A DNA stretch of 64,000 bases. Source: Ceratodon purpureus. Lineage: Eukaryota; Streptophyta; Bryopsida; Pseudoditrichales; Ditrichaceae. Positions 1 through 64,000 of this stretch are shown piece by piece. Every line of letters begins with the position of its first letter. Position 1 is the first letter of the stretch. The position numbers and the translations under genes were made by a program. The notes below the pieces were generated by a model that had not been told where the DNA came from, did not search any database, and saw only the letters and a program-made list of their open reading frames with translations. The stretch covers positions 55,237,375-55,301,374 of the forward strand of contig CM026426.1 in the NCBI GenBank assembly GCA_014871385.1. The letters are read 5' to 3'.

Positions 1-591
1 GCACTTACCGATTTTATGTTCCTTGAGAACTTCCCGACTTTGGACCTGAGTAGTGCAACAGATTGGATGAACGCAGGTTGAGATTACAAGACTGCAAGAA
101 CCTGCAGTGAAAAACGCCTAGGATCCTTTGGCCGAAACTAGCAACGTTTGTTACTGATGGAACTTGTTGTCTCCTTTGTAGCAATCCATTCGAGCCAGTA
201 AGAAGTTGGTCACTTGGATCATGTCAGTGCATAAACCATCCAATGTGCCTCCTTTCCTGTGCTTTGATATGTTAGTTTTGTGCAATATGCAAGGCTCCCT
301 TTCACAAGCGTCTTCACAAGCAATTTGGATTGGAGCCCTACATGCCGCCATGTTGGGAGAAGAATCCATTTAATACACCAGACATGCCGTCTTTGTGGGT
401 TAAATATCAGATTTGGAATTGGCAAATACAAACACATTCGGCCTACAAGAACAATATGAGCACCCAATTTTGTAACACCATATTTGTTATTTTGGGAGAT
501 ATTCTTGAATTTGGGAAATCAGCATGTAGAGAAATGGCCACATTCGTGCCTTCCCATTTACTTCGACCTCGCATAAATCAATATTGAATCA
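1..591. other. Non-coding or unrecognised left edge
   Basis: I recognise no gene here. Open frames are short, overlap on both strands and have no domain signature. The sequence could be the 3' flank or an intron of the minus-strand gene to the right. Confidence 0.4.
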
Positions 592-760
592 TTAAAAACA
601 TATTAAAGGAAGAATGAGGCCTATGTCATTTAGGTCGAGTGGACCTAAATGCACAAACATACAGGAGAGAACTTAATAATGTTCAATGATTCGTTAAGAA
701 CATGTTTAAGGAAGGATGGTGATTATGTCATTTAGGTCGATCACACCTAAACGCAATAAA
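592..760. repeat. Diverged tandem pair, each copy with a palindrome
   Basis: Two copies of a segment of about 65–70 bp (about 592–660 and 693–757) share the run ...AACAT.TTTAAGGAAG.ATG...TATGTCATTTAGGTCGA. Each contains an imperfect palindrome of the TTTAGGTCGA...CCTAAA type, related to the AGCTCGA palindromes found in introns farther right. The copies differ at many bases, so the duplication is not recent. Confidence 0.6.
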
Positions 761-1072
761 AAACAAGAAAGAAGAGTAAACTACGTTTTTGTATTCATAG
801 TAGTAACTATCCGTTACCTTTCTAACCCTAGGTTTAGAAAAAAGGCAATGTCCAATCACATAAAATACATTTGGAATTTTGAAGAACACGAAATGAGTGC
901 GTGACAGTGAGGTATAAATGGCAGACGAGAAAATTTGACAAACAGATCAATCGTTTTATTCGATACATAATTACATTGAAATAATACAAACTACTCTTAT
1001 AATCGTCTCTCCATTGTTTGCGCCATTGCTATACAGTACATACTATCCACTATATGGTTATGGAGTCCCCCA

Positions 1073-1909
1073 TTATGCCTCAAATCTTGACTTGACGAAT
1101 TCCCGTTGACGCTGACATGTCCACGACATTCCCTCCATCTCCATCATTGGACTATCAAGAAGACGTTGCAACTTCTGTCTACGCCTGTCACCAATGCTTG
1201 ACTCTGGCAAAGAGTGGCGACGGGTACTGGATGGTTTAGGGTGGGAGTCGCCGGACTTCCTTGCCCCGGATCCTGTAGTTGTTGATCGTAGCCTCGGCAT
1301 CTGCAAAGGGGATAAATTAGCATTGGGAAGCGATTTTGGTTTAGGTCGAATCGACCTAAACTCCTGAGTGCAAGTGTAAAGGTCGAACGGACCTTGAAAG
1401 AAGAAGCCGACATAAGGCAGCACGAACCTATATGAAAGTAGAAAAAGATCAATCATTTTAGGTGGCTTCGAGCTAAACTAAAGACATGAAGGAGGCAAGA
1501 AACAGATGCGAGCAGCTACCATCATTGAACCCACTTACATGAATGAAACATCAGAAAGGAATGAAAAGCTAATACTCAGGAATGAAAACTAACCTTTGCC
1601 GGTAGAGGTGACGGCATATCCTCCACATTGTTATAAAGAGCACGCTTCGTAGGGGTAGAACTCAATCGTTTTGGAGATAAAACCTGCAGTACGGTCCATG
1701 GCCACATAGGAGGAGAGGATTTCAGGGTCTTGGGAATGGACAGGTTAACCGGGCTGTCCACAACTCCTTCATCGACAGTCATAGTTGAATAGTCCATCGT
1801 GGACTGCGCTGTTGCAACCGATTGCAACAGAAGCCCTCTGCTACGCAGAGAAGGCCCGCAGCCATAAGCATTATTCAAAAAATCCACTGAGGCTCGACAT
1901 GCATTATCC
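1073..1909 (-). pseudogene. Two possible C-terminal exons, function unknown
   Basis: Two open blocks have plausible splice sites. One begins near 1909 after an acceptor (attgcag/GATAATGC) and ends near 1597 at a donor (CAAAG/GTTAGT). The second begins near 1300 after tcccctttgcag and ends at a stop at 1073. The products are Ser/Pro/Arg-rich with no recognisable domain. The intron between them carries palindromes (core 1340–1360 and a weaker one near 1458). They may be the 3' end of the FCP1-like gene upstream, although that frame has its own stop at 2139. They could also belong to a separate gene. Confidence 0.3.
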
Positions 1910-2138
1910 TGCAATACGTAAAGCGAATCGAAACATACATCCCCAAATAATTCAGCAATAATTTAGGGTTCGCCGCAAGGGGCAGAATAGATTTAAAAAG
2001 AAAAATAAACTTTGTATTACAAAAGGAGTAGTCTTGATACAATGATTAGCCAGTTCGTTAAGATGTAGAGTATACTGATAGCGTCGCGCCAGTTCAGAAA
2101 TGTCCATTAACAAACTAGAGAACCGAAGCCATGCCTAA

Positions 2139-3312
2139 TTAAGCTCTACGACTCATTGCCTCCTTAATCTTAGCGTATTGTTCACAGGTAGAACGGTCAT
2201 CATAATACATTTTTTTTCCGATCGGACGCTCGGCCCTGAATCTTGCGAGTGTCCCTACGAAGTGGTGTAGGTCTGCAAGATATGGCAAAAGTTTCGACAA
2301 CAAAAAACGATCATCTGCGGCATTGGGGTTTTGGTTGTTCCAAGTCGAGACTAAAAGGACATTGTGAGAATTATTCTGCCAGTGCTTGATCGCACTGTCG
2401 TCGAAATAAATGGTGTTGGCATCGGAATATAGGCCATCAAATTTACAAAAGAGACCATCACACATCGGCTTAAGGAAGATGTTCTTTTAAGTCCCGGGTT
2501 CCTTCATATATACCGGACGACCTCGCAAATCTACGCCGATAGGAACTCTCTGACAGTCCTCTTGACCTAGAATTCTGAGTGGATAGACAGGATGAATCGG
2601 ACCGAACAGATAGTCGTAGATCATTTTTGTCGTTGAAGTCTTCATCAAACTCCAGACGGTTATGGTTGCAAACGTTGACAACCGACGAAGGAAATCATCG
2701 CAATTGGGCCTGACACATACAAGCTTGGGGCCGACGACCGCTGGCTTGGACGCTGAGTGGATGTTAAGTTCATGGCTAACGAATGATTGTCCAGCCCACA
2801 TAGGAGTACTAGAGCAGAATATTCCATTGAGGTCGAGGACAACGTTCAACCAACCACTCTGAGGTCGCGTCGGGACAGGACTTAATTCTTCACTAGAACT
2901 TACGTCACATCCAGATGCCTCGCGCACCTGGAGAGGAAATACCGATGACAGATGGAGATTACTATATTATACTAGGACGGAGTTATACAAATGATACAAA
3001 GAGGACAGTCGAAGGGAAAGTCAGTACCCAAGTAAACAGTGCAACGACATATAATGATGGATGAAATACCTGAACATCCTCGGCTTGATCTTCTACGACA
3101 TCCTGATCCTCCACAGGACCCATCGACCTTAACGAATCCTGGGGTTGATCGTCAGGAATGACCTCTACGCACGGTGATAAGATAAGAGCATATTGGTCCG
3201 TGACATCTAAATCCATATTTGTGCATACAGGCACATCCGCAGTTTGGGCCATGACAACATCATCCATGACTGGAAGATCGTCCACTTCCTCATGTAATTT
3301 CTGACCTGGGCA
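2139..3312 (-). pseudogene. FCP1/NIF-type HAD phosphatase-like protein, interrupted
   Basis: The exon at 2139–2927 encodes a HAD fold of the FCP1/SCP (NLI-interacting factor) type, which in active members removes phosphate from proteins such as the RNA polymerase II CTD. Visible elements are strand 1 with motif I (VVLDLNGIF), the RP...FL segment (VRPNCDDFL), motif II (ITVWSL) and the C-terminal acidic motif (YFDDSAIKHW). Motif I normally reads DLDxT. Here the second Asp is Asn and the Thr is Ile, so catalysis is doubtful. An in-frame TAA at 2487–2489 separates the two halves, which otherwise share one frame (KEPGT stop KNIFL). An acidic exon at 3070–3312 lies upstream, with acceptor ttgcag/TGCC and donor CAG/GTATTT, and joins at 2927 after ctccag. 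Further 5' exons and the start codon are not identified. It is a pseudogene or a degenerate copy. Confidence 0.7.
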
Positions 3313-3389
3313 CTGCAAGAGAACTATAGAATCATTAGAGAATGATCAAGAAAGCTGCCATAGAAAGGATTGGTAAAAAAGTTGAACAG

Positions 3390-3410
3390 TTTAGCTCGAG
3401 TCAAGCTAAA
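3390..3410. repeat. AGCTCGA-family palindrome, single copy
   Basis: A 21-bp imperfect palindrome (arms TTTAGCTCGA and TCAAGCTAAA around one central base) lies in the non-coding stretch between the ParB–methyltransferase-like gene and the FCP1-like exons. Confidence 0.7.
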
Positions 3411-3504
3411 AAGCCCATTTGTATTAATTAGAATCGCTTTGGTACAAAATGCACATTTCAGTGAACTACTCCGATATTAACACCTCATCTACAAAATTTC
3501 GAGT

Positions 3505-4449
3505 TCAAAAAATCCAAGTTTGGGAGGGACCGGAAGGTGTCTCGGAAGCATCTCCCTGAGTCTGATTGTGGGAGGAAGAACGGGGTGCGCTCGGACTAGG
3601 GTCACGCATGACCTGGTCGGTGCAATGATGGCTTGGCTCAGGCACAGATGCAGGACTTGGATCCGACTCTAGCAAATTTGCACCACCGCTAGGGGAGCCC
3701 AAAATCTCTAGTACTCGCGAAGTAGGCGGGGCACTATCTATCGGCTAGACATTGTGCAATATTGGACCCGCATGCGAGAAAACAGCGGCATGCCCCATGT
3801 CTTGCAGAGCACCCTACAGTGCCGCCTGCACAATCTTCTTCATATCCAAGCTCTGCTGCTCAATCCTATCCATTAAGGCATTCTCCCTTTCCTTGGACGC
3901 CTGCAGCTCTGCAATAAGAACTTGAATGTCCGGAACGGGAGCGGCTCTCCTCAACGGGGAGGCTTACCGTGCTGGTGGGTCAACCCTCTTTTTTTTCTGT
4001 GCCTATTTCCCAGTACTTCGCCCACCACCAGTCTTTCTCCCACTTCTTGATCCCAGCTCCGGTGCTGAACCCGGTCTCTCTTTGTCTGTACGCGTAATGT
4101 CCACCTCAGGAAATCCGAGTCTTCTCCCCACTCCACCTTCAGATGCTGTCTGACTCACCGGATCTGAAAGTGGACCATCGCCCTCAAAGTTGATGTTTGC
4201 AGTACTGGAGGAGGGGGTTTGTTCTTTGGTAGGGGCATCCTCCTCCACTTCTACATCGTCACCGTCCTCTAGAGCTCTGCCTTTGACTTTTCGCACGGCT
4301 TTGCCAAGTTCCGGAAAACGTCCCTTATCGACATAATATGCATCGACATGAAAATTGATTGGGTTTAGAGTCAAACCAAGGAACTAAGCGTCGCTCATAT
4401 TACCTGAGTCACTATCATCCGCGACGACGAAAGCCGAGATCAAGAGCAT
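3505..4449 (-). pseudogene. Gene 1 exon 4: end of methyltransferase-like fold and tail
   Basis: One frame runs from 4449 to a TGA at 3505. It opens with a hydrophobic strand ending in acidic residues (SAFVVADDSDSG). That is where a motif II acidic residue would lie, just after the glycine-rich motif I encoded at the end of exon 3. Next come an E/D-rich segment, a basic QKKKR patch, a predicted coiled coil (LIAELQASKERENALMDRI) and a Ser/Pro-rich tail. In-frame stops at 4384, 4003, 3814 and 3745 are TAG, and 3964 is TAA. Confidence 0.5.
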
Positions 4450-4586
4450 CTGAGAAACCAAAAGCAAGGCAAATAAGGTTTAGGTCGACTCGAGCTAAAG
4501 TGTAGAAGTGTATGCATACACGGTCCAATGAATCAAAACTGGAGAACGATTTAACTCGACTCGAGCTAAAGTGTGGAAACACTTAC
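4449..4586. repeat. Gene 1 intron 3 with two palindromes
   Basis: The intron runs from the donor ATG/GTAAGTG (4586, minus strand) to the acceptor tttctcag/ATGCTC (exon starts at 4449). Two 21-bp palindromes occupy 4479–4499 and 4550–4570, with arms TTTAGGTCGA or TTTAACTCGA against TCGAGCTAAA. They make up about a third of this 137-bp intron. Confidence 0.65.
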
Positions 4587-4590
4587 CATG

Positions 4591-4599
4591 GCAGCTAAT
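4591..4599. repeat. Target-site duplication of MULE-1 (left)
   Basis: GCAGCTAAT at 4591–4599 matches GCAGCCAAT at 10463–10471 at 8 of 9 positions, flanking the terminal inverted repeats. A 9-bp duplication is typical of Mutator-like elements. Confidence 0.85.
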
Positions 4600-4960
4600 C
4601 CTCGCCACTAAGGGCGGGACGCTTTGGGGGGAGCGTGGAGGCTGCCCCTGACGTCGTGCTGCCCGCCTCAGCCCACCCCATGGCTCCCCCGTCCCCGGCT
4701 CCCATCGGGCCCGCCCTTGCTGGCTGCGCCGAGGCTCTCTCCCCAGCCCGACCTTTGACAGTCGGGCTTCCGCTCCCCGCTCGCCTTCGCCCCTCTCGGT
4801 TCCCATCTGCCCCCGCCGTTCCCAAGGGTTCCCTCTTCCATACCCACCCCCGATACCTAGGCATTTTGAGAACCACCTAATGCACTCTGTATTTCTTCGG
4901 GAGCCTTCACCCAAAACTGAGAGGATGTTTTGGACTTCTCCTCTTCCACACTTCTCTTCT
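4600..4960 (+). repeat. Left terminal inverted repeat of MULE-1
   Basis: This GC-rich sequence matches the reverse complement of 10053–10462. It contains a single copy of the unit (GTTCCCATCTGCCCCCGCC) that is expanded in the right repeat. Confidence 0.9.
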
Positions 4961-6649
4961 TCCTCTTTGCTTCCTCACTTCTCTTCTTCCTCTCTTCTTC
5001 CACACTGGAGTCACCAATGCTACTCCATTGATTCAAGGTATGTACAACTCTTCCCCTTCTCTTAGTCTTCATTCAATTGTACAATGCAAGTGCCCTTTAT
5101 TTTTGATTCTACATGTGTTTGTGTGTTTTGTTTTGCAATTGTACTAAATTAGGGTTTTGCAAATTTTTTATTTGAGTATTGTGTGGTAAATGGAGATTGA
5201 AAATTGGTGTACATGTAGAGTTGTGTCAAGCATTGGAGTGAGAGATGGAGGAAGATGGAGACTACATGGAGGATGACAATTTCTATCCCTCCGACTTTGA
5301 AGATGATGTAAGTGAGATGGTGGGGGTGGAAGAATTTCTTCAAGGTGTGGACATTGGAAATTTAGGGTTTCAAGAAACTCATTTCTTGTCATCAAATGGG
5401 GAGTCGGATGAGGATGAGGAGGATGTTGGTGAGGAGATTATGGAGCCTTGGGAGGAGGTGTTAGAGGAGGGTGTGGAGCATGTCAACATTGGAGATTCAA
5501 CACTTTCATCAATTTTTCAAGACATTCCCATTGAAACATTCCCCAAGTATGTGCACTTCAATCTCCAATCTCTTGCACTCATGATTGATTGTATAAGAGG
5601 AGAATATTCTCCCTCCTATCAACAAATTCATAAGGCAAATTCTTTGTTCTGTCCCCTCTCCAATCTTCATAGACCTTCCACAAAAAAAAATGTGGAATCT
5701 GTTACAATTGAGAGGTGGCAAAAACTCCAAGGAAGATTGAAAGTTATACAACTTTCAAGTGGATTTGTTTTATCCCCTTTGAATGACACAAAGGGTAGGC
5801 AAATTCCACCAATAGAGTCTTGGCCTTCCATTGTGCTTAGGAGACACATTGACAAAAATGGGAAACATTTGTCATTCTCCATGACATTAAATGGCATTCG
5901 TACTCAATGGAGTACGGATATTTATGTGGAAGGAATTCAATCCTCATTCATACAACATTGTATGAACTCTTGTGAAGTATGCCAAGAGAAGAAATTGTGG
6001 AATGAGGTGGTAAAGGTTCCATTGGAGAACTTAAGTGCAACTCTAGATGCACTTTGCACAAAGTACATTGTGCTAAGACGGCGTGTGAAATGCCGTGTAT
6101 GAAAAACCAAGACCTCAACTTTGTACCGTTGTCATCATGGGCACAACAGAAACCGTCCTCATAGGAGAACGGTTGATGTTAAGCCTATGGATGACAAGGG
6201 CTCTAGAAGGAATGAAACCTCTAGATTATGTGGTTGTGAATTCCAAATAAAGGTTGAGTAGCCCAATGTGTCAAACTCCTCAAACACCTTGCCTCCTGGT
6301 AAGCTTCAAGCTACAATCTATGTTCATAGCAAACATAGTGGTCACATTCCGGGTTCCGATTCCGATCTTTTTTTCCTCCCGGTTCACCCTTGTGTAATTG
6401 CATGGGTTATGGAGAACTTGAAGTTCATGCTTTCTCCAAGGGCTATTGAAGCAACGTCGGTTCAAGTTCAAGTGAGATTTAGACAATGTGTACCGGAGGT
6501 GGAACGTGTTATGTATAGATTTTTCGTCATCAAAAAAGAAGTGCAAATACTAGCACACTCTTTGAGAACCAACGGTATTGAATTCTTTCTCTATATTCCA
6601 ATTTTTAATGCGAATTTTTGAAATGCATTGCATATTTGAAATTCACAAT

Positions 6650-7090
6650 TTATTTTTATGTTTATGTTTATGTTTATGTTAATGTTTATGTTAATGTTTA
6701 TGTTTATGTTTATGTTTTTTTTTTTTACATGTTTGAATTGTATTCATGTTTATGTTTACGTGTATGTTTTTTTTTTTTTTTTTTTTTTTTTTCATATTTG
6801 AATTGTTTATATTTTTTTATTACATTGTTTATTTGTATGTTTTTTTTTTTTTTTTAATTTGTTTACATATTTGAATTGTATTTATTTTTATTGCTATGTT
6901 TATGTTTATTTGTATGTTTTTTTTTCTTTTTTCTTTTTTTCATGTTTGAATTGTTTCTATTTTATTATTTGATTACATATTTGAATTGTATTTATTTTCA
7001 TCTTTGTGTTTATGTTTATGACTATGTTTATGTTTTTTTTTTTCTTTTTTAACATGTTTGAATTGTATTCATGTTTATGTTTATGTGTTT

Positions 7091-7131
<41 letters not shown>

Positions 7132-7570
7132 CATGTTTGAATTGTTTATATTTTTTTTATTATATTACATATTTGAATTGTTTTTATTTTTTCATTTGTT
7201 TACATATATGAATTGTATTTATTTGCATTTTTATGTTTATGTTTATGTGTATGTTTTCATTATTTTATTATTTCTCATGTTTGAATTGTTTCTATTTTTT
7301 TATTTGATTACATATTTAAATTGTTTTTATTTTTATGTTTATGTTTATGTTCATGTATATGTTTTCATTTTTTATTTTTTTTCATGTTTGAATTGTTATT
7401 ATTATTATTTTTTTCTCATGTTTGAGTTGTTTCCATTTTTTTTATTTGATTAAATATTTGGATTGTTTTTATACTAATGTTTATGTTTATGTGTATTTAT
7501 TTGTTTACATATTTGAAATGTACTTATTTTATATTTATGTTTATGTTTTTATGAAATGTACTTATTTTAT
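6650..7570 (+). repeat. T-rich microsatellite block inside MULE-1
   Basis: Degenerate repeats of TTTATG(TT) and poly-T runs up to several tens of bases sit between the N-terminal and catalytic parts of the transposase. They produce long low-complexity frames rich in Phe, Tyr and Val that are not genes. The block probably lies in an intron or is an expansion that helped kill the gene. Confidence 0.85.
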
Positions 7571-8559
7571 ATTTATGTTTATGTTCTAATTTGTATTAAA
7601 ATTGGGTGTGTTTAGATGCACTTCGGAAAGATGATTGGGATGCGGCACAAATTGAGATTATCAATTTACAAGCTTAAGGGAAGATTTTGTACTATCAACT
7701 GTATGCACCCAAGGATGAGGACCTGAAGAAGAAACCATTTGTGGTAGTTATATAAGATGAATTTATGAGAAAATCGGCCTTACGGTTTTCAAGTAATAAC
7801 TCTTGGATTCTATATTCAAAACAAACCAATACGGTTTGCCTCTTTATGCCGCAATTGTACCAAACCAAGATGGAATTGGAATTCCGGTTTTTTACATGCT
7901 TTGTAGCAATGATGTTAAAGAGGGACCTGAGGGTCTTGCTATAGAGATAGCATTATCCCATGTTTTTTGATCTTTAGGAGAGGTTAGACCCTCCGCAATC
8001 ATCATTGACAATCACAAGCCATTTTTGAATGCTATTCAAAGGATTGTGAGCAATGATGTTCATTGTTGGACTTATGAAGAGGGTATCAAGACACAAATTG
8101 GTGGACAAGTTCTCTTGTGTCACTTTCATGCTATGAAAGCATGGAGTGAGAACTTGTTAAGCAAGGTATCTAATGAGGACAAGGATTGGGTGTGGAGGGC
8201 ATTACATGTTTTTATGCTTTGCCCTAGTGAAGTCCATTTTTATGAGAATTTAAGAAGATTTTGTGTTGAGTTTCAACACATCTCGACTTTTGCTAAATAT
8301 GTGATTTCCAGATGGGCCGGAATTACTTGTCCTTGGAGGAGGTTGTGGCTTTGATTTGGGAGGTTATTTGCTTATGGAAGGATGGATACAACTAACCATG
8401 TTGAAAGACATTGGGAGTTGATTAAGTACACCCTCTTACAAGGAAAAGTGAACCGGTCAGTCCGAGACCTTATTGTGGCAATTGTTGGTAGTGCCAAGGA
8501 TCGTGTGGGCCAACCAACATTATTGAGTTGTCTCAAATGACTCAACGTTTAAGTAAGTC

Positions 8560-8990
8560 CATCATTTTGTATTTTGTTCTATGTTTATTTTATTGTATTG
8601 ATTTTAGTTTTTTTAATTGTATTGATTCATGTTTTTTTTTATTGTATTCATTTATGTTTATTTTATTGTATTCATTTATTACTTTATTCATTTTTATTGT
8701 GTTCATTTATGTTTTTTTAATTGCATTCATTTAATATTTTATTCATTTGTTCATTTATTCATTTATGTTTGTTTTATTATATTCATTAATATTTTTGTTA
8801 TTGCTTTCATTTATGTTTATTTTATTGTATTCATTTATTATTATTTTTTCTAATATGTTTTCAACAATAGGCTAAGTTCAAATTTTTATTTTGATTTTTA
8901 TTGTATTCATTTATGTTTATTTTATTGTATTCGTTTATTATTTTATTTTATTTTAATATGTTTTCTATATGAGGCTAAGTTCAAATTTTT
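8560..8990 (+). repeat. Second T-rich repeat block inside MULE-1
   Basis: Repeats of the type TTTATTGTATTCATTTATG occur between the catalytic core and the SWIM exon. The sequence AATATG.TTTTC...AGGCTAAGTTCAAATTTTT appears twice (about 8850 and 8956), so part of the block is a local duplication. Confidence 0.75.
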
Positions 8991-10052
8991 TGTTGATCTT
9001 GTAGGTGACTCGGAACGATACATAAGGAGAGGGAATGACAAGGCTCATAGACGTCCATTGAAAAGAGGAGAATGAATTTTGAAGCTTATTAATCTTCTCT
9101 TATGGATGTCTTGAAGGTTGTTGATGAGGAGCATCTTCTTTTTCATGTCAAGAGTAAGACTTCTCCCAATCTATGGTATAGTGTTTCATTGAAATCACAT
9201 TATTGTGATTGTCCCGATAGAGTCTCCACTTGCAAGCACATACTTGGTGTGCAATCGGTTGTGAAGTCTTTTTTTGAAGGAGTGAAAGAAAATGAAGTGG
9301 TTGAGGAACCATTGCATCCACTCAACAACATGGAAGACATGGAAGACATGGAGCTTATGACTCCAACTCAACCGGATGTTCCAAGGGAGGAGGCTTCTTC
9401 AATTGATGTCATGCGTGAGAAGGCATTCAACATGGTACGTGAAATTGAATCACAATGTCAGGCAACTCTTTATGGTGACAATGAAGAAGATGTTAAGCGG
9501 AAATTTCAAGCCCTTCAAGCTTGTTTGGGCACGATTTTGGAGCCTTCAAATTTTGAAAGGCCCAATACTATTACTCTTCCCCTCCGAGGTTCTATTGCTT
9601 CCATCCAAGAGAATGTGAAAAGAACAAGAATGGGACATGGGAAGAAACAGAAGAGTTTGGAAGTTGGTGAAACAAGTGCTCCACGTCCCCCTTTGAAGCG
9701 CTCTTCACATGTGCTTCTTTCACAATCCAAGCAAAAGAGGATGATTTTCCGTAAACTTCCCAAGGTCACTTGTGACATATGTGCTACAAAAACATTGATT
9801 GAGGGAGGAGCAAATTCTATTTTTTGCAAAAATTGTGACCATGAGATTTTTGTGAAGTAAAGTTTATGATTTGAGGTTTTCCATTGATTTTGTTGCCACT
9901 TTGCAATTTTGCCTTTACTTAAACCTTCATTATGACTTCCTTTTATGATTCTTCATTATGAAAATACATAAATACACATACTAAAATGTAGAAACTGAAG
10001 AAAAAAAATTGTGAAGAAAAGAAGTTTTTCAAAAAAAATGACTTAGTTTTTG

Positions 10053-10462
10053 GAGAGTGGAAGGGAAGAAGTCCAAAACAGCCTCTCAGTTTTGGGTGAA
10101 GGCTCCCGAAGAAATACAGAGTGCATTAGGTGGTTATCAAAATGCCGAGGTATCGGGGGTGGATATGGGAGAGGGAACCCTTGGGAACGGCGGGGGCACA
10201 TGGGAACGGCGGGGGCAGATGGGAACGGCGGGGGCAGATGGGAACGGCGGGGGCCGATGGGAACCGAGAGGGGCGAAGGCGAGCCGGGAGCGGAAGTCCG
10301 ACTGTCGAAGGTCGGGCTGGGGAGAGAGCCCGGGCGCAGCCAGCGAGGGCGGGTCCGATCGAAGCCCGGGACGGGGAACCATGGGGTGGGCTGAGGCGGG
10401 CGGCAGGACGTCGGGGGCAGCCTCCGCGCTCCCCCCAAAGCGTCCCGCCCTTAGTGGCGAGG
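10053..10462 (-). repeat. Right terminal inverted repeat of MULE-1, expanded
   Basis: Inverted copy of 4600–4960. A 20-bp GC-rich unit (GGGAACGGCGGGGGCAGAT) is repeated about four times at 10190–10262, whereas the left repeat has one copy. This accounts for the extra length. Confidence 0.9.
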
Positions 10463-10471
10463 GCAGCCAAT
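10463..10471. repeat. Target-site duplication of MULE-1 (right)
   Basis: GCAGCCAAT, partner of GCAGCTAAT at 4591–4599 with one mismatch. Confidence 0.85.
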
Positions 10472-10716
10472 AGGGGCTTCGTTCCAGCATAGAGCTGATA
10501 CATTGCCTCCCCGTGATTGCAGAAAGTGTCGTGGACCTCGATGTAGAACTCCATCCTCAACTGCGATGGATAGGTCCAGTACTTCCTTTCGTTGTACTTC
10601 CTGTTGTCCTTGTACAGTGGGTGATCCAGCGATCCGTACTCGCTCAGAGGTTCTGACGGTGACACTTTGTTCTCACATAATGTGTATCAATGAGAAACAA
10701 GAGTCGGACAAGTTCC

Positions 10717-12616
10717 CACTATAAGAATCCCGCGTTTTAGGTGACGTTCTCCAAAAACATGGTCGAGTTTTTTTCATGTCTCTGTGTTAGTCATTCATGT
10801 CTTGAGGAACGTGAAGACGTTCACTTGTTTTTTGAGATAAAATGGGCTTATCGTCACCAGACACGAGCGCGCTATCCTAAAAACGCAAAGACGTTTGGAA
10901 AAACGTCCGCGTCTATGGGGACGTGGCAGAGGACATCCTTGTAGACACGTAATTGCCACGTCAACAACGGCCTCGTTTTGACGGACGGTAAAATGGGCGC
11001 GAAGTTACGGGGCTGCAAGGTAACATTCTGCCCACAGTGAAAAAAACCACAAGAAGGGCAGGGTCAGCAAAGGGAGCAAAAAAAGGCCGAGAGGGATTGA
11101 AGAACCTTTTTTTTATTTTTTCTTTCTAAATGAAATTTACAATATCAAAGTTCTTCTCTCTTTCTTTTTTGGAGATGTCCGCCTGTCTCGAAAGATGTCG
11201 ACAAAGACATCTGTCGTGACATGGTGATGTTCAATAATCCATTTTTCATTCATTGGTGGCAACTTTCATCCATCAAGGCTTTAGGTTAGGGTTTTCAGCC
11301 TTGGTAGGGTTAGGGTGAGCCGCCACTTTGGCGGCTTCTCACCTTGTATTTGAGAGCTTGTTTTCAAGCTTTTGGTGTTTTCTTCCTCCTCCATGGACTG
11401 TCTCCCATTGTTTTCCCTATCAGTCCCTTGTTTCTTCTCCAAGTAGAGTGAGATTCACCATAGTTGTAGATCTCTTGTAGGGCTTTCCAATGGTAGTTAG
11501 CACGTCCAATTCCGAGTTATAGGTAGTGAGATATTGCCTCACAAAGTTGGGGTTGTCAAAGGAGTGCGGCTGGAGGAAGGGTCTCGGATTTTTAGCAATC
11601 AGTCCGAGGATTTTGATCCTATGCTTTTGAGATTCTAAGGGTAGATGTACAATCAACTTAGCTTTCTAAAAAGCTAAGGCACGCCTCAATCCAAGCTAGA
11701 ATGGAGAGATGGCGACCTAAAAACTGAAAGGTACTTCAAAAAAATCCGGAGGGGGGGGGGGGGGGGGGGGGGTTCTCCTAACTTCATTCTTGTTCTCCAT
11801 CTTCTTCTTGTCTCCTTTCCTCCCTTGTTCCTTTCTTCATGTGATCTTCTTTCCTTAGTTTTCTTGTGATCAAATGCCACCATCATGGCTATCGAAACAC
11901 CTTTGTGGCTGCAAAGACACCTTCATGTCTGCAAAAACACTCGCATGTCTACAAAAAACACCCTCATGTCTGCAAAACACCTTCATGTCTACAAAAACAC
12001 ATTCATCTTTGCAAAAATACCCTTCCAAACATCACGTACACATTGACATGGCCATGTCAAGCATGGCAAATTCTACAGCATGGGGATGTCCACTATAACA
12101 AATGTCGGACACAATTCACGTCCGGACAGACATCGCCGTGGACATCACGTTGTCACCACGTAGACGTCTCAAAAACCACGGTGATGTCCTCGATGATGTC
12201 TAAAGTAACGCAATTCTAACTCAAAAATCACCGGAAACTATGCTTACGTGGCAAACCACGTCACTCCTTTGCGGCTGACAAGTCAGAATTTTGCGCCGCA
12301 ACGTCAGAAAATGGTGGGTCCACGTGGTCCGTTAGGTCACCATGGCAGCGATGACATCCTCCTCCCATATGGCACTTCCCAGAAAAAACTTTGCTGATGT
12401 GTCGTCGACGTGGCGTCCACGTTGCATACTTCACTGCCCCTCAAAATCACCCGGAGACGCGCGTGCTACGGAGATGTCCGCATGTTTTTTCGGATGTCTG
12501 CATTTGTTCTGCTGCGTCTTAGATGTTCTCATGTCTGCAAAACATCCTTTACAACGTCCACTTGTTTTTTGAAACATGATTCGAGATGTCACCTAAAACG
12601 CGGGATTCTTATAGTG
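10717..12616. mobile_element. Non-autonomous CACTA-type transposon, 1.9 kb
   Basis: Both ends read CACTATAAGAATCCCGCG and continue as perfect inverted repeats for about 29 bp. The 3-bp sequence TCC flanks both sides (10714–10716 and 12617–12619). CACTA termini with a 3-bp duplication define the superfamily. Subterminal regions hold many short degenerate repeats built on GATGTC/GACGT and ATGTCTGCAAAAACAC (dense at 11890–12010), as usual for CACTA elements. I see no transposase. It sits inside exon 3 of gene 1, whose frame is restored when the element and one TCC are ignored. Confidence 0.88.
11751..11772 (+). repeat. 22-base poly-G tract
   Basis: An uninterrupted run of G inside the CACTA-type element. 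It is prone to length error in assembly and to quadruplex formation. Confidence 0.9.
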
Positions 12617-13749
12617 TCCATCGCGATTCTGCTCTTTGGGGGGTGTCCGCTGAGTCGCTCGTTAGGAGCAGGAAAATTTTCAGAATTGACTTTCTTGCGA
12701 CCACTCAAGGTGCTACGCTCTACCCACGTTAGTACTTGGGCAAAGTCCTCATCGTCCTCGCAAATCAGAAGCCAGTGCCAAACATGGTTGAAATGGGGCT
12801 GTCCATTGACCATATTGAAGAACTCCATGAAGAAGGGGTTCTCCAAAGTGTAGTTATGCCTCGTCTTGTAGGTTGGGAGAAACCGGTAGTCGATGATTTC
12901 CAATCAGAGAGCGTCGCACCACAACCTCCATACATTGGAGGGCCAAGACCCGAAGGTAAGTCGAGGCTCCCTGATGAATGGGAGAAACCACATCTGAGCT
13001 AATGGACTCTGAAACCCATCTCGCACCTGAATGAAGGTTCTAAAGAACTCAACCGCATACGGGGATAGATCCTTGGCGGACGCTTTGTGATACTATGTAT
13101 CTCTAGAGTTAGTCCAGTATGAGTTCGGAATACCCCAATCAAGCAAAACGTGCTTGGACTCCTTGGAGACAGGGTAAGCCTTCTTGAACTGCTTCCAAGC
13201 CAATACATCAAGGACGCCTCTCTTGATTAGATGTAGGGTCGGTTTAATCTTGTTCAGTTCTGCCTGAGCTATAGCCTTACGTTTTCTCTGCTCTACCCAC
13301 TCCTTGACCGTGTAGCAGTCCTCCAGTACATATGATTTCTGCTTAATGACAACCTTCGGATACGTGTACTTTTGACTTGGCCCAGACTTATGCAGGATGT
13401 GCTTACAGAGCCTCTGTTGATCCGCCTCTGACAAGTTCTCGAGCCATTTGAAGAACTCCCTTCGAAGCGTTCCATCCTTGTCTGGAACGAACCTGGCACT
13501 CTGATAAAATATCTTGTGAGGTTCTTCGCTGTCGGGGTCTATGAGTCCACCACATGCCGGAGATGCGATCACCTCCTTCCACAGGTCCCAGGTTTCATCA
13601 AATGATGTGATGATCTTCAGCTCGTTTGTAAGGGAGATATTGTTCTTCCCTCCCTTCTTCGGCACCAGGGCTTGATGCTTGGCCACATCGATCATTGTGA
13701 AGCGCTCCCTAATTGCTTCCAGAAAGTTTTGCATACACACAAGAACTCC

Positions 13750-13928
13750 CTTAGATGATGCTTTCACGAAAATTACACTTTAGCTCCACTCGAGCTACAG
13801 TGCGTTAGATATACCAGATCATTGAAAACAAACAAGATTATATACATTTAGCTCGACTTGAGCTAAACTGCTGAAGGTTTAGCTTGAGTCGAGCTAAACT
13901 GCACATGATAATGAGTCATAGAACTTAC
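13750..13928. repeat. Gene 1 intron 2 with three palindromes
   Basis: The intron lies between donor GAC/GTAAGT (13928, minus strand) and the acceptor before GGAGTTCTT. Palindromes occupy 13776–13802, 13845–13870 and 13878–13898. The outer bases of each also pair: CACTTTAG against CTACAGTG in the first. Roughly 40% of the intron is palindrome. Confidence 0.75.
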
Positions 13929-15369
13929 GTCGTAAGTTTTTGAGGACGGATTTCTTCTCGCCCCTGTAGTCCTAGACTCGGTTGCACTTGCAGCGGTATG
14001 TTTCTGCGGCGGCTTTCCATACTTCACCCACACTGTCATGGCAGCAATGATATTGCTCGCCCAAATTGGCTTAAAGGGTGCCAGATGATTCACTTGATTA
14101 TAAAACGCTGAGATCTTCCGCAGCGTATTATAATCATAGGTCCAAACGATGTAGGCGTTCCACTTCCTGAAGTCCCAGACCAACTCCTCACTTGCATTAT
14201 CCTCGATGAGTGATTTGGACGCCGCAACGCTGTGTTGCCCGTTGATGATCCAGAAAGTACAGCCCCTTAGATCACCTTCTTCACAGGGTTTGAGCTTCGT
14301 GTCTGGCATCACACACAGGGTTTGCTTCTGTGTCCTATCCGGCATGTTGATCAAGTAATTCTTCATCTCTTCCATGCCCCGCTTTTCATATGCACGGATA
14401 GTCCAATGGGCCGGTGCGGGCTTGCACCTCGTCACGTCCACACTAATCTTCTTTGGTTGCCCATCCTTTTTGAAGACAAACTCCTCCTGGCAATCAGCGA
14501 AGAAACCCTCGTAAATTCGATTGGCACTATCGAAGTCTAGGACCTCTCCAACCTTGTTCTCCTTTGGAAGTTCCACGAGAACAAAGTTCAAACTTGTTGC
14601 CAGGTCCTCCGCAGATAAGAACAAGTCCTTTTTGGGCTTCGGCTTGTCAATCTTCTTCTCCAGGCCTTTCTTCTTCAATGGTGAGAGGGGTGTGGGAGTT
14701 GCAGAAGCGGCCCGGCTTTGCGAAGGAACTATTGCTTTGCCTCTACTGCGTCCGGTCTGTTGGCTTCCCATTTGGCTCCCAGTTGATGTCACTCCAGACA
14801 CGTCTATTGGAGATCTGCCCTAGGTTAGCCTAGCCCTTGCCTTTGTTGCGGCAGGCGTAAGGCTGTTGACGACATTCCTCAGTTTCCAAGCTAGGGACTT
14901 TGCCTGGAGAGTACGTCCATCTTTTGTTGCCCATTTCTTGTCAAATACCTCTTGCCTCAATGTCTTCTCTATGTCATCGTAGCAAGAAGCCGACAGACTT
15001 TCCATTAAGGATATCGAGTCGAAGAGGTTCTCTGCTACGTCCACTACTATGGTGAAGAGGAATGAATTATTCCTCATAGATGAGCACATGATCTTTATGA
15101 TCTCTTTTCCCTTATGGTCAAACTCAATGACCTTCGTTTCGATGTCGATGACCTAGGGATCTTGGACTTCACCCTTGAATATGGTAGCGAATGTTAGATA
15201 CGGGGTGTACGCAACCCATCGCAATGTCCAATTTTTGACCTTCGAGGGGTCTTTGAAAGTCCACGCCTCAAATGTTCTTGAGTTGTCCCCGCCATCATCA
15301 TCCGAATTAGAATTTGGAACAGGCTTGAAGAAATGATGTAGCGCCTCAAGTACTCGGGATTTCTCTTCA
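13929..15369 (-). pseudogene. Gene 1 exon 2: ParB-like domain
   Basis: A single frame of 480 codons is preceded by acceptor cttgcag and followed by donor GTAAGT. The first 180 residues (EAWTFKDPSKVKNWTLRW...) match nothing I recognise. A basic Ser/Pro linker with KKKGLEKKIDKPKPKK follows. The C-terminal half has a ParB/DGQHR-type motif, FWIINGQHSVAASKSL, preceded by a basic strand-helix segment. ParB-family domains bind DNA, hydrolyse CTP, or in some phage and mobile-element proteins act as nucleases. The family usually has DG.HR where this copy has NGQHS. Two TAG codons (15153 and 14820) interrupt the frame. Confidence 0.6.
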
Positions 15370-15914
15370 CTGCAAGGAGCAAACCTTAAACATTAGAAAA
15401 ATTCGGAGGCCATTTAGCTTGAATCGAGCTAAATGGTGGTCTATGTAAGAATAAAAAGACGACGTCCCAGCAGTTTAGCTCGACTCGAGCTAAACTGCTT
15501 TGGCTTCAAAAAAGGAGCACTAACAGTTTAGCTCGAGTTGAGCTAAATTGTAGGTGGATCTCCCGAGTAGGTTTCGGGAGGTTCACATATAGTTTGGCTC
15601 GACTCGAGCTAAACTAGAGTGCTCCCTTTTGAAGTCTCTGCAGTTTAGCTCGACTCGAGCTACACTGCAGGATACACAGTAGTATCTGACTACAGTTTTG
15701 CTCGAGTCGAGCTAAATTGTAGCAATTTATTAGTTAAATTTAAAGTACTTTTAGAGTTTTTATCTTTATATGTACATTGTGTAAGTGAGTTTAGCTCGAG
15801 TCGAGCTAAACTGTTGAGCGATAGTTGTCTTCCGCAAGCAGTTTAGCTCGACTCGAGCTAAACTGTTCTTGATTTTTAAAGGATTTTTTACGCAATTTGC
15901 AGACTATGTAGTAC
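15370..15914. repeat. Gene 1 intron 1 with an eight-palindrome array
   Basis: The intron is defined by donor GACAG/GTACTA and acceptor cttgcag/TGAAGAG, and splicing gives an in-frame join. It holds palindromes at 15410–15436, 15470–15498, 15523–15551, 15590–15616, 15638–15670, 15690–15722, 15788–15812 and 15839–15865. All share core arms TTTAGCTCGA/TCGAGCTAAA around one central base. The flanking 2–6 bases differ between copies but stay complementary within a copy (GCAG/CTGC, CCA/TGG, CTGCAG/CTGCAG). One 29-bp copy (15470–15498) is perfect apart from its centre. Confidence 0.9.
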
Positions 15915-15925
15915 CTGTCGGCCAT
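15915..15925 (-). pseudogene. Gene 1 first coding exon
   Basis: ATG at 15923–15925 in AAAATGGCC context is followed by eight more coding bases and a GT donor. Joining to 15369 keeps frame (MADS...). An acceptor upstream (cctttttgcag at about 15980) suggests a further 5' untranslated exon. Confidence 0.55.
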
Positions 15926-15980
15926 TTTATTGTTTTTTCTTCAGATTCCGCCGTTGTATAGCTGATAAAACGTGTTATGC

Positions 15981-17559
15981 CTGCAAAAAGGAAGGATTTT
16001 GAAAGGTCAGAACACAAATCGAGAATGACACAAATGTTTTACATCCTGTTACAGTATTTCCAGAAAATGCGGAAGTATAATCAGATTCTAAGGCGCCTGT
16101 AACAAGATTGATATCCAAATAAACATAATTGGGAACTTCAAACGCAATGCAAATGAAGTTGAAATGTAAAACACAAGACACCGAATATGCTACTGCAAGC
16201 ATAAATTAATTCACACATACATAGACACAGTTATCAGAAAACAAACATTAATTCAGACACGAAAAATAAACATCGTTTATAATGATTTTCAAGTAGACAA
16301 AAATACAAGTACACACAGTTTCCATCCAGACCACAACTTTGATACAAAACAAAACCAAGACAATGAACTCAATCACAGTTACAAACACTGAGTGACACAA
16401 ACACACAGAGTGAGACAAAAACAGACACACGAAGACTCACACAGACGCAATTCGGACAGTAAATCAAAGAAACAAAACAAGTACTACAGGCTGCGTGCAA
16501 CTATACACATGTATCTGCTGAATTTGTCTTAAAAAAATAAAATGCTAATCCTAATCTGTTGATAATATTCCATAGAATGAGACTAGACAGAATGGAAAAC
16601 GATTGAAACTGATTGAACTGATCGAACTTCGGAAACTGATTGAACTGCTCGAAAAAGAAAAAAAAAAAAAAAAAAAAAAAAAAACGCACGTGAACTGATT
16701 AAAGAGGTATAAGATGATGCCTTACCTCGAAATCATGTCAAGAAACCCCTGCTCGGTACACCTCCGCCATCTCCACTTCACTCCGTGATTGTTGAAGCAG
16801 TCAGAACTTCAAACTTCTAAGTCTACGGAAATCTCTGCAAGATTGTCCGAACAATACAACTCAAACCCTAATCGCCTTGCTCATCTATGAACACTCGGAC
16901 GCAATACCCTCAAAGCATAAACCTTCAACACTCTATAAACAGAACACCTCAAACCCTTCCTTCGCGCACAAGCACCTGAAAACCGAAACTAAAAACCTAA
17001 ACCCTAAACATCGCAAATCAATTTCAACAAACACAATACACTGAAACAGCTCAACCAATGTAGACCCAACAATTCTAACAAGTAATTGAAGTTCAACTCG
17101 CGGGAAACAGTCTGCACCCTAAACGCAAACTACAACAAAACTATTCCGCTCCACAAAACACACTTCCGCCACACAAAAAAACTCATGTACAGAACAATAC
17201 AAACATTGCGTCGACGAGGTCGGGAGTGGGGAGCTTGTCATCGCCCTCACGGGGGCCGAAGACCGTGCCGCCTTCACGTGCAAACCGGTAACCGCGGGGT
17301 CCAAAGCTCGTCCCCGCGGGCAAGTGTTTTAATTTTTTAAAATTTAAATTCTATGAATTTGAACTACGAAATAATTGTTCTTTAGTGAAAGACAAATAAA
17401 TATATGCGTATTGATTGCTATGAATTAAAATTCTATCCCAAACAAACTGCACGCGATTTTGAATGTTTTGAAAAAATACTCAATTTTAAACTTCGAAGTT
17501 GCCAAATTATGAGCAATTGTAAAGGATGAAAATGTTCTCTTTTATTTAACAAAAGACAA
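15981..17559. other. AT-rich upstream region of gene 1
   Basis: No supported coding gene. It contains a poly-A run (about 16650–16683) and a GC-rich patch (17213–17330) that I cannot place. A possible 5' untranslated exon on the minus strand ends at the donor GAG/GTAAGG near 16727. Promoter elements for gene 1 would be expected here, but I see no convincing TATA box. Confidence 0.35.
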
Positions 17560-18285
17560 TATTTTTCACATAGTATGCCTCGTATGATTGGCATGAAATT
17601 AACTAAATTTTAATCAATTCAATAACGTTCTACCCTAACAAATATTTTTTCAAATTTTTCAATTTCTTAGACGGAAACCTAATTTTCTTATTCTTTTATA
17701 TAATTCCAAAAATGATAATCTTCATTTTATGGATTCAAATGAATCCTCTTACATCAATGATCATCATTGTTGTAGTATTAATATATGATATTGTGTAATG
17801 GTATAGACACTTGTACTAGCATACAATCTACGTGCTAAGCAAATTATTAACAACTTTAGGGAATTGGAATTTTTATAATTATTCATGAGAAGCAAATAAT
17901 TAAAATTTTGTAAAAATTTATTACTTCCTAATAAGAAGCAAATATACAACTTTTATTAAATATTCATGAGAAGCAAGATTTTTGTACAAATTTGCTTCTA
18001 ATTTGAAAGTAATAAAATTGTACATTTATTATATATTCATAAGAAGCAAGTATTCTACTTTTATTAAATATACATGAGAAGCAAATATTCGTACAGATTT
18101 ATTACTTTATAACAAGAAAGTAGAATATTTGGTTCATGCATATATTTTAAATTTTTTAATATTAATTGAATATGAGACGTCTACAAATTTAATTAACATA
18201 ATAATCCTTTCAGATATATGAAGTTAATATTTGTTCGAAGACGAATTTAATTTGGATACACAAGATAAGAGTTTAAATAATAGTT

Positions 18286-18361
<76 letters not shown>

Positions 18362-18841
18362 ACGAAAGCATCAAATATAAATACACTATTAGCAATGAAA
18401 ATTAATTTACTATATTTTATTTTAGAACATATTTATGTAAACTTTATCATCATATTATTATTTAAAATACAATCTAGTATCATAATTTATCTATAATAAT
18501 AATATATTATAATATACCAAGTTACTAATATATTCATTTACAATTTTATGATCAATTAATAATAGTTCGAGATTAATAAACTATATTCGAGTATATAAAA
18601 ATTATAAAATGATATTCAAGTATTTTTAAGTATATTTACGAAGTACATTAATAAAATTAATAGTATTAAATTAAAGAATTTAATTCATTTATTATGGAAA
18701 TTTATTAACATATTTTAGAGGATTAAAATATTTATATTTATTCGTGAGGAGCAAATATTTAAAACATTGTATGCCTTATATGATTGGCATGTAAATTAAA
18801 TAAATCGTAATCGATTCATTAACGTCTACCTTGACCAATAT
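17560..18841. repeat. AT-rich duplicated spacer, left copy
   Basis: The motif ATTCATGAGAAGCAAATAT recurs at about 17882, 17965, 18030, 18070 and 18740. The block TATGATTGGCATG...AACGT(T)CTACC occurs twice (17580–17640 and 18780–18832). The stretch 18360–18700 is homologous to 24890–25013 joined to 61266–61490, the flanks of Ty3-B. This is therefore an old duplicated spacer unit. Confidence 0.7.
18285..18358. repeat. (AT)n microsatellite
   Basis: A pure TA dinucleotide tract of about 74 bases in AT-rich spacer. Confidence 0.95.
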
Positions 18842-19432
18842 TGTGGAAAGTGATTTCCACGGTTGGCACACCGGAATACTAATTCCGGTAGAAAAATGAT
18901 AAAAATTAAAAAAAAATTATGTTAAGAACACGGAAGTACTACTGAGATAAATGAAACAACCGGTTAAGACGGTTGGCTGAATAAATAAGAGAACCGGATG
19001 GTCAACCGGGTGAGATCCGGTCGTCTGAGTCGAAGGAGAGGAAGCACCGTCCATGTGACAGAACCCTGACACCGCGGACTTAAGGGTAACCGCCGGAGGG
19101 TACAATGCACGCGAGAAGAATGGCTGCGACCATTAAGGCGCCGCCGGTCGCGACCGTCCAATGATGAAAGGCTACGACCGTCCGTCGTGATGAGCTACAA
19201 ACGGGCGGGAGTGAGTGCAGGTATAGAATGAGGAAGAGCAGCCGTGCTCCTCCTTTCTTTTGTCATTTTGTGGCGCGCTGGATCCTTGTGTTCCGCGGCG
19301 AAGTGCGCAGTTAGGGTTGGGACGGTAGGAGAGAGAGACGGTGAGACGGAAGTGTTTCCGTTAGTTGAGGGATTGTGGTGAGGATCGTGCGTGCAGGGGC
19401 TACCGGAGTGACGGTGAGGAGGACTTAGCAGG

Positions 19433-21306
19433 ATGGGTAGAAAGAAGAAAGAACCGGCGGAGGAGGGACAGTTAGTGAAGGTACAACGAGTCATGCCGTT
19501 GATGCCGGCAGACGAAGGAGAGATGGAGCTCCTCCGGGCCGCCTTAGATGTCATGGGCTGTGCGTTACTATTGGACAAGGCGTGGGGTTGGAAACATTCC
19601 CTTCCGGCCCAGAGATCCTCGTCAAGAACCCCGACAATCGAGGAACCATCCGGGGAGAACCGGAGCAGTGGACAGCACAAGACTGGAGGGATACGTACGG
19701 CTTCACCAACGTTGGGGAGGTCTCAGCACCGGAGGCCCGGGAATTTGTGTGGACGTATATCACGGGGTCCGGAGACAGGAGAGAGGGGTGGGATCTGGAC
19801 GACATCAAGGATGCGAGGGCCCGGAGGGTAGTAGGGTTTATGAACCCTATTTTCCATCCGGAAAAGCCCAAACGGATAACCATCAAGTGGGCGTCCATTT
19901 TCCTTGGGGCCATGGACGGTGAGTTCTCCGTAGACTTGGGCCTCATGATAAAGACGATAGTCGACCGGCAGGTAGCCAATCTCCGGAAGACCAAGAAACA
20001 GGCCACATGCCTTCCGTCTTTCCTTGTTCACGTCTACCGTCACCGGGGGCTGTTGAACCCTAAGGAGATCCTGGAGTATGATGAACTGAAGAGCTTGCAA
20101 CAGTACGCTGAACCGGAAGAAGTGTCTGATCAGGACGATGATGAGGATTGTATGGAGGTCTCTCCCACGCCGGCTAAGAGACCCCGTCCCAGCCCGGAGA
20201 AGGGACAGCCGTCCTGATCACCTCGGACTCCCACCCCGACCAAGCGAACCCTGAATACGGAAGTCTTCAAACCCACCGGACCACCGGAGCACACCGGGGA
20301 CCCGTGCCAGGACTTAGTCAACCTTTCGGAGCAGGTGTCGGCATATGCTCAGTTCCTACAGTCAACTAGGCAGCTGGAGGGCCGGTTGGCTATGGAGGTA
20401 ATTTCCCTTACGGGCTCGGTTCGGTTAGAGGAATGCCTGGTTATCCTTCGCAAGCACCGGGACTTAGCCAGTCTACAGGCCAAGCACATCGACAAGATGG
20501 AGCAGTACCGGGAGAGGATTAACAAGCTCGAACAGGAGGTACGTGATGCCCAAAGGGATTTCAATGACGCCCGTGAACGGGCAGCCCATGCCATCCAGTC
20601 GGTCGTCGAGGTCAAGGCCACTTTAGCCCTTCTGGTGGATGTGGCCAATCAGTGCGCCGTTTACCAAGCCTTCTTGACCCGTCAACCGGATCTGGTTCGG
20701 ACGAAGATCGTGAAATTCATGCACGGTCGGACGCAGGTGATGAAGGACACTTGGTTGCAGATGAGGCACTTTGTGGAGATCATCAGTGCCGGAAAGGACG
20801 GTCCGTCAAGACCACCAGAGCCACCGGCAGATCGGGAGGAGCCCAGACCATCGACACCAACCGGGGGACCGGCACAGGTGCCACTTCCAGCCTCTCCGGT
20901 ACAGTCGACCTTCCGGCCAGTGCAACCGGACTTAGGACAACCGTTGGAGGATCCTATCCCGGATACCTTGAACAACTTGCACAATCTGCCCACCCTGGCT
21001 AGAATTGAGACTGTTAACCCCGGAAACATCTCTTTGGAACCGGACCAAGGCCCACCACCGGAAGACCTTGTGTGGGTACAGGGATCTCCGGAACATCTCC
21101 AGGTGGATCTCAGCGCAGTTCCAGTGGCTGCACGATCTCCCTCCCCGGCGGTTCAAGCAGGACCATCCCGGAAGGCCATCGAACAGCCGGCAGCTGATAC
21201 TTCGGAAGAAGGCCCCTCGCTAAAGAGGCTGAAGAAGGGATTAAAGAAGAAGGAACGGTTGGACGGAACTCGGCACAGTCCCCGGTTCGATAAGAACAAG
21301 GAGTAG
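19433..21306 (+). pseudogene. LTR-C coiled-coil protein, frame-broken
   Basis: It starts MGRKKKEPAEEGQLVKVQ at 19433, shifts frame at about 19575–19590, and continues in one frame to 21306 with an in-frame TGA at 20215. The N-terminal globular part is unrecognised (EQWTAQDWRDTYGF...). An acidic linker follows, then a coiled coil around LDKMEQYRERINKLEQEV, a Pro/Glu-rich stretch and a basic end (LKRLKKGLKKKERL). The layout resembles the post-pol ORF3 of the Ty3 elements farther right, although I see no clear residue-level similarity. The function is unknown; I infer an accessory retroelement protein. Confidence 0.5.
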
Positions 21307-21329
21307 AAGTTAGGATAAGGACCGGATAA

Positions 21330-22365
21330 AATGGCAGCGACTAACGATGGGGCTCAAGTGCACCCGGCTGCCAATCTGGATAGATAGCGGCAGTAACTAG
21401 GAATAGAATGCGGCCACCAATCCGGGATTCCCGGATCCGAGATCCGGAATTTCTGGATCTCGGTGGGCCACTTGGTCGCTTTAGGATCGATAGGTTTTAG
21501 TATTTAAGCTGGACGTTTTTCCAAGGCCGGGGCCTTGTTTTGTACGCCGTTTTGTTGTTGCAATTGAGAATATACTTTTGGATTTGTTGTGTGGACCGGC
21601 TGGTTGACAGGTCTGTTACCATAATGGTTTGTTGGTACTATTGTCTTCAGTAGTGTTCCGGAGGAGTGTTGAACAGTGGGATAGTTTGGAGAGCGCCCGG
21701 AGAGATTGGAAAGGTGTCAAGCGTCGAGTGTTGATGGTTTTCAGTCCCGGAAGGAGCCTGGAGGGGAGGAGAGACGTACTGCAGCAGGGCTAGTAGTCTT
21801 AAGGACACGGAGGGCCGTGTGTACACCGGAATCCGGAAACGAACTTGTCGCTTCCTGTAGATGCGATTAAAGCCGGATTTCCTACTGCGAACCAATCTGG
21901 AAGGGAGATGATATAGTTAGGGTACCGTACAACCGTAAGGTGATGTCGTTGTAGTATGATTTCCGTACCCATAACCGGCACTGAGTAGCTATCCGAACCG
22001 GTACCTAGCCATAGAGAAGGATTATTACTCCACTCTCCGGGTGGTAGATAGGAACAGTGGGGTGTCCAGCCACTTAAAGTCACGGGACAGTGGAGAATCC
22101 AGCCACCTAAAAGGATAGATGGATCAGTGGAAACCGGCCACTAGTCTAAAAAGCCAGAAAATAGGAACGAGGCAACAACTACCGGATCAAGCCAACCGGT
22201 CGAAAGACGGAATACGGTTGGATTCGGGTGGTGATTTCCGTTATGATCTAAAAGGAAGAAAACTATAGGTCTTCGTGGGAACGAACACGGAGTGGTTTAC
22301 TTTGGAGGGTAATTAGAGTGGCTTAAGTGCCTTTCGGAGGAATACGGATACCACGTCGTGCTACA
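21330..22365 (+). repeat. LTR-like segment 1 of LTR-C
   Basis: It shares CTAACGATGGGGCTCAA, GGGCCACT, a TATTTAAG promoter-like site (about 21510), GGAGAGATTGGAAAGGTG and the terminal run GGATACCAC.TCGTGCTACA with 23240–24428. The copies are diverged but collinear. Confidence 0.75.
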
Positions 22366-22374
22366 TGTGATTTT

Positions 22375-22393
22375 TGGCGCCGCTGCCGGGGAT
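22375..22393 (+). promoter_or_regulatory. Primer-binding site, tRNA-Asp-like
   Basis: TGGCGCCGCTGCCGGGGAT lies 9 bases after the end of LTR-like segment 1. It closely matches the plant retrotransposon primer site for tRNA-Asp (TGGCGCCGTTGCCGGGGA), which fixes the plus orientation. Confidence 0.8.
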
Positions 22394-23239
22394 CTATATG
22401 ATTTCCTTTCTGTCTATACAGGAGGCTACCTAGTTCCGGAAGGCATCCGGATCGGATCCGGTTTCCAACCGGATAAATTTGAATTCAAGGGAGACGGAAG
22501 GACAGAGAACATCCGGCCCCAAGTAGAGAAGCAAAAGAGACATGGAGGATATACCGTCAAGCACAAGGAGATGGAGATTTCAGGAGACCGGAAGGCTTCA
22601 GACAACCGGAGTAGCACTTCTGCCGGAAGTTTCAACCGGAAGTGGTATCCGGACTTCCGGACTTCCGGATATCAAGTCCAACCGGCTCAATCCAACACTA
22701 CAGTTGATGAATTCCGGATGACAATAGGCAGACCGGAAAGTGTTCGCGAGGACGCTCACAGGCAGGGAGGGGGCTATGTCTGAAGACGTTCCCACATGTT
22801 TCCGGAAGTAAGCATAAATTTCCGGCTAAACCGGAAATTATAGTGTTTCTAGAAAACTAGCTAGATAGGAATATTAGAAATATGATAGTTTTAGCTAATA
22901 AGACGGTTGGGAGAAACTAGAAGCCATAACCAGACATGGTGGCACAAGTCTTTGATATCGGCTAGCCGGACGGTTCCGGTCGGACTGCAAGTTTCCAGAA
23001 TCCGGAAATCTGAAGCCCGGAAATCCGAAAATCTGGACTCCGGAAGTTTGGAAATCCGGAATCCAGAATCTGTTGGACGAATACCGGAACTCAAGAATAG
23101 TTGATGGGGCTAGCTCCCACACTGACCGGTACCTCAAAGCCGGTAGGTAGATGTCCAAGATGCCGGAAGTCTAGCTCTTCTATAATTCCGGATCAGGTAA
23201 GAAGTAGAAATAGGTAGTTAGAAATCTCCCAACTCTTAG

Positions 23240-24428
23240 TAGCAACTAACGATGGGGCTCAATTGCACCCGGCTATTAACAGGGAGTTAGATATAGTGAT
23301 TTGTTGTTGTTGAGATCCGGAAGTTTCAGATCCTGAATCCGGAAGTTTGAGATCCAGAATCCGGAAGTCTCAGATCCAGAAACCGGATCTCAGATCTAGA
23401 AACCGGATCTCAGATCTAAATTCCGGATCTCAGATCTAGATCTCAGATCCAAAATTCTAGGATCTAGTGGGCCACTAGGCTGCGAGAACTCTAGGTAGGA
23501 GATAGTACTTAAGCCAGAAGTTTTCCCAAGGCTTGCACCTTGTTTTTGTATTCCATTAGCTTGTGAAATTCAGAATATGTTTTGAGAAACTGTTGGAGTT
23601 TGAGCGAGTGACGGTTGCATAGCAGGTCCATTGTGGTTCCGGTTGGAAGTACCATTGTTGCCGGTAGGATTCAGGAAGTGTGTTTTCCGGTTGAGTGAAT
23701 CAGGAGAGCGCCCGGAGAGATTGGAAAGGTGTCAAGCGCCGAGTGTTGACGGTTTCCAACGTCCGGAAGGAGCCTGGTAACAGGGACAAAAGCGTGACTA
23801 GCCAATCGGAAACCGTCCGAAAGGAGTAACAGTGTAGAAACAGTACTTGCAGCCGGACCGGAATGTCATTGTAGTATAGGATTCCGTCCCTGTATGCGGT
23901 ACTGAGTAGCCATCCGGCCCGGTAAAGTAGACATACGGAAATCATACCATCCGGTTGTTAGAATAGGACCAGTGGGTGTCTAGCCACTTTAAGTTACGGG
24001 GCAGTGGTTGTCTAGCCAATTTAAGTCACGGGACGGTGGAGAATCCAGCCACTTTAAAGCATAGACGGATCAGTGGGAACCGGCCACTAGTCTAAAAATC
24101 CAGAAGTTTCTCGAGTAAACTGTAATAGACGTCCGTCCAAGTACCATCCGGTAAGGGATTTGGGACAGATGGTAACTAGAGTGGACGGATGGTAACCGTC
24201 TGGGAGCCGGTATCCGGACGGATCCGGATCTAGAGGGTGAAAATCCGGAAGTCCACACTGGTAGGGAATCCGGTTGGCTAGGTGCCGGCCGGGGAAAGGT
24301 AGCTTATTGTCTAATAGAGGGAAAACTATAGGTCTACGTGGGAACGAACATGGAGTGGTTTACTTTGGAGGGTACTTAGTGTCAATTAAGTGCCTTCCAA
24401 ATGAATACGGATACCACCTCGTGCTACA
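23240..24428 (+). repeat. LTR-like segment 2 of LTR-C
   Basis: Collinear diverged copy of 21330–22365, ending in the same GTGCTACA. It carries extra short CCGGATCTCAGATC repeats near 23340–23450. Confidence 0.75.
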
Positions 24429-24433
24429 AATAT

Positions 24434-25008
24434 CCGTACAAATTTATTACATTCTAATAAGAAAGTAGAAATTTATGGTTCATTCATATAATTTTAAAAA
24501 ACAAAATACATAATTCTAGGATTCAAACAGATCGTCTTAAATCAATGATCATAATGATTGTAGTATTAATATATAATATTAAGTAAGGCTCTAGATGCTT
24601 GTTCTCCTATACAATCTCATTCATAAATTCTAAGATCCAATCACAATATTTTACCCTTATAAATAACAATTAGTTCAAGTAGCATGTGAAATGTATTAAA
24701 CTAAAACAAATCAATCAATGTTGTACCCCAACTAATATTCATATATTACTGAAAGACTTCAGAAAAAAAAACAAAAAAATTTAGGTTTATTAAATTTATA
24801 TAAGTTTAATATGTTGAATATGGAACCTCTACGTATTTGATAGACATAATATTCCGAAAAACATATATGAAGTTAATATATTAGCACCAAATATGATTAC
24901 ACTGTGAGCAATAAAACTATGGCATCAAATATGAATATACTATTAGCAATGACACTGAATTTACTATGCTGTAGTAAGGACTCATACTTAAGCAAACGTT
25001 ATCGTTAT
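24434..25008. other. AT-rich spacer between LTR-C and Ty3-B
   Basis: No gene. It is homologous in patches to 18090–18430, the other copy of the duplicated spacer. Confidence 0.6.
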
Positions 25009-25013
25009 GTTCT
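25009..25013. repeat. Target-site duplication of Ty3-B (left)
   Basis: GTTCT, repeated exactly at 61266–61270. Joining across the element restores homology with the spacer at about 18440. Confidence 0.92.
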
Positions 25014-25686
25014 TGTTAGCCAGGATTCTATCGATGGAGAGTGTGAACGCACGAAGGGGACTAGGAGTACTATAGACGGATATTAGGTTGGGGTTGATAC
25101 CTAGACGACCAGGTCGTTAATTGTCAGGGCGGGCCGGGTGTCTCGAGTCTCGGACAGTGGAGTCTTAGGTTTTGGGAAAGGGAGAGTCTCGGTGGAGCGA
25201 AGCAGGGGAAGGACCAGCGAGGTGTTGGTCTCGGCGAGGGGTTTCTGTAGATGGATCAAGCAAATCTCAGGGGCGTCTCCATTACCATGGAGTTTATGGA
25301 GTCAAGGGAGACAATAGGCGTATGCGGGTGTGGGAGGCGCAGCTGAGAGTAACAGTTGCAAGGAGTAGGGAATAGAGGAAAACCGTAGACAGACAAGAGA
25401 ACAGCAACAGCAGCAAATAGAAGGAAAGAGAAAATGCAATGATCGAATAGGTTGTCTTTTAAGAGTAGCTCGAGGTGCTGTGAGTACAAAATGGAAAGCT
25501 GACTGTCCCTCGCGTTATGGCCGGCAACTAACCTAGCACTACGCTCTAGTGAAAATCTGAGAGACGAATACCCTAACTTCGATCCTTTTTATGCTATTCA
25601 GGGACGCCCTTGGAATGCGCTGTGACTCCTAGTCCCTACAGCCGGTGCCGTCCACGACTTGCAGTTGGAGTAGTTTCCAGGTAACA
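25014..25686 (-). repeat. 3' LTR of Ty3-B
   Basis: A 673-bp repeat, TGTTA...TAACA, differing from 60592–61265 at about five bases and one indel by eye. Confidence 0.95.
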
Positions 25687-25734
25687 TTTTGCCGTCCCTT
25701 TGAGCTTGCATTCTGTCCTCGAAATGCAGGTGTC

Positions 25735-28017
25735 TTAGTTTTTAGAAGGTTGGTGTGTGGGACGTCTGACGGGGCGGGTGGCTTCACGTGGTATCTGAAC
25801 CTGTCTTCTTCGTGGAGCTTGGTCATCGTAGATGGCCGCAATCGCCGCTGCTACTCCTCTGTGAATTAAATTGTGCTTGGATCGTGAAGTAGCTGCGTGT
25901 TGATAGACGTCGTAGACGGTCTTCCTTAGGATTTGGTTGCAGGCTGGACAGTTGACCTGATCTGCTTCAGAGTCAGCGTAACGAGCAGCCAAGTCAGGAT
26001 TATCCCTGAAATACTTCATGACCTGTTCTCTCGCTGTCTCTAATTCTTCTTCCGCATCACTGCTGTCACTGGCTTCCAATTCCAAATTATACTCTTCTTC
26101 TAATTTTTTCAAAGCATCTTTATCAAATTTGAAAGTCGGAGGGCGGGAATTTACCAGGGGCGAGGACTGATGCGTTGGCTCCAAGGATGATGCAGGGGGG
26201 ATAGGTGATGGCAGCGGGGTCTCCTCAAGGTCCGTGAATTGATCCGGGATGTCAACCTGTTCTGCTGGATCGTGGAAGCTTGGGGCAGTCATTGGCTGAG
26301 ATGGACCCGGCTCTACGATAATCGTCAAGGGCTCCTCTTCACTCGGCCTCTGAGGCGATAGGTACATTCTTTTTCCTTTTTCTTCTTCCATGATGTGCGC
26401 ATCCTGCAGCTGCTGGTCCATAGCCTCCATGTTGGGCTCTTAGTGTTCTAAGTCCAGGGACGCCATAGCTTCAACGATGCATGCGTTTAAAAATTCGGGT
26501 GATGGCTATTCTGACGTTGGTGGGTGCAGTCAAAGCATTCGGGATGCATTGGTGGCTATGGCGTGTGTGGCTGTATGAATCCACCCTATTTTGTTCACCT
26601 CGAATGATTCGCGTATCTGCTCCAGGTTTGCCCTCTCCTGTTGTAGCATCTCTATCTCTGCAATGTTGGGCTGTGTGGCTTGCGCAACCTTGTCGGCGGT
26701 GAGCTGCTTGTACTTTGCCATGTTGTCATCGTTGAGCTGCTCCAATTTTTGTATTTTTTCTTGCAACCACGCCTTGTCCTCGGCGAGCAGGTCCACCTGA
26801 TCGTGTGCGTCGGTAAGCTCCAATTCCAAGCTGGCCACATGGCTGCGCAGGTTTGTCAGGGTGCTCTGTAGCTCCTCTATCTGCTGTCAAAATTCAGCTC
26901 TTCTGGTCTCTAGTGTCTGGTTCGCTTGAACCTGAGCAGCTTGGATTGCTTGGGCGGCTTTTCGTTTGGTGCGCTCCTCCTGCTCGCGGTAAGCCATGGT
27001 AAGTCCCTTCTTCTCCTGCTTGGTGCTGTGTACCATGTGCAACAGGGCTTCGAGTGTTTTGGTGAGTGCCGTTGTCTTGGCGTGGAGTTCCATTGTTCGG
27101 GGCCCCCATGCTGGATCCTTCGTTGCCACCGCTACCACCCCCCCGGTCGTCTGCTCCAACACGCGTTGGCGCTTGGTGCTGGGCCCTGGCATGGATGGCT
27201 CTGGCTGCTGAGGCATCGGCAATTTGCGCTGGATGTCGAGAAACGACCCCATGGCTGGTCCCTGCTGATGACGGTGATGATAGGCAAGATAGTGAGTGAT
27301 GTACGCTGTTAGAAAGGGACCGATCGGGCTGGAGTAGTTCAGGTTGCGTCAGTGACCTCTCAACTGGACTCTGAAGTTATCGTCAACCAGGGCGCCCTAG
27401 TTGATTTTCACTCCCTGATCGGCCATGAACAATAACAAGAGCTGGGCGGGGGTTATGCCATTGCAGTCATTTTTAAAGAACACTTGGCTGAGGATCCCCC
27501 GCATCCGAGCGAACCATAGCTCAGGTAGAATTTTTTCCAAAGCAAAGACATCATAGCGCTTGTCATCACGGAGAGGAAGATGATTTACCAGTGTGTCGAG
27601 GTCGGGCTGTGGGTGCCCACACTCCGGACTCCACTCTGTGACCCTCGTGCCGTCCCATCCGAAGAATGCGTAGAGGTAACGGCTGGAGTACTGCACGAGG
27701 ATGTTGTTGACATAGCCCGAGGGATAAGGTTCGTCTTCGCTCCTCTGGCGCATGGACTGCATGAACTCGTTGCAGTACAAAACATCTATCTCCCCTTTCA
27801 TGAGCGTCCAGAACTTCACCATCTTCGTCTTTGTTGTCCAGATCTCATCGGCCCTGCGCTTCCACTCGTGGATGTGCTTGGGCACGTAGAAAGGAGGTAC
27901 CTTCTTCCGAGAAGTAGACGCGGCCATGGTGGCGGCCACGGCGAGGACTGTGGGCGACAATGCAGCGGAGAACAGCGAGGAGGATAGGAGAGAGAGCAGC
28001 GCCTGGCCCCTGGGCAA
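25735..28017 (-). pseudogene. Ty3-B ORF3: coiled-coil protein with C2H2-like end
   Basis: A post-pol reading frame in the position where some plant Ty3 elements keep an env-like gene. Blocks are 28017–27397 (HIHEWKRRADEIWTTKTKMV..., SEDEPYPSGYVN, FFGWDGT), 27252–26887 and 26838–26530 (coiled coil, VDLLAEDKAWLQEKIQKLEQ), and 26430–25735 (acidic, ending CPACNQILRKTVYDVYQH...H and an Arg-rich tail). An in-frame TAG follows KIN near 27397, where Ty3-A has Trp, and other stops separate the blocks. I see no signal peptide or membrane segment, so it does not look like an envelope protein. The function is unknown. Confidence 0.7.
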
Positions 28018-28035
28018 TGGTGAAAATACAAAGGG

Positions 28036-29450
28036 TCAGTACGCGAATGTTGGAGAGAGCACTAGTGTAAGGCAGGGAGACTGGGGAGGGGAAGAGGAGG
28101 CGCTTGGCGGCGGGGATGTGACAAGAGTGGCCTCTGGGTGCGGCACCTCACCAGCCCTTGGTGGTTGTGAGGCTTCATGATATGACTTGGACGTCCGCGA
28201 TGATGGTGGCGGCTGGATCCGCCTAAGACGGCGGGGACGAGACAGGGCTGCTGTCTTGTCCATGGGCTGTCCCTGATAATCATGGTTGGGTATAGGAAAT
28301 GGGACAGCTTGTATGAGATTTATACTGATCTCATTGAGTGGATTTTGAGAGGATGGTTGGGAATTATCATCCTGGACGTCAGAGTTGGAGGTGCTAGGCT
28401 CCTGGTCTCTGTCATTTGCCAAATGATTGTTAATTTCTCCTAAGCTAAGAGTAGGTGATAGGTGCTGGGTTGCTGTATGGTAGTGTTTCAACTTGCTTGC
28501 ATTCACCATGGTAGCTTGGGCGTCATAGTTGTCACTATTAAGTAGTAACACAGTATTGTTAGGAAGTACCAGTTGGACTCGATAAGGCCCATGCCATACA
28601 GACTCGAACTTGGTCTTTTTAAGTTTGGGATCCTGGGGACACCATAAGACAAGGTCCCCTTTTTGGAAGACACGGAGGGGTTGGGAGGCTTGGAAATATT
28701 GGGCGCTGATTTTTTGTTTCTGAAGAATGTTCTGTATTGCAGATTCTCTAAGCTCCTCGAGGTGATGGATATCTTGCATTCTCGCCGCCAATACTCGGTG
28801 AGGTGTGTAGTCCCTGGGTTGTAAGCTGGTGAATGTAGGGGCAATATATTCTGTAGGAAGCAAAGGCTGGGTACCGTAGACTAACTCAAATGGACTTGCC
28901 TCTGTCGCGGTTTTTGTTGCTACTCTGTAGGCCCATAGGGCTGCTGGCAGACAGTCGTCCCAATCGACCTTGTTGGCATGGATGAATCGTTTTAACATGC
29001 GAATCAGAGTTTTGTTGGTGGATTCAGCTTGTCCGTTGCCTTGAGGGTAATAGAGTGTGCTGGTCCTATGAAATTTGTCCTAAGTGCTTTGGCCTCGACC
29101 CACTTAGTGGTGTAGTCAGCGGCGACCAAGATGTACTTGAATCCCTGGCGGGTGGCAGGCCGAATTGGTCCCACAAAATTCAAACCCCATCTTAAGAAGG
29201 GTCCCAAGGGAGGTATCGACTTCAGAGGGACTTTGCCCTGGTACTGATAATTTGTGGGGGCAATTTGACAAGCATGGCAGTTCTTTACGTAATTATGGAC
29301 GTCTTTATGCAATGTAGTCCACCAATATTTGGCCGTTAAAATTTTCTTGATAGTAGTATTAGGTCCCTGATGGCCTCTAGCAGGGCCGTCATGAAGGTGG
29401 GATATGATTTCATGTTGCTGTCTCGTGGCTATGCTGATTCGGGTTTCTCC
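28036..29450 (-). pseudogene. Ty3-B integrase, internally deleted
   Basis: The zinc-binding part (HDGPARGHQ...C..C) is followed by the core segment [11 protein letters not shown] with the first catalytic Asp replaced by Asn (LDFIGPI in Ty3-A), and [16 protein letters not shown]. The frame then jumps directly to [17 protein letters not shown]. About 45 residues are missing compared with Ty3-A, including the segment with the second catalytic Asp. The C-terminal part (FQKGDLVLW, MVNASKLKHYH) and a Pro/Ser-rich tail extend to a stop at 28036. Confidence 0.85.
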
Positions 29451-29471
29451 GTCAGGTCCACGGCGATAAAG

Positions 29472-31283
29472 TTAACCTTGTATGACCGCATAGGGAAGGG
29501 TGCTGCGGATAAAACTGATCTTTCTGGTGCCCGTGAATTCTGCAGGGGCTTTGCCGGTAGTCAAATACTGTATATACTGGGATCTCCAGTCCGGGGTTGT
29601 CTCTGGTGCCACTGTTGCGCCTTCGATGTATGAGTCATTGAAAGAATTGTCGATGCCATCCTCGGAGGCTGTGGTGTCTTTGGACAGATAGTCGGCTACT
29701 ATGTGGCGTCTACTTGGGACATAGACGACTTCGAAGTCGTATTCCAGCAGGATGCTGATCCAGCGTGCAACTCGACCACTAACTAGCGGCTGATTAACCA
29801 GGTATGACAAACTGTGATGATCTACTATAAATCTGAATTTGTTACCCAATAGGTAGTGGCGGAATTTTTTGACAGCGTAGATCATTGCTAAAGCTTCTCG
29901 CTCCGTGGTGGAATACTTTTGTTCTACAGTGTTTAATAGCCTACTTGCATAAGCGACCCGCTGGTCGTGTTTACCGGTTAGGTTTTGAACGAGCATGACG
30001 CCGACGGCGACATTAGAAGCATCAGTATGTACGTGAAATGGTTTGGTCCAGTCGAGTGCAATTAATATGGGGGCACTAGAATAGGCTATCTTGATTTTTT
30101 CTAACGCTTCTTGAGCTGCGGGTGTCCAATCCTTAGGATAACTATAGCAAGCATGGTTCAACGCTGTGATCGAAGCGGTGATGTGAGCCAGCTTCTCTAT
30201 GTAGATCCTATTGAACTGAGCTAGGCCAAGGAGGCGATGTACCCCTTTTTGATTCACCGGTGACGTCATGTTGACTATGTCTTGTATTTTCTCTGAATCC
30301 GGTAGTTTACCATGTTTACAGACAATATAGCCCAAGATAATGCCGGCGAAAAATAAGAACATACATTTGTCGGCCTTTAGGCTGACTCCGTTGGATCTAC
30401 AGGCGTCAAATATTTGTCTAAAGTGAGAAATGTGGTCGTTCATGGAACCGTAGACCGTACCATTGTCGAGATATATGCAAAAGAATTGTTTCAAAAATGG
30501 TCGGAATATGAGTTCCATTACTCTTGAAATGTCATGGGTGCATTCTTTGCTCCGAACGGCATTCTCTCGAATTGGTACGGTCCCCATTTGGTAGAGAAAG
30601 CTGTTTTATTTTTGTCGTGGTCGGCCATGGCGACCTGGTAGTACCCCGAAAAACAGTCTAAGAATGAATACATTTTGTGACCGGCGACTTCATCAATAAT
30701 CTCCTCCATATAAGGTAATGGATAGTAGTCTTTTCTGGTGGCTGCATTGAGTTTGCGAAAATCCATACAGATTCTCAGCGTTCTGTTTTTTTTTGGAATG
30801 ATTACCATTGGTGATAACCATGGAGCGGAGTCGACGGGAGAGATGAATTTGGCTTCCAAGATTTTATCAAGTTCAGCTTTAACTCGAGTAGCATAGTTGG
30901 GGTTCACCTTTTAGATCTTCGTGGCCCCAAGCGAAGATATCATGGTATTCATGGAACAGCTTGATGGCTTCGTGCTTGCGTTCTGTTGGGGCTTCTGCGT
31001 TGATTTTGACGAACTTGGGTTCGGTTGCGGTGCCTAAGTTAACTAACTCAACTTTATCTTTGGCGCCATGGGACCAGCCGTTGATAGTGTGATGTTTTAG
31101 TGCCTGGGATGCCGGTGGGGCGTTGACCTTGACCGCCTCTTGGACTTCTTGCTTGAAGTGCGCAGGAATATCGAACTTTTCTCGCTCTTGAGCGAAGCTG
31201 GCTAAGTGGATTTCCGCTAAGGGGACCAAATTGGGGTCGGCGTGGAGTACTAATGCTTCTTGTTCTGGAGATAACCCCTTCAA
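29472..31283 (-). pseudogene. Ty3-B reverse transcriptase / RNase H
   Basis: The RT fingers and palm are recognisable (YPLPYMEEIIDEVAGHKMYS, FERMPFGAKNAPMTFQ). The catalytic box reads YLDNG instead of YLDDG, losing one metal-binding Asp. A frameshift near 30530 and a stop/frame change near 30900 break the frame. RNase H follows (FHVHTDASN, TEREALAMIYAVKKFRHYL), then VADYLSKDT. Confidence 0.9.
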
Positions 31284-31370
31284 CCAGTTGGTGCCTGCAT
31301 GGTGTCGGATTTGGTCGGCTTTGGCGCGGGTGACGCACCTGTCGACTGGGATGACAATGGTTCGTCCTTG

Positions 31371-33063
31371 TCAATGTATACAAATTTGATTTCGGGCCCA
31401 GTCATGTATGGCGTTCATGTCTCTCAACCAAGGACGTCCTAGAATTATGGGAAAATTACTTCGATCTGGGATTTCTATGATTACAAATGTTGCTGGTGTC
31501 GTGACGCCATGGGTGGTTATTGCTACTGACAACAATATTCCTAGTGGCGTGACAGGGGCGTCATTGGCCATTCAAAGAATGAACTGTGCGGCTTTGGGGC
31601 GTGGAAGCCCCAGATTTTCCCTTAGTTGGTTGCTCATGACGTTGACGCCTGAGCCCCCATCGACCAACACATTGGTGAGTTCAAATTGCCCCAGTTGGAT
31701 GCGAATGACCGCACCATTGGGGTCTAAGGTCGTGGAGTTAACTTCTATGACGCTGGCATCTTTTGGTCGACTAGGAAGAGCGGCCTATTGTAGATATTTA
31801 TGGGATTCTGGACTAATTTGAATGAGTTTGGACAGCGTGATGGTGACATTAGTGCTGTCGATGACTTGTTGGAGGCTCATTGGTGGCGGCGTTTCTAATT
31901 CTTCCTGTAGGTCTTTTCGAATTTGGTGTAGTCTTTCCCAATGTTGTGGCGGGAATGGTTTTCTATGTTCAACCGCATGATCATCTGATTTTCCAGGTAG
32001 CGTAGCTTGCGACCTTGTGGACACCACAGCCGTGGTAATAGTCGCGACCTTAGTCCCTGCTCCATGGACTTCAGTGATGGTGACTCCCCCTCTCCTTGGA
32101 GTTGGTCCCTACTCGTCCTTGGGCTGCGTGTTGGAGTTTTGTTTTGTTGATGCCTATCGTTGGCGGACCAAGGTGCAGTTCATTCGGCGATGGTGAAGGG
32201 ACCCGCATTTCCAGCAGCCATCATTGCGTGCCGGTTGGAACGCGTCGACTTCAATTTCCTCTGCTTGCATTGCTGCTGTGGAGGTTCTGGGGCGCCTTCC
32301 GTCGTCATGACGTGTATTTGTGTTGGCAAACCAACATCGCCCGCCATATATCTTTCCACAATTACTACATGGAGCCGGGGTCATTCTGGTGTCTGGTCGT
32401 AGTGTTGGCAGAGGTAGTAGTGGTGCTTGTAGTTTGTAAAGAGCGCCTAGTTCCCTACTGATGTCATTGGCAGCATCCAGGATGTCCTGTAATTTTTTCA
32501 CACCGCGGATCATTATACCTTGCTGAATCCACGGTAATAAGCCTTTCTTGAACCATTCACAAAGATAATCTTCTTCAGATTTCTGGTTGAATTAATCAGC
32601 CAGTTGTTTAAACCAATCATAAAATTTGTCAACCGGTTTGTCTTTGTTCTCAGTAATGCTTCCAAGGGCTCGTAGGATTTCTGAGCTAGTTTTTAGTTTC
32701 CGAAATTTGTGCAAGAAACTAGCCTCCATTTCTTCCCACGTGGTCAGCGGGTGTTCGGTTTCGAAATCAATATACCAGTTGATGTGGTTCCCTTGTAACG
32801 TTGTCCCAAATATGTTTTGTAGATCTGCTGGATTGGTTACCTCGTTAGTCCTCGCTATGTCTTTAAACCTTCCCATGTGCCAATCAGTATCGGCGGAATC
32901 ATCAAACACTGGGTATGGGATTTTGGGTAACTTTGTGAAATAGTCATGACTCCCCATACTATGTGATGCGGCCGCCGTTGGGTTTTCTCTTGGAATAGTG
33001 GCCGACCTTAGTACCTCTGCCGGTGCTTGAGTGGCTTGTCCTGCAAGATCCAAGTTTGGTCCA
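31371..33063 (-). pseudogene. Ty3-B gag (3' part) and protease
   Basis: The capsid part reads from the Ty3-A junction at 33063 and stops at TAA 32592–32594 (KQLAD stop). The same frame then continues (SEEDYLCEWFKKGLLPW) through two zinc-knuckle-like motifs (CSNCGKIYGGRC, CWKCGSLHHRRMNC). The protease region (about 31370–32030) retains a flap-like segment and the ILGRPWLRDMNAIHDWARNQ block. The 5' end of gag lies at 60300–60522. Confidence 0.85.
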
Positions 33064-33730
33064 TGTCACCACACAAGTGGCGGCCCGAACTGAAGTCGAG
33101 GACGGCATCAGCGGGCCACGACTCCCAGTCTCTACGGTCTCCAGGGACGGCAACCATAGTATAAAAGTCTAGGTTTTAGTCGCCAAAGATCTCTCTGAAT
33201 CCGACTCTGAACTAGGAGCTAGGTTTCTGACTCTCTCCAGGCCACGGCCGTGAGCAAGAGTCTATTTTGTACTCCTGAAACTCTGTTTCTTTGGACGACC
33301 TCTAATAGAAAAGACTATGCCTTGATAAAAATCTACTGTGCTCTGAATCACCTGCTTGCTGCTCTTGCTTTCTCTTGTATCCTTCCTTCGCTGCCTTCTC
33401 TTCCGCCCCTTTCTCGCATTCAACTCTTACTCTTTCCCTGAACGATGAAGTGCCTCCTCTCGATACGCTGACCTCGCTGAATCCTGAAACACCAAGGACT
33501 TCCTACACCGTCTCTAGCACCGAGGACCTCAGGGGACCAAGGACCCCTCGTCTCCTCGCTGGACTAACCCTAACGGTTGGAAGTCCGGCTCCCTTGATAT
33601 CCGGTAAGACAATCCGGGTATCCCCGTGCCCTGCCGGTTCTCACATATCAACCCACTTGCTCCAAACTCGACCCCAGTACACTTAGACTCTCCCCTGATC
33701 ATTGCCTCCATAGGACCACCTCGGCTAACA
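33064..33730 (+). repeat. 5' LTR of Ty3-A
   Basis: A 667-bp repeat with a TATAAAAG promoter-like site near 33161. It differs from 59634–60299 at about 12 bases and one indel by eye. Confidence 0.95.
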
Positions 33731-33733
33731 TTT

Positions 33734-33752
33734 TGGCGACCATGCTGGGGAT
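33734..33752 (+). promoter_or_regulatory. Primer-binding site of Ty3-A
   Basis: TGGCGACCATGCTGGGGAT lies three bases after the 5' LTR. Ty3-B has the same sequence on the minus strand next to its own 5' LTR (about 60570–60588). I cannot name the primer tRNA with confidence. Confidence 0.65.
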
Positions 33753-33792
33753 GGAAATTTGATCTAGGGGAGATCAAGACCAACGTCAAATC

Positions 33793-35520
33793 ATGCCTCC
33801 ATGGAAAGTCGCTGCTGAAGCAGCTAGAATTACTGAAGGCGAAGAAACTACAGTCCAAGATGACATCGACGCCACCAAAGAATTTTTACAATGCATGAAA
33901 CAACAGATGACCGACTTGGCCGCGAAAAATGATGCAACAAACGCCAAGCTGGCCACGTTAAGTGAACAGTACCAAAACTTGCAAGGACGCCGTTCTCAAG
34001 AACCACTAGCCGAGCTACCATTAGACCACGCTGGACAAACTTCACAGGTCTCAGGAGGGGTATTACCTTCAGCCACGCTACCTCGGAGAAATCCTACGGC
34101 AGCAACATCACAGAGTCTGGGCAGTCATGACAGTTATACCAAGTTGCCAAAGATACAATATCCCGTGTTCGACGACACTAGCGACCCAGGCTGGCATATT
34201 AGGCGATTCAAGGTCATCGCTAGAACCAACGGCGTGACCAACCCGGCAGACTTGCAAAACATTTTTGGAACCACACAGCAAGGGAATCACACAAATTGGT
34301 ATATTGATTTTGAGACAAATCATCCTCATTCCACTTGGGAAGAAATGGAAACTAGTTTCTTACAAAAATTTAGAAAATTAAAGACAAGTTCGGAGATTCT
34401 CAGGGCACTAGGTAGCATCACCCAAGGCAAGGAGGAGCCTGTAGACAAGTTCTATGATCGGTTTAAACAACTGGCCGATTAACTTAGCCAGAAACCTGAA
34501 GAAGACTACTTGTGCGAATGGTTTAAAAAAGGGTTACTACCATGGATACAACAAGGCATTGTCATCCGCGGGGTCAAAACTCTCCAAGACATTCTCGGTG
34601 CCGCCAACGACATCAGCAGAGGGGGGGAAGCACAATAAAGTGGACCACAAAAGTGCTTAGCTCATTGCCAATTTCAGCCTGTTGTGTAAACACACTAGAA
34701 AGTGGCATCTAAAACTTCTTGATGGGAAATTAAGTTTGGGATACGGAAAGTAGACTTGATGTACTACAACTTCCGAAATTTGCGTTCGTAGTTGTTGAGT
34801 TGTGACACCTCTATGAACACCACAAAGTTGAACAAAGTGAATGCAGTCATTTGGAAAAGTGACCGTATTACATTGTAGTTTTGACAGAAATCACTTTTGA
34901 CTTTGTAAGGCCCTTCATTTGTACATTGCGCTTGTAGAAATGATCCAGGTGGCCGTGTTTGCAATCCTAGATTGGCAAAAAGTATCCCCGGGACGTTTTT
35001 AAAACACTGTTTTTGGTGAAACTTTTTGTGAGGTTTTTTTCACTGAACATTGTTTTTTAAATTGGAAAAAACATCCTCTAAAGACAATAGAGGGCCCCAA
35101 ATGAAGAAATCAAGACTTTGGAAAAGTTCATTTTTATGATTTAGAACTAGGGGTCAAATTAAGTTTCAATTGAAGATGTTTTTTTCATGGAGATGTGTGT
35201 AGGATACCTTATGACACCTTAAAAAGTGACTAAAATACTCAAAAACTACACCAAAATGCTCAAAATCACCTTTGAGCTATAAAAAACAGCACACTTCATA
35301 TTCTCTTCCTAGTGATCACATATTGCACTTGGTGGTCCACTTTATTGTGCTACCCCCAAAGAGCTAGGGGCTCTCCAAAAGTTGCAAACCCCGCTTCTAC
35401 CCTTACCGGTTTTTCGGACAGATACCAGAGTAGCCGCGGCACCATGCAACACATGCGGCAAAATACATCCAGGCCGGTGCTGGTTTGCAACTAGCACACC
35501 ACGCCCGGAAGAAGGCTGAC
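33793..35520 (+). pseudogene. Ty3-A gag, broken by a stop and a MITE
   Basis: It begins MPPWKVAAEAARITEGEET, then a coiled-coil stretch and a capsid (retrotrans_gag-type) domain: KLPKIQYPVFDDTSDPGWHI, NWYIDFETNHPHSTWEEME, KFYDRFKQLAD. A TAA at 34480–34482 interrupts the capsid C-terminus, and the frame continues (KPEEDYLCEWFKKGLLPW) to 34620. A 738-bp insertion follows, after which the same protein resumes at 35361 with a zinc knuckle (CNTCGKIHPGRC). A TGA lies at 35517–35519. Without the insertion, gag and pol would form one frame, as in single-polyprotein Ty3 elements. Confidence 0.88.
34621..35358. mobile_element. MITE-like element in Ty3-A gag
   Basis: The ends are inverted repeats, (G)n followed by AGCACAATAAAGTGGACCAC on the left and its complement on the right, about 30 bp with few mismatches. 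The interior is AT-rich and non-coding. Ty3-B has no insertion at this point and its gag reads straight through, which proves the insertion. The target duplication is not clear (AG at most), so I do not assign a superfamily. Confidence 0.8.
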
Positions 35521-35543
35521 GACCTAGACCCACCGCTGCCGCC

Positions 35544-38471
35544 ATGCAGGCTGAAGAAATTGGAGTAGACGCATTTCAGCCCGGTCGAAATGACGCGTGC
35601 TGGGAATGCGGATCATTGCACCATAGACGGGGACAATGCCCGGTATTACGCCAACGATGGGCCACGGCGGCCTCATCTCAGTCAGATACGCCAGGGGCAC
35701 CACAGCTACCAAGAAGGGGGGGCGTCACTATCAGCGAAATACCCGGTGCCGAGGCCAAGATAGCAGCCATTACAACCGCCGCGGTGTCAACAAGATCTAA
35801 AGCGGTCCCCGCTGAAAAAACCACTGACCACGCCATCAAACCCAGGAAGCCATTTCTAGCAAATCATTGGGAACGGTTGCACCAGATCCGTCGCAATTTA
35901 CAAGACGAATTAGAAACACCACTAACGTCTGATCTACAGCAAGTTATAGATAGTACCAACGTAACAATCACGCTGTCCAAACTGATTCAGCTAAGTCCTG
36001 AGCTACAAAAATATCTACAGCAGGCAGCATTACCCACACCAACCAGGGAACCAACCACCATTGAAGTCAACACAACAACCTTGGATCCGGACGCCGCGGT
36101 CATCCACATGCAACTAGGACAGTTCGAATTAACTAATGTCCTGGTTGACGGCGGATCCGGAGTCAACGTCATAGGTAACCAGCTCCGAGAAAATCTTGGC
36201 CTTCTAATGCCAAAAGCCGCCAAATTTATACTCAGGATGGCAAATGACGCTCCTGTCACACCAATGGGAATACTGTTGTCTGTAGCCATCACCACCCACG
36301 GAGTAACAACACCAGCAACATTTGTTATTATATCCATGCCGGAACGAAGCAATTTTCCAGTCATCTTAGGACGCCCTTGGTTGCGGGATATGAACGCCAT
36401 CCATGACAGGTCTAGGAACCAAATCCGTATTCAACATCATGGACAAACCATAGTAATACCCGTCGACAGTTGCGTCACTCGAGCCAAAGCGGATCAGATT
36501 AGGAACCATGCTGGCACTAATTGGCTCCAAGGGCTATCGCAAGAACAGGAGGCCTTGGTCTTCCAAGCCGACCCTGATCTCGTACTTCTTGCAGAAATTC
36601 ATCTCGTCAGTCTAGTACCCGAACCAGACAAATTGGATATCCCTGCTCACTTTACACAAGAGATCAAGGAAACAGTCACGATCAATGCGCCACCCGCTGT
36701 CCAAACATTAAAGGATCAGAGAGTAAATGGATGGTCACATGGAGCCAAGGATAAGGTAGAGCTGGTCAATTTAGGGACAACCGCGGACCCCAAGTTCATC
36801 AGGATAAATGCAGAGGCACCAGCAGACATCAAGAAGGTCGCCATTGAGCTTTTCCATGAGTACCACGACATCTTTGCGTGGGGACACGAAGACTTAAAGG
36901 GGATCCCTCGAACACTCGCTGTACACACTATAGACTTAGTACCAGATGCACATCCTGTACAACAACGGCGCTATCGCATGAATCCAAATTATGCCACTCG
37001 AGTAAAAGCCGAGTTAGATAAGTTGCTAAAAGCCAAATTTATTTCTCCTGTTGATTCTGCCCCCTGGCTGTCCCCGATGGTCATCATTCCGAAGAAAAAC
37101 GGCACCCTACGGATATGCGTCGATTTTAGAAAACTCAACGCCGCCACGAGGAAAGACCACTACCCGTTGCCATACATGGAGGAAATAATCGACGAGGTAG
37201 CAGGACATGAAATGTATTCATTCCGAGATTGCTTCTCGGGATACTACCAGGTCGCCATGGCCGACCAAGACAAAAATAAAACGGCCTTCTCTACGGAATG
37301 GGGTCCCTATCAGTTCGAAAGGATGCCCTTTGGCGCCAAGAATGCCCCCATGACTTTTCAGCGGGTTATGGAGCTAATCTTTCGACCATACCTAAAAAGG
37401 TTTTTTCGCATATACTTAGACGACGGCACTGTCTACGGCTCCCAACAAGATCATGTCTCACATCTACGACAAATTTTCGATGCCTGCAGGGCCAACGGTG
37501 TTAGCTTAAATGCTGACAAATGTATGTTTTTATTTTTTGCCGGCATAATTTTGGGGTATATTGTGTGTAAATATGGGAAACTACCGGATCCCGAAAAAAT
37601 ACAGGACATACTCAACATGACGCCTCCAGTTAACCAAAAGGGCGTCCAACGACTTCTTGGTTTGTCTCAGTTCAAGAGAATCTACATTGAGAAGTTAGCA
37701 CATATTACGGCACCAATCACAGCCCTTAACCATGCTCGTTACTGTTACCCGCAGGACAGGACTCCTGCCGCCCAAGAAGCCCTCGACAAGATTAAAAAAG
37801 CCTACTCCAATGCGCCAATTTTGATCGCACCTGACTGGACTAAGCCGTTTCATGTTCACACAGATGCCTCGAACATCACGGTCGGCGTAATGCTGGCACA
37901 ACGAATCAACGGAAAACATGATCAACCTGTTGCTTATGCTAGCCAGTTGTTAAATCAGGCAGAAAGAAATTACTCAACAACCGAACGAGAGGCCCTGGCA
38001 ATGATTTACGCAGTGAAAAAATTCAGACACTATCTTCTAGGCAATAGGTTTCGGTTCATTGTCGATCATCACAGCTTATCATATTTAGTCAATCAGCCCT
38101 TAGTCACGGGACGAGTAGCACGATGGATTATGATTTTACTCGAATATGACTTTGAGGTAGTTTACGTACCTGGTCGAAGACACATTGTCGCGGATTACCT
38201 TTCCAGGGACACCACGGCTACCCAGGACGGCATAGACGACTCCTTCAATGACCCATATATACAGTCACCAGCACTCACCAGCAAGGACACCAGGGATTGG
38301 AGACATCTGTACATCCAATACCTAACCACGGGCACGTTACCTACGGACGTCACTGGCACCAGGAAAATCAGTTTCGTCCGAAGCACCCTGCCATACACCG
38401 TGGTACGAGGACACCTCTACCGACAAGGTCCGGATGGTGAAACCCGCATCTGCGTCGCCAAAGATCGGTAG
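35544..38471 (+). pseudogene. Ty3-A pol: zinc knuckle, protease, RT, RNase H
   Basis: A 975-codon open frame. Near its start is a second zinc knuckle (CWECGSLHHRRGQC). The retropepsin-like active site reads VLVDGGSGVNVIG, where DSG or DTG is usual. Next is ILGRPWLRDMNAIHD. RT has the LPYMEEIIDEVAGHEMYSFRD, FERMPFGAKNAP and catalytic YLDDGTVYG segments intact. RNase H has FHVHTDASN and TEREALAMIYAVKKFRHYL, and VADYLSRDT follows. It ends at a TAG (38469–38471, KDR stop DEIM), after which integrase continues in the same frame. Confidence 0.93.
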
Positions 38472-39780
38472 GATGAGATCATGGCTCATCTACACAATGG
38501 CCCAGCCGGAGGTCACCAAGGGCCAGATACGACCATCAAAAAGATCTTAATGGCTAAATACTGGTGGCCTACATTGTATCGGGATGTTCATCAATATATC
38601 AAAAAATGTCATGCATGCCAAGTATCGACGACCAATTTCCAGTATCAAGGAAAAGTACCTTTAAAATCGATCCCACCCTTAGGTACGTTTTTACGTTGGG
38701 GGTTAGATTTCATAGGTCCCATCAAGCTTGTTACCAAGCACGGCTTCCGATACATTTTAGCTGCCACGGATTACACCACTAAATGGGTAGAAGCCAAGCC
38801 TCTACGCACTAACACCGCCATGGTAACAGCTAGCTTCATATATGAGCACATCATCACTCGGTTTGGCTGTCCCTTGGAGATCATGTCTGATCAGGGCAGC
38901 CATTTCGTCAATGCCGTCATTGACGAACTTATGGACAACCATGTCATAAAACATCGCACGAGTACCGTATACTATCCCCAAGGGAATGGGCAGGCTGAGT
39001 CAACTAACAAGACGCTAATCAACATGATGCGGCGATTTATTCAAGCCAAAAAAATGGATTGGGATACATACCTCCCCGCTGCCCTATGGGCTTACAGAGT
39101 GGCGACCAAGACTGCCACCAAGGCCAGCCCATTTGAGTTAGTATATGGTACCCAACCCTTACTCCCCACCGAATATATCGCCCCCACGTTTCAAACGATA
39201 TCACCCCGAGATTATACACCGCACAGGGTCCTGGCCGCCAGATTACAAGACATTCATCACTTGGAGGAGCTACGAGAATTAGCTCTGCAAAACATCACCA
39301 AAAAACAACAGCTGAGTGCCCAACATTTCTAGGCGTCCAAACCTCCTCGACTGTTCCAGAAAGGAGAATATGTCCTATGGTGCCCCCGAGACCCAAAACA
39401 GCGCAAAACAAAATTTGAAATCATATGGCACAGCCCTTACCGTGTACAGTTGGTGCTCCCAAATAATACTGTACTTCTTATACACAACGAGAATTTCGAT
39501 CCCCAAGCTACCATTGTCAACGCCACGAAGCTGAAACACTACCATACTCCAATGGAGCAACCAGCACCAACAATGAGTCTGGGTGAGATCAATAAAACAT
39601 TGGACACCGAGGACATCCAAGATGGTGAAGACTCTGATCCGCCCCACCATACTAACACCATGGACACCACGCCCAGCAACCATGGCGAACCAGACGACCC
39701 ATCTGCCACAGACACCCAGACTAACTGCCCTGAAGTAAGTGTGAATCTCATCCAAGTTTTCCAATTCCCCCTTCATACTA
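38472..39780 (+). pseudogene. Ty3-A integrase and C-terminal tail
   Basis: In the same frame as pol after the TAG at 38469. The HHCC zinc domain (HLHNGPAGGHQ, KKCHACQ) is followed by the DDE core: LDFIGPI, IMSDQGSHF and [15 protein letters not shown] supply the three acidic residues. A second TAG at 39330–39332 (SAQHF stop ASKP) stands where Ty3-B has CAG (Gln), so it is a C-to-T change. The tail (FQKGEYVLWCPRDPK, IVNATKLKHYH) resembles the GPY/F-type module; I see no clear chromodomain. Confidence 0.9.
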
Positions 39781-41718
39781 GGAAAATTCAAAAATCTCAA
39801 AGTTATCATGGTGACAAGATTGCATCACCTCACATCTCGTGCCGCCTTGCTCGGATGCCGCCGCCACCATCCTCGCCAGCCCTCCCATCACATCTTGGTC
39901 GGCTACAGCCGCCAATGTCTCCCCTCCAGCCATCCTCCAAGGCACCCCGTCACATCCAGGCCGCCTCTCTGCCCAGTCCATCACCTCAGCTCCCATCAAA
40001 GCCCACTGCTCAGGCCTTCTTCTCCAAGGACCAAGCCCAGTGCTCGTTCTGCTCCACACCATCACCATTCTCCTCTCCCTGCCTTCCGCTCTCGCGCTTG
40101 TTGCTCACCAGGGACGCCATGGCTCCGAAGCCGCGCAAACCCGCTCCTCCATACTCCGTCCCACAGCAGATCCTCGACTGGAAGCGCCGGGCCGACATGG
40201 TCTGGACCACGAAGACCGGGTTAGTAAAGTATTGGACACTTATGGCAAGGAAAACAGATTTGGCACTATGTCGAGAGTTTGTGCAGTCCATGAGGGAGCG
40301 AAGTGAGGACGAGCCTTACCCTTCCGGCTATGTCAATGGCATCCTCGTGCAATACTCCAGTCGTTACCTCCATGAGTTCTTCGGCTGGGACGGCACGGCG
40401 TCACCGAATGGAGCCCCGCGTGTCTGCATCCGCGGCCTGACCTCCAAACTCTGGTACACAACACTCCTCTCCGAGCTGATAATTGCTATGACGTCTTTGT
40501 TTTGGGCAAGGTCCTCCCGAAACCCTGGTTCTCGCGGATCCGGGGCATCCTGAGCCAAGTGTTCTTCAAAAACAATTGCAACGTGATCACCGCGGACCAA
40601 CTCACGCTGCTGTTCATGGCGGACATTGGGGAGAAGATTAATTGGGGGCTTCTCGTGGACGAGAACTTCAGAGTTCAGCTGCGTGGACACCGCCGAGCGC
40701 AGGATTACGAGAGTCCGATTGGTCCATTCCTCACGGCCTACATCCAGCATTAGCTTTCCTACCATCGACGAGAGAATCGCGCACCTGCTCTGGGCACATT
40801 CTTGGACATCCAGCGGGAGATGGCAGCTCCCGCCGTCCCTGCCCTTGAACTCGCAGCACCCAGCCACAGCCACAAGCGCCCACGCGTTGCGGAGCAGGAA
40901 CCTGAGGGGGCCGTGACACAGGAGACAGCATGGGGACCTCGCACCAAAGCATTAGCAGCCATCGTGGACGAACTAATACAGTTCACACATACAACGGAGC
41001 AAGAGAAAGAGAAGCTAAACACGGCACACAAGGACCAAGAGGAACGCACCAGGAAGAAGACGGCTCAGGCGCTCCAAAGCGCCCAAGCACAAGCTGACAG
41101 GGTCTTGGAGTCCACAAAGGCAGAGTATCGCCAGCAATTGGAGGAAGCCCAAGCCACACTCACCAATCTCCGAAATCGCGTTGCCAACCTCGAACTAGAG
41201 GTGGGAAACACGCAGGAACAGATGGATTTACTAGCCAGAGAGAAGACATACGCAGAAGAGAAGGCGCAGCGATTGGAGCAGCTCAACAAGGAGTACTTGG
41301 CACGGTGTAAGGCGTTGACCACGGAGCAGGCCCCAACCATGAAACAACCAACACAGGCAGAGCATGAAAAATTGCGCTTAGAGCAGCTGGCAATTGATCA
41401 AGCTCGCGAGAACTTCGAAGTCAACAAGGTTGGCTGGACGCACACCGCCACCCACGCCATAGCTTCCATTGCATATCGGATCTTACGAGCTCAGCCACCT
41501 ACAGAAGTAAATCCTCCTACCGATTTCATCAACGCCTGCATCGACGACGCCATGGCTGCCCTCGAATTGGAGCACTCGGACAACGATTGGGAAGCCATGG
41601 AGCCGGAGAGTTACGAAGATCCTATACCAGCAACCAATACGGACAAGGGCAAGGGAGTATATCAATCACCGCCGCGAAGGGAATTGCCACCATCATCAGA
41701 GTTGGGGCAGGGATCAGG
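39781..41718 (+). pseudogene. Ty3-A ORF3, 5' part (split by MULE-D)
   Basis: ORF3 follows integrase in frame through a Pro/Ser-rich linker, without the stop seen in Ty3-B. From MAPKPRKPAPPYSVPQQILD at about 40120 it matches Ty3-B ORF3 (DWKRRADMVWTTKTG, SEDEPYPSGYVNGILVQYSS, FFGWDGT). A one-base frameshift lies near 40396 and a TAG at 40751–40753. Then a long coiled-coil segment (40802–41700, NLELEVGNTQEQMDLLAREK) with an HTATHAIASIAYRIL helix runs to the MULE-D insertion. The 3' part is at 58999–59583. Confidence 0.8.
41708..41718. repeat. Target-site duplication of MULE-D (left)
   Basis: CAGGGATCAGG, exactly repeated at 58999–59009. Ignoring MULE-D and one copy restores the ORF3 frame (QGSG on both sides). 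Confidence 0.93.
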
Positions 41719-41840
41719 GGGAAAGTTTGTATGTGAGCGGAGAGCATAGAGCGGAGAGCAGAGAGCACAGAATGGAGAGCACAGAATTGACAATTAGCAA
41801 AATTTTCAAAAGCAAAGTAGACCCTATAACCGTGGAAAAT
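41719..41840 (+). repeat. Left terminal inverted repeat of MULE-D
   Basis: It begins GGGAAAGTTTGTATGTGAGC and pairs with the complement of 58810–58998, with several gaps and mismatches. The last clear block is ACCCTATAACCGTGGA at 41820–41835. Confidence 0.8.
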
Positions 41841-42395
41841 TACTAAATTAAGGCTTGATCTTGACACTTTTTTTAGGAAAAGAGTATATTACCGTGGAAA
41901 TCAGGGTTATCTCTGGTAAGAATTTATTACGTTTGTTCTCTTAGATACAAATTAGGGCTGATGTCATGATGATGTCATGCATACATTCCCTTAGATTTGG
42001 TCCCTTATTGGATCTAGATACGAGTATTCCAGCATGATGTTTTTAGATTAGAACATTTAATATTGAAAAAATTGAGAATATACTACTAAATGAGGTCCAC
42101 GTCTTCAACGCTTTTGCTATACTGAAAGGAATATTGCAAATCAGAAATTATATTGTTGAAAACTTCTTCGAATATTTAAATAAGATGTACAATAATGCTG
42201 ATAATGAGTCCAAAATTATATACATCCTAGAAATGCTTCACGTATTTGATAATTTCTTCGTCTTTGGCTAAGATGTATTGAAGCATTCTTAAGTCAATTT
42301 TTGTTCCATATAAACGTAGGTGGTTTGAGTTCATATTATTTCAATTAGCAGTTCGTTGAAGTGAATGTTGCTTATGGTAGACATAGTTTGAGAGA

Positions 42396-42908
42396 ATGAG
42401 CGATTCCCTTGAAGTCATAGCTTGTGAAACAATTCTTCAGGATTTGCTGAGAAGGATGGCAGATGGACCTGACCCTTGGGAATCCGTGGGCTCTACTGGA
42501 GCACAATATTGGACTCCTACACCAGTGATTACATTTCAAGATGTTGAGAATGCTCGTGCTGTTTCGAAGCTCTGGAGACGGGAGATTGACAGCAGTCCAG
42601 AGTATGCTTGCCTCAGACTTGCTAAGTGGGATTATGATTCATATACCGGAGGGCACTGGACTTCCAGGGATGAGTTTTTAGCGATTCGTTTCAATGTGAA
42701 CTGGAACATTTTTAAGACGTCTTGGTCATTAGCAAATCCAATTAGAAATGACAGGCTAGAAACAGCGTCACTTGGGGAACTTAGTTGCAGTGAGTTAGAG
42801 CAATTGAGGACATTGTTAAGTAGCAATGGTAACCAATCAATGTGGCTCGAAAAGGGACAGAAACTCATTGCAGGTGATGGTGTTTGGGTGTCACCTAAAC
42901 ATAGATGA
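42396..42908 (+). CDS. F-box-like protein
   Basis: An intact 170-codon frame. The N-terminal half has the F-box layout: a helix with hydrophobic spacing (ETILQDLLRRMADG) and then NARAVSKLWRREIDSSPEYA, matching the usual (R)xVSKxWRxxIDSxPE block. F-box proteins recruit substrates to SCF ubiquitin ligases through SKP1. The C-terminal half (about residues 75–170) has no recognisable substrate-binding repeats and is short, so it may be a truncated or adaptor-only form. It lies near the left end of MULE-D in the orientation of the transposase. I infer capture of a host gene; the F-box call rests on a short motif. Confidence 0.6.
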   Translation: MSDSLEVIACETILQDLLRRMADGPDPWESVGSTGAQYWTPTPVITFQDVENARAVSKLWRREIDSSPEYACLRLAKWDYDSYTGGHWTSRDEFLAIRFNVNWNIFKTSWSLANPIRNDRLETASLGELSCSELEQLRTLLSSNGNQSMWLEKGQKLIAGDGVWVSPKHR

Positions 42909-43962
42909 GATTGGTATAACTATGAATATATGAATTTCAGATTTTTCCCTTATTTCTGTGTTTGAGATATTCTTTATTATATATTTCGGGTTTATATACT
43001 TTCAGCTGTTTCTTACATTATAATCACCCAAAAATAGTCCTTTCATTCCACTTCTTCATTCTTTGTTTTTAATACAGAGTACTACTGTTTTGTAATTTTT
43101 TTCATCCATCGAAGGCACGTGTGTTGGTACATTTCTCCTTTGCTATCATGAAGTTTTGGGCAATGGAAAATACTTGACTGATTATATATTGGCGTGTCTT
43201 CATTTTGAATATGTTTCGGTATCTAAAATTTCGGCACCTAAAGTTATATATACTTTGGTATATATATTTCTATATTTTGGTAAATTTATATATTTCGGTA
43301 TCTAAAATTATTGTTTTTCCTTACATTTTAACCGCAGAAAACTTAGACTTTATTCGACTTTTTCTTATCGATCTAATATAATAAACATACCAATTTCAAT
43401 ACAAATTATTTAATCCATTCTGAGCACACATCTACTCTGTTAGTTCATTTCTCATTTACTATCGTAATATTATATGTGAAGCTTAATTCTGTAGTGTTCT
43501 TAAATTTCTGGTGAACTTCTTTTCAAATGATTTAATCATTTCAACCAGATGTCCTCTCCCAACCTATGACGATTATATGTATAAGAGACTTGATTACATG
43601 TAATAATACCCGACACTAAGTTTAGGGTGAGATTTAAACTCTGAAAACTCTGTACAGCCCGTTTCTAATGAAGGCGCCTCCTTCTTGTACGACGGAGATA
43701 TAATTCCCTCTCAAAACATGTGATCATAATAAATAAAGTCATGAGTTTCCCATAGGATTTCATCCATCTCGCCGTTTAGGTCCAGAATTATAGTCGTTGC
43801 TAACTCTTACACACTGTTGCAGCAGTGATCTAGTTCTATATCTCTCTTCCAATAGTCTATGTACGTTCTTCACTACTGAATTTTAAGCTCGTAGTTCCGA
43901 CACTGTTCTTGTAGAAGTCCTATTACTACTGCTGCTACTGTTGCCAGTAAGTTCAGGATCAG
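42909..43962. other. Non-coding spacer in MULE-D
   Basis: AT-rich, with short degenerate repeats of TATATTTCGGTA (43200–43310). No gene recognised. It presumably holds the promoter and 5' leader of the downstream coiled-coil/RING gene. Confidence 0.5.
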
Positions 43963-45456
43963 ATGACGTCGAAGAGGAAGAAGGCGAGCAAACAACATAG
44001 ACCTAGAGCACAGGGTTCTATGCATCAAGTTTTAGACGTTCAGGATCTGAGTGACGATAATACTGTAGGTCGTAGTGAGGGGGAAGGCGGTAGTGATAGA
44101 GTTTTCAGTACCGAGGAGTTTAGTGACCCATTCGATCTTTCTGAATTTGAGGAGGGACTCCGTGAGAGGATGCTTGATGCTGCGCCAATGTTGAAAGGGC
44201 GTGATGCCGAGTACGGGAGAGTGTTTTTCACTGAGGTCGTTGGTCTCTCCGACCAAGGCCCGCTTCTAAAGGATGTGGCCAAGTGTTATGCTTTCATCAC
44301 TGATGAAGAAATAGGGACGGTGTGGAAAACAGGAGCTTCGAAGGGGCGATACGAGTTCTCAAGATGCGAGGATGATGACCAGCTGAAGACGTTTGGACAA
44401 CAATATTTCAAGGTCTATGGTAATCGGCCCCACAACAACTACTTTTGTCTACGTTTTCTAAGAGCTTGTTTCGCTTCTTTTGTGTACGGGAAACAAGTTA
44501 ACTGGTGCGCTGAGGCATTGGACCGACACCAAATGCGACAGAAGTCCGCTTGTCGAAATCCATCGAAGCTCGGCCCAGTTGCAACCAGATGTCAAGTAGA
44601 AGGATTGTGCAGGATAATCAAGGAGCTCTCTCACTCAGGTACAGCTGTGGCACAGCCTCATGTTCGGGGTTGCGAGTTGAAGGCTGCATTGGAACTGGAG
44701 CAGCAAAAGATAAAGGAAGTTGAGTCAATTGAGGATTGCCTACACGATATACGGCAGAAGTATAATTCGAGTCTCGAAAGGATGAGAGGAGAATCACTTG
44801 AGGCAGTAGAAGAGGATTTGAATGACAAGTATTCTGCGAAACTGAAGGAGGCGAGGCAAATTCTACGTAGCGAGGGTGCTACTGTTTTGTACAAGGAGAC
44901 CATTGCCGAGGTAGAGGAGTTGCACAAAGACCTCGCATATATGAGGGAAGTCGGTGCCCAAATCCGAAAAGATGTTGTTGACCTGGAATTACAGATGGGG
45001 AATGAAGCTAAAATACTGGCGGATTACAAGGGAGAATTAGAGCTATGTAAAAAAGCAGTGAGGGCCGCGAGAGAGGAGACGCTCATTCTTAAAACACCAA
45101 GAGTGTTTGAGTATCCACAGGTTCAATCCATTCCTCCCATGGGATATTCAGGTAAAGATAATTGTTCTTACTGTGGGCTCGGATTTATTTGGAAAGCAGC
45201 TGTACTGTCTTCTTGCGGTTGTTTTTTGCACCCTCCTTGTGCCGCAGAGATGATCTTGTTGCAGAGTTACCGATGTGTGATTTGCAAGGATGTACTTTTG
45301 GCATCGTCTCCCATGCATCTCTCCGAGCCTTGGGTTGCTCAGTTTGGTGGTCAGCTGAATAGCAAACAGGAGGCGGAGTGTAGTAGTTTTGCAGCAGTTC
45401 TTAATGCTGCAAGGGATAGTGCCAAGGGACCAACAATGAATGGATCGAAGACTTGA
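43963..45456 (+). CDS. Coiled-coil protein with C-terminal RING-CH-like finger
   Basis: An intact 497-codon frame with no premature stop. The N-terminus is basic (MTSKRKKASKQHRPRAQGS) and then acidic. The middle (about residues 80–220) is an unrecognised globular region. Residues about 240–390 are predicted coiled coil (LELEQQKIKEVESIEDCLHD). The C-terminus has eight possible zinc ligands in the order C-x2-C-x(n)-C-x-C-x2-H-x2-C-x(n)-C-x2-C (CSYCGLGF, SSCGCFLHPPC, YRCVICK), which fits a C4HC3 RING-CH arrangement. Such fingers usually recruit E2 enzymes. Together with the F-box-like gene, MULE-D appears to carry two ubiquitin-related genes. The catalytic role is inferred only from ligand spacing. 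Confidence 0.65.
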   Translation: MTSKRKKASKQHRPRAQGSMHQVLDVQDLSDDNTVGRSEGEGGSDRVFSTEEFSDPFDLSEFEEGLRERMLDAAPMLKGRDAEYGRVFFTEVVGLSDQGPLLKDVAKCYAFITDEEIGTVWKTGASKGRYEFSRCEDDDQLKTFGQQYFKVYGNRPHNNYFCLRFLRACFASFVYGKQVNWCAEALDRHQMRQKSACRNPSKLGPVATRCQVEGLCRIIKELSHSGTAVAQPHVRGCELKAALELEQQKIKEVESIEDCLHDIRQKYNSSLERMRGESLEAVEEDLNDKYSAKLKEARQILRSEGATVLYKETIAEVEELHKDLAYMREVGAQIRKDVVDLELQMGNEAKILADYKGELELCKKAVRAAREETLILKTPRVFEYPQVQSIPPMGYSGKDNCSYCGLGFIWKAAVLSSCGCFLHPPCAAEMILLQSYRCVICKDVLLASSPMHLSEPWVAQFGGQLNSKQEAECSSFAAVLNAARDSAKGPTMNGSKT

Positions 45457-46418
45457 GAAGACCACTCCATCTATAAATCGGCAGATTTAATGGCGGATAG
45501 ATGTTGCGACAACATGAAATATTGGTCCATTGTATCTGAGGGCTTCTATTATTATTGTTATATATAGTGACTACTCTAATATGCGAACGAAGAAATTTTT
45601 ATTAATACTTCATGAAATGTCATAGGTCGGTTAATTAGATATTACAATTTTGGAATGATATAACTGAATTGTAGTAAGTACTGAATTCAAGACTCAATTC
45701 TGATGAGACCAATTTTCAATGTTAAAATGGTATTCTATGAGGTGCTAATTAAAATGACACTGAATTGTATTTTATGGTGTCTGTTAAATAGGCCTAAGTA
45801 AGTCCATTATATTAGTGTCGTCTCGAACATAAGCCAATTGTAAAAACATCTGGGCCGACACCAACTCACGTAGTCCTTACTGAATTCTAACGAATTTGAC
45901 ATTAATTTTAAATGGGAGGACTTGCAAACAACAAATGTTGATCCTCATGAATTACTGGCCTTCTGATCTAATTAAATTTGTATATCTGTTTAGTTTATAA
46001 AATTCACATGCAATCTCTGAGTTACTGAAATGAAAAAGAGAAGGGAAGAATGATAATAAGTTAGATCTACAAGTAGAGAAAAATGGTTCCACATGTTTAA
46101 CCGTGTGTCCTTGAATTTAAAACGGTCCGCCAATTCACTGAATTCGGAAGTGGAATTACTCGGCAGTAAAGTTTGCGCATATAGAGAAGCAAATATTCAA
46201 ACTCATTAGAAATGGCTCTAATTCATTAAGTAGTGCCTCATTTACTAGAATTTACGTAAATGCGCATTAGAGCCGAAACTAATTAAGAATTTTAGTATTG
46301 GGACTCGGCTATGGAATTTTGTTATAATACTATTTAAACGAAATAATCACTAAATAGAGAAGGACAAAAAATGAATATGCCAAAGAAGACATTCAAAATT
46401 TAAACATTGAAAGAAAAT
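45457..46418. other. AT-rich convergent 3' region in MULE-D
   Basis: Lies between the plus-strand RING-like gene and the 3' end of the minus-strand ParB–methyltransferase-like gene. No gene seen. It probably holds both polyadenylation regions. Confidence 0.5.
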
Positions 46419-48420
46419 CTAAGGTACAAATTCTACCTCATCCTCAGAGGCACTATGATCGATATAATATAGAACTCTAGGATCGTAATTTATGTTAGAG
46501 CTTGTTGATGCGCTAGAGCTACTTGTGGAAAGTTCTGCAAGAGCACAAGCTTGAAATTCGGCATACTCTGGTAATCGAAAAGTAGGACTTGTTGGAGACG
46601 ATGCAACGCGCCACAGATCTTTCAGTTTCAAGTGACTGCAAAAAACAGAATTAAATGTTGTTAAAACTCATGTGCAGGGTTGAGAGATAGGGAGAGGGGT
46701 AGGGAGACAGAGGCTGATGTAGTGGGAGGGAAAGCCGGGGGAGGGGTGGGAAGAGAGACGATTATATAGAGGGAATGAGGGATAGGGAGAGCAGTGTGGA
46801 CATACATGCAGATGTAGAGTAGGGGAAGGTCGGGGAGGAGGGGTGGGGTGGGGTGGGGGGGAGTTGTGGGATGGGCTTCGGGGGAGGGGTGCGGTGGGCT
46901 GGGGGGGAGGGGTGGGGAGATAGAGGGACGGGGGGGAGGGGTGGAGAGATAGAGGGACGGGGGGAGGGGTGGGGAGATAGAGGGACGGGGGGAGGGGTGG
47001 GGAGATAGGGGGACGGGGGGGAGGGGTGGGGAGATAGAGGGACGGGGGGGAGGGGTGGGGAGATAGAGGGACGGGGGGAGAGGTGGGGAGATAGAGGGAA
47101 GGGGGGAGGGGTGGGGAGATAGAGGGACGGGGGGAGGGGTGGGGAGATAGAGGGACGGGGGGAGGGGTGCGGAGATAGAGGGAGATATAGAGGGAGATAA
47201 AGAGGGAGAGAGAGACAGGGACAGGGGAAGGGAATCGATGACATAGGAAGGAGGTTAGGGGGCAAGGGTAAATATATAAATTCTGAAGAGTATGCTAAAC
47301 GAGAGGGAGTGGGCCATGGGAAGAGGAAGAAATTAAAGAAGCAATAAAAGATGGATTGGAAAAGTAAAGTGGGGCCAAAACATTGTGAAAATGGGACGAG
47401 GGCGGAACTTACTTACATAGATTAACTTTTCCCTTATCAGGAAGGGGTTCTTCGTCATCAGAGTCTATAAGGTCTTCTGTGTGAACAGGCATAGCTGGTG
47501 GTAATAATTTAGGAATGAACATGAGAGGTTCGAGAACCTCTTTGAATATCGACGTATCACCTTCAAGTGCAACAATGTGCCTGGAAGCAGCCCGAGCAGC
47601 CCTAACAGAGGCTCCTGAATCAAGAAACAATAATTAATTCTTATCCTCAAAAACAATATTTAAAAAAAATGAAAATCCAGGTAAAATATTACTGACCAGA
47701 TCTAGTGCTAAGGTCCACGATAACTCCATCACTTGGACATAATGCAGTCTCAAAAAGTTGTAGTAAAGAATCTGATTTTTCTTTAGGACCTCTCCAGAAA
47801 GCGTAGTCTTTTTTCTTCTTAAGGGCCGTCTCAGAAGTGACGACATTGAAGACAACATCATCCCTCACCAAGTCAACATTCCGAAACTCAGGATTGGCAC
47901 CATAGAGGAGCTCTTTTGGCTGTCTCTTGACAGAAGAAGGAAGGGTGCGGACAAGGGCAATAACTCGCGATTTCAAAGCCTGGGAATAATGAATTTGTCA
48001 GTATTAGAAGATAGTTTTAAAGGAATTACAACATTAAAGAAATTGAAGAAGAAGGAGGTAGAACTTACAAACTTTGAAGAGTCCAAGGGGTGACATAAGT
48101 GGAGGGAATTGATGACTGTCCACTCTTGCTTCTCTATCAGATTATTGTTATTGAAAAATCGCGATAATTCTTTCTTAATCTGGAGGTTGTCTGGGTAGAA
48201 AATAAGTAGTGCCCCGTCGTCATGAAGAAATCCTCCAGAAAAACCAACGACAAGTTCCAAAAAATTATGAACCTTCTCATTCCACGAAGGAATAGACGTA
48301 GGGGGCTGTGACACTCCTAGTACTGGCAGACCGTCTGGGTACTCTGCTATAACCAGGTCACATGAAGGCCTATCCGAAAACTGTCCCTTAAAAGAGAACT
48401 CCTTACCAGCTCTGACCTGA
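46419..48420 (-). pseudogene. Gene 2 methyltransferase-like exons
   Basis: Exon 48420–48070 gives CDLVIAEYPDGLPVLG where motif IV (usually DPPY) should be. A helix and strand follow (NFLELVVGFSGGFLHDDGAL, LLIFYPD), as seen after motif IV in beta-class enzymes. The next exons give FWRGPKEKSDSLLQLFE, then DGVIVDLSTRSG across an intron to ASVRAARAASRHIVALEGD, matching the pre-motif-I helix, motif I (VLDPFxGSG) and the acidic end of strand 2. Order IV then I marks a permuted N4/N6-type DNA methyltransferase fold. The catalytic box is replaced by EYPD, so the domain may be inactive or may bind SAM or DNA only. Confidence 0.55.
46640..47230 (+). repeat. G-rich polypurine minisatellite
   Basis: About ten copies of a unit of roughly 28–32 bp of the form GGGGGGAGGGGTGGGGAGAT / AGAGGGAC fill most of the last intron of gene 2 on the opposite strand. 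The G runs of four or more on the plus strand make quadruplex or triplex structures plausible. Confidence 0.9.
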
Positions 48421-49558
48421 AAGTAGTGAATCAGTCATGACTTCCCAAATACAAATAAGGATAAGACATCAAGAATTGAAAAGAATTGGTTTAAAAGTAT
48501 ACCTTTCTCAAAAAAGAGGTCATTGCATCATACGTGGGTGGGAACTTCTTGTTCTCTGATTTGAACTTCACCATGCCCGAGAATGTGTCATTCAGAACAA
48601 GAACTGTGCTAGATGTACTGGAAGAAGAAACTGGCTGCAGCAATTTCATGGACTTCAAAGAAGGGGGTGTTTGCTCATGCGGTGATGCTGCCCCTATCAG
48701 AGATATATGAGGGCGCTTGGCGGATTGAGTCGGTTGCTCTAGAGGAGCACTGACTGTGTCTACCTCGATTCCCTCCTCACCATTCTCAACACTCTGACCC
48801 TCAGCCGGACTTGGGCTCTTTACCAGCCGCGGTTGTAGCCGGAATATCTTCGTCCTGATCATCCTCTAATTCATCCGCCTTTCTCTTGAGAACTCGACCC
48901 TTCCCAGCCCCCTTGCCTTTCCTATTCCTGCCCTTTCGAGTTGGGGGTGACTTAGCCATAACTTCGGGGGCTGCTTTAGCTGGAAGCAACAAGAGAGCAG
49001 GCTGAATCGAATCTCGGAGAGGGACATCAAAGGCCGGGGGCTTCTTGGGTGGACAATCCATATACCAACCACATCTATCATAATGAATGGGGTCCCAAGC
49101 TTTAAGCATGGCAGGAGTATACATACACTCAGTGCTACTGAGATCTAAATAATTCGCGAAAAATGCAGGAACTTTAGATACTGCCTTGCGAGGATAGAGA
49201 ATGTACTTGAAGTACCTAAAAAGAACCCTCTTAACAGCTTGAGGGAAACTGGGCATCTGATCTAAAGTCTTGTTCTTGTGCACCTAGTCGGGACCTTTGA
49301 ACTCCCGGAAAAAAGCAACGTCCCACAAGGAGCATCGCATAGACTCGACATAATCAAAAATACGCTCAATAGGATCTTCACCCTCAGGCTCATAATTGAT
49401 ACTAACCCCCATATCATCAATCACATGGGAGAAGAGGTCTTCCACCTCGACTGCCAACTGCAACGCCAACATCATATAGCTTAGAATTGTAAACTACCTA
49501 AAACAAAGCATGAATTAAACATCAAAAATAATTTTAAAAAAAATTTAGCCACTCATTT

Positions 49559-49816
49559 GGTACTGCCGTTGCCGGCAGTACCCTAGCCGAGCTCATCGAC
49601 GCATGGTAACGTCGCTGATAGGCTGGGCTTGGGCACTGCGGGCAACCGCATTGCCTTTGGAGGGAACAGTCTCTGGGTACTGCCGTTGCCGGCAGTACCC
49701 TGGCCGAGCTCATCCACGCATGCTACCGTCGCTGACGGGCAGGGCCATGGTACTGCGGGCAACCGCATTGCCCTTAGACTGAGCAGTCTCTTGGTACTGC
49801 CGTTGCCGGCAGTACC
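49559..49816. repeat. GGTACTGCC palindrome array 1 (gene 2 intron)
   Basis: Three 24-bp palindromes (arms GGTACTGCCG and CGGCAGTACC around TTGC) lie at 49559–49582, about 49676–49699 and 49793–49816, inside a tandem repeat of about 117 bp. Each unit also has a weaker copy (CACTGCGGGCAACCGCATTG). The array lies in the intron between the exons at 49475 and 49911. Confidence 0.9.
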
Positions 49817-50688
49817 CTGGTCGAGCTCATGCAAAATTAGTTTTAATAAAATAGAAAAAAACTTATTTTAAAAATAGAGTGAATGTGAAATTATAGGAAA
49901 CCTCACCTGCGCCCACCAAGTAGCCTTGTGCAGCCAAGGTGGGAAAATAACATCCGAGAACTTCGGCTTCGGAAATCTATGTGACTCACGGATTGAGGGA
50001 GACGAGTTCCAGCGCTGGAGCCACTTCACTTTCATCTTCGGGGGCATTGCTAATGTCGCTAACATCCACAGCTTCTCCTGAGTCATCTCAGGGGAGTCGT
50101 CGTACTTCTCCTAGTGTAATTTTATTTGCTCAAGGAAGGCTGTAGTGTTGACTGGGTCCGCTATGGGAAGAAGCTTCTTTAATTCACTGAGGAATGTGTC
50201 TGCAGTTCTCTTCACGGCCTTACTGATCCACTCGTCCACAGATTTTGAGGTCCACTGATGCGGCTCCGGATACCTCTCGTACAAGCGACGTTTTGCAGCT
50301 GATGCGGCCTCCCCTAATTCTTGTTGCAACCAGAAGTGTACAAGTGTTTTAGAATTTAATATGAAGCTCACATGCAAGTTAAAAAAAATTCGGAATTGGA
50401 TCATACCTAATGAAGCACAGAATTCAGCCCTTCCAATGTCAATGTATACCACGTACGTTTTGCTCCGGCCTGCTTCGCTTTTGCAGTGTCCAATGTTGCC
50501 TTGCTCACAATTCCCTCGAAATAGGAAAAGGGTTGAGGTGCAATGCTCCGAATGCGATAAAGTTTATGAACCATGTTGGTCTCGACATGAGATTTCTGGT
50601 TCCTCCTGTACATTACAGAAAGGAGTTTAGGTATGAAATGGACAAGTACGTGAAATCGAAATGCATGTGAATCGAATGTAAGTCTTAC

Positions 50689-51250
50689 CAGTTTACTTCG
50701 TGTAGAGCCTCCAGTACTAATGCAACCTCGCCCTTCGGGTCAAGGATAATACTCTCCACTCTGAAATGCCATGAGAGATCTCCTGAATGAAATTGGTCAA
50801 TGACAGGGAGCCATGCCTGAAGTCTATGATTCCCGTCCCAAACCATAAACATCTTATTCGAAAACAGTTTAAGATCATCATCTGCAAGTAGCTCTTGTTC
50901 AAATTCCTTGTTCCGAGCTTGCCACTCCACACTCCATTTATCAGAAATGGCCTTTGTAACATCCCTGGTTTTACCATGATTGTCTTCAAGAGCCACATAG
51001 AAATAACCATTTCCCTCGAGGTAACCGCAGCTAGTGAAATGCGATGACAATGTAAGAACATCATTCTTCAACGACGGCCTCACTACAGGTAGTGCCATCA
51101 TTCTACAAAGAGGTATGTGAAGTTTTCCCTTCTTAGTAGGCTTCCATCTCAGTTGATCTAACCGCGATGCTGTATTCGTTTGGGCCTTCCCCACCAGCTC
51201 ATTGAGCTTAAGATTCACCTCCAATTCCGTCAACGGGGCCGCATCAGCCT
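50689..51250 (-). pseudogene. Gene 2 ParB-like exon
   Basis: An open exon of 562 bases with no stop. A basic N-terminal part (RLDQLRWKPTKKGKLHIP) is followed by strand-helix segments and the ParB-type box KMFMVWDGNHRLQAWLPVI. Here the DGxHR core is intact, unlike the NGQHS of gene 1. In ParB/Srx-like proteins this box forms the nucleotide-binding or nuclease site. The exon joins to the next with a split Trp codon. Confidence 0.65.
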
Positions 51251-52112
51251 CTATGCAAGACACACTCACAATTATTTTAAATGAGTTCACATGTAATAAA
51301 TCGACACTGTAAGACGTGGACTTTGAAACCCCTAAGCAATTTAGTGAACAGACATGGTATGTCAACATTATCAAAACGAACTAAACCACTGAATGGTACT
51401 GCCGGCAACGGCAGTACCTCCAGACCGTCCATGGAGTTTTCTCCGTGGACAGCCTTGGGGTACTGCGGTTGCCGGCGGTACCCCAAGGGTGCAGCCCCGC
51501 ATCCCTTTTTGCCATGCTCACCAGGTCATCGGATGGTACTGCCGGCAACGGCAGTACCTCCAGAGTGTCCATGGAGTTTTCTCCAAGGACAGTCTCGGGG
51601 TACTGCGGTTGCCGGCAGTACCCCAAGGGGGCACCCTCTCCCTCGATCGCCATGCCGACAAAGGCATCATCGGGGTACTGCCGGCAACCGCAGTACCCCG
51701 AGACTGACCAGGGAGAAAACTCCATGGACGGTCTGGAGGTACTGCCGTTGCGGGCAGTACCCCAAGGGTGCTCCCCTTTCCCCGATCGCCACTCCCACTA
51801 AGGCGTCGGCGGGTACTGCAAACTACACCATCGGGGGGTACTGCCGGCAACGGCAGTACCTCCAAACTATCAATGGAGATTTCTCCGAGGATAGTCTTGG
51901 GGTACTGTGGTTACCGGCAGTACCCCCCGATGCCCCCCCGCGTCCCGATAGCTCTGCACACTTAGGCGTCGGGGGTACTGCCGGCAACGGCAGTACCTCC
52001 AGACTATCCATGGAGATTTCTCCGAGGATAGTCTTGGGGTACTGCGGTTGCCGGCAGTACCCCCCGATGGTGTCCTACTGAAAATTCAATGAAAAGAAAT
52101 AAGTAACCATAC
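51251..52112. repeat. Gene 2 intron 2 with palindrome array 2
   Basis: The 862-bp intron is set by donor GAAGAGG/GTATGG (52112, minus strand) and acceptor gcatag/AGGCTG. It holds about ten copies of the GGTACTGCC palindrome between 51395 and 52065, for example 51395–51418 and 51535–51558. Spacers of 35–60 bp contain TCCATGGAG and CTCCGAGGATAGTCTT. Copies alternate between a TTGC and a GCAA centre and the units recur about every 140 bp. Several copies have complementary changes in both arms (CTGCGGTTGCCGGCAG against CTGCCGGCAACCGCAG). Confidence 0.9.
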
Positions 52113-52956
52113 CCTCTTCATCGTCGTCTTGATCGTCGGCTTCTTCTTGTGGTGGAGTCTCCTTGAGCGTATGGGAATCTCCATCGTCTTTGGAAACTGC
52201 CTCCTTCACTTCCGGTGAGGCCATATCCTCGTCTTCTCCGTGCTGCATCTCAACGTCCTCGGTATCCTCTTCTTGCTAGCGCTGTCCAAACTGAGGCATC
52301 TATTGGAGCAATGGAAGAACTAGGGTTAGGTTAGAGAAGGGAGAAACCAATGGAGAAAGGCAAGAACTGATTCTAAGGAAGTATGGAGCCAAGGCTCGAC
52401 TAAATGAAAGCAAAATATAAAAAGTATAGAAAGAGGAGAAGGGTGCCGTCTAGGATCGGCCAATATGGGATACCTATAAGAATGATTGATTCCATAAGAT
52501 TATCGCTACACATCGTGAATGTTGAATTAGGATAAGAAATTTACGACACTGTAAATTCTAGAAATTGCAAATATTATATTCACTTAATAATGATCTCCAC
52601 TTTTCTGTCATACTCCTAACACTTGGTTGGAAAAGAAAAAAAATCTAATCATTTCCACTTGAAGAGAATGAATTTACCTTGTCGTCGTTGCTGTCACTTG
52701 ATTCAGACAGCACCGGTTGGCAACTTTTCTTCTCTGTCTTCCCTGTCTTCTGCCGTCTATCGTAGCGTAAGGTTTGATCGTCACAGTCCTCGGGCTCTTC
52801 TTGCAGCGCTTCCGCAAACAATACCTTTGTAATGCCCTCCTTCTCAAATCGCTCAGACTGCTTAAGCTTCTTTGCCATCCTACTCCTTGCTAATTGTTTT
52901 GCAGAACTATAATGCGTCCCCTGCTTTCTCCTCCTCTTTCTAGTTGACTCCTGCAT

Positions 52957-53479
52957 GTCACTCACAAGCCATCTAACAAGCACCACAAAAAAAAAGACAA
53001 ACCAAAGATGATTGGTGCTCAAACACACGTATCAGTACTGATACTCAAAAAGACAGAGCACAACTCAGTCCAGCAATCTATAATGAAAACTGATGAACCC
53101 TAACACAGAATAAAATATACAATTTGAATAAATCATATGCTTGCATTAGTCCTATATATATATAACTAATGCATGAATTTGATTAATTCAAATTCTATAT
53201 ATTTATTGTTTTAAATGTAGATGGAAAAGACGGCTCATTCTAATCTGATCACACCCAAAAAGATAAAGAATCTGCTCCACGATTCAAATACTTAAAGCAA
53301 TATTCTAAAAGTCTTACCCCATATTTATGGGCCTGCAAAAAGCAACATTATAATTAGTTAGCGCCGTCTCTCTTTAATCATACATTCCTTACGTAGCAGA
53401 ATGAATCATTACGTAGTCGTCCCCATGGACATTCCAATTTGAATAAAATGATCAACAGCGATGCATCATTCCTCTCACT
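52957..53479. promoter_or_regulatory. Probable divergent promoter region in MULE-D
   Basis: About 520 bp of AT-rich sequence separates the start of gene 2 (minus) from the transposase frame (plus), with TATATATATAACTAATGC near 53155. The head-to-head layout suggests shared or coordinated transcription; this is an inference from layout only. Confidence 0.45.
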
Positions 53480-56400
53480 TTGCTCTCGCGATACTGCTTT
53501 GCTAGTACACTCCCTCTTCTCCGTTCTTCCTCTAGTATCTCTGAGTTACTTGCGAACATGGGGATGGTCTGTCTGTACGCCCAAGGCATGGGCATCCCTC
53601 TTAGGTTTCGCGTAGATGACGATGGTCTAGCTACAGTTTCCTCTCTTCGCCTGAGTCTCAGATTCCATTTCCGTGAGGATTCCATCAGTATAGAGGAGGA
53701 GATCTTTGATGACGTTACTGCCGAGGTTACCCACACGTTCGAGCAGCCTTCAGTGAGAGATGAGAACAATCTGTTATAGTGGAGACTCTTCCCTGGATCC
53801 TATAGAATCTATGGTCTTACCGATTCTCTGATGGCTGCATCCACTGAGATCCTCACCCCCCGTCGCTCTTCTACATGTACAATTCAGACTCCCTTACCTC
53901 GTGATGTCAAGGTCAAAGTCAAGCCTGGTACTGAAACTTCAGACGTAGAGAAACCTCCCCCTCCGACAGTCATTTCTCTCTCTTCTGATGACGAAGTCAG
54001 TCCCGTCAAGTTGGTGCCTAAGGTCCACGCTGATGCTCCTCTTTCCAGTGTCTCTCCTTCATTGTCTCAGGTCACAGTTAGCATTGTTCCGCTCCTTAAA
54101 GAGATTGCTAAGACGCGTGGTTCAAAAAACATTCTAAAGAAGATAGACTATTCCACTATTAGACACGAGAGAGTAGAGTACTTGCCTGCGAACTTTGATG
54201 GTCCGGTTCTTTTTGAGTTGCCCCCAGCTGCTGCAGGTTCCTCTAAGCTTGCCGCCAAGTCAATGCAGGGAATAGACAAACGATACAACGGACACTTGTG
54301 GACCAAGACCATCACAACAAACATCAAAAACGACTTCGGACTATCTTTTCGAAGTTCCACCTGCGTCGGATGGCTGCGCTGCAGCAACAAGGAGTGTGAC
54401 TTCCTCAAGCGTGTTCCCAAGATCTTCGAGGTTAACAAGACTGAGTTCGAAGGGTGTACCTTGCAAGCTTTTCTCATGGATCAGCCTCCTCCATCTGACT
54501 CCACGCTAGTGTGCAAGGTATGTAAAGAACCTCCATCATGTGTAGCTACATGCGAGGCTAAGATTTATTACGTAGTGGGTAAAGCGAATCAAACTAGAGC
54601 TTGTATTCACATAGGAACACATGATCATCCAGTGAAAGTTGGAGACTACAGAGACTCTAAAGCAGAGATTAGTAGCTTAATAGAAGAGCAGGTAGAGATG
54701 AACAACAAAGCAACAAAGAGCGCCGTTGTCTTGGAGGCTAGCAAACTCCTCATCGGGAGCTACCTTCTACAGCCCGAGGATGCACCACCGAGGAAGCTGA
54801 CGATGGAGGAGCTGGTTCCTGTTCTGGATCGTTGCAAAGACATGGCGTCACCAAACATCCGCAACAAAGTCGCCACCTTCAAGAAATTCAAAAGGTACGG
54901 AATCATGGACGGTATCACCAAGCTCCGTGGAAACAGTCTCTGGGCGTATGTCCAGGAGAATAGGTTTCCTGGTCAGGGATCTATGCGTGACAAAGTCTTC
55001 GTCTTCAAGATGTCGGAGGTCGGGCCGGGAAGTGGTGTCGACTTGGTCAGCCGAATGCAAGCTGGTGGAGATTTGGAGAACGCATGGATCATGTTCGACC
55101 ATGTTAAACGCGTGAAAGATTGGTCGACGATGGCGTGCCATGTGTACGACGCCACCTACTGCCGCGTGATGACAATCGCCACTTGCGACATGCAGTTTGA
55201 GGACACGGAGGCCCAGCTCGTCTTCTGGAAAAACCTAAACCTGGTCATGGAGATCAATGGCGTTGCAGCGCCGAACTTCAAGGGGTTCATGGCGGATAAC
55301 GCACAGGCGAATTGGAATGCAGTGCGAATCCTTTACGGCAATGGCAACAAAGAGGATCCAATGGAGGACCGGGAGAGGTCGTGCTTGTTCCACTAGACTC
55401 AGAACATGGTGGCGTATACGCAGAAGCACTTCCCCGAAGAACTCTGGGAACAGCACAAGAAGATGTGCACTCAGTACAAGAATGCGACCAGCATGACAGA
55501 GGCGGAAACTTTGTACCACGAGTTGCGAGCCTGGTGGGCATCCACCGGGGTCGTTGGCGAGAGCGGGCTCATCAAACTGGATCAGTGGCTGTCATTCTGG
55601 CACCACCGCTTCCGCCAGTGGGGGGGATTCATGACCGAGGTATTATCTCCGCACTCTGTTTTCATGTTTTTGATACTGGTTTCCTAGCCCTAACCTACAA
55701 AACTCTAATCGGTGAATCTAACGGCACCTCCTGTCTAAACTGCAGAAATTCACGGAAGAAGAACTCACAGAGATGCCGACTTGTAACCTCGCCGAAACAG
55801 TTCACAACAAGTGGCTCCAAGCTTCTGGAAACAACGGGAACGACCTGTACGTTGCTACCGTAGACGATTTCGTTCGGGCTTTTCTACAGGTTGTCAACTA
55901 CTACCAGTTCCCCAAAGGTGACGTCGACGGAACAGGACCATCCAAGAAGGAACTCAGGCTCCGGATGGCTGAACGCAACGCCAAGAAATGGGGAAATCCT
56001 ACACTGCTCGATAAGCCCATGCTCGATATGCCAGGCGCGGATGAGTTCTGCACCCGTCAGCCTATCATGCCTGGAGCGGAAGTCTTCGGTTCACAGAAGC
56101 GAAAAGCCGACGTCCCTATCGGAGCTGACGAGGAGTCTCATCGCCCGGACAAGACAAACTTCTTGCGCCCAAGAGGCCCAAGACGTGCCGTCAGGGCTCG
56201 CCCTATGCAGATGCCCGTCATTGTGGAAGACGACTCCGAACACGACACCGAGGTACAATGTACCCAACCTCCTGCCCAGGAAGTTGATTCCCCTTTACCT
56301 TCACCTGTGAACAAGGGCGGCATTCGCCATGTCAACGCGGTTGAAGAAACTAAGGTCGACGTCAAAGAGTGGCACATCTCAAGACTTCACAAACTTTCTG

Positions 56401-57239
56401 CTAAGTGCTGCTGGGCCCAAAGAGCTGAAACGAAAAAGAAGTGCACTGAGAGAATCGTCAGGGGGCCCCATTGCAGAGCTGCACCGATCAACAGTGGGCT
56501 CTGGACTAACTATCGCAGGAACACAGTCCAGAAGACAGAGTTCTTCTTCTGCTCCGACGATACTGAGCACTGCGTGCAAGGCTCTAAGCGCAAGTGGGTA
56601 GCACACTACTCAAAGGACCAGGAATTCCCCTCCATTCCTGAGGTCTGGCCAGTGAAACTAGGTACTAACCTAAAACTGACTGAGATTCTAGCCCTTGAAG
56701 CAGCAGGCTTTCAACTTCCGCCGAAGAAGCCGGTCTCCCCAAGACGCCTCTTCTCCTCTGCCCCGCCCCCCGCAAATCTCAGCTCGGTGCCAGTCCCTGC
56801 AGACGCTGACCGCTACCCAGGCAAGAGAGACGGCAAGATGGTGAAGCGCACTGCCACTCGTCCCAATCCGGCGCAGCGACTCTCCATGGGCTCCTCCGAG
56901 TCACTGAAAGCGCGCCTCCGTTCCGTCACCATGATACCTGAGCCGCGCCACGGTTGCATCATTGGGCTGGATTCGAGCGTCGCTCCACACATCACACGGT
57001 ACCAGATTACCATCAGTTCTTACCCTGGTTGCACTTGTCCTGCATTCAAGAAGACGATGACTTTGTTCCGAGGCTGGACTCAGTTCACGTATTGTAAGCA
57101 CCTTTACTACATACTCTTGAAGGTCTGCAACCGTGATCCCGAAGAGGAGCTTTTCATCCATGCGCCCACCTTCAGCTTTAACGAGGTCAAGCTACTCCTA
57201 GAGAGTGGAATCTTGCGTCACCCCTTGGCGAAGAAGTAG
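53480..57239 (+). pseudogene. MULE-D transposase with two in-frame TAG codons
   Basis: One frame runs from 53480 through TAG 53777–53779 and TAG 55394–55396 to 55639. A 106-bp intron (55640–55745, GAG/GTATTA...CTGCAG/AAA) follows, then one frame to the stop at 57239. The N-terminal region has a WRKY-GCM1-like zinc part (VGWLRCSNKECDFL, CKVCKEPPSC, ACIHIGTHDHPV). The DDE core has D1 in HVYDATYCRVM, D2 in GFMADNAQANWNAV, the CxxH motif CLFH and the catalytic Glu in PTCNLAETVHNKWL. A SWIM finger follows (CTCPAF...CKHLYYIL). The TAG after CLFH replaces a position that is usually Trp. All catalytic residues are present, so only the two stops stand between this gene and a full-length enzyme. Confidence 0.85.
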
Positions 57240-57486
57240 GTAGCCCTCCTACTTTAGAACTGCCATTTCCACAATGGCCATTTTTCACGTAGTGAATGAT
57301 TTTAGTAATATACCATGTACTAAGTCAGCTATTCAGAAGCTGTATTGACTTTTTCATTATATTAAAGGCTTTGTCGTTCACATTGATTGCATTCTATTTC
57401 AATACATTCTATCTTGAAGAAGTGCACTATATACCTCGTATCCCGTGACATGTATCTTTTATTACAGCAAACATATACTTGTTATT

Positions 57487-57946
57487 AGATGTCCTAATCT
57501 TCGAACCTAACACGTTTAGGGTTGCCCACTGCACTATCAGCAGGGCTGCGAACCTCTGACTGTACTGCAGGACAAACTACATTTGCGTTCACCTTCGTTC
57601 CCACACTTGCCAAGTGTCCTAGGTATGAACGTTTCAGCAATGCCCCACCTCCCCGCCTCCGATTCACTGATTCCCTGGAATAGGTTCCCCTTGGGATCTT
57701 TCCAACCTTGGAGTATGCATGAGGTTGCAAAGGCACATCTGCGTCCTCCTCCAGCACTCTGATATCATCCGAATTTTCTGAACGTGGAGGGTCAGCTCTT
57801 ACATCCGGTTTCACGTCAGTATCCGTTGTTAAAGGACGCCCTTGGCTGTTGGCCACCACCTCTTCTTCGTCCTCCACCTCAACATATGGTTGAAATGGAC
57901 AAACATCGTCAGCAAGTGAAACAACAATATCTTTGACGTCTTCCAT
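57487..57946 (-). CDS. Small hypothetical protein near the right end of MULE-D
   Basis: An intact frame of about 150 codons starting MEDVKDIVVSLADDVCPFQP. It is acidic in the first half and basic in the second (NRRRGGGALLKRS, NPKRVRFED), with no domain I recognise. It faces the transposase convergently. It could be a DNA-binding accessory protein; that is a guess from charge distribution. Confidence 0.45.
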
Positions 57947-58299
57947 AGCTGCTGTCCCGCACTACGGAAAAGAGCTTCACATAACTCCAACACAAAAGAG
58001 GCAGAGACATTCCCTACACTTATCTTAAATATCCCTAAAGAAGATGTTTGGCGCCCTTGAAAATCGGTTATTCATTCATTTGAAAGTTGTCATCGTCCTC
58101 AACTGAATGCAAAAGGATGAGGGTTGAGCAGAAGTCATTTAGCATTTAAAATTTAAAAATAATAAAATAAAAGAAAAAAATTTATAAAAGCAAAAAGAAA
58201 AAAAGAAAAAAAAAAACATTTTAAAAAATGAAATTAATAAAATAAAAGTAATCAAAAGCAAAAATAAATATTAAGGTTGAAAATAATATGAAGGCGACT

Positions 58300-58500
58300 A
58301 AGAAAATGAAAGAGAAAAGAAAATGAAAGAGAAAATAAAATGAAAGAGAAAATAAAATGAAAGAGAAAATAAAATAAAAGAGAAAAAAAAATGAAAGAGA
58401 AAATGAAATGAAAGAGAAAATAAAATGAAAGAGAATGAGATGAAAGAGAAAATAAAATGAACTAGAAAATAAAATGAACTAGAATTAAAGGAAAGGAAAG
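58300..58500. repeat. A/G-rich tandem repeat
   Basis: About ten copies of a 17–18-bp unit (AAAATGAAAGAGAAAAT) occur in the right subterminal region of MULE-D. The low-complexity Phe/Ser frame on the minus strand is not a gene. Confidence 0.9.
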
Positions 58501-58809
58501 ATAGATAGAGTAATGAAGGGTAATATGAAAAAAAAAAAAAATAAACCATGTAGACCATGGCGGATGATTTCTAACATGTTAAGAAAATGTTACGATATTA
58601 AATGTTACTTTATCCCTCTTTAGAGCTTCAATATCAATACATTTTAAGCGGTAATTTGCATATAAATTTGAGGAGATAAGGGGAATTAATGTATGCCTGA
58701 ACTAGTTAGAAGAAGCAGGAGCATAGTAATTGGTGCACGTTAAAAAATTAATCACCAAGAAAAGAGAAAACGAACTACAAATTCAATGAAAATACTGTAA
58801 TTAATCCAC

Positions 58810-58998
58810 GGTTATAGGGTTAATAAAATTACTAAAATTAGTAACTTTCCAAAAATATACTGGAAATATTCGAATCTTCTAATTTTATAATTTATTTTTA
58901 GTAAAAAAAGTGCTATTTTTAGGTTCTGTCCCCCACTCTGTGCTCTCTGGTCTCCGAATCTGCGCTCTCCGCTCTCCGCTCACGTACAAGCTACGTCC
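58810..58998 (-). repeat. Right terminal inverted repeat of MULE-D
   Basis: It ends ...GCTCTCCGCTCACGTACAAG CTACGTCC at 58998. Read on the minus strand it matches the left end at GTGAGCGGAGAGC, GAGAGCACAGA and CCCTATAACCGTGGA. Confidence 0.8.
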
Positions 58999-59583
58999 CA
59001 GGGATCAGGAGCACCACACCACGCAACGCCAGCAGCAGTCCTCCACGATCCTTCCGAGCATGTGGACATCTCCGAGCACCTCACGGACATCGAGGAGACG
59101 TCCCAGATATCACCACGCCTCCACGCATCCCCCTTGGGACAGCCCACCCTGCACTCAAACCCGGTAAATTCCCGACCTCAGTCCATTAAATTCCACAAGG
59201 ATGCATTGAAACGCATAGAAGAGGAATATGACCTAGAGGAGCAGGCTAGCGATGATAGCGAGGCTGAGGGAGAGTTAGCCACAGCTGTAGCTCAAGTCAC
59301 CAAATATTTCGAGGAGAATTCCGACTTAGCATCTCGATATACAGACCCCGAAGCTGACCACGTACAATGCCCGGCTTGCAACAAGGTTTTAGGAAAAACT
59401 GTGTTCGATGTGTATCAACACTCCGTGACTTCCCGAGCGAAGCACAGTCTAATTCATAGAGGTGTCGCTGCAGCTATAGCTAACCTATACGGGGGTCAAG
59501 CTCCTCCTCGGCGCCAGGCACAACTTCCTCGAGAAACAACACGCCCCGACAGGAGACCCGCGCATCGCAGATCCAAGGCTTGA
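58999..59583 (+). pseudogene. Ty3-A ORF3, 3' part
   Basis: It continues the ORF3 frame interrupted at 41718. It contains HDPSEHVDISEHLTDIEET and an acidic helix (ALKRIEEEYDLEEQASDDSE). The C2H2-like motif is CPACNKVLGKTVFDVYQH followed by H in SRAKHSLIH, then an Arg-rich C-terminus to the stop at 59581. The domain order matches Ty3-B 26430–25735. Confidence 0.85.
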
Positions 59584-59633
59584 AGACCGCCGGCAATCTA
59601 GGGACAGATTGCAATCTCACAAAGATGGCAAAA

Positions 59634-60299
59634 TGTTACCACACAAGTGGCGGCCCGAACTGAAGTCGAGGACGGCATCAGCGGGCCACGACTCCCAGTC
59701 TCTACGGTCTCCAGGGACGGCAACCATAGTATAAAAGTCGAGGTTTTAGTTGCAAAGCTCTCTCTGAATCCGACTCTGAACTAGGAGCTAGGTTTCTGAC
59801 TCTCTTCAAGCCACGGCCGTGAGCAAGAGTCTATTTTGTACTCCTGAAACTCTGTTTCTTTGGACGACCTCTAATAGAAAAGACTATGCCTTGATAAAAA
59901 TCTACTGTGTTCTGAATCACCTGCTTGCTGCTCTTGCTTTCTCTTGTATCCTTCCTTCGCTGCCTTCTCTTCCGCCCCTTTCTCGCATTCAACTCTTACT
60001 CTTTCCCTGAACGATGAAGTGCCTCCTCTCGATACGCTGACCTCGCTGAATCCTGAAACACCAAGGACTTCCTACACCGTCTCTAGCACCGAGGACCTCA
60101 GGGGACCAAGGACCCCTCGTCTCCTCGCTGGACTAACCCTAACAGTTGGAAGTCCGGCTCCCCTGATATCCGGTAAGACAATCCGGGTATCCCCGTGCCC
60201 TGCCGGTTCTCACATATCAACCCACTTGCCCCAAACTCGACCCCAGTACACTTAGACTCTCCCCTGATCATTGCCTCTATAGGACCACCCCGGCTAACA
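59634..60299 (+). repeat. 3' LTR of Ty3-A
   Basis: A 666-bp copy of 33064–33730, preceded by a short purine-rich tract (AAAGATGGCAAAA). Confidence 0.95.
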
Positions 60300-60522
60300 G
60301 TCCTTCTGGAGTCCCCGGAGTCTTACTACTCTGTAGGTTCCGATACTGCACACTGAGCATTTCCAATTTAACGTTGGTGGCGTCATTTTTTGCAGCAAGG
60401 TCAGTCATCTGCTATCTCAACCATTGCAGAAATTCTTTGGTACCTTCGGGGTTGTCCTGTACAGTAGTGTCGTCGCCTTCATTGACACAGGCTGTGTCGG
60501 CAGCAACTTTTCTTGGAGGCAT
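60300..60522 (-). pseudogene. Ty3-B gag, 5' end
   Basis: It starts at ATG 60520–60522 (MPPRKVAADTACVNEGDD), collinear with the Ty3-A gag start. A TAG near 60415 (LR stop QMTDLAAKNDATN) interrupts it. The frame continues across the Ty3-A insertion into 33063. Confidence 0.85.
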
Positions 60523-60591
60523 GGTTTTAGAAGCTTACGGCGTCCAGAATTTCCTTTGTTCACAATTCCATCCCCAGCATGGTCGCCAAAA

Positions 60592-61265
60592 TGTTAGCCA
60601 GGATTCTGTCGATGGAGAGTGTGAACGCACGAAGGGGACTAGGAGTACTATAGACGGATATTAGGTTGGGGTTGATACCTAGACGACCAGGTCGTTAATT
60701 GTCAGGGCGGGCCGGGTGTCTCGAGTCTCGGACAGTGGAGTCTTAGGTTTTGGGGAAGGGAGAGTCTCGGTGGAGCGAAGCAGGGGAAGGACCAGCGAGG
60801 TGTTGGTCTCGGCGAGGGGTTTCTGTAGATGGATCAAGCAAATCTCAGGGGCGTCTCGATTACCATGGAGTTTATGGAGTCAAGGGAGACAATAGGCGTA
60901 TGCGGGTGTGGGAGGCGCAGCTGAGAGTAACAGTTGCAAGGAGTAGGGAATAGAGGAAAACCGTAGACAGACAAGAGAACAGCAACAGCAGCAAATAAAA
61001 GGAAAGAGAAAATGCAATGATCGAATAGGTTGTCTTTTAAGAGTAGCTCGAGGTGCTGTGAGTACAAAATGGAAAGCTGACTGTCCCTCGCGTTATGGCC
61101 GGCAACTAACCTAGCACTACGCTCTAGTGAAAATCTGAGAGACGAATACCCTAACTTCGATCCTTTTTATGCTATTCAGGGACGCCCTTGGAATGCGCTG
61201 TGACTCCTAGTCCCTACAGCCGGTGCCGTCCACGACTTGCAGTTGGAGTAGTTTCCCAAGTAACA
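60592..61265 (-). repeat. 5' LTR of Ty3-B
   Basis: A 674-bp copy of 25014–25686. The primer-binding site lies just inside, at about 60570–60588 on the minus strand. Confidence 0.95.
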
Positions 61266-63150
61266 GTTCTTAAAGTACAAACTAGTATTATGATTTTTCT
61301 ATAATATAACATTATATTATAGTAAACTACGCTACTTATATATTTATTTACAATTATATATTCAAATAATAATCCTACGATAATAAAAAAGTATATTAAA
61401 CTATATACAAATTTTAAAAGAATTCTCAAGTATATAATTGTACATGTACGAAGTACATGATGATTAAAAATAGTAGTATTAAATTAAAGAATTCTTTCAT
61501 TTGATGCTTTCATACTTGTATATTTTGTATTCTAATATTTTCATGGTTAACTATAAATTTAGTAATGGAGAGGCTAAAAATTAATCAAAAAATTGAAAAC
61601 ATACTTCTCTATCTTTGATACATAGAAGTTCAAAAGTCAAAAAGTAATGTAGATTCATAAATTTATATGAATCCAAATATCTACACATATGCTAACTACC
61701 ACGAACATTTAAATATTTTAGACATTGAAAACAAAAATAAAACTACACCGTTCGAGATTAATTAAAACGAAGTCTTGAAAACAAATTTACAATTATTTGA
61801 TAACATACATCCAAAATTAAGATTTGTATTAGTTCAGAGGTCTTAAAATAATGAAAATTCAAGAATTTATATCTTTCCAATTTTCTTCTCATTTTTAAAA
61901 AACACATGCATAATGCAAACCAAAGTATCACAGACAAAATTGAGACCAAAACAAATACAATCAAAATGCAATACGAACTTCACATATTGCAAGCATGACT
62001 TGAAGCATTGTAAAAAATTCCCAAAACTTTTCATCAAAATAAAAAAAAGGAGTTCCCTATCCTGTTTAGTTTTCATTGGAACTCACATTGGGTTCGCAAC
62101 CACGCACTCCATTCACAGTACACACTAAGGGACATGGTTCTCCAATCCCATGTGAGTTATTGGAGCCATCATGGTGAATTCTACTTAAGGTAAGAAAGGG
62201 CAGGTTTACCAAACCATGTGAGGTTAACAATATGGAGACTCAACCGCACTATCTATCTTTGATGGAACTTCCTAAGAAAAGTTATTTTCACTTTCTCTCT
62301 ACCCGAATCAGGTTCATACAATTAAAAAAATAAAAAAAGTGACAGTAATATTTAACTCGCAATCCTTACAAATATTAATATTGCAATTCAGTGATTTTGA
62401 TATAACTAAAATTAGTATTCCATAATGAAAATTAAAATTTTAATTTGCAGTATCTATGTACATGCTTGTACATGACAATTTTCCTTATTCTCATAATTAT
62501 TTTTTTGGCTGAATATCATTTTTCCGCATGATCTACCTAGTCCACTCCAAAAAGGATGTCAAACACCCAGAATAAAAAAACAGAAGGAAAAACAAGTGCC
62601 CAAAAAATGTAAACAACGTATATAAAAAACCGATTCGTAATGATATTACTAATTGTAGCAAAACTTCACCGATTTCAGAATTTCAAGGGGTATTTCTCTT
62701 TGTATATAATCTGAATCAATTATAGATTAGATATGTGTATATAAACATATTAATATTCTAAAAAGCAAAAACATAAATAAACTTACACCATTCATGGCAA
62801 AACAAATACACTCTGAAATACATAAAGAACTAAATAAACATATGTCATGAATATAGATACATGATAATTATAACAAACTAAATTTTGACATAAATATTTA
62901 TTTGTAGATTTAAAAATATATATCTACCTAGGTATCTCAAGAATTATTCATTATCTCACATGTAATGATTTGAATTCCCACATCATATTAAATACTGAAT
63001 TTGAGAAAATATGCATCCACTAGTACATCGAGTTCTGTCCGTGTTTAACAATGTGCATCACTATATGAACCTTACTCTCGAAATTCAATTAAATTCAAAC
63101 AATTTTGGATTTTAATTTTCTTCCATGTTCTATAAATTTTATGTTCCTGT
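61266..63150. other. AT-rich spacer right of Ty3-B
   Basis: It begins with the duplication GTTCT and continues the spacer homologous to 18440–18700. Beyond about 61500 I see only AT-rich sequence with no coding signal. Confidence 0.6.
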
Positions 63151-63151
63151 A

Positions 63152-63230
63152 AAACCCTAAACCCTATACTCTAAACCCTGAACCGTGGACCTCATTCCCT
63201 AAACCCTTAACAATGAATACCGAACCTTGT
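63152..63230 (+). repeat. Degenerate telomere-like repeat patch
   Basis: About six imperfect copies related to CCCTAAA (AAACCCTAAACCCTATACTC and others). Too short and degenerate for a telomere; such patches are also common in plant promoters and spacers. Confidence 0.6.
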
Positions 63231-63754
63231 TCCCTAGTGGAAGAGGATAAGTTCAGGGTTCAAAGTCAACTTTCTGTCTGGCGCTATGACGTGTCCAACC
63301 CTTCCCACTTGATACGATTAATGCTCCAAATATTTTGCTTCTGCAACTAGGAAAAGGGCCCAAGAATAGGGACTGTTATATTTGCCGCGCTCCCTCACAC
63401 CACCAAATGTGGAGGGACGAATGGCCCGGCATTATTCCCGCCTATATTCAAAAGGAAAGCGGCATGAAAAACGGTCACACGTTAGAGAATGACATCTGGA
63501 ATCGTCCTCGCTCGAAGTCTTTTCTCTACTCACTTGCTTCTCTCGCGTGTAGGAGCTCTCAGCACTCTCTTGGAGGTCGTTGTTTTCTGGGTAGGAGCTA
63601 TATTGCGCCGTTTCTCTTGCACGTCTTCTCTTCAGTTTTCTTCAATTATTAACACGTATCATTGATTTTTGGTTGTTCTATGCTTGCGAGTGTTGCAATT
63701 CTTGGTGTATTAGCAGTGTCTTTCTTTAATACTCGGAAACATTTGAGAGCGGAA

Positions 63755-63796
63755 ATGTCAGCGTACTCTGAGTCCGCGACTCTGAATTCTGACGAT
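63755..63796 (+). CDS. Possible first exon of a further palindrome-bearing gene
   Basis: ATG at 63755 opens MSAYSESATLNSDD, followed by a GTGAGG donor at 63797. The presumed intron immediately contains two AGCTCGA-family palindromes. Gene 1 has the same arrangement: a short first exon with an acidic/Ser start and a palindrome-filled first intron. An upstream pyrimidine-rich acceptor (about 63550, CGTGTAG/GAG) may mark a 5' untranslated exon. The rest lies beyond the window, so this is a prediction. Confidence 0.4.
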
Positions 63797-63831
63797 GTGA
63801 GGACCTATTAAAGCGCCGCTTTTTGCGGAGT

Positions 63832-63908
63832 GCAATTTAGCTCGATTTGAGCTAAACTGCGCGGCTCTGTGGATGCCATGCAGCTTAGCTCGACTCGAGC
63901 TAAACTGT
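63832..63908. repeat. Two AGCTCGA-family palindromes
   Basis: Copies at 63832–63860 (arms GCAATTTAGCTCGA / TGAGCTAAACTGC) and about 63880–63908 (arms CAGCTTAGCTCGA / TCGAGCTAAACTG). Same core as the palindromes in gene 1 introns, about 48 kb away. Confidence 0.9.
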
Positions 63909-64000
63909 GTCTGGACGATGGTCTCTGACTGGAAATGAATTTTCATCAAGGAGTAAAATATGTTCTCATATGATTGGATCTGTTGCATTCCAAATACAAT

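Follow-up and report, generated by a model that had tools for sequence, protein, structure and literature searches.

A moss MULE family with a ParB-like/methyltransferase core gene and lineage-specific palindrome arrays, a candidate self-recognition system

Introduction

It is an open question how a transposon can escape host silencing and yet leave the rest of the genome asleep; VANC in Arabidopsis is one answer. A stretch of 64,000 nucleotides of contig CM026426.1 of the moss Ceratodon purpureus, hereafter called the window, holds a large MULE that bears on this question. MuDR (mudrA/mudrB) is a two-gene MULE that has terminal inverted repeats and duplicates 9-11 bp of its target. The moss element is likewise a MULE with terminal inverted repeats and is unlike MuDR in size, gene content and palindrome arrays. 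Is its extra gene, which joins a ParB-like and a methyltransferase-like half, captured cargo or part of the element, and what might it do? A search of the open-access literature turned up no description of a MULE with such a gene. Here we report that the introns of this gene hold palindrome arrays which differ in sequence between gene lineages.

Results

The element, its ends and its copies

The element and its boundaries are as follows.

41708..41717, no strand: left copy of the target-site duplication, 10 bp, CAGGGATCAG (ends read, copies compared)
41718..58998, plus strand: full MULE, 17,281 bp (ends and duplication read in the window, copies compared)
41718..42000, plus strand: left end including the terminal inverted repeat; about 280 bp common to types A and B at 95-98%
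58960..58998, plus strand: right terminal inverted repeat
58999..59008, no strand: right copy of the target-site duplication, 10 bp (ends read, copies compared)

The matching inverted ends described in an earlier note on this DNA were borne out: compared with each other, the window ends are 85% complementary over 34 nt. The note's duplication is likewise real, with a length of 10 bp and not 11. Because a G precedes GGGAAAG in 10 copies (the window and nine others) as well as in L003, L004 and L008, and because the 11th base is mismatched in C1_28.3, C3_3.68 and C8_12.13, the element starts at 41718. Of the ten copies whose stretch takes in both ends, the window being one of them, nine have an exact 10-bp duplication (eight, with the window, by the script's 11-base comparison and C9_6.28 by reading), and C4_2.08 has no duplication at its ends; C6_108.4, whose right end lies outside the fetched stretch, was left out of this count. 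Copies with differing duplications lie on several contigs, and we reject an assembly artefact on this ground. As to the claim that the interrupted host frame is restored when the element is ignored, the right-flank ORF matches an uninterrupted paralogue within the window (25735-26436, minus strand) at 58% (E 1.7e-79). The left flank matched this paralogue weakly, a colinear piece reaching 38% over 37 residues (E 0.07), so that the case for a restored frame comes mainly from reading the flanks.

Genome searches gave, window included, at least 40 scored matches for the left 182 bp (others 97-98%), at least 40 for the right 219 bp (others 89-94%) and at least 80 for the first transposase exon (others 96-97%). 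Ten other near-complete copies were fetched, eight of them chosen by left end and transposase alone; the copies compared fall into four of type A and seven of type B. The left end is present in all ten, the right end in nine and, for C6_108.4, in the list of right-end matches.

The transposase and the further ORFs of the element are the following.

53780..57236, plus strand: transposase in two exons, 53780-55393 and 55722-57236; by eye it shows D, D, CxxH and a SWIM-like CTC..CKH
57497..57961, minus strand: short ORF of 155 aa, shared at 87-94% aa identity by nine of the ten other copies (the sequence of C6_108.4 does not reach this part)
42387..42905, plus strand: ORF of 173 aa, taken for an F-box-like gene by the earlier note; no profile match
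43951..45453, plus strand: ORF of 501 aa with cysteines that look RING-like by eye; no profile match above noise

By motif only, we take D, D, CxxH and CTC..CKH to be those of a putative MURA-type DDE/SWIM transposase; Pfam gave nothing for this protein at E up to 1. Its dN/dS is 0.08 (A-A) and 0.07 (B-B). The 155-aa ORF is under weak constraint (dN/dS 0.42-0.54), and the 173-aa ORF occurs in two of four type A and none of seven type B copies. The RING-like ORF lies beside a ParB-like match in 68 of 86 copies, among the matches listed, and was not found in the seven type B copies; it is a long-term companion of the ParB-like gene. The label "ubiquitin-type genes" is without profile support.

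The ParB-like/methyltransferase gene is a core gene

Transcription of the gene and of the transposase runs in divergent directions. The parts of the gene are as follows.

47415..53031, minus strand: entire ParB-like/methyltransferase gene; N-terminal exon 52648-53031, last exon near 47415-47613, last boundaries by eye
52648..53031, minus strand: basic N-terminal exon, divergent from the transposase; matched in type A copies and 7 of 8 type D loci
50688..51251, minus strand: ParB-like exon (IPLCRM..VRP ... KMFMVWDGNHRLQAW)
49907..50604, minus strand: exons 2-4
49053..49472, minus strand: exons 5-6
47976..48434, minus strand: methyltransferase exon a; motif IV position EYPD in the window, DIPE in type B, DPPY in CcrM
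47470..47997, minus strand: methyltransferase exons b and c; WRGPKEKS and SAM-binding motif I

All ten fetched relatives carry the gene. It is also found in families whose transposase is just 73-74% identical, and 7 of 8 loci selected by a 58-82% ParB-like match have the transposase in the same arrangement (for L029, the transposase start region). Purifying selection acts on the ParB-like exon as it does on the transposase: dN/dS is 0.08 (A-A) and 0.11 (B-B). Since all ten relatives carry the gene and this exon is so constrained, it is a conserved core gene beside the transposase and not captured cargo. A one-off capture was rejected because the gene is present in many copies, and genome matches and copy comparison did not give the unshared fragment of a single-copy host gene that marks a Pack-MULE. 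Thus the earlier picture of a large, multi-copy MULE family whose extra gene travels with the transposase holds, and the genome search that it proposed turned up neither copies without the gene nor single-copy cargo. Of the 12 copies read over this part, that of the window is the only one with an in-frame TAG stop (50111-50113, exons 2-4).

Domain identity of the two halves

By sequence the C-terminal half is a predicted N4/N6 amino-methyltransferase (PF01555). Pfam matched PF01555 in two of four rows, in type B row 1 above the curated cut-off (38.3 bits vs 26.7, E 1.8e-9), and a PHROG methyltransferase family matched all four. Like CcrM-type and phage amino-methyltransferases, for which there are PF01555, PHROG and CcrM matches, it has its motifs in the order motif IV, EKS, SAM motif I. 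Unlike them, it is split by introns, fused to the ParB-like half and has DIPE or EYPD for DPPY: alignment on CcrM DPPY places DIPE in five type B copies and EYPD in two type A copies, L029 and the window. The designation "methyltransferase-like" therefore stands for the family and not for the catalytic (D/N/S)PP(Y/F/W) motif, and because this motif is degenerate, modifying activity may be absent. SAM motif I reads DLSTRSG in the window, DLSTGSG in two other type A copies and DWNAGTG in type B. In type B, constraint on methyltransferase exon a is weaker (dN/dS 0.41 at dS 0.07).

The name "ParB-like" goes back to a GNHRL.A box. No ParB match to this half was obtained in Pfam, PHROGs, NCBIfam or PDB (17 and 55 sequences; for NCBIfam seven proteins, including four ParB-like exons and the ORF of a second repeat family), phage tblastn, IMG/VR contigs and GTDB contigs yielded no ParB for it, and hhalign against one SopB (N15) gave a probability of 1.8%. 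The single hint in Pfam is one of 17 ParB-like rows that touches DndB PF14072 (E 0.19). A profile of the ParB-like exon found 267 relatives, at least one of them, among the matches listed, from Ceratodon purpureus; the whole spliced protein as query found none. The ORFs and exons scanned had no Pfam match to DUF1985/DUF287, the VANC family.

Palindrome arrays differ between lineages

Two arrays lie within the gene.

51395..52061, no strand: palindrome array, eight matches to GGTACTG[CT][CG]G-N4-C[CG]G[CT]A[AG]TACC, within the intron on the 5' side of the ParB-like exon
49559..49816, no strand: second palindrome array, in the intron that separates exon 4 from exon 5; three full sites

Recurring palindromes with 8-nt arms, at least two per locus, were found 5' of the ParB-like exon in 16 of 19 loci; L029 has just one exact palindrome, L033 and L035 short-arm repeats only. 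As controls, 20 dinucleotide shuffles per locus gave at most one recurring palindrome each, and eight transposase stretches none or one. Genome-wide there are 334 A and 1802 B1 sites, and none of the reversed patterns. Among the first 50 matches listed for each type, 42 A sites lie within 6 kb of a listed A/D ParB-like match and none near B, and all 50 B1 sites lie within 6 kb of a listed B match and none near A/D. Sites inside one array are not independent of each other; counted by array, 7 of 11 A and 5 of 5 B1 arrays among the matches listed are near a ParB-like gene of their own lineage, and eight of the 50 listed A sites (4 of 11 arrays) are without a ParB-like match nearby. Palindrome type and ParB-like lineage are thus never crossed, among listed sites, between the two lineages compared. 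Since gene and array are physically linked, some of this co-variation is due to shared descent alone.

The transposase tree places A and B together against D and the ParB-like tree A and D against B, each with support 100/100 and in conflict with each other. Within type B, median dS reaches 1.3 in the ParB-like exon, while methyltransferase exon a has 0.07 and the transposase 0.09, and DNA identity falls across the ParB-like half and the array. These two differ as one module between otherwise near-identical elements. The module might confer an exchangeable identity: a DNA-binding half and its own palindrome array, combined with constant transposase, ends and methyltransferase-derived effector and changed as a unit by recombination between elements. 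We judge the odds of this reading evenly balanced. Such exchange may be likened to that of specificity domains in restriction-modification systems.

Discussion

Because the palindrome arrays are lineage-specific, self-recognition is likely. That the protein recognises its own palindromes is quite probable; that this recognition also affects the element's own expression or silencing we believe with moderate confidence. The ParB-like half would be the DNA-binding part that reads the palindromes, and the methyltransferase-like half the effector, either by what SAM-dependent chemistry it retains or by binding SAM or recruiting proteins. Binding would keep the regulatory DNA of the element clear of host silencing, so that the transposase could be expressed, as VANC does for VANDAL elements. 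Anti-silencing in particular is a tentative proposal, a little short of an even judgement. On the whole we favour, somewhat more than not, a candidate self-recognition system that may work like VANC anti-silencing and would be built from unrelated proteins. Points against it are the ParB-like fold, which profile searches did not confirm, the degenerate catalytic motif, the weaker constraint on methyltransferase exon a in type B, the loci with a single exact palindrome or short-arm repeats only, the A sites that have no ParB-like match nearby among the matches listed, the linkage of gene and array, and the stop that the window copy has in this gene.

PMC5735166 and PMC10398659 describe VANDAL elements as autonomous MULEs with a transposase gene and an element-encoded protein, in which site arrays lie in introns and other non-coding parts and protein and sites vary among families while the transposase is conserved; VANC targets are given as tandem repeats in introns that vary between related elements (PMC5735166). 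The moss family likewise has an element-encoded protein gene and arrays of candidate target sites that diverge between families. In these sources VANC has DUF1985/DUF287 and a 9-bp motif arrayed in one orientation (PMC5735166; PMC10398659), whereas the moss protein joins an N4/N6 methyltransferase half to a different N-terminal domain, its candidate sites are palindromes some 20-32 bp long, and the ParB-like half of the gene differs together with the array as a module. Anti-silencing is demonstrated for VANC (PMC5735166; PMC10398659); for the moss MULE it is a proposed function. Fungal DNA transposons with a TET/JBP dioxygenase carry a DNA-modification-type enzyme thought to counter silencing; the enzyme class is another one, and a cognate palindrome array goes unmentioned in the abstract (PMC12730594).

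Pack-MULEs and ULP-carrying MULEs also carry non-transposase genes; the extra gene of the moss MULE differs in being a conserved core gene, and not a captured fragment, in every copy examined.

It is possible, if rather unlikely, that the protein binds the palindromes and yet serves as a mudrB-like accessory factor of transposition or an autoregulator, which would hold the two ends together, control copy number or repress the divergent promoter. The divergent orientation of gene and transposase, the equal conservation of the ParB-like exon and the position of the arrays in introns of the gene itself would fit. Nevertheless, the window arrays are about 7-10 kb from either element end, the eight transposase stretches tested have no recurring palindrome, and the shared ends stay constant while the palindromes change, so that the ends are not the variable target of the ParB-like protein.

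We regard it as improbable that the palindromes act as RNA, in the form of hairpins within introns that enter small-RNA pathways or influence splicing: they are intronic and would fold, yet cognate pairing with the ParB-like half is left unexplained, as is the perfect symmetry (centre TTAA in 29 of 50 A-type sites among the matches listed). Very improbable is a ParB/parS-like system that pairs or tethers element DNA for segregation or clustering. The arrays beside the gene do resemble sopC/parS, and ParB-parS and SopB-sopC serve as a working analogy of a protein adjoining a palindrome array, one with no detectable sequence homology; against it, ParB homology is not confirmed by profile searches, none of ten window ORFs scanned with Pfam has a ParA-like match, and a transposon integrated in a chromosome has no obvious need of segregation. 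The suggestion that the domains mark or segregate element DNA was a guess; segregation finds no support, and the lineage-specific arrays make self-recognition likely. Least of all do we expect mere chance, that is, ordinary gene capture with intronic minisatellites palindromic by accident and co-varying via linkage only: minisatellites are frequent in these elements, linked sequences co-vary through descent, and total palindromes, recurring or not, can approach single-base shuffles (28 vs 17, C8_10.56), but differing recurring palindromes, absent from shuffles and transposase stretches, stand at the same place in several lineages, purifying selection is strong and the gene is in all ten fetched copies.

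If the self-recognition reading is true, these MULEs would be a second, independent answer to escape from silencing, built from an amino-methyltransferase fusion. They would offer many natural protein/site pairs of differing sequence that can be tested against each other and could yield sequence-specific epigenome tools, and module exchange would be a natural experiment on the evolution of DNA-binding specificity.

A second repeat family in the same window pairs the palindrome TTTAGCTCGA.TCGAGCTAAA with an adjoining gene that contains an INGQHSVAA box, and has no detectable relation to the 17,281-bp MULE family. Since it follows the same plan as the MULE module, the gene-plus-palindrome design may be general in these genomes. 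A SWIM ORF (9093-9860) was rejected as its transposase; it is flanked by inverted repeats of about 400 bp (4600-4952 and 10054-10462) and is probably a separate nested element. Among the matches listed, 68 of 150 ParB-like A/D matches are on C6, the 110.5-Mb contig to which the window belongs, probably a sex chromosome.

Element, copies and relatives

The transposable element occupies the following interval.
41718-58998, MULE element

The base preceding GGGAAAG is a G in all 13 left ends read (ten copies including that of the window, and the left-end loci L003, L004 and L008). Being constant, this G belongs to the element, and the duplication, given as 11 bp in the earlier note, is corrected to 10 bp. 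A retroelement ORF bearing a zinc-finger-like CPxC motif is present twice (25735-26436, minus strand; 58891-59580, plus strand), and the 17-kb element interrupts one of the two. C6, the contig of the window, comprises 110.5 Mb of the 362-Mb genome and is probably a sex chromosome, a reading based on the large sex chromosomes of C. purpureus.

Eight further copies were chosen because left end and transposase were both among the matches listed (one of them, C8_7.05, also already had a listed ParB-like match), and two more (C3_3.68, C4_2.08, named by contig and Mb) by a ParB-like match beside a left end or transposase. Transposase and ParB-like/methyltransferase gene are present in all ten other copies, with order and orientation unchanged, which bears out the earlier proposal that both domains travel with the transposase. 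Type A, the window copy and three others, carries the window's cargo, with a 173-aa ORF absent from two of the four. The seven type B copies are 95-96% identical to the window element in the left 280 bp and 91-93% in the part that begins shortly before the transposase and runs to the right end (one copy partly covered). Their middle differs and holds the same gene at 40-44% (ParB-like exon) and 30-33% (methyltransferase exon a) protein identity; the RING-like ORF and the 173-aa ORF were not found in the seven type B copies compared. Every 250-base bin compared between C8_10.56 and C8_11.27, about 18 kb in all, is 99-100% identical. Their duplications nevertheless differ, so elements of this size moved recently. 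The eight left-end loci (L001-L008) comprise two type A, five type B and L003, in which gene exons lie some 1 kb from the end; shortened derivatives therefore occur.

Eight older-relative loci (D; L029-L036) were chosen solely by ParB-like matches at 58-82% identity. Their first transposase exon is 73-74% identical to the window's in six of the eight; the L029 stretch ends inside the transposase start region, and in the 8 kb seen of L033 there is no transposase. C. purpureus has an annotated relative of the ParB-like exon (P0129, 59% identity). A protein of the liverwort Riccia sorocarpa (P0079, R1sor_010999) matches at 32% identity over 29% of the transposase query, so this transposase lineage is not confined to mosses. 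Random cargo does not describe the RING-like ORF either: of its 86 listed copies, 68 have a listed ParB-like match no farther than 30 kb away and arranged as in the window, and 200 shifted sets gave a mean of 0.43 and a maximum of 3.

The ratio dN/dS is 0.08 (A-A) and 0.11 (B-B) for the ParB-like exon, 0.08 and 0.07 for the first transposase exon, 0.35 (A-A) for the RING-like ORF and 0.42-0.54 for a small ORF near the right end. Methyltransferase exon a gives 0.15 in one A-A pair and 0.41 in B-B (dS 0.07). Between exons 3 and 4 the window copy carries an in-frame TAG, which the other 11 copies read there lack.

The two-part protein

Types A and B align from the ParB-like exon through the methyltransferase exons. 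The label 'methyltransferase-like' is upheld by matches of the C-terminal half to PF01555 (two of four rows; type B row 38.3 bits, cut-off 26.7) and to a PHROG methyltransferase family (four of four); among D families this half was read in L029. The C-terminal profile aligned with CcrM along 18-229 (E 0.0013), but the DPPY of CcrM falls on DIPE (type B) or EYPD (type A), and SAM motif I reads DWNAGTG (B), DLSTGSG (two A copies) or DLSTRSG (window copy), so that methyltransferase activity is doubtful. The N-terminal half shows IPLCRM..VRP followed by VW[DE]GNHRL.AW, the order of boxes in a ParB domain. No ParB match, however, was returned by Pfam, NCBIfam, PHROGs, PDB or hhalign with N15 SopB. 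A type B N-terminal region (C8_10.56, L009/L010, joined coordinates 6811-7260, minus strand) contains repeats YMPTSPVYMPTSPVYEPTSPGY, which resemble the RNA polymerase II tail. An amino-methyltransferase is active in a liverwort: PMC8885841 reports a 4mC methyltransferase of bacterial origin in Marchantia spermiogenesis.

Palindrome arrays and their gene lineage

The intron 5' of the ParB-like exon contains arrays of palindromes, and type A has further ones between exons 4 and 5. Type A and L030-L032 have GGTACTGCCG-N4-CGGCAGTACC, with related sites in L029 and L036, and L034 has AGCAGTGCCGTT.AACGGCACTGCT. C8_10.56, C8_11.27 and C8_12.13 have CCTACTGTCGT-NN-ACGACAGTAGG (close variants in C6_108.4 and C9_6.28), and C8_5.30 and C1_28.3 have GGGGCATTCTGT.ACAGAATGCC. 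Type A is therefore of one kind with its nearer relatives, and within type B there are at least two. When exact 8-nt arms are required, two or more of one kind occur in 16 of 19 loci (15 with 5-12, C9_6.28 two); L029 holds one, and L033 and L035 none, showing only short-arm repeats. Recurring palindromes numbered at most one in 20 shuffles per locus and 0-1 in eight transposase stretches. As a control, 12 bins were taken from the rest of the window: ten of them held 0-1, another 2, and the bin at 14000-17500, which belongs to a second repeat family, 4. All palindromes, recurring or not, reach 1.6-14.5 times the count of one single-base shuffle each; it is recurrence, not total number, that stands out. 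A G-rich 28-bp minisatellite, GGGGGGAGGGGTGGGGAGATAGAGGGAC, lies 3' of the methyltransferase gene (46681-47223) and is covered by matches in other type A copies.

Across the genome there are 334 sites of the A pattern and 1802 of the B1 pattern (one type B kind), and none of the reversed patterns. For each pattern we used the 50 distinct sites that come first along the contigs (A on C1-C3, B1 all on C1), with gene lists of up to 150 matches each. Within 6 kb of a listed A/D ParB-like match lay 42 of 50 A sites, with 0/50 near a listed type B match; B1 sites were near a listed type B match in 50/50 and near listed A/D ParB-like matches in 0/50. As sites within one array are not independent, we also counted by array: 7 of 11 A and 5 of 5 B1 arrays were paired. 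The four unpaired A arrays may have partners outside the matches listed.

Proposed module exchange and mechanism

Trees of 15 rows conflict: the transposase joins A and B against D (100/100), whereas the ParB-like exon joins A and D against B (100/100). Within type B, DNA compared with C8_10.56 in bins of 250 bases is 87-99% identical from the left end up to and including the methyltransferase exons (one C6_108.4 bin 71%). The stretch comprising the ParB-like half, the array and most of the N-terminal exon gives 59-88% or cannot be aligned (C6_108.4 reaches 92%), and the transposase gives 91-100%. Some copies then dip once more, to 69-76%, around 18251-18750. Thus variation in the palindromes is accompanied by variation in the ParB-like half but not in the methyltransferase half, as expected if the ParB-like half reads the palindrome.

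We propose that the element supplies transposase and two-domain protein from its divergent genes, an arrangement that is observed, with expression presumed. The protein would bind its own array, a step strongly suggested, and binding might alter the element's chromatin or methylation so that cognate copies stay expressed. According to PMC5735166, the VANDAL-encoded VANC of Arabidopsis likewise keeps cognate copies expressed, and its targets, too, form tandem repeats that vary, both within introns and upstream of the transposase gene. By exchanging the module, an element could then evade silencing directed against its former non-coding DNA, in agreement with the arms race proposed for VANDALs in PMC10398659.

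A second repeat family

About 12-16 kb into the window (region 10451-16000), a gene of a second family adjoins palindromes GTTTAGCTCGA.TCGAGCTAAAC (TTTAGCTCGA.TCGAGCTAAA).
13866-14819, minus strand, second-family gene with the box FWIINGQHSVAAS (INGQHSVAA)

Scored matches to this gene number 125, that of the window among them, and its palindrome has 1686 sites (reversed pattern 0). Of the first 50 sites, 32 have a listed gene copy within 6 kb and 49 within 10 kb, four copies being involved altogether; matches of the other two gene lists are near none of the 50. Although the boxes align, hhalign of the two gene families gave a non-significant 0.8%; if confirmed, two families without detectable relation would use the same plan. 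A separate MULE-like element at 4600-10462, which has terminal inverted repeats (about 400 bp, 91-94%) and contains a SWIM-like ORF (9093-9860; PF04434 below cut-off), is apparently nested beside or in the second-family gene.
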